From the NCBI GenBank assembly GCA_032622095.1, contig CP136068.1, forward strand, positions 47,176,443-47,240,442: 64,000 nucleotides of DNA, written 5' to 3'. Below, piece by piece: positions 1 through 64,000 of the stretch; the stretch's first letter is position 1; every line of letters starts with the position of its first letter. A program made the position numbers and the translations under genes. This DNA is from Siphonodentalium dalli (Eukaryota; Mollusca; Scaphopoda; Gadilida; Siphonodentaliidae). The notes under the pieces are model-generated. The model did not search any database. It was not told where the DNA came from and was given only the letters and a program-made list of their open reading frames with translations.

Positions 1-616
1 ACTAGCAGGGTTACCCGGCGTTGCCCAGGTTAATGTATGCTGTGGATATTTGTTGGGAATAGAGAATGCTCTTACTTAAAGTGTTATACGTTTTCTCATA
101 AATTGTATATTCAAATAGTTTAACAAAACATGATTATTACAGTCATGGAATATAAGTAGTGGCTCACCTTGTCAATTGTCATTCTGTTTATCGCGATTAA
201 TCCGTTCCATCAATAATGAAGTATTTATTTATTTACAACTGTGTATACATTAGACGTTATAATATGATACATGAACATCATAAATACATTAGTTCGATAA
301 AAGATGATAATTGGGTTTTACATATTGAGATATATCAATCAATCTAGTTGGTTGGACTAAGATCTCGAGGACACCTGGCAATCATATGTCCATGAAGATA
401 CAGATGTTTCAAAGAAATTTCCAGGTTCTCCTCTGTTCATGGTGCTATATATTGGCTAAATATTCTCAGTTTAAACGAAATGTTGCTGCGCAAACATATC
501 AGCTACATGTGCCAGGCACAGAGCGATATTTTAAGTTGTTTATGTCAGTCGATGAGTCTGTTCTAAAATCCTTGTCAGATGTCAGTATTGGTAGGATCCT
601 TAAACGTTTTGTGCTA

Positions 617-2183
617 CTAAGGGTGGATACATACATGCATGTAATTTCTGTATGTAAAATCCATGTATTTTACATGGTCACACCAATCATTGATAGCATT
701 AGTCGCCTGCGCGCGATCGGACAATTTTAACAGGCGAGACAAGTGAGAAGTTATAAGCCATTATCAAACTGACTGCTATCAAGAAATTTCAGGCCAGTCA
801 TAAATTCTTTCATGGATGCCGAAATGAATAAATCCTGTCTGATATATGTTGCTGTTTTTCACGAGTTTTAATTCATTTCGAAAAGTGGATTTGAGTCCAG
901 TGTTGAGTCCGTCGATTTTATACTTGATTTGTTTTTCGTCATTTCAGGGTCATCCAAAATAAAAATAAAATGTGCAAAATTTGAAGCTCTTTTAGGGCAA
1001 TTGTGATACACAAGTGTTTAGTGTCACATTAACAATCCGATATGGTGCTCTCATTCCTTGAATAACTGGCATTGGAAAATTAAGACAGACAATACCGGTT
1101 CGTTGAGATTCCTGGGATAGTTTCAGAACGAGCTCGTGTGATAATATTCAATTGGGATTTCCATGAAAATATCAATTACAGCGACAAAAAATTAATGCAG
1201 GTACAGCGTCGAAAGTAAAAAGAGTGACACCCCCCCCCCCCCATTTTTCACCCACAATTTACATAAGTTGAATTAACAGTATATGTTTCTCAAACCAAAG
1301 GTTGAACAAGTTATTAACTGTCACAATTTTAGCATGTACACGCTTGAATTATAACATTTTGGACCATAATCCATGATTGGACGAGAGGGCAGGGGGATGG
1401 TTCTCGAAAGCTTCGAATAACTAAGGGATTTAGTTGAATGTATTAGTCGGGATTATCTGGGCATGAATGTACAATATGTTTAACTTAAATATTCCACAGT
1501 TGTACATTTTGCGTATACATATATAACATAAGAGAGGAAAGGTGACGTTGTTGGGAACTCGTAGAGCAAGACAACCCTTTTCCCCGAATGAAGACACACA
1601 GCAACACTACCTTCTGTACTCTCAAATTTAAAGCTGTAATACTGTGTTCATAATTTCATGAATAGCATTAACTGCTGAATATTAAATTAATCACTCGTAG
1701 CAAACAGAGACGACAGAAATGACTGTCAACTATGATATTTATAAGTCAGGAGTGGCTTCGTGTCTTCATGGGTGGGGATCAGGACTCAGGGTGCTGCATG
1801 CCCCCACTCAACCCGTCGAGGAAATATGCAATAATCAGTCCGGTAGCTTCCGGGATAATATAGCACCCCATGCTGGTGATCATATCCCCTGCGTTGTCGA
1901 AATCATGGGGCCACCACTGGTAGAAAAATCAAGAGAAGACTGACAATGATTTAAACAGAAAGTTCAACAGTTGGGTTATCACGCGAACAATTATTTTAAG
2001 CGGCCTGACGACTTCGTTCAGTCAACGGGTCTCTGCAAGTTCAGAACTTGGCTCACTGTGGTCAAACATAGCCGCAATGATTGGGTTGTCAGCGGACACA
2101 TATTACATGCTCTGTATGATCCATGTAAAACGACAAATACACGATAATTACAGAGATTACATGCATGTGTGTATCCACCCTAA
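617..2183. mobile_element. DNA element nested in the left Helitron
   Basis: The left Helitron is interrupted by about 1.57 kb bounded by inverted ends: TAAGGGTGGATACATACATG near 618 and, inverted, the same sequence with small changes ending near 2183. The plus-strand Helitron copy (52440-52500 region) lacks the insert and continues directly between the matching flanks, so it is an empty-site control. The duplication looks like 2-3 bp including TA, but exact edges are uncertain. Short ORFs inside (for example 1719-1943) look random. No transposase is recognisable. Confidence 0.55.
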
Positions 2184-2599
2184 CTGGATTTTCTTGTATA
2201 TCAGAAGAAATTATATTTGACTGCACACTGTGACCACTATTTTTGAACAGGCCTTCCATATCTCTTGACAAATTGTACCTTTTTGTGGAAACTGTATTGA
2301 ACGGAACAGACTAAATTTTGTTATTATATATATGCAATCCTCTGACGGTTCGAGGTCTCTCAGTTTGCACGAATATATGTATCCCTTCAATAGAATGATA
2401 AATATACGTTTAATGCTTCTTCTAGTTATCTATTTTTGCTAGCTCATTGCGTGAATGCCTTTATTGCCATCCCCATATAAATATGACTGTTAAGAAGATA
2501 TAATTGTTCAAGTGACTTAATAATGTAGGTCACCATATGTCGGGATTGTGAAATGTGAACGCCCAACTACTTAAAATGATATGGAGATGGCCTGGTGAC

Positions 2600-4340
2600 T
2601 GTATATAACTTATATGTGGATATCGGCGAATAGCAATCTTATCAATGATAGTGCATATCCGCTCGCCATCCGTGACGCAAATGACACCAAATGTGATTTA
2701 CTTCATGATATATCATTAGAGAAAAACGTGTATGAATTTGGTGGAATTTGGTTTATGAAATCAATTGTTGACGCAACGCTGACTCGAACAACGCCATATT
2801 TCGAAGGTGATTAATTATGTATTCGTTTGGTGGAAATCAGCGACAAAACTATTTCACCATATTTTTTTAATTTTGCCGACCTCCCCCCTTTCTTCCCCTG
2901 ACACCAACAGCGTCATTTTAGAAAATTTTAACCCGCATCATTATCTTCCTTGTAAAAAGTTACCCCCCTTATAACGCCTTGGTGTCATCTCGATTGTACC
3001 GCGTGAAGTTATATATAGAACGCACACAGACCGACAAAAAGACAGACAGACAGCACGATTTGATTTCTTGTGTCATTTGAGAAGAACGTGTCTGAATTTG
3101 ATGGTAATTGGTACTAAAAATATTTTGTATCAGTTTTGGTGACCCTCCCGTCCCTATTTCGGACTCAAGCTGCACACACTAACACTCATTAGAAATTAGA
3201 GATGCATATATATGAAATTGGAGAAAATTGGCGAGTATACAAATTCATATCAAATTTAAGGTCCCCATATCTCTCACCCATAGGGCACCAATTTGGTGTA
3301 TCTAAACCACACGATAAGATTCCTCGTATCACGGAGAAGAATATGTATCAATCTGGTGGAAATCGGCACCAAACATATAGATATAATTTTTTGTGTCTCT
3401 CTCATCTCTATACACCACTGACTCGAATGGCCCCACTTGTCACATCCTTAAACCACACGATTGCACTCCTGATATCATGGAGATGATTGTTTATAAGTTT
3501 GGTGATAATCGGCCACTAAACAAATTGTTTTTATCAAATTTGGTGCCAATCCCTCCCCTCTACATCTCTCACTCAAACAGCACCACAATGGCGTCTTTAA
3601 ATCACGATTAGATTCCTCGTATCATGGATAAGAACGTGTATCAATTTGGTGGAAATTGGCGCTAAAAAAATTGTTCATCTATGTTGGTGCCCCTGTCCCT
3701 TTCAATGCAAACCTGACTCGAATGAGGCCACATTTGACAGATAAAAGCCACACCATTAGACTCCTCATACCATGTGGTGGCAATCGGCGACTTATTATCA
3801 AATTTAGTGCCCACCCCCTCCCAAACTCTCATCCAAAAACAACAATTTGGCTTTGTTAAATCGCACAATTAGATTCATTGTATCATAAAGAAGAATATAT
3901 ATCAATTTGGTGGAAATCGGCGCCAAAATTAGTTTGATTAATTTTGGTGCCCCTCTCCCCTTCTGTTCATCCCTGACTCAAACGACGCCACTTTTGACAC
4001 ATTTAAACCACACCGTTGGATTCTTAATATCATGAGGATGATTATATGTATGTTTCGTAGCCAATCGGCGACAGAAAAAAAATCCGCCCCGCCCCTTCCG
4101 GGCACACCAGACGCGAACGGCGCGACTTTTGCCATATTTAAACCACGCCATTAGATTCCTCATATTATGGGGATGATTATATATAAGTTTGGTGGCAATC
4201 GGCGACAAATTTGTTTTCTGCCCCTCCCCCTTTTCTGCCCCTGACAACAACGGCGTCACTTTAGAAAATTCTAACCCCGACCATTATCTTTCTCGTAAAA
4301 AGCTACTCCTAGTAAACCCCTTTGGCATCATCTAGATGGT
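2600..4340 (-). repeat. Dimeric tandem array inside the left Helitron
   Basis: Diverged units of about 145 bp alternate in two related forms, so the higher-order period is roughly 290 bp. Recurring phrases are TTTGGTGGAAATCGGCG, GATTCCTCGTATCATGG and CTGACTCGAATGGCC-like strings (for example near 3424, 3719 and 3979). The same array, inverted, fills the core of the other Helitron. Confidence 0.7.
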
Positions 4341-4421
4341 CCCCTGTGAATTTCTATAGAACACAGACAGACAGACAGACAGACAGACAGACCGACAGAC
4401 ATTCGCAAATATAGATATAGA

Positions 4422-5226
4422 TTAAATGACATTTCATAACTGAGTACTTAAAGTTCACTTTCTGTCTGAGTAATCTGAACCTACTCAGGATCCCAATTCA
4501 ACTGGTAAGTATTGTGATATCTGCTCCAGAACCGTAACATGGCAGTTATTGTATATACTCGATATCTATTTACATGTATAGGCCTTTTTTTATAAGATGG
4601 TTTGCGGATTTTTTTCCCAGAATAGTGGGTCGGTCGGACGGAAAAAAAAACATGGTTGGGAAAATAAATAAATACACAAACAGTCTGAAAACATGTTTTT
4701 TTTCCAACACTGTTTTATTTATACTAAGGAATTATAGATAATTCTAATATATTGCTATGTGATAGGACATATATTGGCTTGGAATCCTTGAATAAAGAGA
4801 AGTCACAGATGTCAGACATATGCACCATATTTTAAACTGCAGGTCGTGTGGTAGAGATGGTCCGTGTGTGGGTATTGAACTATCTGTATTGATAGTATTA
4901 TTAATATTGAATTGAGACAATATTATTAAAATGTTGATTATTTTTTATTAGTTCATTTAAATCTTCCTCTTCTTGGCACCGACTTTCACGGCGTTTCGGG
5001 GATATTGCCATTTGAATATAGCAGCCTGCACACGGCCTGAACATCAACTGACACGTACAGTCCAATCCGGAATATGTGTGATGTGTCGCCAGTTTGTAGT
5101 CATCAGACTATCTAAGCGCCACATCCTCATCCTAATGTTGAAGGCATATATCTGCCATAGTTCCATTATTGGACAACGTTCTTAACGATCGCATAGTTTC
5201 ACCTTTTCTGTTGAATACGACACAAA
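4422..5226. other. Non-coding flank left of the Polinton; half of an older repeat
   Basis: There is no gene. Position 4583-4612 carries AGGCCTTTTTTTATAAGATG followed by GTTTGCGGAT. The same string occurs inverted at 14292-14322 on the far side of the palindrome. The two halves may be the ends of one older element into which the Polinton inserted. The ORF at 4973-5185 shows no recognisable features. Confidence 0.5.
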
Positions 5227-5232
5227 TATATT
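5227..5232. other. Left target-site duplication TATATT
   Basis: TATATT here directly precedes the AGAAGAAT terminus. An identical TATATT at 14009-14014 directly follows the inverted ATTCTTCT terminus. A 6-bp duplication is the length known for Polinton/Maverick integrases. Confidence 0.85.
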
Positions 5233-5277
5233 AGAAGAATAGCCGTCTCGTTACCGTCACATCTAAAAATAGAATCT

Positions 5278-5517
5278 TTGGGGTCTAAAATTGGTTGTAC
5301 TAAAATATTCCCAAAACTTCCAAAATATCAAAACCCAAAAAAAAATTTCAAAACTTCAAAAATTTATTTTTTCAAAAAATTATTTTTTCCAAAAATTATT
5401 TTTTCCAAAAATTATTTTTTCCAAAAAATTTATAAATTTCCAAACTTCCAAATTATCAAAACCCCAAAATTTCCAAACTTCCAAATTATCAAAACCCCCA
5501 AAATTGTTTAAATAAAA
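5278..5517. repeat. AT-rich short tandem repeats, left arm
   Basis: Just inside the terminus are iterations of a 16-bp ATTATTTTTTCCAAAA unit, then a 33-bp unit (AAATTTCCAAACTTCCAAAT and on) present about twice. The ORFs across it are low-complexity Lys/Phe/Ile runs and not credible proteins. The right arm has one fewer 16-bp unit. Confidence 0.8.
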
Positions 5518-5562
5518 AATTTATAACGAGTTTTCGGTTTCTGATAAACTCGAAATTAAAAA

Positions 5563-6084
5563 ATGTCGAATGTTAAATTATTTGCGCGTAATATCTTTCG
5601 TAATATTTTTTGTTCAAATATTTTTCATGAATTTATTAATCGATGTTTAGAAAATAGCTTTATTGGACATTGTGACCATCGATATGAATGCATACATTCC
5701 AGTGTTTTATCGGACGCAGTTCATATAATTGTCATACCTGAAAATAGACACTATTACTTTTACATAAATAATAAAGAGCGTTTATTCTTTACACTCTCTC
5801 TATCCCATATGACAGGTGTGTATTATCGTGAATTATTGGAAGTATTGAGACTAACGGTCGAAAATTGTAATGTGAAATTAGAACCCTCCAGAATGAATTG
5901 TTCGCTGTACACGCAATCACACGCGACATTGGTCGTGTGTCACACCTTTGCTTTACCAAATGAATTATATTATTTCCCCGCTCACAGTTATATGGTATTC
6001 AGAAAACATATCGATTTAATGTCTGAACAAAACGGGTTAGTATCAATTAAGGTTGATAAACTGTGTCATTCACACGATAATTAG
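5563..6084 (+). CDS. Orphan 173-residue ORF, left arm of the Polinton
   Basis: This intact ORF lies near the element terminus and reads toward the hinge. I do not recognise the product. It is rich in Ile, Phe, Tyr, His and Asn, contains nine cysteines, and shows no signal peptide, clear membrane span or nucleotide-binding motif. The start codon follows an A-rich stretch (ATTAAAAAATG), a good eukaryotic context. The mirror copy at 13173-13694 translates identically, so either the duplication is very recent or the protein is under constraint. It is convergent with the ATPase gene of the same arm, which ends about 1.4 kb away. Base composition is more AT-rich than the ATPase gene. It may be a lineage-specific accessory gene or the 5' part of a truncated gene. 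Confidence 0.5.
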   Translation: MSNVKLFARNIFRNIFCSNIFHEFINRCLENSFIGHCDHRYECIHSSVLSDAVHIIVIPENRHYYFYINNKERLFFTLSLSHMTGVYYRELLEVLRLTVENCNVKLEPSRMNCSLYTQSHATLVVCHTFALPNELYYFPAHSYMVFRKHIDLMSEQNGLVSIKVDKLCHSHDN

Positions 6085-6304
6085 TTAGCCAAAACATGCA
6101 TACATATTACGTCAGGTCGTGAGACACTCAATTATAGAAATTGCTTTGATGACATTGTTATAACAACATTACGTAATAACCCCTTATCACTCCAGTCACA
6201 CTTACGATCATATACCGAAACTACAGGTAGCACCGATGATGTAACATTATATCACTGCTATTGTACCAATGATAGGTTCAGACATGTTCCATGTTTAGAA
6301 AAGA

Positions 6305-6361
6305 AAAGTTACCTATAATTCTGCTGTGGTTAAGCAGTCCATTAGTTAGGGCATACCTGTA
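6305..6361 (+). repeat. Half copy of the CAGTAATGCCC MITE inside the left arm
   Basis: The string AATTCTGCTGTGGTTAAGCA and its surroundings match the right half of the TA-flanked MITE family found at 22220, 31007, 35936 and 37722, with several substitutions. The mirror copy is at 12896-12952. Confidence 0.7.
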
Positions 6362-6380
6362 TGTAGGCCTACCAGTGGAT

Positions 6381-6558
6381 GAATAGTCTGCCGGAGAAGT
6401 ACTGTGTAGACAGGTCTTGTCGGTAAGAGAGTCAGACGAGTAGTGAAGGCTCGGCTATTAAAACATAGTAACGCGATAGCGAACATCAAACGAGTCTGCG
6501 CACGCATATCTGTCAAAGGATACAAGGGCAGTCATTGGTCAATTTATCCCCGGTGTCA
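6381..6558. repeat. Intra-arm direct repeat, distal copy (left arm)
   Basis: About 180 bp beginning AATAGTCTGCCGGAGAAG and containing ATTGGTCAAT (a CCAAT-box palindrome) recurs in the same orientation at 9265-9455, upstream of the ATPase gene. The copies differ by scattered substitutions and a short insertion. It may be a duplicated promoter module (inference). Confidence 0.75.
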
Positions 6559-7448
6559 GCTCAGTACCCAATCGGGACGAAGCCGAAGGTCAACTCATTT
6601 TTTTTTTGCTCATTATAGTACGTCACTTGGACATTTTATCAGTTTATCACGTCATCACTAAATGTGGCAATCGGGTATCCACCGATGCCTGCAATTTATT
6701 ATTTATAATAATTGGACTCATTGATCTCACGTAAATAATACTCTTAGTTGTTCCAATAAAATAGTTATCAAATTCGATCACCAATAGATTTGACTGTGGA
6801 ATATAATGACCTTTAACTTATTTATCGATCTATGTTAGAACATGGTCTTAACAAAAAACTTGACCATAACAAAAATTACCTTACATTTATGCATGAATCT
6901 AATTAGACCATGCGTAAATATTGTCAGCTTATCGTCTGATGAGCAAATCCGATGTTTATCAAAAATAGTACAACTTCCAGTTGGTAATTACTCTTACGAA
7001 TGAAGAGCGTTGAACATATACGAAATTACTACACGAATGAACTGAAATTTATATTTCACATCTTACCAACAACAGATACAGACATAGTCATAGTGTTATA
7101 CTATCTTACATGTACACACGCTATGACATCATTCGAAGGGGCACTACACTCAAGGAGTTAAAGTGACACGAAACAAGGGACGTGATGCAATATTGGTGTT
7201 TGAATATTAAAAGGAACACAAGACACTCTAAAGGGACACTCATTATGAATGAATGTTAACAATACAAGCGCAGTGGTTGAAAGTTAAAATGACAGATCAA
7301 TATTTAAGGGTCAAATTTTCGGGGCACTTAATGCACCTTTTATCATTACGTATCGTTTCTCACTCTACAATTCCCAATAATCCACACACTCTCTCCCTCC
7401 CCCAGCTTATAGATATATAACGAAAACGAGAATATCATGTTGATGAAG

Positions 7449-7454
7449 TTTATT
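7449..7454 (-). terminator. PolyA signal of the left ATPase gene
   Basis: AATAAA on the minus strand starts 6 nt after the stop codon of the left ATPase ORF. The mirror is at 11803-11808. Confidence 0.6.
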
Positions 7455-7459
7455 GAAAT

Positions 7460-9160
7460 TTAATCGTCCGAATTGTCATCACTTTCGCCAGAAGTGTCAT
7501 ATGTTACGTCCATGAATTTTTCTAGCATCGGTTTGTACTTTAATATTGACATTTTCACTGCATCATATTCTCCATAACCATTATTCAAATATTTGTCGAC
7601 TTTATCCATGACTCTGTTGTGCAGAGTCCCATTGCGCAGCTGCAGATACGATACTATTGTCCAAGCATAATCAGTCATAAAGTGTATCATATCTTTACTT
7701 TTAAGATCCTTGTCAGCTTGTTCTTTTGCTTCTGCGTCTTTAGGGCCATTTTCCTTATACGTGTCCACTTTATCACTCCATTCCTCACGTGTTTTATCTC
7801 TACTTTCATCACGCAAACTTTTGAAGTATTCATCTTCATTCAATTTAATTTCCTTATTCTGACTATCATCCGGGTCCTCAGTTAATTTTCGTTTTAACTT
7901 ATTTTCTTGACACCAGTTTTTTACGTGTCTCTGAACATCATAATGATCTGCGAACAAAAGCCCGCATTCATTACAAGGGTACGACATGTCTTCTTGAATG
8001 TCTCTGTTTTGATGGTTCTTCTTATTAATTTCATCGAGCTCACCAGGTGGCCGTATGTCGTTAGTATAGTCATTATGTTGACCCTGGGGCACAATATAAT
8101 TATATGTTATGCCCTTCTGTTGACCGGGGAGTTCTCTGTCATCGTATTTCATCGCATTATGTTGACCCTGGGTCTCAGTGTCTTTTGTATGTTTTATCAT
8201 CCCATTCTGTTCATCTGGGTGTTCTCTGTCTTTTTGGAGATTATATTTCATGCCATTCCATTCACCCCTATGTTGGTTCGTGTCCTCTTTTAGTACATTC
8301 TGTCGCAGACGTAATGTGTCCGGTGTTGCGGCTTTTAAATCCACCAGTAGGTAACCGTACGGTTCACTCGTCGCTTCCGAAAACTCTCGAACCATACGCT
8401 GAGGACATTCAGGATACATCTGTCTTGATAATGTTGAAATTAATCCCTTGTCGATTGGGTTATTGAACAATACCAAATATTGACAATTTCGTCGTTGCGT
8501 TGGATCTTTGTTGTAGTAGAAATTCTGGTTCAAACTTATCAAAGATAAGTTCAAATGGTGACTTCCTTCGGAATGCAAATCATTAACTCTCTGGTCTTTT
8601 GATGAAGTTTGCATCAAGTCATCGAGTATAACTAGATTTTTATACCGGGGGTTGATAAGCGAATCCAAGTTTGCTGGTATTCCTCGTATAAAGTTGACCT
8701 GAGGGGTGACGGTATACTTTAATTCGTCATATAGGGGCTGCCAATATTTATAAAACCATATTATTCTGTCAGGTGCGGGTGATATTTTTGAGGCAGACTT
8801 TTGTAGTAAGGTTTTCACGAAGTATGTCTTACCACAAGATGTCGGTCCACTTACACATGCCGTGAATGGATGCTTGAAAATAAAATCTTCATGGACATTG
8901 GCCATTGGATCATCTAAGCAGGATGTTATGTCGCTTTGTTGCTGTGTCCCCTGCTGGTGTTGTAGTATCTGGTGTGGCTGTAATGGCTGTTGTTGTGGCT
9001 GATGATACTGCTGCCTGTTGCTGCTACGGTCTGTTGCTGTTGCTTGGTGCTGCTGCTGGGGGTGTCGGTTAACAAACTCAGTGTGCTTAGATTGTACATG
9101 TCTTATCAAATCATGGTTCCGCACATACCCCCTAGAGCAAATTGAACACTGGTGCTTCAT
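7460..9160 (-). CDS. A32-like DNA-packaging ATPase with zinc fingers (left arm copy)
   Basis: This 566-residue protein is the predicted motor that would pump element/virus DNA into a capsid, an FtsK-HerA superfamily P-loop ATPase. Order of parts: an N-terminal C2H2 finger (C5, C8, H21, H26); a Gln/His-rich linker (about 34-75); Walker A GPTSCGKT (105-112); Walker B VILDD (177-181); a downstream polar strand LISLNQN (207-213) in the expected sensor position; a charged region with repeated GQ(H/Q)N-like phrases (about 300-370); a second finger with C2HC spacing (C396, C399, H412, C417); an acidic Lys/Asp-rich C-terminus. Linker and fused fingers make it longer than a minimal packaging ATPase. 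The ATG overlaps a TATAAA string, so the start could be elsewhere, but it places the first finger right at the N-terminus. It differs from the right-arm copy at only four residues (82, 334, 367, 473). Both copies are unbroken. Confidence 0.85.
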   Translation of the reverse strand: MKHQCSICSRGYVRNHDLIRHVQSKHTEFVNRHPQQQHQATATDRSSNRQQYHQPQQQPLQPHQILQHQQGTQQQSDITSCLDDPMANVHEDFIFKHPFTACVSGPTSCGKTYFVKTLLQKSASKISPAPDRIIWFYKYWQPLYDELKYTVTPQVNFIRGIPANLDSLINPRYKNLVILDDLMQTSSKDQRVNDLHSEGSHHLNLSLISLNQNFYYNKDPTQRRNCQYLVLFNNPIDKGLISTLSRQMYPECPQRMVREFSEATSEPYGYLLVDLKAATPDTLRLRQNVLKEDTNQHRGEWNGMKYNLQKDREHPDEQNGMIKHTKDTETQGQHNAMKYDDRELPGQQKGITYNYIVPQGQHNDYTNDIRPPGELDEINKKNHQNRDIQEDMSYPCNECGLLFADHYDVQRHVKNWCQENKLKRKLTEDPDDSQNKEIKLNEDEYFKSLRDESRDKTREEWSDKVDTYKENGPKDAEAKEQADKDLKSKDMIHFMTDYAWTIVSYLQLRNGTLHNRVMDKVDKYLNNGYGEYDAVKMSILKYKPMLEKFMDVTYDTSGESDDNSDD

Positions 9161-9264
9161 TTATACTTGACTAAAATGTCTCGGTATATGGATTTCCTTT
9201 ATACAAATGTTCCTTATAACCTAAAAATATGTCATGTCCGTATGTTTGATAACTTTATGTAGAT

Positions 9265-9455
9265 GAAATAGTCTGCCGGAGAAGCACTGTGTATACGGGG
9301 AATCAACAGGTCTTGTCGGTAAGAGAGTCAGACGAGAAGTGAAGTATCGACTATTAAAACATAGTAATGCGATAGCGAACATCAAACGAGTCTGGACACG
9401 CATATCTGTCAAAAGATACAAATAGCCGTCATTGGTCAATCTATCCTCGGTATCA
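9265..9455 (-). promoter_or_regulatory. Probable promoter module of the left ATPase gene (direct-repeat copy)
   Basis: This is the proximal copy of the intra-arm repeat, ending about 105 bp upstream of the ATPase ATG. It contains the CCAAT-box palindrome ATTGGTCAAT (9431-9440). A CRE-like TGACGTAA lies further out at about 9508-9515. The promoter role is inferred from position. Confidence 0.45.
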
Positions 9456-9520
9456 CTTTTCGTTTTACAAAATCAATTTCACCGAGAGGTTCCCTCGTCA
9501 TTTGTAGTGACGTAATTGTG

Positions 9521-9527
9521 GCACCGC

Positions 9528-9558
<31 letters not shown>

Positions 9559-9737
9559 ATTGCGGTATTTGCCGGCGGCGGCGGCATTGCGGTATTTGCC
9601 GCCGGCGGCGGCGGCATTGCGGTATTTTACTGCGGCGGCTGCATGCGGACCCCGCAGTAAAATACCGCAATGCCGCCGCCGCCGGCGGCAAATACCGCAA
9701 TGCCGCCGCCGCCACCGCCGCCGCCGGCGGCGGTGCC
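9521..9737. repeat. GC-rich palindromic hinge of the element
   Basis: The centre consists of GGC/GCC trinucleotide runs interleaved with ATTGCGGTATTT units: three on the left and two on the right. The arms close on TGCGG (ending 9635) and CCGCA (starting 9652) around a 16-nt spacer. A single strand would fold into a very stable hairpin. The Ala/Arg-rich ORFs across it on both strands are low-complexity by-products and are not called. Confidence 0.85.
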
Positions 9738-9802
9738 ACAATTACGTCACTACAAATGACGAGGGAACCTCTCGGTGAAATTGATTTTGTAAAACGAAAA
9801 GT

Positions 9803-9993
9803 GATACCGAGGATAGATTGACCAATGACGGCTATTTGTATCTTTTGACAGATATGCGTGTCCAGACTCGTTTGATGTTCGCTATCGCATTACTATGTTT
9901 TAATAGTCGATACTTCACTTCTCGTCTGACTCTCTTACCGACAAGACCTGTTGATTCCCCGTATACACAGTGCTTCTCCGGCAGACTATTTCA
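9803..9993 (+). promoter_or_regulatory. Probable promoter module of the right ATPase gene
   Basis: This is the mirror of 9265-9455, with the same CCAAT-box palindrome, about 105 bp upstream of the right-arm ATPase start. Confidence 0.45.
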
Positions 9994-10096
9994 TCTACAT
10001 AAAGTTATCAAACATACGGACATGACATATTTTTAGGTTATAAGGAACATTTGTATAAAGGAAATCCATATACCGAGACATTTTAGTCAAGTATAA

Positions 10097-11797
10097 ATGA
10101 AGCACCAGTGTTCAATTTGCTCTAGGGGGTATGTGCGGAACCATGATTTGATAAGACATGTACAATCTAAGCACACTGAGTTTGTTAACCGACACCCACA
10201 GCAGCAGCACCAAGCAACAGCAACAGACCGTAGCAGCAACAGGCAGCAGTATCATCAGCCACAACAACAGCCATTACAGCCACACCAGATACTACAACAC
10301 CAGCAGGGGACACAGCAACAAAGCGACATAACATCCTGCTTTGATGATCCAATGGCCAATGTCCATGAAGATTTTATTTTCAAGCATCCATTCACGGCAT
10401 GTGTAAGTGGACCGACATCTTGTGGTAAGACATACTTCGTGAAAACCTTACTACAAAAGTCTGCCTCAAAAATATCACCCGCACCTGACAGAATAATATG
10501 GTTTTATAAATATTGGCAGCCCCTATATGACGAATTAAAGTATACCGTCACCCCTCAGGTCAACTTTATACGAGGAATACCAGCAAACTTGGATTCGCTT
10601 ATCAACCCCCGGTATAAAAATCTAGTTATACTCGATGACTTGATGCAAACTTCATCAAAAGACCAGAGAGTTAATGATTTGCATTCCGAAGGAAGTCACC
10701 ATTTGAACTTATCTTTGATAAGTTTGAACCAGAATTTCTACTACAACAAAGATCCAACGCAACGACGAAATTGTCAATATTTGGTATTGTTCAATAACCC
10801 AATCGACAAGGGATTAATTTCAACATTATCAAGACAGATGTATCCTGAATGTCCTCAGCGTATGGTTCGAGAGTTTTCGGAAGCGACGAGTGAACCGTAC
10901 GGTTACCTACTGGTGGATTTAAAAGCCGCAACACCGGACACATTACGTCTGCGACAGAATGTACTAAAAGAGGACACGAACCAACATAGGGGTGAATGGA
11001 ATGGCATGAAATATAATCTCCAAAAAGACAGAGAACACCCAGATGAACAGAATGGGATGATAAAACATACAAAAGACACTGAGACCCAGGGTCAACAGAA
11101 TGCGATGAAATACGATGACAGAGAACTCCCCGGTCAACAGAAGGGCATAACATATAATTATATTGTGCCCCAGGGTCAACATAATGACTATACTATCGAC
11201 ATACGGCCACCTGGTGAGCTCGATGAAATTAATAAGAAGAACCATCAAAACAGAGACATTCAAGAAGACATGTCGTACCCTTGTAATGAATGCGGGCTTT
11301 TGTTCGCAGATCATTATGATGTTCAGAGACACGTAAAAAACTGGTGTCAAGAAAATAAGTTAAAACGAAAATTAACTGAGGACCCGGATGATAGTCAGAA
11401 TAAGGAAATTAAATTGAATGAAGATGAATACTTCAAAAGTTTGCGTGATGAAAGTAGAGATAAAACACGTGAGGAATGGAGTGATAAAGTGGACACGTAT
11501 AAGGAAAATGGCTCTAAAGACGCAGAAGCAAAAGAACAAGCTGACAAGGATCTTAAAAGTAAAGATATGATACACTTTATGACTGATTATGCTTGGACAA
11601 TAGTATCGTATCTGCAGCTGCGCAATGGGACTCTGCACAACAGAGTCATGGATAAAGTCGACAAATATTTGAATAATGGTTATGGAGAATATGATGCAGT
11701 GAAAATGTCAATATTAAAGTACAAACCGATGCTAGAAAAATTCATGGACGTAACATATGACACTTCTGGCGAAAGTGATGACAATTCGGACGATTAA
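10097..11797 (+). CDS. A32-like DNA-packaging ATPase with zinc fingers (right arm copy)
   Basis: This is the mirror of the left-arm gene, 566 residues, reading away from the hinge. Both zinc fingers, the Walker A motif (105-112), the Walker B motif (177-181) and the acidic tail are all intact. Relative to the left copy it has F for L at 82, Q for H at 334, I for N at 367 and S for P at 473, none of them in a catalytic motif. A TATAAA overlaps the ATG and an AATAAA follows the stop by 5 nt. The two genes are divergent across the hinge, about 940 bp apart. Whether either is expressed cannot be read from sequence. Confidence 0.85.
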   Translation: MKHQCSICSRGYVRNHDLIRHVQSKHTEFVNRHPQQQHQATATDRSSNRQQYHQPQQQPLQPHQILQHQQGTQQQSDITSCFDDPMANVHEDFIFKHPFTACVSGPTSCGKTYFVKTLLQKSASKISPAPDRIIWFYKYWQPLYDELKYTVTPQVNFIRGIPANLDSLINPRYKNLVILDDLMQTSSKDQRVNDLHSEGSHHLNLSLISLNQNFYYNKDPTQRRNCQYLVLFNNPIDKGLISTLSRQMYPECPQRMVREFSEATSEPYGYLLVDLKAATPDTLRLRQNVLKEDTNQHRGEWNGMKYNLQKDREHPDEQNGMIKHTKDTETQGQQNAMKYDDRELPGQQKGITYNYIVPQGQHNDYTIDIRPPGELDEINKKNHQNRDIQEDMSYPCNECGLLFADHYDVQRHVKNWCQENKLKRKLTEDPDDSQNKEIKLNEDEYFKSLRDESRDKTREEWSDKVDTYKENGSKDAEAKEQADKDLKSKDMIHFMTDYAWTIVSYLQLRNGTLHNRVMDKVDKYLNNGYGEYDAVKMSILKYKPMLEKFMDVTYDTSGESDDNSDD

Positions 11798-11802
11798 ATT
11801 TC

Positions 11803-11808
11803 AATAAA
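11803..11808 (+). terminator. PolyA signal of the right ATPase gene
   Basis: AATAAA begins 6 nt after the TAA stop and mirrors 7449-7454. Such a tight stop-to-signal spacing is typical of compact viral or transposon genes. Confidence 0.6.
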
Positions 11809-12698
11809 CTTCATCAACATGATATTCTCGTTTTCGTTATATATCTATAAGCTGGGGGAGGGAGAGAGTGTGTGGATTATTGGGAATTGTAGAGTGAGAA
11901 ACGATACGTAATGATAAAAGGTGCATTAAGTGCCCCGAAAATTTGACCCTTAAATATTGATCTGTCATTTTAACTTTCAACCACTGCGCTTGTATTGTTA
12001 ACATTCATTCATAATGAGTGTCCCTTTAGAGTGTCTTGTGTTCCTTTTAATATTCAAACACCAATATTGCATCACGTCCCTTGTTTCGTGTCACTTTAAC
12101 TCCTTGAGTGTATTGCCCCTTCGAATGATGTCATAGCGTGTGTACATGTAAGATAGTATAACACTATGACTATGTCTGTATCTGTTGTTGGTAAGATGTG
12201 AAATATAAATTTCAGTTCATTCGTGTAGTAATTTCGTATATGTTCAACGCTCTTCATTCGTAAGAGTAATTACCAACTGGAAGTTGTACTATTTTTGATA
12301 AACATCGGATTTGCTCATCAGACGATAAGCTGACAATATTTACGCATGGTCTAATTAGATTCATGCATAAATGTAAGGTAATTTTTGTTATGGTCAAGTT
12401 TTTTGTTAAGACCATGTTCTAACATAGATCGATAAATAAGTTAAAGGTCATTATATTCCACAGTCAAATCTATTGGTGATCGAATTTGATAACTATTTTA
12501 TTGGAACAACTAAGAGTATTATTTACGTGAGATCAATGAGTCCAATTATTATAAATAATAAATTGCAGGCATCGGTGGATACCCGATTGCCACATTTAGT
12601 GATGACGTGATAAACTGATAAAATGTCCAAGTGACGTACTATAATGAGCAAAAAAAAAATGAGTTGACCTTCGGCTTCGTCCCGATTGGGTACTGAGC

Positions 12699-12876
12699 TG
12701 ACACCGGGGATAAATTGACCAATGACTGCCCTTGTATCCTTTGACAGATATGCGTGCGCAGACTCGTTTGATGTTCGCTATCGCATTACTATGTTTTAAT
12801 AGCCGAGCCTTCACTACTCGTCTGACTCTCTTACCGACAAGACCTGTCTACACAGTACTTCTCCGGCAGACTATTC
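12699..12876. repeat. Intra-arm direct repeat, distal copy (right arm)
   Basis: This is the mirror of 6381-6558 and has the same orientation relationship to 9803-9993 within the right arm. Confidence 0.75.
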
Positions 12877-12895
12877 ATCCACTGGTAGGCCTACA

Positions 12896-12952
12896 TACAG
12901 GTATGCCCTAAATAATGGACTGCTTAACCACAGCAGAATTATAGGTAACTTT
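12896..12952 (-). repeat. Half copy of the CAGTAATGCCC MITE inside the right arm
   Basis: This is the mirror of 6305-6361. It differs from the left copy by at least one substitution (AAATAATGG against the complement of CCATTAGTT). Confidence 0.7.
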
Positions 12953-13172
12953 TCTTTTCTAAACATGGAACATGTCTGAACCTATCATTGGTACAATAGC
13001 AGTGATATAATGTTACATCATCGGTGCTACCTGTAGTTTCGGTATATGATCGTAAGTGTGACTGGAGTGATAAGGGGTTATTACGTAATGTTGTTATAAC
13101 AATGTCATCAAAGCAATTTCTATAATTGAGTGTCTCACGACCTGACGTAATATGTATGCATGTTTTGGCTAA

Positions 13173-13694
13173 CTAATTATCGTGTGAATGACACAGTTTA
13201 TCAACCTTAATTGATACTAACCCGTTTTGTTCAGACATTAAATCGATATGTTTTCTGAATACCATATAACTGTGAGCGGGGAAATAATATAATTCATTTG
13301 GTAAAGCAAAGGTGTGACACACGACCAATGTCGCGTGTGATTGCGTGTACAGCGAACAATTCATTCTGGAGGGTTCTAATTTCACATTACAATTTTCGAC
13401 CGTTAGTCTCAATACTTCCAATAATTCACGATAATACACACCTGTCATATGGGATAGAGAGAGTGTAAAGAATAAACGCTCTTTATTATTTATGTAAAAG
13501 TAATAGTGTCTATTTTCAGGTATGACAATTATATGAACTGCGTCCGATAAAACACTGGAATGTATGCATTCATATCGATGGTCACAATGTCCAATAAAGC
13601 TATTTTCTAAACATCGATTAATAAATTCATGAAAAATATTTGAACAAAAAATATTACGAAAGATATTACGCGCAAATAATTTAACATTCGACAT
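13173..13694 (-). CDS. Orphan 173-residue ORF, right arm of the Polinton
   Basis: The translation is identical to the left-arm ORF at 5563-6084 and the ORF is intact. Function is unknown. It is convergent with the right-arm ATPase gene across the non-coding spacer. Confidence 0.5.
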   Translation of the reverse strand: MSNVKLFARNIFRNIFCSNIFHEFINRCLENSFIGHCDHRYECIHSSVLSDAVHIIVIPENRHYYFYINNKERLFFTLSLSHMTGVYYRELLEVLRLTVENCNVKLEPSRMNCSLYTQSHATLVVCHTFALPNELYYFPAHSYMVFRKHIDLMSEQNGLVSIKVDKLCHSHDN

Positions 13695-13739
13695 TTTTTA
13701 ATTTCGAGTTTATCAGAAACCGAAAACTCGTTATAAATT

Positions 13740-13965
13740 TTTTATTTAAACAATTTTGGGGGTTTTGATAATTTGGAAGTTTGGAAATTTTGGGGTTTTG
13801 ATAATTTGGAAGTTTGGAAATTTATAAATTTTTTGGAAAAAATAATTTTTGGAAAAAATAATTTTTTGAAAAAATAAATTTTTGAAGTTTTGAAATTTTT
13901 TTTTGGGTTTTAATATTTTGGAAGTTTTGGGAATATTTTAGTACAACCAATTTTAGACCCCAAAG
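13740..13965. repeat. AT-rich short tandem repeats, right arm
   Basis: This is the mirror of 5278-5517 with one 16-bp unit fewer and a one-base insertion near 13918. It accounts for the shift in the left/right coordinate sum toward the termini. Confidence 0.8.
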
Positions 13966-14008
13966 ATTCTATTTTTAGATGTGACGGTAACGAGACGGCT
14001 ATTCTTCT

Positions 14009-14014
14009 TATATT
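14009..14014. other. Right target-site duplication TATATT
   Basis: This second copy of the 6-bp duplication immediately follows the ATTCTTCT terminus. Confidence 0.85.
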
Positions 14015-14791
14015 GTTTGACCGAATTTGCGGGCGCGGCCATGTTTATGTACCAAAAGCGGAAGTTCTAATAGGGGAATTCCCCATGTGTAGTTGCCATA
14101 GTGTAAAAATAGGAATAACAGAAACGGACGATTTATGCAGTTTATATTTCCTATTTTTGTCGACATCACGATCAACGATGTTGCTCAATGAAATCAATAT
14201 TTTTATTTTTATGTCATCAGGTGGGCTTGTAAAGGATCGGCGTCAAAAAATAAAATGAAATTGAAAAACGAAAATGTTCGGTCGGTCGGATCCGCAAACC
14301 ATCTTATAAAAAAGGCCTTATCACCGCAAACGCCTTTAGGCACTTTCATTTGTTTTCTCCCAATAGATATGCCACATAGTTGAGCATTGTCTCTATTTAA
14401 ACAAGAATAATGATATGTATAGACATACAAGCCTGCATGTTCTGATAGTTGCGAGAAATAAGTATATATAGGATACAACTTAAGACGTGTTTACAGTTTA
14501 ATATCACTAGCTAACAGCAACTATAGAATGTACGTAAGATAGCGATATTAAACTACAAACAATGATTAAGGTGTAGCCTACTTATAACCATTTATTGCAA
14601 CTTTAAGTAATAATGACATATTTCGAAAATATTTTAGTGAATCAATCTGATAATTGTGTATCCAGACAGCATGTCGACTGGGAGTATATGGACATTACGA
14701 ATAGTGTCTAAAACTCCAATAAATACGGTAGCACATGTTCTGAAAACACAAGTTCGCGCATTTGTAAATAAACACCTAAAAAAAAGCCCCA
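14015..14791. other. Non-coding flank right of the Polinton
   Basis: The flank carries the inverted partner (14292-14322) of the AGGCC...TTTGCGGAT string found at 4583-4612, next to GGTCGGTCGG. No gene is supported. The ORFs here are short and featureless. Confidence 0.45.
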
Positions 14792-15498
14792 CCCCGTATT
14801 ATATTCCGTAATATTTTATGAGATATTTGATTGATTTTAACGAAACTGTACACAAATGGTTAGTGAGATCTGATAAACAACCTGTGTGAGGCACCGTCCT
14901 GTAAATTATGTTATGGCCGGCTGAGCATGAATTGAATGGAAGAGGGGTGCTTTTCAAAATTTGCAAAACACTGACATAGAGTGGACAGTCACTCCATTGT
15001 TCACACAAATTGTTACTGGCTGTAAATGTGTTATAAATGTGACAGTGAGTCCATGATAACATGCGTGTCATCTTCGGGACGCAATGTTCCTGCTGCATTC
15101 CCAGGCCATTCAGTCTAACCACACACCTTTGGAATGACACCTTGAAGTTTCATGCTGTGAGCGACACAGAGTTATTGAAATCAGTCTCTTTGAAACCATT
15201 TTTCAGTAAACCATTGTTCCCACCTTGTAGGCCATTGAGGTACCATGACATAAGGATGTGCCAAGCATGTGCGAGAAGTGGGGACCAAGGCACATCTGAA
15301 TGTCTGATCACTCTACCTTTGTTTTTGCAACTTTTGAAAAGTGCCCCTCTTCCATTCAATTTGTGCTCACTCAGCCATATCTCATCTCACAGCACAGTAA
15401 TGAGCACACTTGGTGTCGTTGGTTCCACAAACCATTTGTGGAAACTTTCATCAAAATCTATCCAATATCTCATAAAATATTACCGAATATATTAGGGG
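14792..15498. mobile_element. Foldback MITE, about 0.7 kb
   Basis: The left part (GTAATATTTTATGAGATAT, then ACAAATGGTT, then ATTGAATGGAAGAGGGG) reappears in inverted order and orientation on the right (15340-15498). The arms are diverged, suggesting an old copy. The ORFs at 15061-15495 and opposite are products of this symmetry. Confidence 0.6.
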
Positions 15499-16439
15499 TA
15501 AATTACCATCCCTCCTATAACTGAGAGCCTTATCACGTCCGTGCTTCGATACTGTGATGGACACCCCCTGATAAAATGGAACCACGTTCCTGCCTCGATG
15601 TGTTATGATAAGAGTAGTAGATCAGTGTGAAAGCATAGGATGGGCACAATATATATAATGTTATACCATCAAAATAATATTTTGTTTTCATAAACTGAAT
15701 GGTTGTAATTTGTGAAAACAATGATACCAAATTGGTTGTAGTACTCGATATTACACTGACTTGTTCTTACATACACACTCTACAAACGAACATTTTTTAG
15801 TTAACTTTGCGCAGACAAGTGGTCATCAACTTAGAAATCCGTGTACCGATTGGATAGCTCTGATAAGCGATCAACCTCTCAACTTATGATCGGTTAATTC
15901 TTTTGTAACTTTGGCTTGCCGTGATTCAATATATTGTGAATCACTCACAGGTGACGGTTTACCCGTAAGCAATCTACAATAATCAACAGTTTATCTTTGT
16001 GAAATATGAGAGTTTTTGTTACCTCATCGTTTCATTGTACCGGCGATATCACTAATCACAAAAATAATAGCACGCATTGTAACTTTCCCAAATTCCCATA
16101 GAAATTGCTGTCAGTTATTTTAGCTCTACATGTCAACAATAATGACAACGTGAGCTTGTATGTGGTGAAAATATTTGTGTCAACTTATCGGTATGAAATT
16201 TCCGACTGTTGAGAAATATTTTGACCAACGTTGGGGGCACCCACCAAGCCGTCCAACACCCCACATGTCACACCCCGGCGTCGTCGAAGAAGTCAGTCTG
16301 GTTTTGAAGTTATCATATTGACTAATGTTCATTTTGGGGTAAACGGTAGTTAGCATGTGTTTTATAGCCTAAGTCATTGACAACCATGTGCCCCTATACA
16401 GCTTTCCCAAAGGATTGCCAAGCATTGACCGTGTGTGTC

Positions 16440-16443
<4 letters not shown>
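15499..16443. other. Non-coding DNA, nothing recognised
   Basis: AT-rich sequence without a credible ORF, RNA gene or structured repeat. Confidence 0.4.

Positions 16444-16494
<51 letters not shown>
16444..16494. repeat. (TA)n microsatellite
   Basis: An uninterrupted TA run of about 51 bp. It gives rise to spurious Tyr-Ile ORFs on both strands. Confidence 0.95.
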
Positions 16495-16497
<3 letters not shown>

Positions 16498-17887
16498 CCG
16501 TTCATTACTCGTTATGCCGACATGTGTGCAAATGTACCACGAACTCCATGTCTGTACAACAGCCTCTTTAAAACTCCGGCGATTATCCAAGAGACTGCCT
16601 CTAACACTATCGCTACCATCAGACGAACGTGGTAATCTACTTGGTATAATAGCAGAAACGACTCGTTTTCTTGTATCAGAACAGTGTATAGCCAGCCACT
16701 GTATGTATAATATGATAGATAATATGCAGGTATTTTTTCTAAGCGCGCATTCTGGAGCAGCCTTTCTATATTTATCACAAGAACAGATTGCCATTGAAAT
16801 TTACCCACGGTGGCCGTTTGATAGATGAGCCATCGTCAATTGGAAGTGGAACGCTCAGTAACATGTATATATCAGCATATGTTAAAGACAAAGATCCAGT
16901 TTACTTAAAGGGACTCAATGCATTCGAAGTGGGTTCCTGTGAAATAACATAAACGTCGATAAAACAACTGTCATCAGCAAGTATATATATGAAACAATAT
17001 ATTGAGTTTTGTTATTTTCAGTACAAATAACTCTCCAATAATGAGATGTTGGATGCCAAACCATCGTGATGTATAAATACTATAAATTACTGTTATACTG
17101 CAAATAACGACACAAGTCCAATGATATGCCAAAAAGTAATCAACATTTCATGGTAGGCATTGACAAAGGTCAAAATATTGAGAAATATTCTGAAAATCAT
17201 ATTCATGCGAAATTTAGTTATTCGAGAACTATCAATAATAATTATTAGAACAAACAATGGATTTTAAGACGTTTTAGAGGTTGAAATTAATGTTTTCTTT
17301 TCTGTCCCTTTCGGTACAAAGAACTTCGAGAAAATAATTAATAATTTCACACAACAATCCAATAAGCAAATATCTTATTGGCGTGGCACTATGCGAGTAG
17401 ACTTAATTTTTGCCAACTGTTGCAGGGGGGGGGGGGGTCATTCACTTTTTTCCATACAGTAGGCCGGGGTGGGTGGTTCAGCCGCGAAAAAAGTCACCTT
17501 TTTCCAAGTGGTCACAGTTTTTTCCTCTTACAACATTTCTGCAATATAATTGCCTCAAAGTGTTCAGCAACGTTGTTATGGTATGTATGATGCTTTAGGT
17601 CAGGGCTTAGGGGGTAGTTAGTGTGGATATAGGCATAATGCTTCTCAGAAATCCCGGTTACAAACCAACACTCACAATTTCGTCTTTTGCATCAGATCAC
17701 ATTGTCAAGTACCAACACCACTTGTTCAAGATGAAAATGGACAGCTATGACACCCATTATTAAAGTAAATAAAAATGAATAAAGTTATTCATTTATATCA
17801 TTAATGTTTACTCATTAGACCTGATCAGACATCATAAGAGGCAAAACATGGAAATCTCATCATGATAGAAAGTATTGAATGCTATTT
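16495..17887. other. Non-coding DNA
   Basis: No gene is supported. A G-run of about a dozen bases lies at about 17426. The ORFs that cross the TA run extend into this stretch but show no protein-like features. Confidence 0.4.
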
Positions 17888-18402
17888 AAAGGTGGATTAT
17901 CTCTTTGTAAACATGTATTATATAGTTACCAGGGTATAAAATATTAGATTTGAATCGAAGACTCCTGTCCGGAAATGCTTCTATCGATTAATATTAATTT
18001 TATTTCGAATATTTTCTGGTCTAAAAAGGTGTGTTTGTTCAGGTAACGAACAATAGTGGTTACTGTTAACAGAGACCAGAATTTTTTTTGTACAATTTTG
18101 TCACAAATAAACGTTAATTATACTCATTATCGCTTATATATGTGGAACAAAACAATACAAACAATCAATCTGGGACATTTGACTTTCGGTGCGTAGCCAT
18201 AGGAACAGCCCAGTGCTCTATATCGCATGGTCTGTTCTAAAAATAGACACATAAATGGTCCCGATTTGATATTCGAAATAAAATCAATATATTAATTGAT
18301 AGAAGCTTTTCCGGACAGGGGTATTCAGTTCATATATATTATTTTATACCCACGCAACTATTTAAAATTTGTTATTTAAAGAGATAATCAATCTTTAAAG
18401 CC
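17888..18402. mobile_element. Foldback MITE, about 0.5 kb
   Basis: The left end TTAAAGGTGGATTATCTCTTT and inner TCCGGAAATGCTTCTATCGA are matched by inverted, diverged copies at 18260-18402. No ORF is present. Confidence 0.6.
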
Positions 18403-19782
18403 ACATCCAGATTTTTTAGTTTAATTTATTGGGGTTTTTTTTGGACACAATTTCATGCTGATCAATCTGTTAAACGCCATGTTGTCAGATGGTATAAGAT
18501 CGATTCGTGTGGGTCCATTACTATTTAGCATAAATGTTTTGCCTAAATTTTTATTTTATACTTTCGATACAGTTGTATTTGAAGTGATTACAGACAAGCA
18601 TTGGAAATATGGTAAAATGTTCATATAACTTGTTTACAAGTCATGAGTCAATTGATAAACAAAAACAAACAGGATAACAATGGGTGCCGCAGGTTTATAC
18701 GATTCTTATCTGTTCTCAGACTTTATAACTGAAACAAATACCAAGCCTAAATGGTGTGAGACTACAGATTTTTAGGTAAAACGTGGGTGGGTACCCTGCA
18801 TGAAATTGGAAAAAAAATTACTTCAAATAAGGGGTGATTTCGCTGGATTTTGAGGTAAAAAGGGGGTGGGTACCCCGCATGAAATTGGAAAAAAAATTTC
18901 AGCCTACTGTCATGGCACTTTTTTCCGACCCCCCTGACTGTTGAGTTAAATTTTAATTGCATAACATAACATCATACCCACATATACTATAATGGAAAAT
19001 AAAGCAGTAACAAATATTCCAGCCAAATGAAAACAAATGTTGATATGCAGTGTAGTCCACTCAAGCAAGGAGCAATCGACTGGAATTAGGCCAAAGTGTC
19101 AACTGACAATGGTGGTCAGATTTAACTTAACTTTGTCAGCTTAAACATATTTCATCGCAGCCCAATTTTGCATGTTCGGCAGTCATGACAAGGACATTCT
19201 CAGATATTGAATATTATTTATGGGTAGTTGCCTTTCAAAATGAAGATAATCGTTACATTTCACGACTCAAGAATAATTAAGTCTCCTCTCATGGTCTTCA
19301 TATATGATATCGTTGATACTTGAACTGCTCTTAAGAACAAAATATTTTAAAGAAGTTCTTGGTGCCTAAAAACAGTGAAAATGTAACTTTTTGTCATGCC
19401 ATAAGAGGATATGTAGTTATAATTCCGAACCGTTTGATGATTCTTAATTATTGTGTCACAATAATTACGTTACATTACGTATAAATACTATGCTATTACA
19501 GCCCAAAAAAATAGTGTATTATATGTTTGCGTATATCGAAGTTTAATTTTGAACAAATCTGCACCGGACAGCTGTTATTCCTGGACAACTGTTACTGCGA
19601 CAAAATCCACGTGCAATTTCCAATCACACGAACCGTGTCAAGGGGCGTCGTTTTTCTGTACGCCAATGACTATTTTTTGCCCACAGAAAATGTTCGTAAA
19701 CGTCTCATTTATCGATATTTATCGGAATTTTTCATCTGTATCAATGTAGCTTCTCCTTGTATATACAAATGCGTTTTAAGTC
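18403..19782. other. Non-coding DNA with a short direct duplication
   Basis: About 45 bp containing GTGGGTACCC and GCATGAAATTGGAAAAAAAA occurs twice in tandem (18773-18822 and 18850-18897). No gene is supported. Confidence 0.5.
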
Positions 19783-19892
19783 GGTTAATGTGTGCATGGA
19801 CGAGCTACTGGACATTCGTGAACTAAATAGTCTCGGGCTGCGCCCTCGACCAACTAGTTTACGAATGTCCAGTATAGCTCGCACATTAACCC
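19783..19892. repeat. Hairpin MITE-like inverted repeat, 110 bp
   Basis: GGTTAATGTGTGC at the left and GCACATTAACC at the right bound a long imperfect stem around CTCGGGCTGCGCCCTCG. Confidence 0.7.
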
Positions 19893-20439
19893 TGACTAAA
19901 TGGCTTCTCCAAAGGACTTTTGAGTATTCGTAAATATTTATATTTAGACATATATTATACATAAAACGAACATAATTATACACATAATTCGTAAATGTAT
20001 GTCACATTGAATAATATAACGGGTTATGGAATCTACTTATCATGTAGAATAACTACCTTCTCAATTTTCAATATTGGTCCAACATTTATTAGCAATATAT
20101 ATGTATATAGAATAATAGTGTACACTATGTGTTATGTTTGGCTGTTTATCTATAGTTTTGGCAGTCGAATTAAGCACCCTCGTATAACGTACAGCTTAGT
20201 TTGTATAAATGAGCTGTGCACATGATAACATGAACAACATGAACGTTATAAGGGTTATACCACGATTCCGTAAAACATAGGCATGTTGTTTTACATATCA
20301 CACGAATGTATATAAATGCATAAAATGTACATTCTAGCTTTATGAAGAATCATGAAATTGGTAAACAAAAATTGAGATTGGGGGCATGTTAACCGAAAGT
20401 ATTTTTATCCAAATAGACCATCCGGTGTGTGATTCCATG

Positions 20440-20985
20440 CGGTGATAATGTCGACGGTTATTGCTACAACTCCGGCAAAAATGGGCTGACCGAATCCAAA
20501 TTATACTCCTGGAGTGTCATGTGGCTAATCTACAAACACACACTTTGAAAACAGTCACACGACTAAAACTAAAGTTATCATCCATGCAGAAACCAAAATT
20601 ATCGGCGAATTATAATTCGACAAGGACCATAATTCAAGCAAAAATTGGTGGGCGGAACCAAAATTCGAACTTTAGCTGTACTTTGGGCTAGTAAACTCAC
20701 ACACCAAACTGCATTCCATTCAGTTCAGAATTACTAAAGTTATCATCCAGAAATGAAAATTGAGTACAAATTCCAACAAAAAGAGCCGTAACTCTGGTGA
20801 AAATTGGCGGGCGGAATCCGAATACGAATTTGACCTGTATTTACTGCTAGTAAACACACATACCAAATTTCATTCCATTCAGTTTAGACTTACTAAACTT
20901 ATCCGGAAAAGCAAAAAAACGAACGGACAGAAGGCTAGACGGATCGACAGACGGCAGAACCAATAACATAATACGTTCCGGTTTT
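20440..20985 (+). repeat. Tandem repeat block of about 160-bp units
   Basis: Three diverged units share phrases such as AAAATTGGTGGGCGGAA, CTAGTAAACACACATACCAA and CTAAAGTTATCATCC. The block ends in a GACGGATCGACAGACGG run and a C/T-rich tail. The style resembles transposon-associated repeats common in mollusc genomes. No ORF is credible. Confidence 0.65.
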
Positions 20986-21639
20986 TTTTCAAAACGGGCA
21001 TATAAAAACTTGCCCAGATATACGAATAAATGTTAAACTTTTATTGTTTACGAACACCCCTAAGTCACATTTTCACAGACTTTGGACTGAAAAATATTCG
21101 GTTTGAGACGAAGAAAACATCCTTAAATGCAGTTATTAAACTTTGATTTTTGAAATATATTTATTTTCTACACTTCGAATTCCTTGTGATGTCTGGTTCA
21201 CAGTGGCAACTGTCACAAAAGTAAAACAAATTCCTCCACGTGTGATGAGCGTGTCTGTTTTCACAAATAAGACATGATTACTGAATATACCTAAGTATCC
21301 GTATGCCACCCATATAACAAGATCCTCAATTATGTTTCTGACGATAATTTTCGTCATATTTTTATTCAAAACACAATTTCCGATCTGCCAAAGCCACCGC
21401 AAATTGTGACCTTGATTGACCTTTCAACCTCTGGTTATATCCACGTTGTCTTTATATATTTGCGATATACGTTGTGTTATGCTGACAAATATTCGAGGTG
21501 GATAAAATAGATCGTTTTCACAAATCTAAATCTAATAACTTTGAACTTTAAAACAATATACGCTCTGTATGCACCTGATACAGACCAATGTTACTCTGTA
21601 GTAACACAAAACTATTAGTTAAAAGGCCTCAGTGGTATA

Positions 21640-21686
21640 GGGTATGTGGCATGCTACGCCAGCCGTTGAGGCATGCCACATATCCC
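21640..21686. repeat. Short hairpin
   Basis: GGGTATGTGGCATGC pairs with GCATGCCACATATCC across a loop of about 17 nt. Confidence 0.65.
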
Positions 21687-22219
21687 ATAATATGTCAAAT
21701 ATAGCGAATTATCGAAATATGAAATACAACGAAAAAGCGAAATAGGAAAATACAGCGAAATAGCGGAATAAAAAATGCATCGAAACGACGAAATAGCGCG
21801 AATTATAGAAATAAGAAATTATTTTTATTAACTAAATAACGGAGATATTTGAAGAAGTGTTTTTGACGAAATAACGGAAATATGTGACTATTTCCATACG
21901 AAATAAGCCCATATTTACATTATTTAACATACCTTTTTTTCAGCGACACGATTTACCAGATTCATGCTCTGTATAATGTGTTTTCACTGCGGTCCAATAT
22001 CGATATATGTGAATATTTCTATCCAATTTCAACCTATTTTCACGAGGATATGTTGAAAAAAACACTACACGGCCAGCAATCCGAGTGCAAATCACCACAT
22101 TATACACGGCGTATATATGTATCGACCCTAAACATAACTACCAATGGTTTATCATAAACGTTTTATTGTACAATGTGTTCCATTTCGTACATGCAGACGG
22201 GTCCAGTCTGTTATAATTA

Positions 22220-22401
22220 CAGTAATGCCCTAAGTAATCGACCCCTTAACCACGGCATAATTATGGGTAACTGTTCAGGATTTAGTCGGAAATATCGATT
22301 GTTGCCATTGAATGACAACAAGCAATATTTTCGACTAAATCCTGAAAAGTTACCCATATATTCTGCTGTGGTTAAGGGGTCGATTATTCAGGGCATTACT
22401 G
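22220..22401. mobile_element. TA-flanked MITE (CAGTAATGCCC family), full copy
   Basis: The ends are CAGTAATGCCC and GGGCATTACTG with TA on both sides, and most of the length folds back on itself. TA duplication and a CAGT-type end suggest a Tc1/mariner-like origin (inference). Confidence 0.8.
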
Positions 22402-22464
22402 TAATTTGATCAGAGGAACACGATTCCTCGCCTCAAATCAAATATTTTTTTTCAGCCCGAATCC

Positions 22465-22632
22465 GAAGAAATCGAGGATCTACAACGAGTCTCCAGTTTA
22501 TATTGCCATTTACCAAACGAGTACAGTAAACTAGGTTTGGACCGAGCCTTTGACGAGGTCCAGACCAAATTTACAGGACGAATTTGGTACATTCCTCTAT
22601 AAAATGATGACTCGTAGATCCTCGATTTCTTC
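22465..22632. mobile_element. Small foldback MITE
   Basis: GAAGAAATCGAGGATCTAC at the left is matched by GTAGATCCTCGATTTCTTC at the right, with diverged inner arms. Confidence 0.7.
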
Positions 22633-23233
22633 ATATTCTATTTATTACACGATCCAAAAACTTCGATGCATGTCGATAAAACATACTAAAATCAACAAAT
22701 GGGACGTGAAACTAACATCGGCGTCAATAGGGCCTGCGATGACATTTCACGTAACTATGTGTTGTTTGCCCGCGTAAAGAAATAGTCCCAGATATATAAA
22801 TAAAGACTATATTATATGACGCATTTAATGGCGTAAATTTAATGAAATAACCTTTCAAATTCTTCATTCGTTAGAGTTTTTGGACAAATATTGGAAGCCA
22901 TACATGCAGTTGTTTCAGACGTATAACGTACGGAATGTAAACAGACAACCCGGAAGCCAAAGGTCACGTTTGCGCAACAATAATACATTTTGGTACAACT
23001 GGCTCAATGCTTGTTCGTTGCATATCACAATGGGTTTATTGAAGGGCAGGGTCATGTAATAAATAGTAATATAGTGATGTCTAATTTGATAAGGCATATT
23101 TAAAAAAAAACGATTCCATTTACCCCGTCACATTATGGTCGCATGTTATAAAATCGTCCACTGCTTCTTTATTCCGAACATAGTACAATAAAGAGCTTTT
23201 GTTTCAGTGATATTGTGCGATTTATATATAGAA
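22633..23233. other. Non-coding DNA, nothing recognised
   Basis: No credible ORF, RNA or repeat. Confidence 0.4.
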
Positions 23234-23375
23234 TATGCAGCTAATGTCGTCGCTTAAAGTGTTTATGTCCGTGAGGGAGATTTGAGCATATATTGGGCGA
23301 GGCTCTGCCGAGTCCAATAGCTACCAAATCCGCCGAGCGGATATAAACAGTTTAAGCGACAACATTAGCTACATA
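23234..23375. repeat. Hairpin MITE-like inverted repeat
   Basis: GCAGCTAATGTCGTCGCTTA at the left and its near-complement at the right (ending 23375) enclose GGGCGAGGCTCTGCCGAGTCC. Confidence 0.7.
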
Positions 23376-24573
23376 TTTTATTTATCCATCGCACAAAACT
23401 TGCCTTTTGTGAAGTAAATCTGTCATTTTCCTCAGTTTCACATTCGTTATTTTGATGACGCCCTTGCATTTATTAGGTCAAGCAAACTAATTAGCATTAA
23501 TGAGGTGCAAAAACCGGAGTGCATCTTAGAGCGAAATAGTTCGTTGATTTGTTTTGTAGTTAGTCCAAGCTGGCTTTGTACTAATGGTTGATAGATGTTT
23601 TAGAGCGAAAACACATATCCGTTTACGAATTTTGTATTAATTGCGGTGAATTATGGACGATAAAAACGTCCCAAAATCACAATGGAGTCATTTAGGTCGG
23701 TTGACGTCCCTAGTTACCTGCGCAATTTGCATATGCGATTACGTCATAAAAGTAGTACTAACCTAATAAAGCTACGTTGACCTAATAAAGCTACATTGAC
23801 GTAACGTTTATTATGCAGGCTTTATGTAGGTAATAGAGGTAGTGAGGGGTGAATAAACTACGTTATTGTATCAGCAAATCATTATTATTATCGACACGTG
23901 GGGCGCGCAGTTCTTCACTTTACAAACATAAAACAAAAATCCAGGTAATATATATCTTAGCTCATACATGTTCGTTATTAAGTTATGACAGTAATATGTC
24001 AGCAATTGTGACTGTACACGTACCGACCGAAGATTGCATGATATAGGTATGTGTGAGCTGTTTTCGATCTTCGACACTGCACCCATGAAATAATCAATGT
24101 TTATCACGAAATAGGCTCACAAAAGTCTCCTAAATCAATGCAATATGATGACTTTCGCCTTCTGGTATTACATTCTTAAGAAGCAGCTATTAACTAACAT
24201 ACATACTACCGGCAGTGCATTATTTGTTCAATAGTATAGCGCTCTCTGTTATAACTATAACAATACAGTTAGTGTCTTTGTTTTGAACTGGTGCAATATG
24301 ATATCTACGGGCCAGAGTAGAGATTCGTGCATTATATGAGGCTTGACCAGCAAACATAAACACGTGTCCCACACCAGGGGTGGGGGATTATCCCTCGTCA
24401 ATAGCGAGTAATGTCTCCCATATTGCCGCGCACGGCCGAGAATGCAAAACTATCGCAGACTGTTATTCATATCAATGCTTGCTTAATTGGTACCAGAGCC
24501 CTCACGCGAGAGATAGTAACGCTGTGTTTATCGTAGGAGGACCCCCTGCTACCGACAGAAATAATTATCTACC
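23376..24573. other. Non-coding DNA upstream of a promoter candidate
   Basis: A short direct duplication of CCTAATAAAGCTAC lies near 23762-23795. From about 24360 the sequence becomes less AT-rich and includes GGGGATTATCCC, which may be proximal regulatory DNA. Confidence 0.35.
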
Positions 24574-24652
24574 TATATAAAGAGTTGGTATAGAAGGAAC
24601 TGCGATCAGTCGGAATTCTCATCTCAAGGAACACAGGTCTAGCCGTCGGTAG
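24574..24652 (+). promoter_or_regulatory. Candidate TATA/Inr core promoter and first non-coding exon
   Basis: TATATAAAG at 24574-24582 is followed at the correct distance by an initiator-like TCAGT (A at 24608, about 32 nt from TATAAA). A possible splice donor GTAG|GTAATA occurs at 24652/24653. The RLC coding exon 1 has an acceptor directly before its 16-nt leader, so a separate upstream non-coding exon must exist, and this is one candidate. The link is inference; about 11 kb separates them. Confidence 0.4.
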
Positions 24653-24849
24653 GTAATATTCTACACTATTTTTCGGGATTTATAATAACAATTGTGTGAT
24701 ATTCTACGTGTGAGTTAGCAATTTTAAAACAGTTTTCAAATTGTGTTTGGATTTTTTTTTCTGTAATTTTTATACATGTATATGTCGTTGTTGATGCTTC
24801 TTAAAAACAATTCTACATATGGCATAATTTATAAGAAAGTCTGAATGTT

Positions 24850-24853
<4 letters not shown>

Positions 24854-24938
<85 letters not shown>
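24854..24938. repeat. (TA)n(TG)n microsatellite
   Basis: A TA run of about 74 bp passing into a short TG run. Confidence 0.95.
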
Positions 24939-25629
24939 CACGTTCCTACATATACATGATTCAAAAGTTAAATATTTATGTGACTATTTTATTGGATTAA
25001 CTTTAGATGTTGATATGATCATTAATGGCGACATTCACTAGTGTAATACTTTTCTCTAAATTCGGAGCGATTGTGTCGGCAATGCAAGACTGATAACTGA
25101 GTTGGATTAATATACATTTTGTTCAAATTGATTAAAATATATATCCCAATTTAAAGCTGATCGCTGGTGAATGTTTTTTTACTTCTTCGATTTCCTATTA
25201 TTTTTTTTTAAACACTGATTAGCTTGTGCAGACGACAAGGACAAACTTCATTGTTGCTTTCTTTTAAATTAATTAAACTCATTAAACGCATAACCAGTAC
25301 CTCCAGCAAATATAAAATTCTGCATTTGACAAGAGTATAAGAGGTACTGTGGCAAATGATGCGGACATCTAAATTGTTGGCAATACACATGTATATAAAG
25401 GCTGTGTTGCTAACACATGAACTACATAACAGGCACATATGCTTGACTAAGTATGCATTTATTTTTAAAGTACTAACATAATATGTGATTGTTTTAAAAC
25501 TAAGTTTCGGTGGACGGATTTATATTCCATATAGACTTCCCATTCTCGTGCCATCGCGCTATAGTGTTAATTGTCGCGGGGCACCTCAGGGGGCACTTCC
25601 TGCATATAATTAGATTTCTTGTGAGTGAC

Positions 25630-25686
25630 TATATATATCGGAGCTGTACCATCGCTACCCTCACTCTTTCTTTCTCTGCAGTACAG
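25630..25686 (+). promoter_or_regulatory. Second candidate core promoter with splice donor
   Basis: TATATATA at 25630 is followed 33 nt later by an initiator-like TCACTC (A at 25663). A strong donor TACAG|GTAAGT follows at 25686/25687. The pyrimidine run ending CTGCAG at 25681 could instead be an acceptor, which would make this an internal exon edge. It is an alternative first exon for the RLC gene at best. Confidence 0.3.
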
Positions 25687-25699
25687 GTAAGTGTTCGCG

Positions 25700-26000
25700 T
25701 CGTTAATTATCGGATGTGGGTGTGTGTTGTTAACACTCGGCGAGCCGATACCAGATGCTTTAATTTGTTCCATAATATGGCATTTTGTACTTCGATTAAA
25801 ACAAGAAACTGGATATCAAGTACCGTTGATTCTTGGAGGTGTTGATGTTTTTGTTAACACTCGGAGAACCGCCCTAAGTTAATTGACAATTTAAATGATT
25901 TATTTCTTGTGGCACTTTGCATTTCTATTAAAATATCGTTTTAACATTATTTTTCTGATGTGTGATGTTTATTGTTAACAAATTTTGACGAGTCCGTCTT
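25700..26000 (+). repeat. Degenerate tandem repeat, about 2.5 units of 130 bp
   Basis: The phrase TTGTTAACACTCGG(A/C)GA recurs twice and in decayed form a third time, each followed by a TTTAAAT/TGGCA(T/C)TTTG/ATTAAAA series. Confidence 0.45.
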
Positions 26001-29000
26001 GAATATTTAATTCATCGGACAATACATGCATATACTTATAACAAGAATATGGATACAGGATTCCCAAAATGTACTTACTTCTGACATTGAACAATCGGAT
26101 ACTCAATGCGTAACACACGTATTTCAATCATCGTCAAGACGTGCTGATATTTATGCAATTGTGAGCACATATTTGAAGTAAAGACGCAGTAATTTGGTAA
26201 CCTTTCGACCAAAGTGTATTTATTTTTAATAAATACTGTTCTGCTAAGAAAACCACTGTATTCACTGAAGATGCCCGATAACAAATCTTGTTCATATCAC
26301 CCCGCTAAATATACCTGCAAATGAATATAAATGGATGAGGTCCAATACATGGGAATTCTTTTTAATGTATTTACCTTTATTATGCAATGTTCGTTGCCTT
26401 TCCCTTCCGACGGGATTACCCGAATTATAGTCACACGTGGATAAATTCGCCGTGTCGGATTTACAGTTCGAGGAAAGGATTACTTTAATTTATCTGGTTA
26501 GCTGTGTTATTATCGGATTATCGTGGATGTATTATTAACACGAAACTATATATAATACCACGTACACGCCATTCGAAACCAAGGATATTACGACACTAAA
26601 ATATTTCATGTTTCACTGACCTTGCGGACACCCGTGATACATTCTTGTAAAGTTCTTCGATGTTGACGAACCTATGTGTCCCATGGCGACCATCAAAATT
26701 CCCCATATCGTGTCCATGATTTTGTTTTTATGATGATGGAATTATGGAATTAACCTCACTTAAAATTGCTTCTTACCGGTCAGGTTCCGAGATTAAAATA
26801 GGTCGAACAATACGTGAACTACTTGCTTACGGACTATATACATGTAATGACACACGAGGGTGTAATTTAGACAAATCTGGTCTTGACTGCATGTAACAAT
26901 ACTAAGAGCTTTAAATGTTACCAAATTCCTGATATGGTAGAAATAAAGAGCGTTTTGTAGACTAATTTCGGGCAAATGTCAGTAAACTGTTTAATATATG
27001 GTATTACATAAATCTTACTGTGAATATTTTACACGTGAAGAGTGTGAATTTTATAAGTAGTTTGTCGTTCAAATATTGGCACCCTACAGCCCTCTACGAC
27101 GCACTGCTTGTTCATTTGTCATTCAAACTTACCAGGGTGTGAACGTACGCTTGATCGCTAAACAGCGAGTCGATTCAATTCAATTCAATGATTTATTCAT
27201 TCAAAACGTCAAATATGACATAATAGAGCGTGGTGGAATACAACTGAACAGTGCATATCATTTCTGTGCAAAAATACAAAAGAGGTGCGCGGTGAAAATT
27301 ACACATATGTTAATAAAGCAGTTGATTGAGAGCAGCCCGTAGTTGTGCAGATATCGGATTTTAATGTATTACGTATATAGTATGCATACGTATAGTATAT
27401 ACGTATACAGGAGTTTTTGAATAAATTCAGGACCCGTCTGATGAATACAGAAAGGTTTGCAGTTAAAAGTTCGCTTAATTTTATGGTATTTGGTATACAA
27501 TAATAGTATTTGTGTATGTATTGCGTGCAAGATTATAGAGCGTGTCGTCATTCAATAGGCTGTTCAGCGAATTGTAATTTATGTCATACTCAGCATAGGT
27601 GTTCAGAGTTTAAAGTCAATTATAACGTGAAACACCTAGCTCAACTATATATATATAGCTACATAGTGCATAAACAATTTTGAGAATTTCAAACTGGAAA
27701 ATAGACTGGTGACATATTTTATTTAATTCCCCAGCCAATATTATGTGTAAAGTGTGTGGTGTGGATGCGTTATGGCTACTTAGACCACTCGTATACTCAT
27801 GAGGAAGTTGGAAAAATGCCCTCTGCATTCTGGAAATGGGTGCCCATTTTTTGTTGAATTATCCAACATTTAAAACAGTTGAGTTTCATACTGATCATAT
27901 CAGTATGGAGATCAGAAAAGTTGTAGTCAATTGGCTCCAAAAGGTTGTTGGAAATGTAATCTATCTCGCCGAGGTGGAACAAAGCCATGTACTGTCAGTT
28001 TATTGCCCTTTAAATTTAATTGCTTTTCGCGTTGGATGAGCCATAAACATGCAGGGAGTAGCCTGTTAAATGCCAGCATGGGGCCATAATGTGAGGTAAA
28101 CCAATTTTAGTAAAACAGCAGGCCATAGCAATTACCCACATTGTTGAAACGTGTGCGACTATATGTTCGCAAATGATCGGTCGCGAAATTGTGTAACGCA
28201 TTAATGTGCCTCTATAAAATTATCTCCGTTCTAATAATGATTTGTCGAACAAAGGTGGGAACATTTTTATTTATTGAGTAAATAAATATAAGAAGATGAG
28301 ACAGACAGACGCAGAGCACAAACATTAGAGTAACGATACGTTGAGACGCATACTATTTTTGCGCTCACACATTCTTTGTCCTGAATTAGTTTATTCCGGT
28401 TTTCAAACCAAGCCTTCACTGCTAAACGTCAGTTAATCGGAAATATTGTTTTTTTTTCCGCACGCTAGATAAGCCGGAGACGAATGCGCTACAATAATGT
28501 AACAATTCAATTAGATTAAATTTATTTCTGTTAATCGATATGCAGATATTACAGACAAAATATATATGACATCAAAATATTCAATTATGACACATAACAA
28601 CAATAAATTTCACACGAGCAATACATGAGTGATTAGATATTTGGTAAGTTTCCGTTCGGGAGATGATTTCAGGTAGAGTGGGCGGTTATGATCAGGGATG
28701 TAGGTATTTTTTTTTTTAAATAGGGGTGGGTAAATGGAATATCAGTGTTATAGCGCTCGCCTGCATATATGCGGGGAAACTCATACACACAACGTGCCTC
28801 CAAAACAAGGTTAATACAATAGTACATTGCTGTACATGCAGGTGTTGACGGAAAGAAAGACTTCATCTTTAATTATAGGAGTAACTGAGTGCCTTCCGCT
28901 GAATTATAGTTTCCATTCTGAGAAACATACGTTACGCCAAATCCATAGACTCAAACATACGCATCCCAGAGTTAAGGGATTAAGGTGGAAACGTGTCTAC

Positions 29001-29774
29001 GATATTGCAATGCGAATTATAACCATACGTCTATGACTCTTCAATTAGTTGCGATTACGTGTAACTCCACACTACTTGGCCAAATCCCCTATAAGCTCTG
29101 TATAAGAAATAAATTACCAAATCATACTTTCTCTTGTATATTACCAGTATTGGCACGGATGGTGCTGTATTTTTCCCATCCTGTCTGCATTCGCTTTTAT
29201 CGAGAAATTTGTGCCAAAAATACCGTGCTATCATCGTCGCATTATTTCATCGAATTTAATACTTTATGCTTTACTAAGAAACCCATTACGTACGCCAATA
29301 TAAAGTAAATTACGCAACGCTTTATCTCTTGCTAGTCGATTGCGATTAAATTGCCTTGTTCAAATTCCGTGTACAATCGCTGTTGGCATGTTGATAGATC
29401 TGATTTTGAGACTTAGTTTCGAAGTCAGTTCACATTAATGGTATCGCTAAATATACAGGGCCCATACAGTTACGTACACACCATGGAATTTCTCCGGGAA
29501 ATTTTCCGAAAATAATTTTCAAATGGCTATTCTTTGCGCACCAGCAATACTAGGGACATATGGCTAAAGATATATGGCTATGTATTATTAACTTGTGGGA
29601 TACTCGCATTTCTCTAAACTTGTAATTTACATTTGCATAATTTATATTATACTTGCAATGGAGCCGACGGCAATTGGTACGATATATATATAACTGATAT
29701 GGGCGCATTAATTTAAGCATATACTGGTTACACTATAGAGACTTCAATATACCCCCAGGCAGGCAGATATAGAT
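26001..29774. other. Long non-coding stretch
   Basis: No gene, RNA or clear mobile element is supported. The ORFs are short and lack features. There is a local A/T-rich palindromic ATACGTATA cluster at about 27373-27410. Confidence 0.35.
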
Positions 29775-30155
29775 ACAACCATTCCGTCGTATAGGTTGAT
29801 TAAACTGCGTGGGATATATACTACACTATAGAGTAACTAACAGTTATACACAAGCATGTCGATCTTATGATGGTTAAACTGCATGGTGTACAACAAACGC
29901 CAGTTATACGCGCGCTATTCTGCATTATGGTGGTGAACAATTAAACTACATAACATACCATAGGCCTCATATAACTATATAGTTATATATATGATGCACG
30001 CGCGGACGATGCGAGTGCCCATTCTACTTTGGAGTGGTTAAACTACAAAATATATAATACGTCTCGAATTACTATAATTAATACAAGCGACCACTCCGCC
30101 GTAGCATGGTTAAACCATAGAACGTATAATACGCCTGGAATAACTGGCAGTTTTG
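29775..30155 (+). repeat. Degenerate tandem repeat, about five units of 75-85 bp
   Basis: Units share CATTC(T/C)G..., GGTTAAACTRCA, an ATATAATAC-like phrase, and AACTGGCAGTTATAC-like endings. They are strongly diverged. Confidence 0.5.
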
Positions 30156-31006
30156 TACCTAATTTCCCCCAACAACAGGCGTGTGTCTTTCATCTGGTTA
30201 CGGCCGCTGGGTCTTCACAGATGAGCTTTCCATATCTTAGACTTTACCTGGCAACACAAGGTATCAGGTATCTGAAGCGAGAATTGTTTCTATCTTGCTA
30301 CTAATCAACATCCTGGCAGTAGGTACAATCTACACACAAACTCAATTCACAGACGGTGGCGGCTGTACCACGATGGTTCGTGATGTAGTTGTAACGTTGG
30401 ACCAAGTGATTCAGACACCCAAGTACAAGAAAACCATAGTCAGAAATGGTAACGCCCTCTAGATAATATTATTAGGCACATTATAATATAAAAAATATAT
30501 AATGGTTTCATGAATGCACCACCTCCGAATTCCGTTAAAACTATACCAACCCTTCAAATTATAAAAAAAACTGCGGCTTATTACTGCAGGTTTCTCATTC
30601 ACCACACCAGAAAGCCTCTAAATTCGGACCAAACATATTATAATCGGATTAAATACACACCCAATACTTCGCAATACAACCTTTATGTTATATTCCAACT
30701 GAGACATACCTCATCAGAAAAATTAGCTGTTATATTATGTATTGTGTTCCGAAAATAAAATCTCAAGAGTGGCCCAGCCATTCTTCATACCTAAACAACG
30801 AAAGCAATTAACGCGGTCATAAAAGTTACATACTGCAATAATGAGACATCCGCGAAGAATCATCCGCGAAAACCGGAAATGTGTTGTCGTGCAAGATATC
30901 GCAATCATTATAACTCAAATGATACGGTCATATCAGCCTTACTACTATTTCATAAAATAACTCGCATCGAGTGAAACCCGAAATGTGTTGTCGTGCCATA
31001 TTTCTG
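30156..31006. other. Non-coding DNA, nothing recognised
   Basis: AT-rich, without a credible ORF. Confidence 0.35.
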
Positions 31007-31073
31007 ACTACATCCTGAAAAGTTACCCATAATTCTGCTGTGGTTAAGCAGTCGATTACTTAGGGCATTACTG
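31007..31073 (+). repeat. Half copy of the CAGTAATGCCC MITE
   Basis: Only the right half is present, ending GGGCATTACTG followed by TA. It is the closest relative in this window of the fragment inside the Polinton arms (shared GTTAAGCAGTC). Confidence 0.75.
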
Positions 31074-31574
31074 TATGTCCTAATGGAACTTGAGTCAATA
31101 CGTATTTAGTGTGGAAAAGGTTAAACCAAAAATCATTGTTACATATACCAATACAGAGCGTTAGTCATTTCCTAATATGGCAACAATAAAGAGCGTTTAT
31201 CTCGCTTCTTTGAAGTAAGTTGAAAATGGTTGATATGACTTCTACGACGGTAACCCATGTTTGGCATATAGAGTACGCGTAACAGTACCGGTATATCAAG
31301 TGAAATACTACTATCTTTATCTTGAACCTTTGCTGCATCTGGTTTTATGATCAACGTATGCAATTGAGTTGAATCTCGGCACAGTGACTGTCAAATAGCT
31401 ACGCCATATCACGATGCTGACAGGTCTACGGGTGGATTAGAGACATGTTCATTACACACGATAAACACACCAATACAGGTAGAATCAAGTCAGTCAAACC
31501 ACCGACCTCCTGAAAGCAATAGTTGACAAACGAACCGGGTAACCTCTCCTGTGGGCTTGTCAATGACACATATA

Positions 31575-31835
31575 ACGTTCTCCCGAAAATACGCACATTA
31601 TCAGCTTATAATATAACTTGTTTTATGTAGCTAATCTCCTGAGAATAGCCTCATTTTGAGTCAATGTGCTGAAAATGAGAGCGTTTTAGCATGTTATCGA
31701 CTCATTTTGATGCGATTCTAAGATGATTATGCGTCGACAATAACACAAAGAAGACAACTCACGACGTTTCAGGTATACGATCTTCAACATATGTTTTCAC
31801 TGTGGCCCGCGCCATAAAACGAAATAACTGGCTCC
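31575..31835 (-). repeat. Dispersed repeat of about 260 bp, copy 1
   Basis: Matches 39232-39490 in the opposite orientation through shared blocks such as TATAATATAACTTGTTTTA, TCATTTTGAGT and GCGCCATAAAACGAAATAAC. The copies are diverged. Confidence 0.6.
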
Positions 31836-32836
31836 ATTATCTGCTTATTTCATAATCAGATTTTTAATTAAACTATGTACCTATTTCACTTAATAGGTCG
31901 ATCATGTGTGTATATGCTCGAGGATATGCTGCAATGACAAATAATCATGTACGATATATTATTATAATGAATGTATATGTTCACAAATGCGATCTTCTCT
32001 TTGACAAAACCAAACAATAATATTTGCATGGCCTTGTTGATGCTCACCCGACACATGTTTGCGGCTATATTGTTGTTGGAACATAATATACCCCTGACTG
32101 ATTTTGCCCATCATATGGCGGGAGAAGTGGTGAAGTTATTATTATTATTAGTTAGCTATCTTCTGGCGTTGGAAGTGGATGGGGATCGGGTATTCCTCGG
32201 ATAGCAGCATATGTTCGTATAATTAACGTAGCTTAGACTCTATCATTGGCAGCCGTCAAAGGAGCACTATTCATTAAGTCAGGGGTATTTTGAGTATGCG
32301 ATAAATCTGTAACGAGTAGACAACACTGCGTGATTCATATATTCAGCTATCATGTATCATGCTACCATGTTAATGGGCCACACAAAACCTCTATGAACAC
32401 TATACATGTATATACACAATTTGATGTGCACTATACATACACAAGTTCACGAGTATATATACATACAGCCTGCACATGTTGTACAATCAGCAACGGCGGA
32501 GCTGGACTGATTCCCACACATATACACATAACGTTTAATAGATATATTAATATTGGCGTGTGATGCAACAAACTAAGGGTTCATTCATATATGAGCACAT
32601 GTGTCGATAAATTATAGACACAAATGACCATAACGCAGGGACTTGGATCAAGGATGATATCTCCATCGGTAATATTATGGCGATAAAAAAGTCAATGACT
32701 TTATAGGCATTGTTACATTAATTATATTGGCAACACTGCACCACCACCTGTGCAACATTATAGGGAAGTCAACTTTAATTAAATAAAATATGTTCTGATA
32801 ACTGGGGGGTACAGTATTCATCGCGGTCATCTGTTT
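31836..32836. other. Non-coding DNA, nothing recognised
   Basis: The ORFs at 31971-32204 and 32330-32563 were inspected and show no recognisable domain. Confidence 0.35.
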
Positions 32837-33118
32837 CAATATACACAATGCAACGACCCTGGTGCAATATACACAATGCAACGACCCCGGTGCAATATAC
32901 ACAATGCAACGCCCCTGGTGCAATATACACAATGCAACGACCCTGGTGCAATATACACAATGCAACGACCCTGGTGCATAATACACAATGCAACGACCCT
33001 GGTGCAATATACACAATGAAACGACCCTGGTGCAATATACACAATGCAACTACCCTGGTGCAATATACACAATACAACGACCCTGGTGCAATATACACAA
33101 TGCGACGACCCTGGTGCA
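32837..33118. repeat. 28-bp minisatellite, about 10 copies
   Basis: The unit is CAATATACACAATGCAACGA followed by CCCTGGTG. Copies are near-identical, with single-base changes. Because 28 is not a multiple of 3, and no unit contains a stop in these frames, long repetitive ORFs appear in all minus-strand frames and in one plus-strand frame. These are regarded as by-products. Confidence 0.95.
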
Positions 33119-35820
33119 AACATTTTGTAGGTATCTAGTTTAAAACTTGATTTAACAATGTATTTACTAAATACTCATTGATGAGTAAATGTAGTTACCT
33201 TAGGAATTGTTCAGGCAATGAGTTCAACAAACGATAGTCATTTGTTGAACTTATTATCTGAACATTTCCAACCAATGAATACAAATTATGCAGCACTAGT
33301 AATATCTTCTGGTTATACTGTCGTCTGATGATTTATCAGAACACCCCTCCAAATGAATTATAAACATTTCCATACTTTTATGAATTAATGGGATAATTCA
33401 TCACATTAAGGATTACAACAAAAGGGACAGATTTGAGACCAATGTGTTATTAATTGTGTTATGAATTCTGACGACTAGAATGCGCATGGCACAAACGAGT
33501 CCCAGTAAAGCCCGACCCTACAAACATATATACGTCGACACCATTGATTACTATCAGCTAAGACACACCAGCTTAGCATATATATTCTGCAGACGGGGAA
33601 AAAACTTCTATACAGAAGTGTTATCTTTGCTACGTGAAGAGTTTGATATCGCTCGGCTGTTTCCACTCTTCATCGCTGAAGATTTGCCAGAGGCAACACG
33701 CATATTGCAACATCCACTATTAAGTTTATTACCTCTCGGATACATGTGAATTGTGCAGCCTGTTTCCACTTATCCCTTTCGTCAGTAATATTCTAACCTT
33801 TATGTAAGATTATGTCAAGCAAAACATACCACTGGAACACATTTGCGGGTTTAATAACACTATAATTATATACTCGTATGTCTTATATACTCGTTCGCTC
33901 ACTCGCGTTCTCTAGTGCGATATCACTTTGTCTCTCCGTTTCGTTCTGCGATATTTTCCTCTTTTCATTCTTTCCCCCAATCTACATGTATAAATGTGTT
34001 TGGCTCAATTATATCTCAGAATATAAACCGCACTATGCGACTTGTCCTGCCTCGGTTCCGTTATGGCATACTATAGCTCACATATTGAGGTAAATATCTG
34101 CATGTATTTCAGTGTGATAATAGAGTACAAGTGCGCAAAACGCTTGGTCAACATCAGTAAGTGAAGACTTTTGTTGGAAATGAAATTTCAATATTATATG
34201 AAATTATATAAATTGTATCCGTCACTTGATACTGCAACACGCAACATATTAATATCAGGCACTGCACATGAAATACCCCTCAGTAATGGAGGGAATTCTC
34301 ATTCGTGTATCTTTGAATTGTTCTCGTATTGGTCGTCAGTCGGTGGTTTCTACCTGCAGTGATGTGGTCTCGCGGAGAAATTAACCCTCGATGTACCCTT
34401 TCTCTGTCAACGTCGTAGTGTGGCCTTGTGGCCGAAAACGAAGCAATGAACCACCAACCTCAATCGAGTGTATATATTTCAACTGAAAGAGCATTTAAGA
34501 ATACGTAAATAAATATAAGCTTAATTGTGACAAGTGATGCCTTTGCCATCTTAAGCAGACAAAGGCGGCATTGAGAGCAACAGAGTCTACAAATAAACCT
34601 ACATGCAGTAACGCGGTAACAACATTGATAGTGACTCGCGATCAAAGTCACGTGTTGTAAGTACTCAGATTCCATCAGCAGCAGTATAGTATCGCCCCAA
34701 CCACCATCGCGCTCTTCCCAAATTTGTCAATCCGAAGACTAATTAACTCTGGGCCGCTCAGCGCCAACCTGAAACGAATTGCCGCAGTGATGGCAGAGCC
34801 AAACTTCTGCGGATAAAAATAGCGCGGGGTAGGCCGTCTTGTGTTGTGAAGCGCATTAATTCTGTTGGCGTATATTAATCATATACATTCTCGCGATAAT
34901 CACCGAGTACATGTGTTATCATTCATGCTGGTGTAGCTCGTCATCGCATTATCAGCATTCTTATCTTGTTATTTCTGTTAGTTTACTTCTAAGAGAGACA
35001 ATTAGTTGTGAAGGTACTAAGACTCGCTGATCATTTGGAATGCTGTTTAGGAATAGTCTTGTTATTGTCATAGCAACGCAGGGCACGGTATATATTATGT
35101 AGTATTTTGGTGGTATGTCATCCACTCGTTGATGGTTCAGTTGAGTGCTTCTTCGATGTGTCCTTGTTATCGAAACACGACATGTGATCCAGAAACAGGG
35201 TATTGCCATTGTGGCTTGTCAGGGTGATTACTAAATTTCCTCAATGTTGGGTTGTTATAGCAACAGTATGTATAGGCATGGACATCAATTAGAATCCCGG
35301 GGAGCACACTGTGACTTGTTCATAAACCAGTTGTAAATGGCTCTCGCCATATAATACTGGCTACTCCACCAGTGAGGTAGTGACAAACAAGTACATGAGC
35401 GCCCCAACCACGATGCATGCGTGTATTGGTTGTCATTGACAACATGCACAGGAAACATAATTTACCATCCCAGATAAACGAAGTTCAAATAAGAGTGAGA
35501 AGAGTGTATTATCATATTTTTCCAATGCATGTGCATATGCGCTATATGTATGGCATCATACGACACAGGGCTAAATTTCAACCACGATAAAGAGGAAAGC
35601 CGACCCATTCATTTGCGGTTACTCCACGAGTCGTATGAATTTCGCAAACGTATACATTTTTTGCAAGGTTGTATTACTGATAACTATATCCTCGATTTGC
35701 CTTGTTCGATAGATACTGATTGTGTATCTTATATACGGTGTTATTTTGTTCGGAGTCTCTTGTTGTCAACAAGTAATTGTTAACATGATGTAAACAACAC
35801 TCTGTTTTTATCTTCCACAG
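33119..35820. other. Non-coding DNA upstream of RLC coding exon 1
   Basis: No protein-like ORF. A less AT-rich patch at about 34680-34860 contains GGATAAAAATAG (MEF2-like, nearly matching YTAWWWWTAR). It could be a muscle enhancer or promoter, but this is weak. The sequence ends in a good acceptor, TTTTTATCTTCCACAG, before 35821. Confidence 0.35.
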
Positions 35821-35836
35821 AACATAAACAGCCGAC

Positions 35837-35908
35837 ATGGGTGACGAAAAGAAAGTATCAGGTGCCTTCACCAGGCTACCACAGAAGGTCATGCAGGAGT
35901 TGAAAGAG
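35837..35908 (+). CDS. MRLC: RLC coding exon 1 (residues 1-24)
   Basis: The exon starts at 35821 after TTCCACAG, so 16 nt are 5' UTR. It ends ...AAAGAG|GTAATT. It encodes the short N-terminal segment up to QELKE, leading into the first EF-hand helix. Confidence 0.93.
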
Positions 35909-38900
35909 GTAATTGACTATTTAACCCTTTATTTACAGTAATGCCCAAATTAATTGACCACTGTCGAGAGCTTTCCGATGAATGGCAACAAGCCATATTT
36001 CCGACTAAATCCTGAAAAATTACCCATAATTCTGCTGTGGTTAAGTAGTCAATTACTTTGGGCATTACTGTACAGACTGCTCATTGGCGTGTAGTTCCCT
36101 CAGATTATACTTTCAACAAACGACCATTTATCATTTGAACATTTCCCACCAATGGTTATAAATCATTCTGCTCTTGTTTTATCATGTTTTCTGTCTTTCA
36201 TCTGCTTTCATTAAACCAACACTTCTCCAAATGAATAATATACCGTTCCAATGTATAATTTTATAACTGAGTGAGATAATCCACTCAGAATAAACAAGGG
36301 TTAAATGCATTTGGCGGTTTGCATCACGCGGATTTGCAGCGAAATCTGTGTGTCGTCCCTATATCCATAGATATGCAGACCGGCTATACGTCAATGTAGT
36401 AAACAAGGAACAAGCAAACGATACCCACGTTAACGATAACAACCAAACTTAGTCGATATATAAAAAAACCGATGTCAATAGGGTTGGATCTGTGAAGCAT
36501 TCAATGAAGACCATCTTCGTATGAATACCTGTATTTAAGAAACCCGCGAGACCTAAATGCCACGCTCCCTTGGGCCGGTATACATAGAAGCACATAATGT
36601 TTGCTATACACTGTTCAATATTAATTGTATCCTCTGTCATAACTAGTAGTTCGCCTACAAATATGATGGGGTGGGCAGGAAGACAGCCATGCACTAATTA
36701 GGGTATGCCAACCACACCCATCTCAGAGTCAGCAGGGTGTAGATTGCGCTATATCTATATCCTGCTGAACCTCAACTGGGCATGTAGCTGATCATATAAT
36801 ACTAGATAATCCAATATTAGTTATAACCATGTTTGTATTTCCTGTATTATTTCAATATGTATGCACTTTGCTAATAAATCCTTTCTCTCTTCATCTATAT
36901 AAAATACTACCACCAATCCACCAACTCCGGTTCTAACCATACTATTTGATTTATGTCCATGCACCAATTATGTATGTGAAGAATGTAATTATCAAGATTA
37001 GTTTGACACAAACTGGAGTGGCTGACCCAACAGTGAATTTTATCCTCACTCTAGAATCTTTTCAGATAAAAAATGATAACGCAATACAAAATACTCTCAA
37101 TGTTAGGCTGATAAGTCTTGGAATTAAGAAAAATCAGCATTATGATCAGAATCAGATTTTGTGAAAATAAATATATATTTCAGTCGTAACTTTAATTGTC
37201 TGAAAGGAATATTTTTTGTCATAATTTGTTTCTGGAGTACTATAGCAGTACTGGTGGCCACACTACCTTGATATTGTGGTCTTGTTTGCTTTATTGGCGC
37301 GTAGATCATAATTAAATCTTTGAATATGATGACGGTTGATATTTGTTTTCTATTTATGTAGGCTTTCGCCATGATTGATGGCAACAGGGACGGCCTCATC
37401 GATCTGGACGATCTCAAGGAAATCTACTCACAGTTCGGTTAGTATATTAAGTTGACGAAATTCAAAGTAGCCCCCACCCTCGCGTTTATGTATGAGTCCA
37501 TAATATAGTGGCATATACTTATTAGATGCTATTTAGCCAAGTAAAAGTCTTACTACGGAAACATAGATCGAATAGGTCACGAATGAGCGTTCACTTACAA
37601 AGAAATATTTCTCAATTACCAACAATTTCGTCGCCATAAAATCAGTTTGTGTTTACTAACGAAATAATACATGTTCAAGAAAGTATACGACTTGTAGTCT
37701 GTCAGCTTAGTGAACAGCGTACAGTAATGCCCAAAGTAATTGACCACTTAACCACAGCATAATTATGGGTAATTTTTCAGGATTTAGTCGGAAATATGGC
37801 TTGTTGCCACCGAGAGCTTTCCGATGAATGGCAATAAGCCATATTTCCGACTAAATCCTGATCAATTACCCATAATTATGCTGTGGTTAAGTGGTCAATT
37901 ACTTTGGGCATTACTGTATGTTCGTTGTTATATGCGGACTTTAATACTTTTCATTCACTATATTGAAATGGATATACACGAAGTTGCACGATGTAAACAT
38001 GTTTTGCTTCAAGTAACATAGTCATGATGGTAATTTTGTACATTGACTTTTATAACATACGGAAAGTTAAACTGATTCTGATTTCACATTCCACGGAGGC
38101 ACAACATGACACATAGCTATAGAGCCCATTTAACCCTTTCAGTGCCAAGTCCGATTTTTGTATCAACCCATATACCCTGTGCCAATGCATTCTCTTATAT
38201 ATGCGAGTCGACCATAGGTCGCCTCGCATATATAATAGAATGCATTGGCCTAACATATTTTCATCATTTGTTATTATTTTTTACAATTTTAATATTTTTT
38301 TCTTATATTCTACTCTCTTTCAGTGCCAGACTTATTTTGTAGGTTTAGTGCCAGGGAATCTTACGTTTTTCATGGCATCAAAATTATTACTATGAATACT
38401 TGGTGATAGTTTTGAGTTATAACATGCCCCTAAGGTTTTAACCAGTTTGTTTTCAAATTCGCTATAGCATGCTTAAGCATACTCAAAAAGAATTCAACCA
38501 AAAAAAAAAACAATCGGAAAAAAAAACAAAACAAAAAATTTATAGGGCCGATTTTACAGACCGTAAATTAGGGCCGATGAGATCGGCCCCTGGCACTGAA
38601 AGGGTTAAACGAAACTGCGGTTCGCAAGGAATGGATGGACACACATTTAATCAATTTGTTTACACAATTCAGGAAGGACACCAAACGATAAAGACCTGAA
38701 TGAGATGTTGAAGGAGGCTCCCGGCCCACTCAACTTCACCATGTTCCTCACACTGTTCGGTGACAAAGTTGGGGGTGAGTATCTCATACCGTTGGCTTCC
38801 GCCCAAGTTGGTTGGCCGCATTTCCGAGTTCATGGTTCAATGGCACTTGAGATATAGATAGACATTCAAGGGACCCAATGCAACTACGAAATGCATTAAG

Positions 38901-41900
38901 AAATATATATACTGTGTTCTTATATTAATTATACTGATACCTCTCCAATTGTTTTGGCCTGAATTGGATGACACATACAATAAATTCATGTAACCATATT
39001 TGGAAATATCTGGACAATTTATGAAATTCCCCATACAGTATCCGATAATGGTCTGCTGGAAGATATTACATTTACATGTGATATAATTTGATTCATATGG
39101 TTCAAATGTTTGGACTGTTTATGGTGTCCATAAAATTAGAACACCGGCTACAAAATGTTTACTCTGTAATGAACTTCTGACATACCTATCGGCCATCTCC
39201 CAGTTCAATATTGCGTTTATAGTAGAGACATGTCCGTTATTTCGTTTTATGGCGCGAGCCACAATGAAAACACATGTTAAAGAGCGTACACCTGAAAAGT
39301 CGTGTATTGGCTTATTTTTGTCATTGTGCACACATAATCTGCTTCGAATCGCCTTATTACATGTCGATAATGTAATTAAAACGCTCCCAATGTCAGCATA
39401 TTATCCACTCAAAATGAGGCGATTATCAGCAGATTATCTACCTAAAACAAGTTATATTATAAGCAGATAATGTGCGTTTTTTTTAAAGAGAACAGGCTGG
39501 CTCGTTACGCAACCATTGAATACAAACCGCTCAGCAAATGGTGCTTCATTGTTGAGGATACTGCCATAGACGACGAATGTGTATCTTATTCGCTTAGTGA
39601 GACGAAATGGTCATAGAACATTTTTATTTGTATTGCCTATAGTGGGTCGTCGTCAATGTATGAGGGTATCACCCCCCCCCCCCTTTCGGTACGCGGGATT
39701 CATGGTATTTTGAAGCCGTACGCGGGATTCATACCCCCGAATTAACTGGTATTCGGGTTCAAGCAAAACATCTTGGACGCAGGTTTTGATGCCGCAAAAT
39801 AATATTTTGTGCTAGTTATCTGTATGAATGAGTAGAATAGCTTCTTAGGCATATTCGACCACCATGCCATCATAAAGTATCATTAATCGTGTCATAACGG
39901 CATCATAACGCCTATAACGCGACCGGCGTCACTTCGGTCGTTAACCGGAAAGCGTCCGGAAACTATATGTGTCTATGTAACTTATGCTTGTATCTGTCTG
40001 ATATTAAAACAGTCAACTTGTATGTCATTTATCGCATATTATTTCTTAACATGTATTCAGGATTCACCTCCCAGAATTAACTGGTATTCATGATTCACCC
40101 CCCCCCCCCCCCCAAATTAACTGGTATTCATGATTCAGGGGGGGGTGACACCCTCATGCATTACATACCGGTACATAAATGCGTCTGTTTTATAAAGTAC
40201 AAGTAATTCGGTTGATGAGCGGATAATTCCATCATCGATAGTTTGTCGAAATCAATACACGAATAAACCCATTTTCCGACTTGCTGGTGTTCTTCATGTA
40301 TTTATGAAATAGTTCTAATGCACATGTGTGTTCAGCATTTAAAACGTCCCTTTTCTCACTTGCAGGGACTGACTCTGAGAGCACATTGTATGACGCTTTC
40401 AAGATGTTCGACGAGGAAGGAAAAGGCAAAATCCCAGAGGCATAGTAAGTATATATTTGTGAATGGTTGGCACATTGTGACATTTTGTGTGGATTCGATG
40501 TCGATGTGAAATAATATTGAACACACCAATAGGTATTATTTAAAATAAAAAATTTCGATATATACGTGGAGTACTTTGATACGGACTGTAGACTCATCCA
40601 ATACATCGAATATAAAAAAAATCGGATCCCGCCTTGAAACAGGAAGCAAATTTAGTGTCCATTGTTAGCCTATTCCTTACGATATTATTTTAGAGCGTTT
40701 GCCACAACGCAGTGCAAAACATTTAAAAACAGTTGCAAAATATCTATGACTTTGGTAAGTTCGTTTCGACTTATATTTTTCCTGATACCAAATTACGTAG
40801 TTATGTCTTGGTTCAACTGAGCCATGTCCGTTTTACTGAATCAGTGATCGCTAATACAATACACTAGTGTCGACGTAACAGTAACATATCGCCAATGTTT
40901 TACTGAATCAGTGATCGCTAATAAAATACACTAGTGTCGACGTAACAGTAACATATCGCCAATGTTTTACTGAATCAGTGATCGCTAATAAAATACACTA
41001 GTGTCGACGTAACAGTAACATATCGCCAATGTTTTACTGAATCAGTGATCGCTAATACAATACACTAGTGTCGACGTAACAGTAACATATCGCCAATGTT
41101 TTACTAAATCAGTGATCGCTAATAAAATACACTAGTGTCGACGTAACAGTAACATATCGCCAATGTTTTACTGAATCAGTGATCGCTAATAAAATACACT
41201 AGTGTCGACGTAACAGTAACATATCGCCAATGTTTTACTGAATCAGTGATCGCTAATAAAATACACTAGTGTCGACGTAACAGTAACATATCGCCAATGT
41301 TTTACTGAATCAGTGATCGCTAATACAATACACTAGTGTCGACGTAACAGTAACATATCGCCAATGTTTTACTAAATCAGTGATCGCTAATAAAATACAC
41401 TAGTGTCGACGTAACAGTAACATATCGCCAATGTTTTACTGAATCAGTGATCGCTAATAAAATACACTAGTGTCGACGTAACAGTAACATATCGCCAATG
41501 TTTTACTGAATCAGTGATCGCTAATAAAATACACTAGTGTCGACGTAACAGTAACATATCGCCAATGTTTTACTGAATCAGTGATCGCTAATACAATACA
41601 CTAGTGTCGACGTAACAGTAACATATCGCCAATGTTTTACTGAATCAGTGATCGCTAATACAATACACTAGTGTCGACGTAACAGTAACATATCGCCAAT
41701 GTTTTATATAACATACACTAGTGTCGACATAACAGTAACATATCGCCAATGTTTTATATAACATACACTAGTGTCGACATAACAGTAACATATCGCCAAT
41801 GTTTTATATAACATACACTAGTGTCGACATAACAGTAACATATCGCCAATGTTTTATATAACATACACTAGTGTCGACATAACAGTAACATATCGCCAAT

Positions 41901-44900
41901 GTTTTATATAACATACACTAGTGTCGACATAACAGTAACATATCGCCAATGTTTTATATAACATACACTAGTGTCGACATAACAGTAACATATCGCCAAT
42001 GTTTTATATAACATACACTAGTGTCGACATAACAGTAACATATCGCCAATGTTTTATATAACATACACTAGTGTCGACATAACAGTAACATATCGCCAAT
42101 GTTTTATATAACATACACTAGTGTCGACATAACAGTAACATATCGCCAATGTTTTATATAACATACACTAGTGTCGACATAACAGTAACATATCGCCAAT
42201 GTTTTATATAACATACACTAGTGTCGACATAACAGTAACATATCGCCAATGTTTTACTGAATCAGTGATCGCTAATAAAATACACTAGTGTCGACGTAAC
42301 AGTAACATATCGCCAATGTTTTACTGAATCAGTGATCGCTAATACAATACACTAGTGTCGACGTAACAGTAACATATCGCCAATGTTTTACTAAATCAGT
42401 GATCGCTAATAAAATACACTAGTGTCGACGTAACAGTAACATATCGCCAATGTTTTACTGAATCAGTGATCGCTAATAAAATACACTAGTGTCGACGTAA
42501 CAGTAACATATCGCCAATGTTTTACTGAATCAGTGATCGCTAATACAATACACTAGTGTCGACGTAACAGTAACATATCGCCAATGTTTTACTGAATCAG
42601 TGATCGCTAATACAATACACTAGTGTCGACGTAACAGTAACATATCGCCAATGTTTTATATAACATACACTAGTGTCGACATAACAGTAACATATCGCCA
42701 ATGTTTTACTGAATCAGTGATCGCTAATAAAATACACTAGTGTCGACGTAACAGTAACATATCGCCAATGTTTTACTGAATCAGTGATCGCTAATAAAAT
42801 ACACTAGTGTCGACGTAACAGTAACATATCGCCAATGTTTTACTGAATCAGTGATCGCTAATACAATACACTAGTGTCGACGTAACAGTAACATATCGCC
42901 AATGTTTTACTGAATCAGTGATCGCTAATACAATACACTAGTGTCGACGTAACAGTAACATATCGCCAATGTTTTATATAACATACACTAGTGTCGACAT
43001 AACAGTAACATATCGCCAATGTTTTACTGAATCAGTGATCGCTAATACAATACACTAGTGTCGACATAACAGTAACATATCGCCAATGTTTTACTGAATC
43101 AGTGATCGCTAATACAATACACTAGTGTCGACGTAACAGTAACATATCGCCAATGTTTTACATAACATACACTAGTGTCGACATAACAGTAACATATCGC
43201 CAATGTTTTACTGAATCAGTGATCGCTAATAAAATACACTAGTGTCGACGTAACAGTAACATATCGCCAATGTTTTATATAACATACACTAGTGTCGACG
43301 TAACAGTAACATATCGCCAATGTTTTACTGAATCAGTGATCGCTAATAAAATACACTAGTGTCGACGTAACAGTAACATATCGCCAATGTTTTACTGAAT
43401 CAGTGATCGCTAATACAATACACTAGTGTCGACGTAACAGTAACATATCGCCAATGTTTTACTGAATCAGTGATCGCTAATACAATACACTAGTGTCGAC
43501 GTAACAGTAACATATCGCCAATGTTTTACTGAATCAGTGATCGCTAATACAATACACTAGTGTCGACGTAACAGTAACATATCGCCAATGTTTTATATAA
43601 CATACACTAGTGTCGACATAACAGTAACATATCGCCAATGTTTTACTGAATCAGTGATCGCTAATAAAATACACTAGTGTCGACGTAACAGTAACATATC
43701 GCCAATGTTTTATATAACATACACTAGTGTCGACATAACAGTAACATATCGCCAATGTTTTACTGAATCAGTGATCGCTAATAAAATACACTAGTGTCGA
43801 CGTAACAGTAACATATCGCCAATGTTTTATATAACATACACTAGTGTCGACGTAACAGTAACATATCGCCAATGTTTTACTGAATCAGTGATCGCTAATA
43901 AAATACACTAGTGTCGACGTAACAGTAACATATCGCCAATGTTTTACTGAATCAGTGATCGCTAATACAATACACTAGTGTCGACGTAACAGTAACATAT
44001 CGCCAATGTTTTACTGAATCAGTGATCGCTAATACAATACACTAGTGTCGACGTAACAGTAACATATCGCCAATGTTTTATATAACATACACTAGTGTCG
44101 ACATAACAGTAACATATCGCCAATGTTTTACTGAATCAGTGATCGCTAATACAATACACTAGTGTCGACATAACAGTAACATATCGCCAATGTTTTACTG
44201 AATCAGTGATCGCTAATACAATACACTAGTGTCGACGTAACAGTAACATATCGCCAATGTTTTATATAACATACACTAGTGTCGACATAACAGTAACATA
44301 TCGCCAATATTTTACTGAATCAGTGATCGCTAATAAAATACACTAGTGTCGACGTAACAGTAACATATCGCCAATGTTTTACTGAATCAGTGATCGCTAA
44401 TACAATACACTAGTGTCGACGTAACAGTAACATATCGCCAATGTTTTACTAAATCAGTGATCGCTAATAAAATACACTAGTGTCGACGTAACAGTAACAT
44501 ATCGCCAATGTTTTACTGAATCAGTGATCGCTAATACAATACACTAGTGTCGACATAACAGTAACATATCGCCAATGTTTTACTGAATCAGTGATCGCTA
44601 ATAAAATACACTAGTGTCGACGTAACAGTAACATATCGCCAATGTTTTACTGAATCAGTGATCGCTAATAAAATACACTAGTGTCGACGTAACAGTAACA
44701 TATCGCCAATGTTTTACTGAATCAGTGATCGCTAATAAAATACACTAGTGTCGACGTAACAGTAACATATCGCCAATGTTTTATATAACATACACTAGTG
44801 TCGACATAACAGTAACATATCGCCAATGTTTTATATAACAGTGTCGACGTAACAGTAACATATCGCCAATGTTTTACTGAATCAGTGATCGCTAATACAA

Positions 44901-47900
44901 TACACTAGTGTCGACGTAACAGTAACATATCGCCAATGTTTTATATAACATACACTAGTGTCGACATAACAGTAACATATCGCCAATGTTTTAATGAATC
45001 AGTGATCGCTAATAAAATACACTAGTGTCGACGTAACAGTAACATATCGCCAATGTTTTACTGAATCAGTGATCGCTAATACAATACACTAGTGTCGACG
45101 TAACAGTAACATATCGCCAATGTTTTATATAACATACACTAGTGTCGACATAACAGTAACATATCGCCAATGTTTTACTGAATCAGTGATCGCTAATAAA
45201 ATACACTAGTGTCGACGTAACAGTAACATATCGCCAATGTTTTACTGAATCAGTGATCGCTAATACAATACACTAGTGTCGACTTAACAGTAACATATCG
45301 CCAATGTTTTACTGAATCAGTGATCGCTAATACAATACACTAGTGTCGACGTAACAGTAACATATCGCCAATGTTTTACTGAATCAGTGATCGCTAATAC
45401 AATACACTAGTGTCGACGTAACAGTAACATATCGCCAATGTTTTACTGAATCAGTGATCGCTAATACAATACACTAGTGTCGACGTAACAGTAACATATC
45501 GCCAATGTTTTACTGAATCAGTGATCGCTAATAAAATACACTAGTGTCGACGTAACAGTAACATATCGCCAATGTTTTACTGAATCAGTGATCGCTAATA
45601 CAATACACTAGTGTCGACGTAACAGTAACATATCGCCAATGTTTTACTGAATCAGTGATCGCTAATACAATACACTAGTGTCGACGTAACAGTAACATAT
45701 CGCCAATGTTTTATATAACATACACTAGTGTCGACATAACAGTAACATATCGCCAATGTTTTACTGAATCAGTGATCGCTAATAAAATACACTAGTGTCG
45801 ACGTAACAGTAACATATCGCCAATGTTTTACTGAATCAGTGATCGCTAATACAATACACTAGTGTCGACGTAACAGTAACATATCGCCAATGTTTTATAT
45901 AACATACACTAGTGTCGACATAACAGTAACATATCGCCAATGTTTTACTGAATCAGTGATCGCTAATACAATACACTAGTGTCGACGTAACAGTAACATA
46001 TCGCCAATGTTTTACTGAATCAGTGATCGCTAATACAATACACTAGTGTCGACGTAACAGTAACATATCGCCAATGTTTTATATAACATACACTAGTGTC
46101 GACATAACAGTAACATATCGCCAATGTTTTACTGAATCAGTGATCGCTAATAAAATACACTAGTGTCGACGTAACAGTAACATATCGCCAATGTTTTACT
46201 GAATCAGTGATCGCTAATACAATACACTAGTGTCGACGTAACAGTAACATATCGCCAATGTTTTACTAAATCAGTGATCGCTAATAAAATACACTAGTGT
46301 CGACGTAACAGTAACATATCGCCAATGTTTTATATAACATACACTAGTGTCGACATAACAGTAACATATCGCCAATGTTTTACTGAATCAGTGATCGCTA
46401 ATACAATACACTAGTGTCGACGTAACAGTAACATATCGCCAATGTTTTACTGAATCAGTGATCGCTAATACAATACACTAGTGTCGACGTAACAGTAACA
46501 TATCGCCAATGTTTTATATAACATACACTAGTGTCGACATAACAGTAACATATCGCCAATGTTTTACTGAATCAGTGATCGCTAATAAAATACACTAGTG
46601 TCGACGTAACAGTAACATATCGCCAATGTTTTACTGAATCAGTGATCGCTAATACAATACACTAGTGTCGACGTAACAGTAACATATCGCCAATGTTTTA
46701 CTAAATCAGTGATCGCTGATAAAATACACTAGTGTCGACGTAACAGTAACATATCGCCAATGTTTTATATAACATACACTAGTGTCGACATAACAGTAAC
46801 ATATCGCCAATGTTTTACTGAATCAGTGATCGCTAATAAAATACACTAGTGTCGACGTAACAGTAACATATCGCCAATGTTTTACTGAATCAGTGATCGC
46901 TAATACAATACACTAGTGTCGACGTAACAGTAACATATCGCCAATGTTTTATATAACATACACTAGTGTCGACATAACAGTAACATATCGCCAATGTTTT
47001 ACTGAATCAGTGATCGCTAATAAAATACACTAGTGTCGACGTAACAGTAACATATCGCCAATGTTTTACTGAATCAGTGATCGCTAATACAATACACTAG
47101 TGTCGACGTAACAGTAACATATCGCCAATGTTTTACTAAATCAGTGATCGCTAATAAAATACACTAGTGTCGACGTAACAGTAACATATCGCCAATGTTT
47201 TATATAACATACACTAGTGTCGACATAACAGTAACATATCGCCAATGTTTTACTGAATCAGTGATCGCTAATAAAATACACTAGTGTCGACGTAACAGTA
47301 ACATATCGCCAATGTTTTATATAACATACACTAGTGTCGACATAACAGTAACATATCGCCAATGTTTTACTGAATCAGTGATCGCTAATAAAATACACTA
47401 GTGTCGACGTAACAGTAACATATCGCCAATGTTTTACTGAATCAGTGATCGCTAATACAATACACTAGTGTCGACGTAACAGTAACATATCGCCAATGTT
47501 TTACTAAATCAGTGATCGCTAATAAAATACAATAGTGTCGACGTAACAGTAACATATCGCCAATGTTTTACTGAATCAGTGATCGCTAATAAAATACACT
47601 AGTGTCGACGTAACAGTAACATATCGCCAATGTTTTACTAAATCAGTGATCGCTAATAAAATACACTAGTGTCGACGTAACAGTAACATATCGCCAATGT
47701 TTTATATAACATACACTAGTGTCGACATAACAGTAACATATCGCCAATGTTTTACTGAATCAGTGATCGCTAATACAATACACTAGTGTCGACGTAACAG
47801 TAACATATCGCCAATGTTTTACTAAATCAGTGATCGCTAATAAAATACACTAGTGTCGACGTAACAGTAACATATCGCCAATGTTTTATATAACATACAC

Positions 47901-50900
47901 TAGTGTCGACATAACAGTAACATATCGCCAATGTTTTACTGAATCAGTGATCGCTAATAAAATACACTAGTGTCGACGTAACAGTAACATATCGCCAATG
48001 TTTTACTGAATCAGTGATCGCTAATACAATACACTAGTGTCGACGTAACAGTAACATATCGCCAATGTTTTACTAAATCAGTGATCGCTAATAAAATACA
48101 CTAGTGTCGACGTAACAGTAACATATCGCCAATGTTTTACTGAATCAGTGATCGCTAATAAAATACACTAGTGTCGACGTAACAGTAACATATCGCCAAT
48201 GTTTTACTGAATCAGTGATCGCTAATACAATACACTAGTGTCGACGTAACAGTAACATATCGCCAATGTTTTACTAAATCAGTGATCGCTAATAAAATAC
48301 ACTAGTGTCGACGTAACAGTAACATATCGCCAATGTTTTATATAACATACACTAGTGTCGACATAACAGTAACATATCGCCAATGTTTTACTGAATCAGT
48401 GATCGCTAATACAATACACTAGTGTCGACGTAACAGTAACATATCGCCAATGTTTTACTAAATCAGTGATCGCTAATAAAATACACTAGTGTCGACGTAA
48501 CAGTAACATATCGCCAATGTTTTACTGAATCAGTGATCGCTAATACAATACACTAGTGTCGACGTAACAGTAACATATCGCCAATGTTTTACTAAATCAG
48601 TGATCGCTAATAAAATACACTAGTGTCGACGTAACAGTAACATATCGCCAATGTTTTATATAACATACACTAGTGTCGACATAACAGTAACATATCGCCA
48701 ATGTTTTACTGAATCAGTGATCGCTAATACAATACACTAGTGTCGACGTAACAGTAACATATCGCCAATGTTTTACTAAATCAGTGATCGCTAATAAAAT
48801 ACACTAGTGTCGACGTAACAGTAACATATCGCCAATGTTTTATATAACATACACTAGTGTCGACATAATAGTAACATATCGCCAATGTTTTACTGAATCA
48901 GTGATCGCTAATAAAATACACTAGTGTCGACGTAACAGTAACATATCGCCAATGTTTTACTGAATCAGTGATCGCTAATACAATACACTAGTGTCGACGT
49001 AACAGTAACATATCGCCAATGTTTTATATAACATACACTAGTGTCGACATAACAGTAACATATCGCCAATGTTTTACTGAATCAGTGATCGCTAATAAAA
49101 TACACTAGTGTCGACGTAACAGTAACATATCGCCAATGTTTTACTGAATCAGTGATCGCTAATACAATACACTAGTGTCGACGTAACAGTAACATATCGC
49201 CAATGTTTTACTAAATCAGTGATCGCTAATAAAATACACTAGTGTCGACGTAACAGTAACATATCGCCAATGTTTTACTGAATCAGTGATCGCTAATACA
49301 ATACACTAGTGTCGACGTAACAGTAACATATCGCCAATGTTTTATATAACATACACTAGTGTCGACATAACAGTAACATATCGCCAATGTTTTACTGAAT
49401 CAGTGATCGCTAATAAAATACACTAGTGTCGACGTAACAGTAACATATCGCCAATGTTTTACTGAATCAGTGATCGCTAATACAATACACTAGTGTCGAC
49501 GTAACAGTAACATATCGCCAATGTTTTACTAAATCAGTGATCGCTAATAAAATACACTAGTGTCGACGTAACAGTAACATATCGCCAATGTTTTATATAA
49601 CATACACTAGTGTCGACATAACAGTAACATATCGCCAATGTTTTATATAACATACACTGGTGTCGACGTAACAGTAACATATCGCCAATGTTTTATATAA
49701 CAGTGTCGACGTAACAGTAACATATCGCCAATGTTTTATATAACATACGTTGACACTAGTATCGACGTAACAGTAACATATCGCCAATGTTTTATATAAC
49801 ATACACTGGTGTCGACGTAACAGTAACATATCGCCAATGTTTTATATAACATACGTTGACACTAGTATCGACGTAACAGTAACATATCGCCAATGTTTTA
49901 TATAACATACACTAGTGTCGACGTAACAGTAACATATCGCCAATGTTTTATATAACAGTGTCGACGTAACAGTAACATATCGCCAATGTTTTATATAACA
50001 TACACTAGTGTCGACGTAACAGTAACATATCGCCAATGTTTTATATAACATACACTAGTATCGACGTAACAGTAACATATCGCCAATGTTTTATATAAAA
50101 TACACTAGTGTCGACGTAATGTAACATATCGCCAATGTTTTATATAACAGTGTCGACGTAATGTAACATATCGCCAATGTTTTATATAACAGTGTCGACG
50201 TAACAGTAACATATCGCCAATGTTTTATATAACAGTGTCGACGTAACAGTAACATATCGCCAATGTTTTATATAAAATACACTAGTGTCGACGCAACAGT
50301 AACATATCGCCAATGTTTTATATAACAGACGTAAAAGTAACATATCGCCAATGTTTTATATAACAGACGTAAAAGTAACATATCGCCAATGTTTTATATA
50401 ACAGACGTTCGACTGGTGAATGGACTTGGAAAACAATTTTCAATAAAAAAAAAACGATATCTCGTTTGTTTTATTGTTTTACCTTGGGGGGGGGGGGTTA
50501 TAGTCGTGTTTTGTGATTTTATCACGTAGCTTTGTTTAGATCTACACACGAACATATTAGATACTGTACATCTAATTGGATTATGGCGCAACATAACCTC
50601 ATGTCGCCGTTGAAAAGAAGCTATATCTGTACACTGTTGTGATACTTTTCCGTTTACATGTACTGTAAAAACGAAAGCAGCAAACGTTTGAGTTAAATAT
50701 AATACATAATATATTATTATTATTTCCAGTCTGAAAGATCTCCTCCAAAACATGGGCGACAACTTCACAGCAGATGAGGTATCTATCTATATCTATATAT
50801 TTGCGAATGCTTGTCTGTCTGTCTGGTTTAAATATGTCAAAACATGGCGTCGTTCGAGTCAGGGATGCACGGAAGGGGAGAAGAGCACCAAAATTGATAA

Positions 50901-53900
50901 AACTAATTTTAGCGCCGATTTCCACCAAGTTGATACATATTCTTCATGATACAAGGAATCTAATTGTGCGATTTAAAGACGCCAAATTGGTGTCGTTTGG
51001 ATGAGAGATTGTGGGGGGGGGGGGTGAGCACTACATTTGATAATAATGGATTTAATCGCCGATTGCCACCACACTGATACAAAACCATCCCCATGGTATG
51101 AGAAGTCTAATGGTGTGACTTAAATCTGTCAAAAGTGGCCTCATTTGAGTCAGGGGTACATTGAAATGGAGAGGGGCACCAAAATGGATACACAATAATT
51201 TTAGCGCCAAGTTCCACTAAATTGATAGATGTTCTTATCCATGATACGATGAATATAATCGTTTGATTTAAAGACGCCATGGTGATGTTTGGTTGAGAGG
51301 TGGGGGATGGGTGGGCACCAAATGTATTTAGTCACGGATTAGCACCAAACTTATAAATAATCATCTCCATGATGTCAGGAGTGTAATTGTGTGATATAAG
51401 GATGTCACAAGTAGGGCCATTTGAGTCAGTGGTGCATAGAGGTGAGAGGGACACAAACGGTTTTAACAATATGTTTAGCTCCGATTTCCACCAGACTAAT
51501 ACATATTCTTCTCCGTGATACGAGGAATCTAATCGTGTGGTTTTGATACACCAAATTGGTGCCGTTTAGATGAGAGAAATGGGGACCTTAAATTTGTTAC
51601 GAATTTGTATACTCGTCAATTTTCACCAATTGTATATATATGCATCTCCATAATGAGTCTAAGTGTGTGGTTTAATGGTGACAAAAGTGGCACCGCTTGC
51701 GTCCGAACTAGGGACGGGAGAGTCATCAAAACTGATAAAAAATCGCCGATTTCCACCAAACGCATACATAATCACCTCCGCGCTATGGCGATGTTCGAGG
51801 GGGGGGGGGGGGCATCAACAATTGATTTAATAAACTATTTTTAGCGCAGATTTCCACCAAATTGACATATCATTCTTCTCCATGCTACGATGAATATAAT
51901 CGTATGATTTAAAGACTCCAAATTGCTGCCATTTGGGTGAGAGATGGGGTGGGGGTCTCATAATTATGATAAGATTTTGTTTAATTGCTGATTACCACCA
52001 AACCTATATATAATCATCTCCAGTATATCATGCATCCATGAGTCTAATGGACGTGGTTTAAATATGTCAAAAGTGGCGCAATTAAATTAATGCAAGAGGG
52101 TGACAAAGCTGTTTCAAATATATTTAGCACTAATTTCCACCAAATTTATACACGTTCTTCACTAATGATACGATATCTTGATATGGTGATGGGAATGATG
52201 GCATTCACATAATGAGCTAGCAAAACAGATACATAGAAGAAGCATTAAAAGCATGTTTATCATTCTATTTAAGAGATATATATATATATATATATATATA
52301 TTCTTGCAAACTGCGAGACCTCGAACCGTCAGAGGATTGCATATTATAATGGCTCATGTAGATATTATAACACAATCGAGTCTGTTCCATTCAATACAGT
52401 TTCACAGTGTGCAGTCAAATATATTTTATTCTGATATGAAAGAAAACGCTGTCAGTAGCATGTGATTTTTCATGATCCTCTAATACTGACATCTGACAAG
52501 GGTATATCTGCCCGATACAGCGGATTGTTTTAGAACAGACTCATCAACTAACATTAACAACTCAAAATATCGCTCTGTGTCGGGCGCATATAGCTGATAT
52601 ACTGCGCAGCAACATTTCTTTTAAACTGAGAATATTTAGCCAATATATAGCACCATGATCAGGGGAGGACCTGGACACTTATTTAAAACATCTGTATATT
52701 CCTGGAGATATGATAGCCATGTGTCAAATTCTTAGTCTAACCCAATTGTCGTCTTTTATTTTTGCAAACTAATGTGTCTATAATGTTCATTTATCATGTT
52801 ATAACGTCTGAAGTATACGCAGTTGTAAATAAATGAATACTTCTTTATTGATGGAACGGATTAAACGCGATAATCAAAATGACAACCGACAAGGTGAGCC
52901 ACTACTCATAGTCCATGACTGTGTAAGAATCATGTTTTGTGATGCTAGTTGAATATAAAATTTATGAGAATACGTGCAACACTTTGGACAAGAGTATTCT
53001 CTATTCCCAACAAATATCAACAGCAAGCAGAGGGTTTCACATCACTTTAACCTGGGCAACGCCGGGTAACCCTGCTAGTGTATAAATAATTACGTTCCAG
53101 TTCTGTTATTTTGACCATCTTTTCGTCCTTGACCACCACCGTTACGGCAAATAAAATTGCTGATATCGAGAACGTGCCTGCCTTATATACTCACATTATA
53201 TTTATAATTGATGATATTGTTGTCTGACTGCAGGACAGTTTGTCAGCTGGACGTTTCGGAACCAGGTTCAACCTGCTTTTCGGGACGTTTCGGTGATTAG
53301 GCTTTCAGCACTTGGTTGTTTCGGCCCATGAACTTGGACATTTCGGCATTTCATCGAATATGTTTCGGCACATGGTTTATTTGTTTATTTGTGACATTTT
53401 ATAGTATATGCAATCGAACTGTTTTAGATGTAGTTGAGCCACTCTGGATGCCGCCGTCTCTGGGTTTTACTAACACAGTTAATATATACACATATGTATC
53501 TGGTAATTCCAAGAAAAACGTAGATATATTCAAAGAACTGTAAATAAATGTTTGCTATATTAATACGCGGAATGTATATACACCTCGATAAAGATTAGAG
53601 ATACAAATGTGTTTTCAACATTTCGTAAGAAGTGAGACAAACGGAATTTATTGTCTCAGTTATCTGGAGTTATATACCGAACAAGGAATTCTGTATTAAT
53701 GTTAAGTGATGCCTGCGGTGTTCAATACTCACCGCGATCGTTGTCATTTGTTCCTTCCGGTGTTCGTTTTTTCCCCACCATTTTACATGTTTTTTTTCAC
53801 ATTTTATTGAAATGAAGAATGGAACTAAAAGTAATTTCTAGACATCACTGATAATTTCGTTGGTACGCAAATTAACAGGCGCCGAAGTGCCGAAATTCGG

Positions 53901-54208
53901 TTGGTGAAACATCCAGGTGCCGAAACGTCCAGCATTCTTTGAAATAACATTTGAGGGGGCATATTTACGTCCGACAGGTAATGTAGCACTACGTTGTACA
54001 TACATGTGACCACACTATGGACATACACTGTTTTACCTGGTATCACCGTGAATATATGACATTGCGTATGCAACATTATACTCACGTATTATTCTTTGGC
54101 GTGTTCCAGATCAGACAAACGTGGAAGGAAGCACCAATCAGTGGCGGACAGTTCGATTTCGCTGAGTTTGTCAGCATCGTTAAGGGAAAACAATCAGATG
54201 ATGCATAG
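35837..54208 (+). CDS. MRLC: Myosin regulatory light chain, six coding exons
   Basis: Joined exons 35837-35908, 37362-37437, 38673-38774, 40366-40444, 50730-50778 and 54110-54208 total 477 nt: 158 codons plus TAG, without frame error. All introns are GT-AG (phases 0, 1, 1, 2, 0). The product binds the myosin heavy-chain neck and controls the actomyosin motor in muscle. The first EF-hand loop, residues 30-41, keeps the ligand pattern D30, N32, D34, D38, D41 (divalent cation site). Later EF-hands are degenerate, as is normal for RLCs. LKEAPGPLNFTMFL (64-77) and LLQNMGDNF (114-122) are family hallmarks. G119 aligns, as I recall it, with the glycine (117 in scallop) needed for calcium regulation of molluscan myosin. 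The N-terminus is short and lacks the vertebrate-type kinase site. ATG context GCCGACATGG is good. Introns are swollen by repeats, but the coding sequence looks functional. Confidence 0.95.
35936..36070. mobile_element. CAGTAATGCCC MITE, internally deleted, in RLC intron 1
   Basis: The ends are CAGTAATGCCC and GGGCATTACTG with TA on both sides. It is 135 bp against 195 bp for the fuller copy in intron 2: most of the left arm is missing. It starts only 27 nt after the exon 1 donor. Confidence 0.8.
37362..37437 (+). CDS. MRLC: RLC coding exon 2 (residues 25-50)
   Basis: Acceptor TTTATGTAG, donor TTCG|GTTAGT. Contains the complete first EF-hand loop DGNRDGLIDLDD. Confidence 0.93.
37722..37916. 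mobile_element. CAGTAATGCCC MITE, full foldback copy, in RLC intron 2
   Basis: 195 bp with near-perfect arms (GGATTTAGTCGGAAATATGG and its complement) and TA on both sides. The high arm symmetry suggests a young copy. Confidence 0.85.
38134..38604. mobile_element. piggyBac-type MITE in RLC intron 2
   Basis: TTAA flanks on both sides, ends CCCTTTCAGTGCCA and TGGCACTGAAAGGG, 471 bp. An internal hairpin surrounds ACCATAGGT (GCATTCTCTTATATATGCGA and its complement). TTAA target and CCC start are piggyBac traits. No transposase. It ends 64 bp before the exon 3 acceptor dinucleotide. Confidence 0.85.
38673..38774 (+). CDS. MRLC: RLC coding exon 3 (residues 50-84)
   Basis: Acceptor CACAATTCAG, donor GGGG|GTGAGT. 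Encodes the linker and the LKEAPGPLNFTMFLTLFG block typical of RLCs. Confidence 0.93.
39232..39490 (+). repeat. Dispersed repeat of about 260 bp, copy 2, in RLC intron 3
   Basis: Inverted relative of 31575-31835, with blocks GTTATTTCGTTTTATGGCGC and AAAACAAGTTATATTATAAG. Confidence 0.6.
39655..40162. mobile_element. MITE with poly-C ends in RLC intron 3
   Basis: Left end ATGAGGGTATCACCCCCC is matched by GGGGGGTGACACCCTCAT at the right. Internally, phrases around AATTAACTGGTATTCATGAT-like strings recur. The C/G runs vary in length. Confidence 0.65.
40366..40444 (+). CDS. MRLC: RLC coding exon 4 (residues 84-110)
   Basis: Acceptor TCACTTGCAG, donor GCATA|GTAAGT. Contains GTDSES and the degenerate third EF-hand (DEEGKGKIPEAY). 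Confidence 0.93.
40831..50408. repeat. Satellite array filling RLC intron 4 (67/50-bp monomers)
   Basis: About 9.6 kb and roughly 150-160 monomers. The 67-bp form begins TTTTACTGAATCAGTGATCG; a 50-bp form replaces the first third with TTTTATATAACA. Both share ACACTAGTGTCGAC and AGTAACATATCGCCAATG. The long form nearly always has GTCGACG and the short form GTCGACA, with a few hybrids (for example near 43065 and 43300). Eleven 50-bp units run uninterrupted from 41701 to 42250. Elsewhere, long and short forms alternate in higher-order patterns. The right end (from about 49600) holds truncated 43- and 38-bp forms. Minus-strand ORFs in it are by-products. Confidence 0.98.
50730..50778 (+). CDS. 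MRLC: RLC coding exon 5 (residues 110-126)
   Basis: Acceptor TTATTTCCAG, donor GATGAG|GTATCT. Encodes LKDLLQNMGDNFTADE. This 49-nt exon sits between the satellite-filled intron 4 and the Helitron in intron 5. Confidence 0.93.
50782..53078 (+). mobile_element. Non-autonomous Helitron in RLC intron 5
   Basis: Begins TCTATCTATATCTATATATT at 50782 (or the nested TCTATATC at 50786), preceded by A. Ends with hairpin CCTGGGCAACGCCGGGT, then CTAG at 53075-53078, followed by T. It is a shorter relative of the minus-strand element at 2-4421 and lacks the nested insert of that copy. A (TA)n run lies at 52276-52301. No Rep/helicase. Its first base is only 3-7 nt inside the intron. Confidence 0.8.
50850..52150 (+). 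repeat. Dimeric tandem array inside the right Helitron
   Basis: Alternating half-units marked by GCGCCGATTTCCACCAA and GCCGATTGCCACCA-like phrases. GTCAGGG anchors near 50859, 51153 and 51426 give a period of 270-295 bp. G-runs occur at 51014 and 51797. Confidence 0.7.
53245..53933. mobile_element. Foldback MITE with GCTGGACGTTTCGG ends in RLC intron 5
   Basis: Left GCTGGACGTTTCGGAACC is matched by GGTGCCGAAACGTCCAGC at the right end. Further TTTCGGC/GCCGAAA motifs occur inside both ends. No transposase ORF. Confidence 0.7.
54110..54208 (+). CDS. MRLC: RLC coding exon 6 and stop (residues 127-158)
   Basis: Acceptor GGCGTGTTCCAG, stop TAG at 54206-54208. Encodes IRQTWKEAPISGGQFDFAEF and a short C-terminus, in line with molluscan RLCs. 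Confidence 0.93.
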   Translation: MRQTWKEAPISGGQFDFAEFVSIVKGKQSDDA

Positions 54209-55240
54209 GCTCCATAATATTCAACATCATCAAACGACTCTCATATCACCCCAGAATGCAATTCGCGATATGTGATAAAACATTGACGCCCCCTAGTGGA
54301 AACAAGAAACTTCGCATTCATCAAGGGACACAACACATCGGGCTGCTATGTTAGTTGTCATGAAGACAAACTAACATCGAGTTATCGATCTTGGAAGCTT
54401 CGACATTGACCTTGTCGATCCTCTTTTCGTTGTCATCGTCACCCGGCTGTTTGAAAAGACTGGTTCGAAAGAACATCACCGAACCGGAGAGTTATGGAGA
54501 TTGGAGGTTCGACCGAGCTCCCCCGCGATGTGTGGTACAAGCATTACTTATTTGTGTCCATCACCCCATAGAACTCTACAGGAAAATTTGCTCATATAAT
54601 GTATGATCTTTGTTGACCAAATTTACATATGCAGACCATTTTGTGTTACCAAGGTTACCATTATGCTCAATAGGGTGTCTACCTCTCTCGGAATGCAACG
54701 AGAACATGTGCATGAAAAACGAGAGACCAACATGTGTCCGGTTTATTTCGTCAACAAAGGACCGGAAGTGTGATTCCGTCAAACCCAATCGCTCCTTATT
54801 TTGTGTTATAACACATAATATAGGGGTGAACCCTAGAACCCTTTCCCCAAACATCTACAAGGAATTCACAATGTGTTGTAAATACCCTCCTTCGTCATGA
54901 CGGTTTGAATCTCATCGTGACGCGGCGAGGGCTAACTATTTTGTATTACCGATGATAAGTTTAGCGGATTAATTTTATAGTACATCTCCACCATGTGTTT
55001 TGAAGTCACCACCTCACGTTTGATGTGCGAGATTTCCAAGTGAAAGGGAACAGCATTCCTTTTTTATAATCAGTTAATCATCAGCGCAATTGAATTTCAA
55101 GGCCTTGAAATTACCATCAAAATTTCAATGTTATGTGTAAATATTATACGAATCCTGATAAAAGTATAGAAACGACTGTGTTATAATGTTTGTACTATAT
55201 TAATTTATTCCAACTCAATAAACTTTATCACCTGTTTTAT
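54209..55240 (+). other. MRLC: Probable RLC 3' untranslated region
   Basis: About 1 kb without recognised repeats between the stop codon and a polyA signal. A 30-nt hairpin (54348-54377, ATGTTAGTTGTC pairing with GACAAACTAACAT) lies within it. ORFs here are featureless. Confidence 0.5.
55217..55222 (+). terminator. MRLC: Candidate polyA signal of the RLC gene
   Basis: AATAAA followed by a T-rich CCTGTTTTATTTTTGG stretch. It is the best signal I saw downstream of the stop; the actual cleavage site is not determined. Confidence 0.45.
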
Positions 55241-56090
55241 TTTTGGACTTCTTTGTATGCGTGCCATTGATGTTGCAGTCGAGAATATATATCCAGGATA
55301 AGAACGGCTAACTGCTACTACAGCATATGGTATATTCATGCAGCATGGATATTTGCCTGGTAAAAAAGGTGTTAATTGGGTTTTCCCAGAATTTCCAAAA
55401 ATATAACCCAATCAGCGCGCTGCGAATGCGGCAAGTGGGTTGTCGCCCTTGCTTTGAAAAGTTGAAAAAGTTAAAATAGTAACGGCGAGAGCCAGTCTAA
55501 CAACACTGAATGAAATAGTTCCGTCGACAGATTGCACTAGTGCGATTCTGAGAATTATCACACGCCTGGAACGTCGTGCGATCATGTGAATTACGTTGAT
55601 AGATATGTAATAGCTATTAGAGTAACATATAATAGCGTGTGTTTATGTCTAATTAGAGCGTTGGAATACCAATAGTTATTGCACGATTTATTCTTGATGG
55701 GTTATTTGAAGGCTGGTGTCCTGAAATTATCAGTTACATAACAACTTTTGGAATTTACATAGATCTAACTACGTACGTACTTAACTGTTGCGCATGTAAA
55801 TTTTATAACGTCGGTGGGATTCAAAGAAGTCGTAAAACTGTTAAAATCGTATTTTGGCGCGAATTTTGTTATTGCAAATTCGTAATCTACGCGGTCGATT
55901 ACACCCCTAAAATTCTTATCCTTGTTCTAATCCAACCAGCAATGAGCTTTTAGGCCATGTGATGGAAATTCGTATCCTTGGTTGGACAAATTTCTTACTT
56001 CAAAAATGTCGTATAAAGTATACGACATATTTGAAGTAAAACATATGACCATAACGTCAGTTACGTTGTTCTCAGAACGTCGTATATAGC
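55241..56090. other. Non-coding DNA with a short palindrome
   Basis: 55996-56038 is a stem of TACTTCAAAAATGTCGTATA with its complement around AAG. CGTCGGTGGGATTCAAA at about 55810 recurs inverted at about 61338-61352, beyond the large foldback element. Confidence 0.5.
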
Positions 56091-59000
56091 CCGGGAGCTA
56101 ATAGGGGTACCCTTGCACCCACCTGGGACTTAACTTCACCCCACTCATTTTGTTCCTTATTATGCCCCTTCAACTTTTAAGCAATGTTAACAAGAAAAAA
56201 AAAATGGCCGTGTAGACTCCAGACAATATGGCGTCCATCATGGCCGCCGTTTTTCAGACCAGACCCTAAGTGAGTTTTATGCAAATTATAGCGTGAAAAT
56301 CTAGTAAAATGTATATATTTTCGTGAAGCTAAGACACAATAATACCTTTTTGGGCCAAAATTGAAACTCACCATCCAAGATGGCCGCCAAAATGGCCGCC
56401 GAACTTGAAAATATGACATTTTTTCACAATATCTTCTAGATCAATTCATGCTGTTTGGAAATGGTTGAGTAATATGACTTTATTTTGTGTTTTATATATT
56501 ACCTGATCATTGGAGCAATTAAAATGGAATTATTGGGGTCCTAACCCCTTCCGATCCCTCAAACATTCGATTTTACAGAATGCGGTATAAAACTTCACAA
56601 AAAATCACAATTGGGATTCTAGTCATATTTCAACAAAAATGAAAAGAACTTTGTAATGTAAGTGAGGCATATCATTACCTACGAATATTCCAACTTTTGG
56701 TTGATGTATAAAATAGGCTATTCTGCATTAAATACATTGAATACTAACGTGTCTGATGCATCATGTTTAAATTTTACTGTTGTCACCACTGACATCACCA
56801 AAATATTGAACTTTTCACTCAAAAACTTGACATAAATATCGGCAAAAATTGACTTTTTAGGTTTGGACCATTTTTTGTTTCAGGTAAAATGTTACTATCT
56901 TTGGATTGAAAGGTTCTTATTGTTTTTGGACTATCTTAAATGCGTCATACTTCGGTGTGTATTGACCAAATTGCTCAAGATGGCTTCCAAAATGGCAACC
57001 AAACAGTATATCCCGAACATTATTCTCGGCGTTATCCGAAAAGGTAGCAAATTGTGACTCACTTGGTTATTATACTTGATAGTTAATTAACTGACAACTA
57101 CATGTTCTATTCTGGTTGTCGCAGTTTAGTATGGGGCATGGCAAATTCATTTTAAAGTGTGTAAGTTTGCTGAGAACCTTTAATTTTTTTTATTTTGGAT
57201 TTATTGAAAGGAAATGTGCAGAACTTTGAGACAGAACTGAGATGGTCCATAAGCTGTGGCTATTCTGGTCCATTATGATAAAACAAAAAGTCAACGGGAT
57301 ACAGTGTGGATGCTAAGATCGTAGCCAGGGAGTTACTCTATGATCATAGGTGAGGTGAATAGGTATACAGGGAGTTATTGTATGTCATGTCTGATGTGAA
57401 TAGGTATATAGTGAGTGACTATATGGTTATGAATGGGTTGTCAACGGTAAGATGCATAGGTATACAGGGAGATGTCGTGAGGTGAATCGGTATACATGGA
57501 GTGACTGTATGGTTGTGTATATCCAGTACGGGTGCACACGGTGTATGGATATAGCTACATGGTCATATATGTGCTGATTATGTATATATATGGAGTGACT
57601 GTAAGGTCATGGGTGGGATGTACATGTGTTGTCTGTATGATCATGAATGGGGTGTGTGGGTAAATAGGGAGTGATTTTATGATTACGGGTAATGTGTATA
57701 GGTATACATGGAATGACTACGGTCATGATTGAATATGAATACCTGGTGTAAGCTGGGTGGACATTATCGTGTGGGTATATAGGGAGTATCTTTGTGGTAA
57801 CGGGTGGGATGTATATTTATATATCTCGTGGATGTATTATCATTGGTGGGTGTATAGGGATATCTGTATTATCATAGATGGCGTGTATGATTATACAGTG
57901 AATTGCTGAATTGTCAAGTGTGAGATGTATATGCAAGTATGGATGGTACATGTGGTCGTGTGTGCGGGCTTTTTGTATATCTGGAAGGGCTAAATGGCCA
58001 TTGATAAGGTTTACATGTATACCTGGAGTGAATCTATGGGCTGCACATATATACCGAGTGGTTATATGACTATATGTGTCGAATAGGTATACAGGTAGTG
58101 ACTGTATGGTTAATGGTGAGATGAGTACATGTAGGTATACAAGTAGTGACTGTATTATCATAAATGTAATGGATACCTATACAGGGGTGACTAAATGGTC
58201 ATGTGTCAGGCGTATGAGTATACCTGGTGTTCATGTTTGGTGACTCGTGGTGGTATGTCATGGGCGAGGGGTATGTGTATATAGCGAGTGGCTATATTGT
58301 CATGGATGAGGTGCTTATGCATACATGGAGTGACTATACTGACATGGCTGGGGTGTATTCGTATATCTTGATCGGCTATTCGGCTATGGTGTGACAAATA
58401 GGAATACATGGAGTGACATGGTCAATGTTGAGGTGAATATGTATACAAGGATTGACGATGACCATGTATGAATGTTTTGAATATGTACACACGGGGTGAC
58501 TATATGGCCATCTGTCAGGTGAAGAAGTATACCAGGTGCATGGGTGAGGGTATGTGTATGAAGCGAGTGGCTATATGGCAATTGGGGAGGTGCATATGTA
58601 TACCCGAAGTGACTTTATGGTCATTGATGTGGTGTTGGTGAATGTATTGATTGTCTATTTGACCATATGAGTGGATAATATGTATACAGGGGATGACCTT
58701 ATGGTCAATGGTGAGATGGATGGGTCTACAAGGAGTGACTATATGGTTATGGGTCATGTTTAGGAGTATACTCGGTGTGCCTGCATTGTGACCCGTGGCT
58801 GTATGGTCATCCGTGGTCATGGGTCAGGTGTACATGTATACAGTGGGTCACTATATTATGTATATGGTGTTATGTATATATGGAATGACTGTGTGATAAT
58901 GGGTGACTTTCCACGCTTAACGTTTCCTCCATGTACATAAACACCATCAAGACGGAGAACTCTATGACATGACCTCTCTATTGACTAGCATATCCTTGAG

Positions 59001-60777
59001 TTATTGTGGAAAGCGATAGCCACCCAAGATACACACGAACAACCCACCCATCACATCAGTCACTCCATTTGTATATAAACGCCACACAAATGACAACATA
59101 GTCACCCACTTTATACACGTTCACCTGAGCATGCAGCCGTAGTGGTTATACCACTACATACCACGCCTGAACACCAGGTATACACCTACAACCGACACAT
59201 GACCATATAGTCACTCTATGTATACATATTCACGACATTCACGATCATACAGTCACTAATTGCATATATATTCACCTCACCATGGACCATACAACCACTA
59301 CATGTATACATATTCGCCATACCCATGACCATATCCACGAGCCAATCTAGGTATACATATACACATCACCAATGGTGAGCCCTTCCAGATATACCAATAC
59401 ACGCACATACGACCATAAGTTCCATACTTGCCATAATCATACACGCCGTCCATGATCATACATCTACTCCCTATACACCCCAATGATAACACATCCACAA
59501 CATATATCAATATACGTCCCACCCGTTACCAACAGTCATATTGGACCAGAATACCCACATATCATGGTTCATCTCAGTTCCGTCTCAAAGTTCTGCCCAT
59601 TCCCTTTCAATAATATGACCAGAATCACAAAAGAGGTTCTCCGCAAAATTCCATACTGCAACTTTAAAATGAATTTGTCATGCCCCATACGGAACTGAGA
59701 CAAACATAACAGAACGTAGTTGTCCGTTAATTAACAAACACGTATAATAACCAAGTGAGTCACAATTTGCTACCTTTTGGTTGACATTTTGGAAGCCATC
59801 TTGAGCAATTCAGTCTACAAACACCGTAGTGTGACACAATTAAGATAGACAAAAACAATAAATACCTTTGATACCAAAAATAGTTGCATTTTACCTGAAA
59901 AAATGGTCGAACCCTGAAAAGTGAGTTTTTGCCGATATTTATGTCAAGTTTGTGAGTGAAAAATTTAATATTTCTGGTGATGTCAGTGGTGACAACAGTA
60001 AAAATGGTCCATGGTGCATCAGACATGTCAGTATTCAATGTATAGAATACAGAATAGCCAATTGTATACATCAACTGCAACTTGTAAGCGATTGCAAGAC
60101 ACCCTGGGGCAATATTTACCATTTACATATATTTTGGCGACCATTTTGAGTCAAGGTAAGAATTTTGGTTTCAGTGAGTTTAAATATTCATAGGTAATGA
60201 TATGCCTCACTAACTTTATAAAGTTCTTTTCATTTTTTGTTGAAATATGACAAGAATCCCAATTGTGATTTTTTGGGAAATGTTATACCGCATTCTGTAA
60301 AATCGAATTTTTGAGGGATCGGAAGGGGCTAGGACTCCAATAATTCCATATTTAATTGCTCCAATCATCAGTTAATATACAAATAATAAAGTCATATTAC
60401 AATACCAGTTCCAATCAGCATTAATTGATCTAGAAGACATTTGTGAAAAAAATGTCTTATTTTCAACTTCCGGCGGTCATCTTGGATTGTGAGTTTCAAT
60501 TTTTGGCCCAGAAAAGTGTCATTATGTCTTATCTTCACGGAAATATATACATTTGTATACATTTTACTAGATTTTCCAGCTATAATTTGCATAAAACTGA
60601 CTTAGGGTCTGGTCTGAAAAATGGCGGCCATGATGGACGCCATCTTGCCTGTAGTCTACACGGCCACTTTTTTTTCTTGCTAACATTGCTTAGAAGTTGA
60701 AGGACATAATACGGAACAAAATGATTGGGGTGAAGTTAAGTCCCAGGGGGTGCAAGGGTACCCCTATTAGCTCCCGG
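56091..60777. mobile_element. Large foldback element with about 1 kb inverted ends
   Basis: Ends CCGGGAGCTAATAGGGGTAC and GTACCCCTATTAGCTCCCGG. Inverted similarity extends to about 57150 on the left and from about 59670 on the right, with moderate divergence. The ends include several GATGGCCGCC/GGCGGCCAT-type motifs (YY1-like). Between them is minisatellite DNA. No transposase ORF and no clear target duplication were found. Mirrored ORFs at 56863-57057 and 59760-60122 come from the symmetry and are not called. Confidence 0.8.
57300..59540. repeat. Degenerate minisatellite in opposed orientations inside the foldback element
   Basis: From about 57300 to 58910 the sequence iterates GGTATACAGGGAGTGACT, ATGGTCATGG and GAGGTG phrases with a loose 40-60 bp period. 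From about 59030 to 59540 the reverse complement of the same phrases is iterated. The switch lies in a unique stretch near 58910-59030. Confidence 0.7.
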
Positions 60778-62122
60778 ACTAATACTATATAGCATGATAT
60801 TATAGAATGATATGGGATTGGCAAGAAACTTGGTATTATAGCGGCATCCGTTTCGGAAGCCTCACAAGTTACTCGGGTTTGTTGCCACTGTGTCGTTTCA
60901 GCTATCTAGTTTAACTATCGAATTACGACATACTTGGCTAACTGAGTGATCCCATATAACCGTCCATTATCGGAAATGTAATTAGTATAATGGAAATGGA
61001 ACCAAGCTAACTGTTTTCTCGGCAGAAAAAAAAGGTCGTATAAATTGAAATTATGTGATGTCGAGGCATAAAGTTGTTTCAAATTTGTCGTATAAATTTC
61101 AAAACGTCGTAAAATTTTGCCGCGAAAAAAAAATTATTTCAAAAAAGTCGTATAAGCTCATTTCACAGTTTTCTCTTTATAGACTGGTGTAAAATCGTCA
61201 GTTTCACAATAGTTCGATGCCCGGGATGTGTATCGATGGATTTGCTGCACTGTTGTTCGTCTGAATATAACATATCAAAATATAATCAGTTTTTTGTCTC
61301 TCCTGTAAAATGACTAAAAAGTGCGGGAATTTTGTATACGACATGTTTGAATCCCACCGACGATAAGTAGATTGCCGTTCATATCCGATCGAACTGCAAC
61401 CATGTACGACGATTTGATGGGATGTCATCATACAGGCTATGGTGAACTATATAGTGATTTAAATACTGTTTGTAAAATTAAAATGCAATCGTTTACAAAA
61501 CTATATTCCAGCTGAGTTATTAGGAAATGGGTTATGTAATATAACATTCATTCCACATGCAAGTAGTACAGTAATTGTCGTCTATCCTAAGTCATCTTCG
61601 ATCATATGGTGAAACAAACAAACCAATCGGCCACCAAGCACGGAATACATATCCTAAATTAAATGCACATGATTATCAGTGTCAACAAATAACCATCCAC
61701 ATTCATTACCTATCAATTTGCCTAGTAAATTTGTCACCAAGTTGCAGCTCACAAATTATCACAACGCATTTAAATTGTATTTGTGAGCTACAAACGAATA
61801 TATGTCTGTCATACCACAAGGACAAATTGAATTCACATTGTGAACGGTGTCATCAAATCAAATCATTGCATTTTCTACATTCCGCCACATCTATCTATCT
61901 TTACCATGTGACACTGAATGGACTAATCATTGAACGTGGGCATGTGAAGCGCACTATATTTGGTAACATCAATACAGAGGTGTGTATAACAGTATTGACT
62001 CACATACTTACGGATCAGCATCACTATATGCTGATAATATTCAATATCATTGGTGTCATTAGACATTAGACTGATAACACATAGCAACAAAGACCTCAAC
62101 ATTTACTGATTTATTGAATTAA
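60778..62122. other. Non-coding DNA, nothing firm
   Basis: Several GTCGTATAAA-type short motifs occur at 61030-61150, and the inverted CGTCGGTGGGATTCAAA partner lies at about 61338. The 164-codon open frame at 61575-62069 begins at TTG and lacks protein-like features. Confidence 0.4.
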
Positions 62123-62567
62123 CCCTTTCATTGCCAGGTCCGATTTTTGTATCAAACCCATATACCCTGGGCCAATGCGTTCTCTTATATATGCGAGTCG
62201 ACCATAGGTCGACTCGCATATATAAGAGAATGCATTGGCCTAACAATTTTTCATCAATTGTTATTATTTTTTACAATTTTTTACAATTTTAATAATTTGT
62301 TCTTATATTCTTTAACAGACTTATTTTGTAGGCTTAGTGCCAGGGAATCTTACGTTTTTCATGGGCATCAGAATTATTACTATGACTACCTGGTGATAGT
62401 TTTGAGTTATAACATGCCCCTAAGGTTTTATCCAGTTTGTTTTTGTTTTCGCTATAGCATGCTTAAGCATACCCAACAAAATTCAACCCAAATTTTTATT
62501 TTTTTTATAGTCGATTTTACAGACCGTAAATTAGGGCCGATGAGATCGGGCCCTGGCACTGAAAGGG
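62123..62567. mobile_element. piggyBac-type MITE, second copy
   Basis: 445 bp between TTAA duplications, ends CCCTTTCATTGCCA and TGGCACTGAAAGGG. Same family and orientation as 38134-38604, with a perfect inner palindrome around CGACCATAGGTCG. An ORF across it is not credible. Confidence 0.85.
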
Positions 62568-62838
62568 TTAATATCTCTCAATCAATCGAACCCATCTCAG
62601 TTTGGCCTGCACCCGCTACTATATTGGCAATGGGCACTTCTTTCCCCACACAATTGTCTGCAGCTCACAATTAAGGGTTCATGCACATGCAAGTAATAAA
62701 TTGAATAACACACAATGAATACTTGTAAATCATATCGGTATGTCCATCCCAAAATTGCCGCCAAATTAACCAAATTCGAATATTTAATATTGGGAAAAAT
62801 TGATTAGCTGGTCCTGTGAGATCACAAACGCTTATTAT

Positions 62839-63001
62839 CAGGGAGCAAATTAACTGGCATCACATCGTAATTTGCTACCCAAATTTGGATAATAGCTATG
62901 CAATTCGGTATGAATTTGATATGATTTTTGAACAATGCTATCTCATCATGTCAATGTGAGGTTATTTGCTGATCAAAATTTCAAAAGTAATTTGCTCCCT
63001 G
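62839..63001. mobile_element. hAT-type MITE with 8-bp target duplication
   Basis: 163 bp, ends CAGGGAGCAAATTA and TAATTTGCTCCCTG, flanked by CTTATTAT at 62831-62838 and 63002-63009. CAGGG ends and an 8-bp duplication are hAT traits. Confidence 0.85.
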
Positions 63002-63009
63002 CTTATTAT

Positions 63010-64000
63010 ACGAGAAGAATGACTGCAGAGTATAACATTATACTGTTGGCGCCCGCGATTGAGTGAGGCACGGGGATTTGTTGCCCGCTCGAGAATTTAA
63101 TTTGTGCAACTATATTGTGTCTTTTTTTTGGCTTGTGGCAATCACAAATACTAGGGTTTTCTACGAATTGATTTGAAGGGTACAACGTTCTAGTTCTGAC
63201 ACCAAACGATGCTACTACACGACCAGATATGCTACACGTAGTTTGCAATCGTAAAATTATATTTCTTTATGGGTCAAATTTGATAACTCAGTTTGGTGTA
63301 GATCATACCACAAAGCTCTAATCTGATTACGCCCATAAATTACAATAATATTCCACCAGTTCACAGCCTGGGAATTTTTTTCTTTTATGCATGACGAGAA
63401 ATTTATAACATTGAAAAAAAGCAACGCATGTAATATATTTATTATTATAACCTGTCCCTATGGTTGCCCACTTTCAACAGTTCAGATGCCGCTTCTGGTG
63501 TACACATAAGCAAATTGCCTTTACTTGACCTCTTGGTCAAAGATTGACTAGATTATGGAGTCTTTATTCAGCATCTTTGTGCGCTGGGAGCCTGTGACAC
63601 CTTTGCGCACAGTTTTATCATTTGAACATTTTAATTTAAAAAATAAAAATATTTAATTACATTCAAAACAAACAAAAATAATTTTAATTTTAATTTGTGT
63701 TTCTTCTTAGATTCAACTCCTTACTCAATTTAACAACACTATATTTTCATTTGTTTAAATTAAATTTGTCTTTATATCAAAAATTTGAAAACCGGACGCA
63801 GTTGTACCATCCGCCTGGTTACCCCGAGTCACTACACCTAATTTGGTTGAATATATAAACAGATATATACATATGTAAACACACCAAACTGTGTCTTTTC
63901 GTGTAAAAAATCTATCACAAACAAAGTGATGAACAGCACATGAAGCTCGTGTTGAGAGAAATACCCTTTGCCAAATTTATTTAAACCCAGAATAAGATCG
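63010..64000. other. Non-coding AT-rich DNA
   Basis: No gene, RNA or mobile element recognised up to the window end. Confidence 0.4.

Follow-up and report, generated by a model that had tools for sequence, protein, structure and literature searches.

Defective adenovirus genomes with duplicated ends are known, and protein-primed replication could yield palindromes of this kind; to our knowledge, no integrated, multicopy and gene-bearing lineage of them has been described. The termini of parvoviruses such as AAV and MVM are GC-rich inverted repeats with a two-lobed (T-shaped) fold and a heritable asymmetry. Concerning Polintons (Mavericks), protein-primed replication through a single-stranded intermediate has been suggested (PMC4061559). 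According to the same paper, bidnaviruses are small and acquired their TIRs from Polintons; they have a polymerase of their own and ITRs that form no hairpins (PMC4061559). Additionally, AAV snapback subgenomes are described as self-complementary molecules, flanked at either side by the same genome end and replicated by helper functions (PMC8235507).

The window, which is the whole stretch of 64,000 nucleotides of Siphonodentalium dalli DNA analysed here, carries an 8,776-bp inverted duplication at 5233–14008 with Polinton-type termini and an exact 6-bp TSD. It shares with Polintons the 6-bp TSD, the AG...CT termini, a TIR of about 1 kb (89% identity) and a packaging ATPase, but it is 8.8 kb long instead of 16.3 kb, fully palindromic and provided with a GC-rich hinge mid-element. 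Unlike the AAV subgenomes, which are subgenomic particles within a virus population (PMC8235507), it belongs to an integrated multi-locus lineage that has an interior and TSDs of its own. We consider it likely that this lineage is a non-autonomous Polinton satellite and that it transposes as an inverted dimer, self-complementary over its whole length.

Organization of the palindromic element

The first-pass annotation had described the locus as a single 8.8-kb palindrome, and this was confirmed. The two arms (5233 to ~9640 and ~9640 to 14008) are inverted copies that meet at the GC-rich hinge and harbor two intact 566-aa ATPase ORFs (Table 1). The termini of the element are AGAAGAATAG.../...CTATTCTTCT (AGAAGAATAGCCG...CGGCTATTCTTCT). 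Its Polinton-type termini and target duplication had also been read correctly, as TATATT is exact on both sides. Outside the hinge the arms are nine substitutions and one 16-bp repeat unit apart (10 substitutions in the MAFFT alignment). Of the 173-residue ORF assigned to each arm, both examples are present; however, it is probably not a gene, because it is part of the TIR and, of the 17 complete copies, the window copy alone has it intact.

Table 1. Features of the palindromic element (window coordinates).
Feature	Position	Strand	Remark
Left TSD, TATATT	5227..5232	.	
Left Polinton-type TIR, arm positions 1-1070	5233..6302	+	89% identity to a terminus of the C2 Polinton (16.3 kb)
173-aa ORF within TIR	5563..6084	+	intact in 1/17 copies
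Left-arm direct repeat, copy nearer TIR	6410..6525	+	93% to 9306-9421
566-aa protein, C2H2 zinc finger and A32-type packaging ATPase, left arm	7460..9160	-	
Left-arm direct repeat, copy nearer hinge	9306..9421	+	
Hinge, TGTAGTGACGT...ACGTCACTACA, with CGG/ATTGCGGTATTT minisatellite around the centre	9503..9754	.	GC-rich
Remnant of two-lobed hinge core, partly deleted	9629..9658	.	
566-aa zinc finger/packaging ATPase, right arm	10097..11797	+	domains by near-identity to left-arm protein
Right TIR, with one 16-bp repeat unit fewer than the left TIR	12955..14008	-	inner limit inferred from left arm
Mirror of 173-aa ORF	13173..13694	-	
Right TSD, TATATT	14009..14014	.	

Relation to Polintons

Of each arm, only the outer ~1,070 bp, a Polinton TIR, matches the Polinton compared (89% to the 16.3-kb element on C2). 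The C2 Polinton, the sequence of which was read in three pieces, has the TSD TATATA, and its two TIRs share 99.2% identity along 1,121 bp. It encodes an integrase with rve and a chromodomain, a polymerase (PF03175, E = 7e-39) and an ATPase homologous to that of the window element (E = 3e-30, with 31% identity along 206 aa). At a further three TIR matches, a polymerase lies 5.3–6.3 kb away or nearer. The description of the element as palindromic and non-autonomous stands. Elements of the same genome that share its TIR encode a Polinton polymerase, and the C2 element has an integrase as well. As for the proposed search for a full-length Polinton with the same ends and ATPase, the C2 element provides the TIR and a homologous ATPase.

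As in a non-autonomous Polinton derivative, the termini are those of an autonomous element present in this genome, and no polymerase or integrase frame was seen. Specifically, the arms contain no frame of the size of a protein-primed DNA polymerase B and, judged by frame size, no second frame of major-capsid size for capsid proteins or a protease, and the two proteins that were searched did not match the rve domain of a retroviral-type integrase. Among unspliced frames, the ATPase, which is enlarged with zinc fingers compared with Polintons, is the sole large conserved one of the arms; outside the TIR, the frames of at least 100 aa are this gene plus two shorter antisense frames that overlie it. 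It matches Pox_A32 (25.3 bits against a cut-off of 22.8). Differences counted in this gene (13 non-synonymous and 7 synonymous in both arms, against 29 and 6 between arms) gave no significant sign of purifying selection (Fisher p = 0.19), which was set aside.

Distribution in the genome and the hinge

All 17 complete copies that were read are palindromic, with lengths of 8.3–9.2 kb, and each is flanked by an exact 6-bp TSD (16 different hexamers). The genome searches, in which part of the candidates was scored, led to 77 uninterrupted ATPase frames. These are distributed over 45 loci and are for the most part arranged head-to-head, including 32 pairs in which both frames are uninterrupted. Among the places scored, the inner 3.2 kb with its zinc-finger/packaging ATPase was seen only in this palindrome family, namely in palindromic loci or deletion derivatives thereof (45 loci), which does not support the view of the element as one end of an ordinary Polinton present twice. 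None of the 77 ATPase places lies within 300 kb of a Polinton polymerase, as represented by 69 scored PF03175 places of 1,596 candidates. The genome-wide picture agrees with the suggestion of a distinct class of palindromic non-autonomous Polintons, and dozens of mirrored elements appear to live off larger, virus-like Polintons. No report of palindromic Polintons was found in the titles or abstract openings of a partially covered literature, and no relatives were found among viral contigs and phages. Single TIR ends were not interpreted as solo arms, the set of ends being partial and lacking the right end of the window copy.

A GC-rich hinge is present in 16 of the 17 complete copies and a two-lobed 57-bp core in 12 of these 16. 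In most copies the core has a stem that bears two lobes, and its position is central, whereas it would be terminal in a parvovirus-like hairpin replicon. A stem mismatch serves as polarity marker: it is on the GGGGTCC side in 10/16 copies, the orientation of the window copy having been set by hand, and never on the other side. The same side was found in all four further core-bearing loci with both sides read. Judging from these sequences, the hinge with its conserved core is inherited and its polarity heritable. A hinge "flip/flop" was set aside as evidence because a palindrome can be read in either direction; what is counted is solely that the mismatch goes with the GGGGTCC side. Some observations count against the satellite reading: four of nine further TIR pairs have no palindromic middle, one complete copy (L017) has no hinge and a different centre, and the ATPase of L010 is broken in both arms.

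Variation between arms and copies

Between copies, the TIRs differ by a median of 5.7% and the interiors by 0.3% (about 99.7% alike over 17 insertions). Both TIRs of one copy match each other in 17/17 cases, with a difference smaller than that to the nearest other copy in every case, and whole-arm pairs are monophyletic in 17/17. Against the satellite reading, when only the interior is considered, the arms are nearer each other than the nearest other copy in 6/17, because the interiors are so young. Interior variants were found in both arms of their carriers (34) or in one arm of one copy (46), and none in one arm of several copies. A few one-arm variants, at columns 266, 277, 517 and 3319, recur in several copies, usually with their phase relative to the hinge unchanged, and equalisation of the arms is not complete. 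A mutation hot spot in the TIR is disfavoured, since arm-versus-arm differences over the 17 copies are only slightly denser there (29 per 1,070 positions) than in the interior (63 per 3,200). The matching of TIRs could also stem from ordinary panhandle repair, full-length Polinton TIRs being 99% identical as well.

Replication and alternative explanations

The data above demonstrate the family and the structure of its members; for the Polinton satellite we infer the following mode of replication. The protein-primed polymerase of a helper would start at the identical ends, the displaced strand would snap back into a hairpin of ~4.4 kb with the GC-rich hinge as its turn, and copying of this hairpin would restore the 8.8-kb duplex, which a helper integrase may insert, as the TSD and termini suggest. 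No extrachromosomal form of the element was seen. Repair or copying of the hairpin would tend to equalise the arms, and therefore a TIR gained by recombination on one arm would end up on both. The ATPase may, speculatively, act in packaging of the helper or in interference with it. More tentatively, and with rather less than even confidence, the family could represent a replicon type in its own right: a snap-back satellite that is heritable and obligately palindromic and has one 4.4-kb arm as its information content. It would have a dedicated hinge of fixed polarity, its own ATPase and TIRs swappable among helper Polintons, a freedom it would owe to self-copying, which places a new end on both arms.

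A self-complementary multicopy lineage would be an indirect but natural record of the single-stranded Polinton intermediate, and differences between arms may date insertions in the manner of LTRs. The lineage further points to a small Polinton satellite with its own packaging-type ATPase alongside many uninterrupted helper polymerases, so that helper parasitism or defence becomes testable.

We regard it as unlikely that the element is a common cut-and-paste or fold-back transposon of the chromosomes, with arms kept alike by gene conversion between them after insertion, as in long chromosomal palindromes. Matching arms would be expected here too, but the 6-bp TSD and AG...CT ends are Polinton-type. 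Locus L026, a duplicate of the window locus on the same contig with flanks common to both, is informative: the divergence between the two window arms equals that between them and the complete L026 arm (about 10 substitutions each), therefore little concerted evolution has followed the duplication. Two derived bases are common across arm identity in this pair, so that some conversion or inversion may occur.

An improbable alternative is a parvovirus-like rolling hairpin, in which a 4.4-kb genome with an endonuclease-nicked, T-shaped hairpin at one end has the palindrome as its dimer. The two-lobed core on a stem in most copies and the mismatch inherited on one side, like in AAV and MVM termini, fit this model. 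However, searches of two proteins against Pfam and PHROGs matched no replication endonuclease (HUH/NS1), no large conserved unspliced frame other than the ATPase is present, the outer ends are Polinton TIRs, the hinge is central, and palindromic copies without an intact core exist (the window copy and L017).

There is only a slight chance that each palindrome is a fresh snap-back by-product of a full-length Polinton, integrated once and dead, like defective adenovirus or AAV genomes. The ends are common with Polintons, AAV is described as making symmetric snapback genomes (PMC8235507), and the hinge-less centre of L017 indicates that new junctions can form. Against it, fresh by-products should have varied Polinton ends and junctions, while the 3.2-kb interior is ~99.7% alike over 17 insertions, the same 57-bp hinge core recurs in 12/16 and the ATPase is not near any scored polymerase. 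The first-pass reading of a by-product formed once is thereby superseded.

Long palindromes are a classic type of artefact, and genuine ones risk wrong dismissal as such. An assembly or sequencing artefact, through missed adapters or chimeric reads, has hardly any chance here: a chance origin of the window palindrome is excluded and a missed adapter is very unlikely, because the flanks differ, the TSD is exact, each arm carries differences private to it, and the same assembly has another 16 complete copies, each with a TSD of its own. Exact TSDs with differing flanks were found at 17/17 loci, and an exact TSD also in six of the eight further TIR pairs tested.

The Palindromic Element and Its Arms

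Comparison of the arms, the target site duplication (TSD) and the termini confirms both the 8.8-kb palindrome reported by the first-pass annotation and its exact coordinates. It consists of two inverted arms of ~4.4 kb joined at a GC-rich hinge, outside which 9 substitutions and a single 16-bp unit distinguish them. The termini are AGAAGAATAG.../...CTATTCTTCT and the exact 6-bp TSD TATATT is present on both flanks. Each arm bears a Polinton-type terminal inverted repeat (TIR) and an interior encoding a 566-aa protein, for which a domain search returned C2H2 fingers and an A32-type ATPase. This ATPase is intact in 29 of the 34 arms of the 17 copies described below. The 173-residue ORF that had been attributed to both arms is indeed intact in the window copy, but it lies within the TIR and has been lost in all the other copies compared. 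The contig also bears an inverted duplicate of the element and its flanks, at a distance of ~1 Mb (L009, L026).

Coordinates of the palindromic element, its parts and neighboring structures
Feature	Reference	Position
Palindromic element	Window	5233-14008
Polinton TIR	Arm	1-1070
Interior with 566-aa protein	Arm	1070 to ~4270
GC-rich hinge of the window copy	Window	9503-9754
Element and flanks, duplicated inversely	Window	3484-19011
Satellite array	Window	40830-50404
Second inverted structure	Window	56119-60750
L045/L046 TIR pair	Contig C4	135632014-135639654

Copies in the Genome

One arm was used as query against the genome of the window (2.23 Gb, 9 contigs) to look for other 6-bp-flanked copies, as the same annotation had proposed. 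All 18 matches scored, of 3,824 candidates, were read, and they include 16 complete palindromes besides that of the window. The 17 complete palindromes are 8,284-9,151 bp long and all have an exact 6-bp TSD, with 16 different hexamers among them. The 18th match (L026) is the duplicate of the window locus: it shares both flanks, but in one arm the inner part has been replaced. With the ATPase as protein query, 77 of 5,300 candidates were scored; all are uninterrupted, with open frames of 565-567 aa, and they are located at 45 loci. Of these, 32 are head-to-head pairs with 821-1,150 bp between the partners, and the other 13 are singles. Four of the singles are copies already read, namely L026 and three (L016, L017, and L018) with one broken or shortened ATPase frame. 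The second arm adjoins the hinge in seven of the 13, is reduced to its terminus plus the hinge in one, and another locus is truncated just beyond the hinge. With L010, whose ATPase is broken in both arms, the loci number 46, of which 43 are two-armed and three are derivatives, the hinge and TSD being unread at loci known only from the ATPase search.

Candidate Helper Polintons

When the terminal 330 bp served as query, 40 of 1,603 candidates were scored, with 41 matches. The annotation also proposed looking for a full-length Polinton that shares the terminus and the ATPase; a TIR pair on contig C2 delimits a Polinton of 16.3 kb, whose TSD is TATATA and whose two TIRs share 99.2% identity across 1,121 bp. 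It encodes a DNA_pol_B_2 polymerase (E-value = 7e-39), an integrase with rve and chromodomain, and an ATPase frame whose P-loop matches are weak and below cut-offs, but which is homologous to the window's ATPase (31% identity over 206 aa, E-value = 3e-30). No capsid domain was matched in the parts read of this element (~4.8 kb unread). Its end is 89% identical to the window arm over positions 1-1070, where the match stops; the idea that an arm represents one end of an ordinary Polinton is not supported. Many of the 69 PF03175 matches scored in the genome (of 1,596 candidates) sit in ~950-aa frames, and among the scored matches a polymerase lies 5.3-6.3 kb or less from three TIR matches besides the C2 Polinton. 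Plausible helpers are therefore abundant. None of the 77 scored ATPases lies within 300 kb of any of the 69 scored polymerases; within the scored set, this ATPase is confined to the palindromic elements and their derivatives.

Arm Matching and Hinge Polarity

In the 136 pairwise comparisons of left arms from different copies, the TIRs differ by 1.3-15.2% (median 5.7%) and the interiors (1395-4270) by 0.03-0.7% (median 0.31%), with a step at arm position about 1050-1200, the end of the TIR. The two TIRs of one copy differ by at most 0.53% in all 17 copies; likewise, whole-arm pairs are monophyletic and TIR arms are each other's nearest in 17 of 17. For the interior alone this nearest pairing holds in just six of 17, because the interiors are so young. 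Variants were called against the window arm, leaving out columns where its own two arms differ. In the interior, 34 variants are present on both arms wherever they occur, 13 of these in at least two copies; 46 others are found in one arm of single copies, and no one-arm variant is common to several. In the TIRs, 246 variants affect both arms, 16 one arm of one copy, one a single arm of several copies, and seven are mixed. New changes, whole TIRs included, therefore mostly come to be shared by the two arms, while such differences as persist between arms look to have arisen mostly after insertion. Against complete equalisation stand columns 266, 277, 517, and 3319 (two of them in AT-rich repeats), where between two and four copies have the same two bases split between their arms, in constant phase to the hinge save for one copy at 277.

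Beyond the interior, the hinge consists of TGTAGTGACGT, a minisatellite of CGG/ATTGCGGTATTT and a 57-bp core. Twelve of the 16 hinge-bearing copies have identical cores, which fold into two lobes; the core is partly deleted in the window copy. It is variant in L015, L018, and L023, at L037, L038, L041, and L043, loci with partly or largely different centers, and, judged by eye, at L040, some of these variants lacking the T-shape fold. L017 has no hinge, its palindrome lacking a spacer at the center; this 8.4-kb copy shows one substitution and several indels between arms. In 10 of 16 copies the stem beside the core has CAG in place of CGG on its GGGGTCC side, and no copy has it on the opposite side. 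The same side carries CAG in all four further loci having the core and both sides read (L037, L038, L041, and L043). The hinge therefore keeps an inherited asymmetry, unlike the long arms for the most part.

A Probable Self-Complementary Satellite

What we observed directly are the anatomy, the copy number, the candidate helpers, the matching of the arms and the polarity. The reading that fits them best, which we consider probable, is a Polinton satellite whose genome propagates in self-complementary form. Starting from either of the identical ends, protein-primed strand displacement would free one strand, and this would be predicted to snap back as a hairpin of 4.4 kb. Such snap-back would account for the alike arms, for TIR swaps on both arms and for the hinge escaping equalisation, while a helper integrase would account for the TSDs and termini. 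All these replication steps, as well as packaging and any benefit of the ATPase, we infer; selection on the ATPase was not significant among variants of the 17 copies (p = 0.19). Panhandle repair of terminal repeats, known for adenovirus, could by itself give matching TIRs and would fit that part of the data, but it cannot account for interior changes present in both arms. The largely independent evolution of the arms since the duplication that produced L026 argues against fast gene conversion in the chromosome, although two derived bases common across arms may reflect a rare event.

Palindromic defective genomes are known in adenovirus. For AAV, symmetric snapback genomes have been described (PMC8235507). 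Among the papers listed in our literature searches, none was seen to describe palindromic Polintons or a multicopy snap-back lineage integrated in a genome, and there is a fair chance that the palindromic satellite is a new kind of replicon.

Further Inverted Structures

The middles of nine further TIR pairs were read. In five the center is palindromic; the remaining four are not palindromes, or not at that place, and two of them (L040 and L043) have an off-center core. Exact TSDs flank six of the eight further pairs tested, as well as the ninth, L033/L034 (read by eye). The TIR and hinge are therefore common to several types of element whose interiors differ in part. The related TIR-flanked elements L042 and L044 contain a different frame with a zinc-finger-like start (read by eye), from which other cargo genes may exist. 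At the L045/L046 pair the two flanks are also inverted copies of each other, over 24 bp or more, and the inverted repeat thus reaches beyond the element. Elsewhere in the window, a ~9.5-kb satellite array is built of 67, 50, and 117 bp units, and a second, more diverged inverted structure has ~1.5-kb arms (76-94% complementary in pieces) around 40-42-bp minisatellites with strong strand skew.
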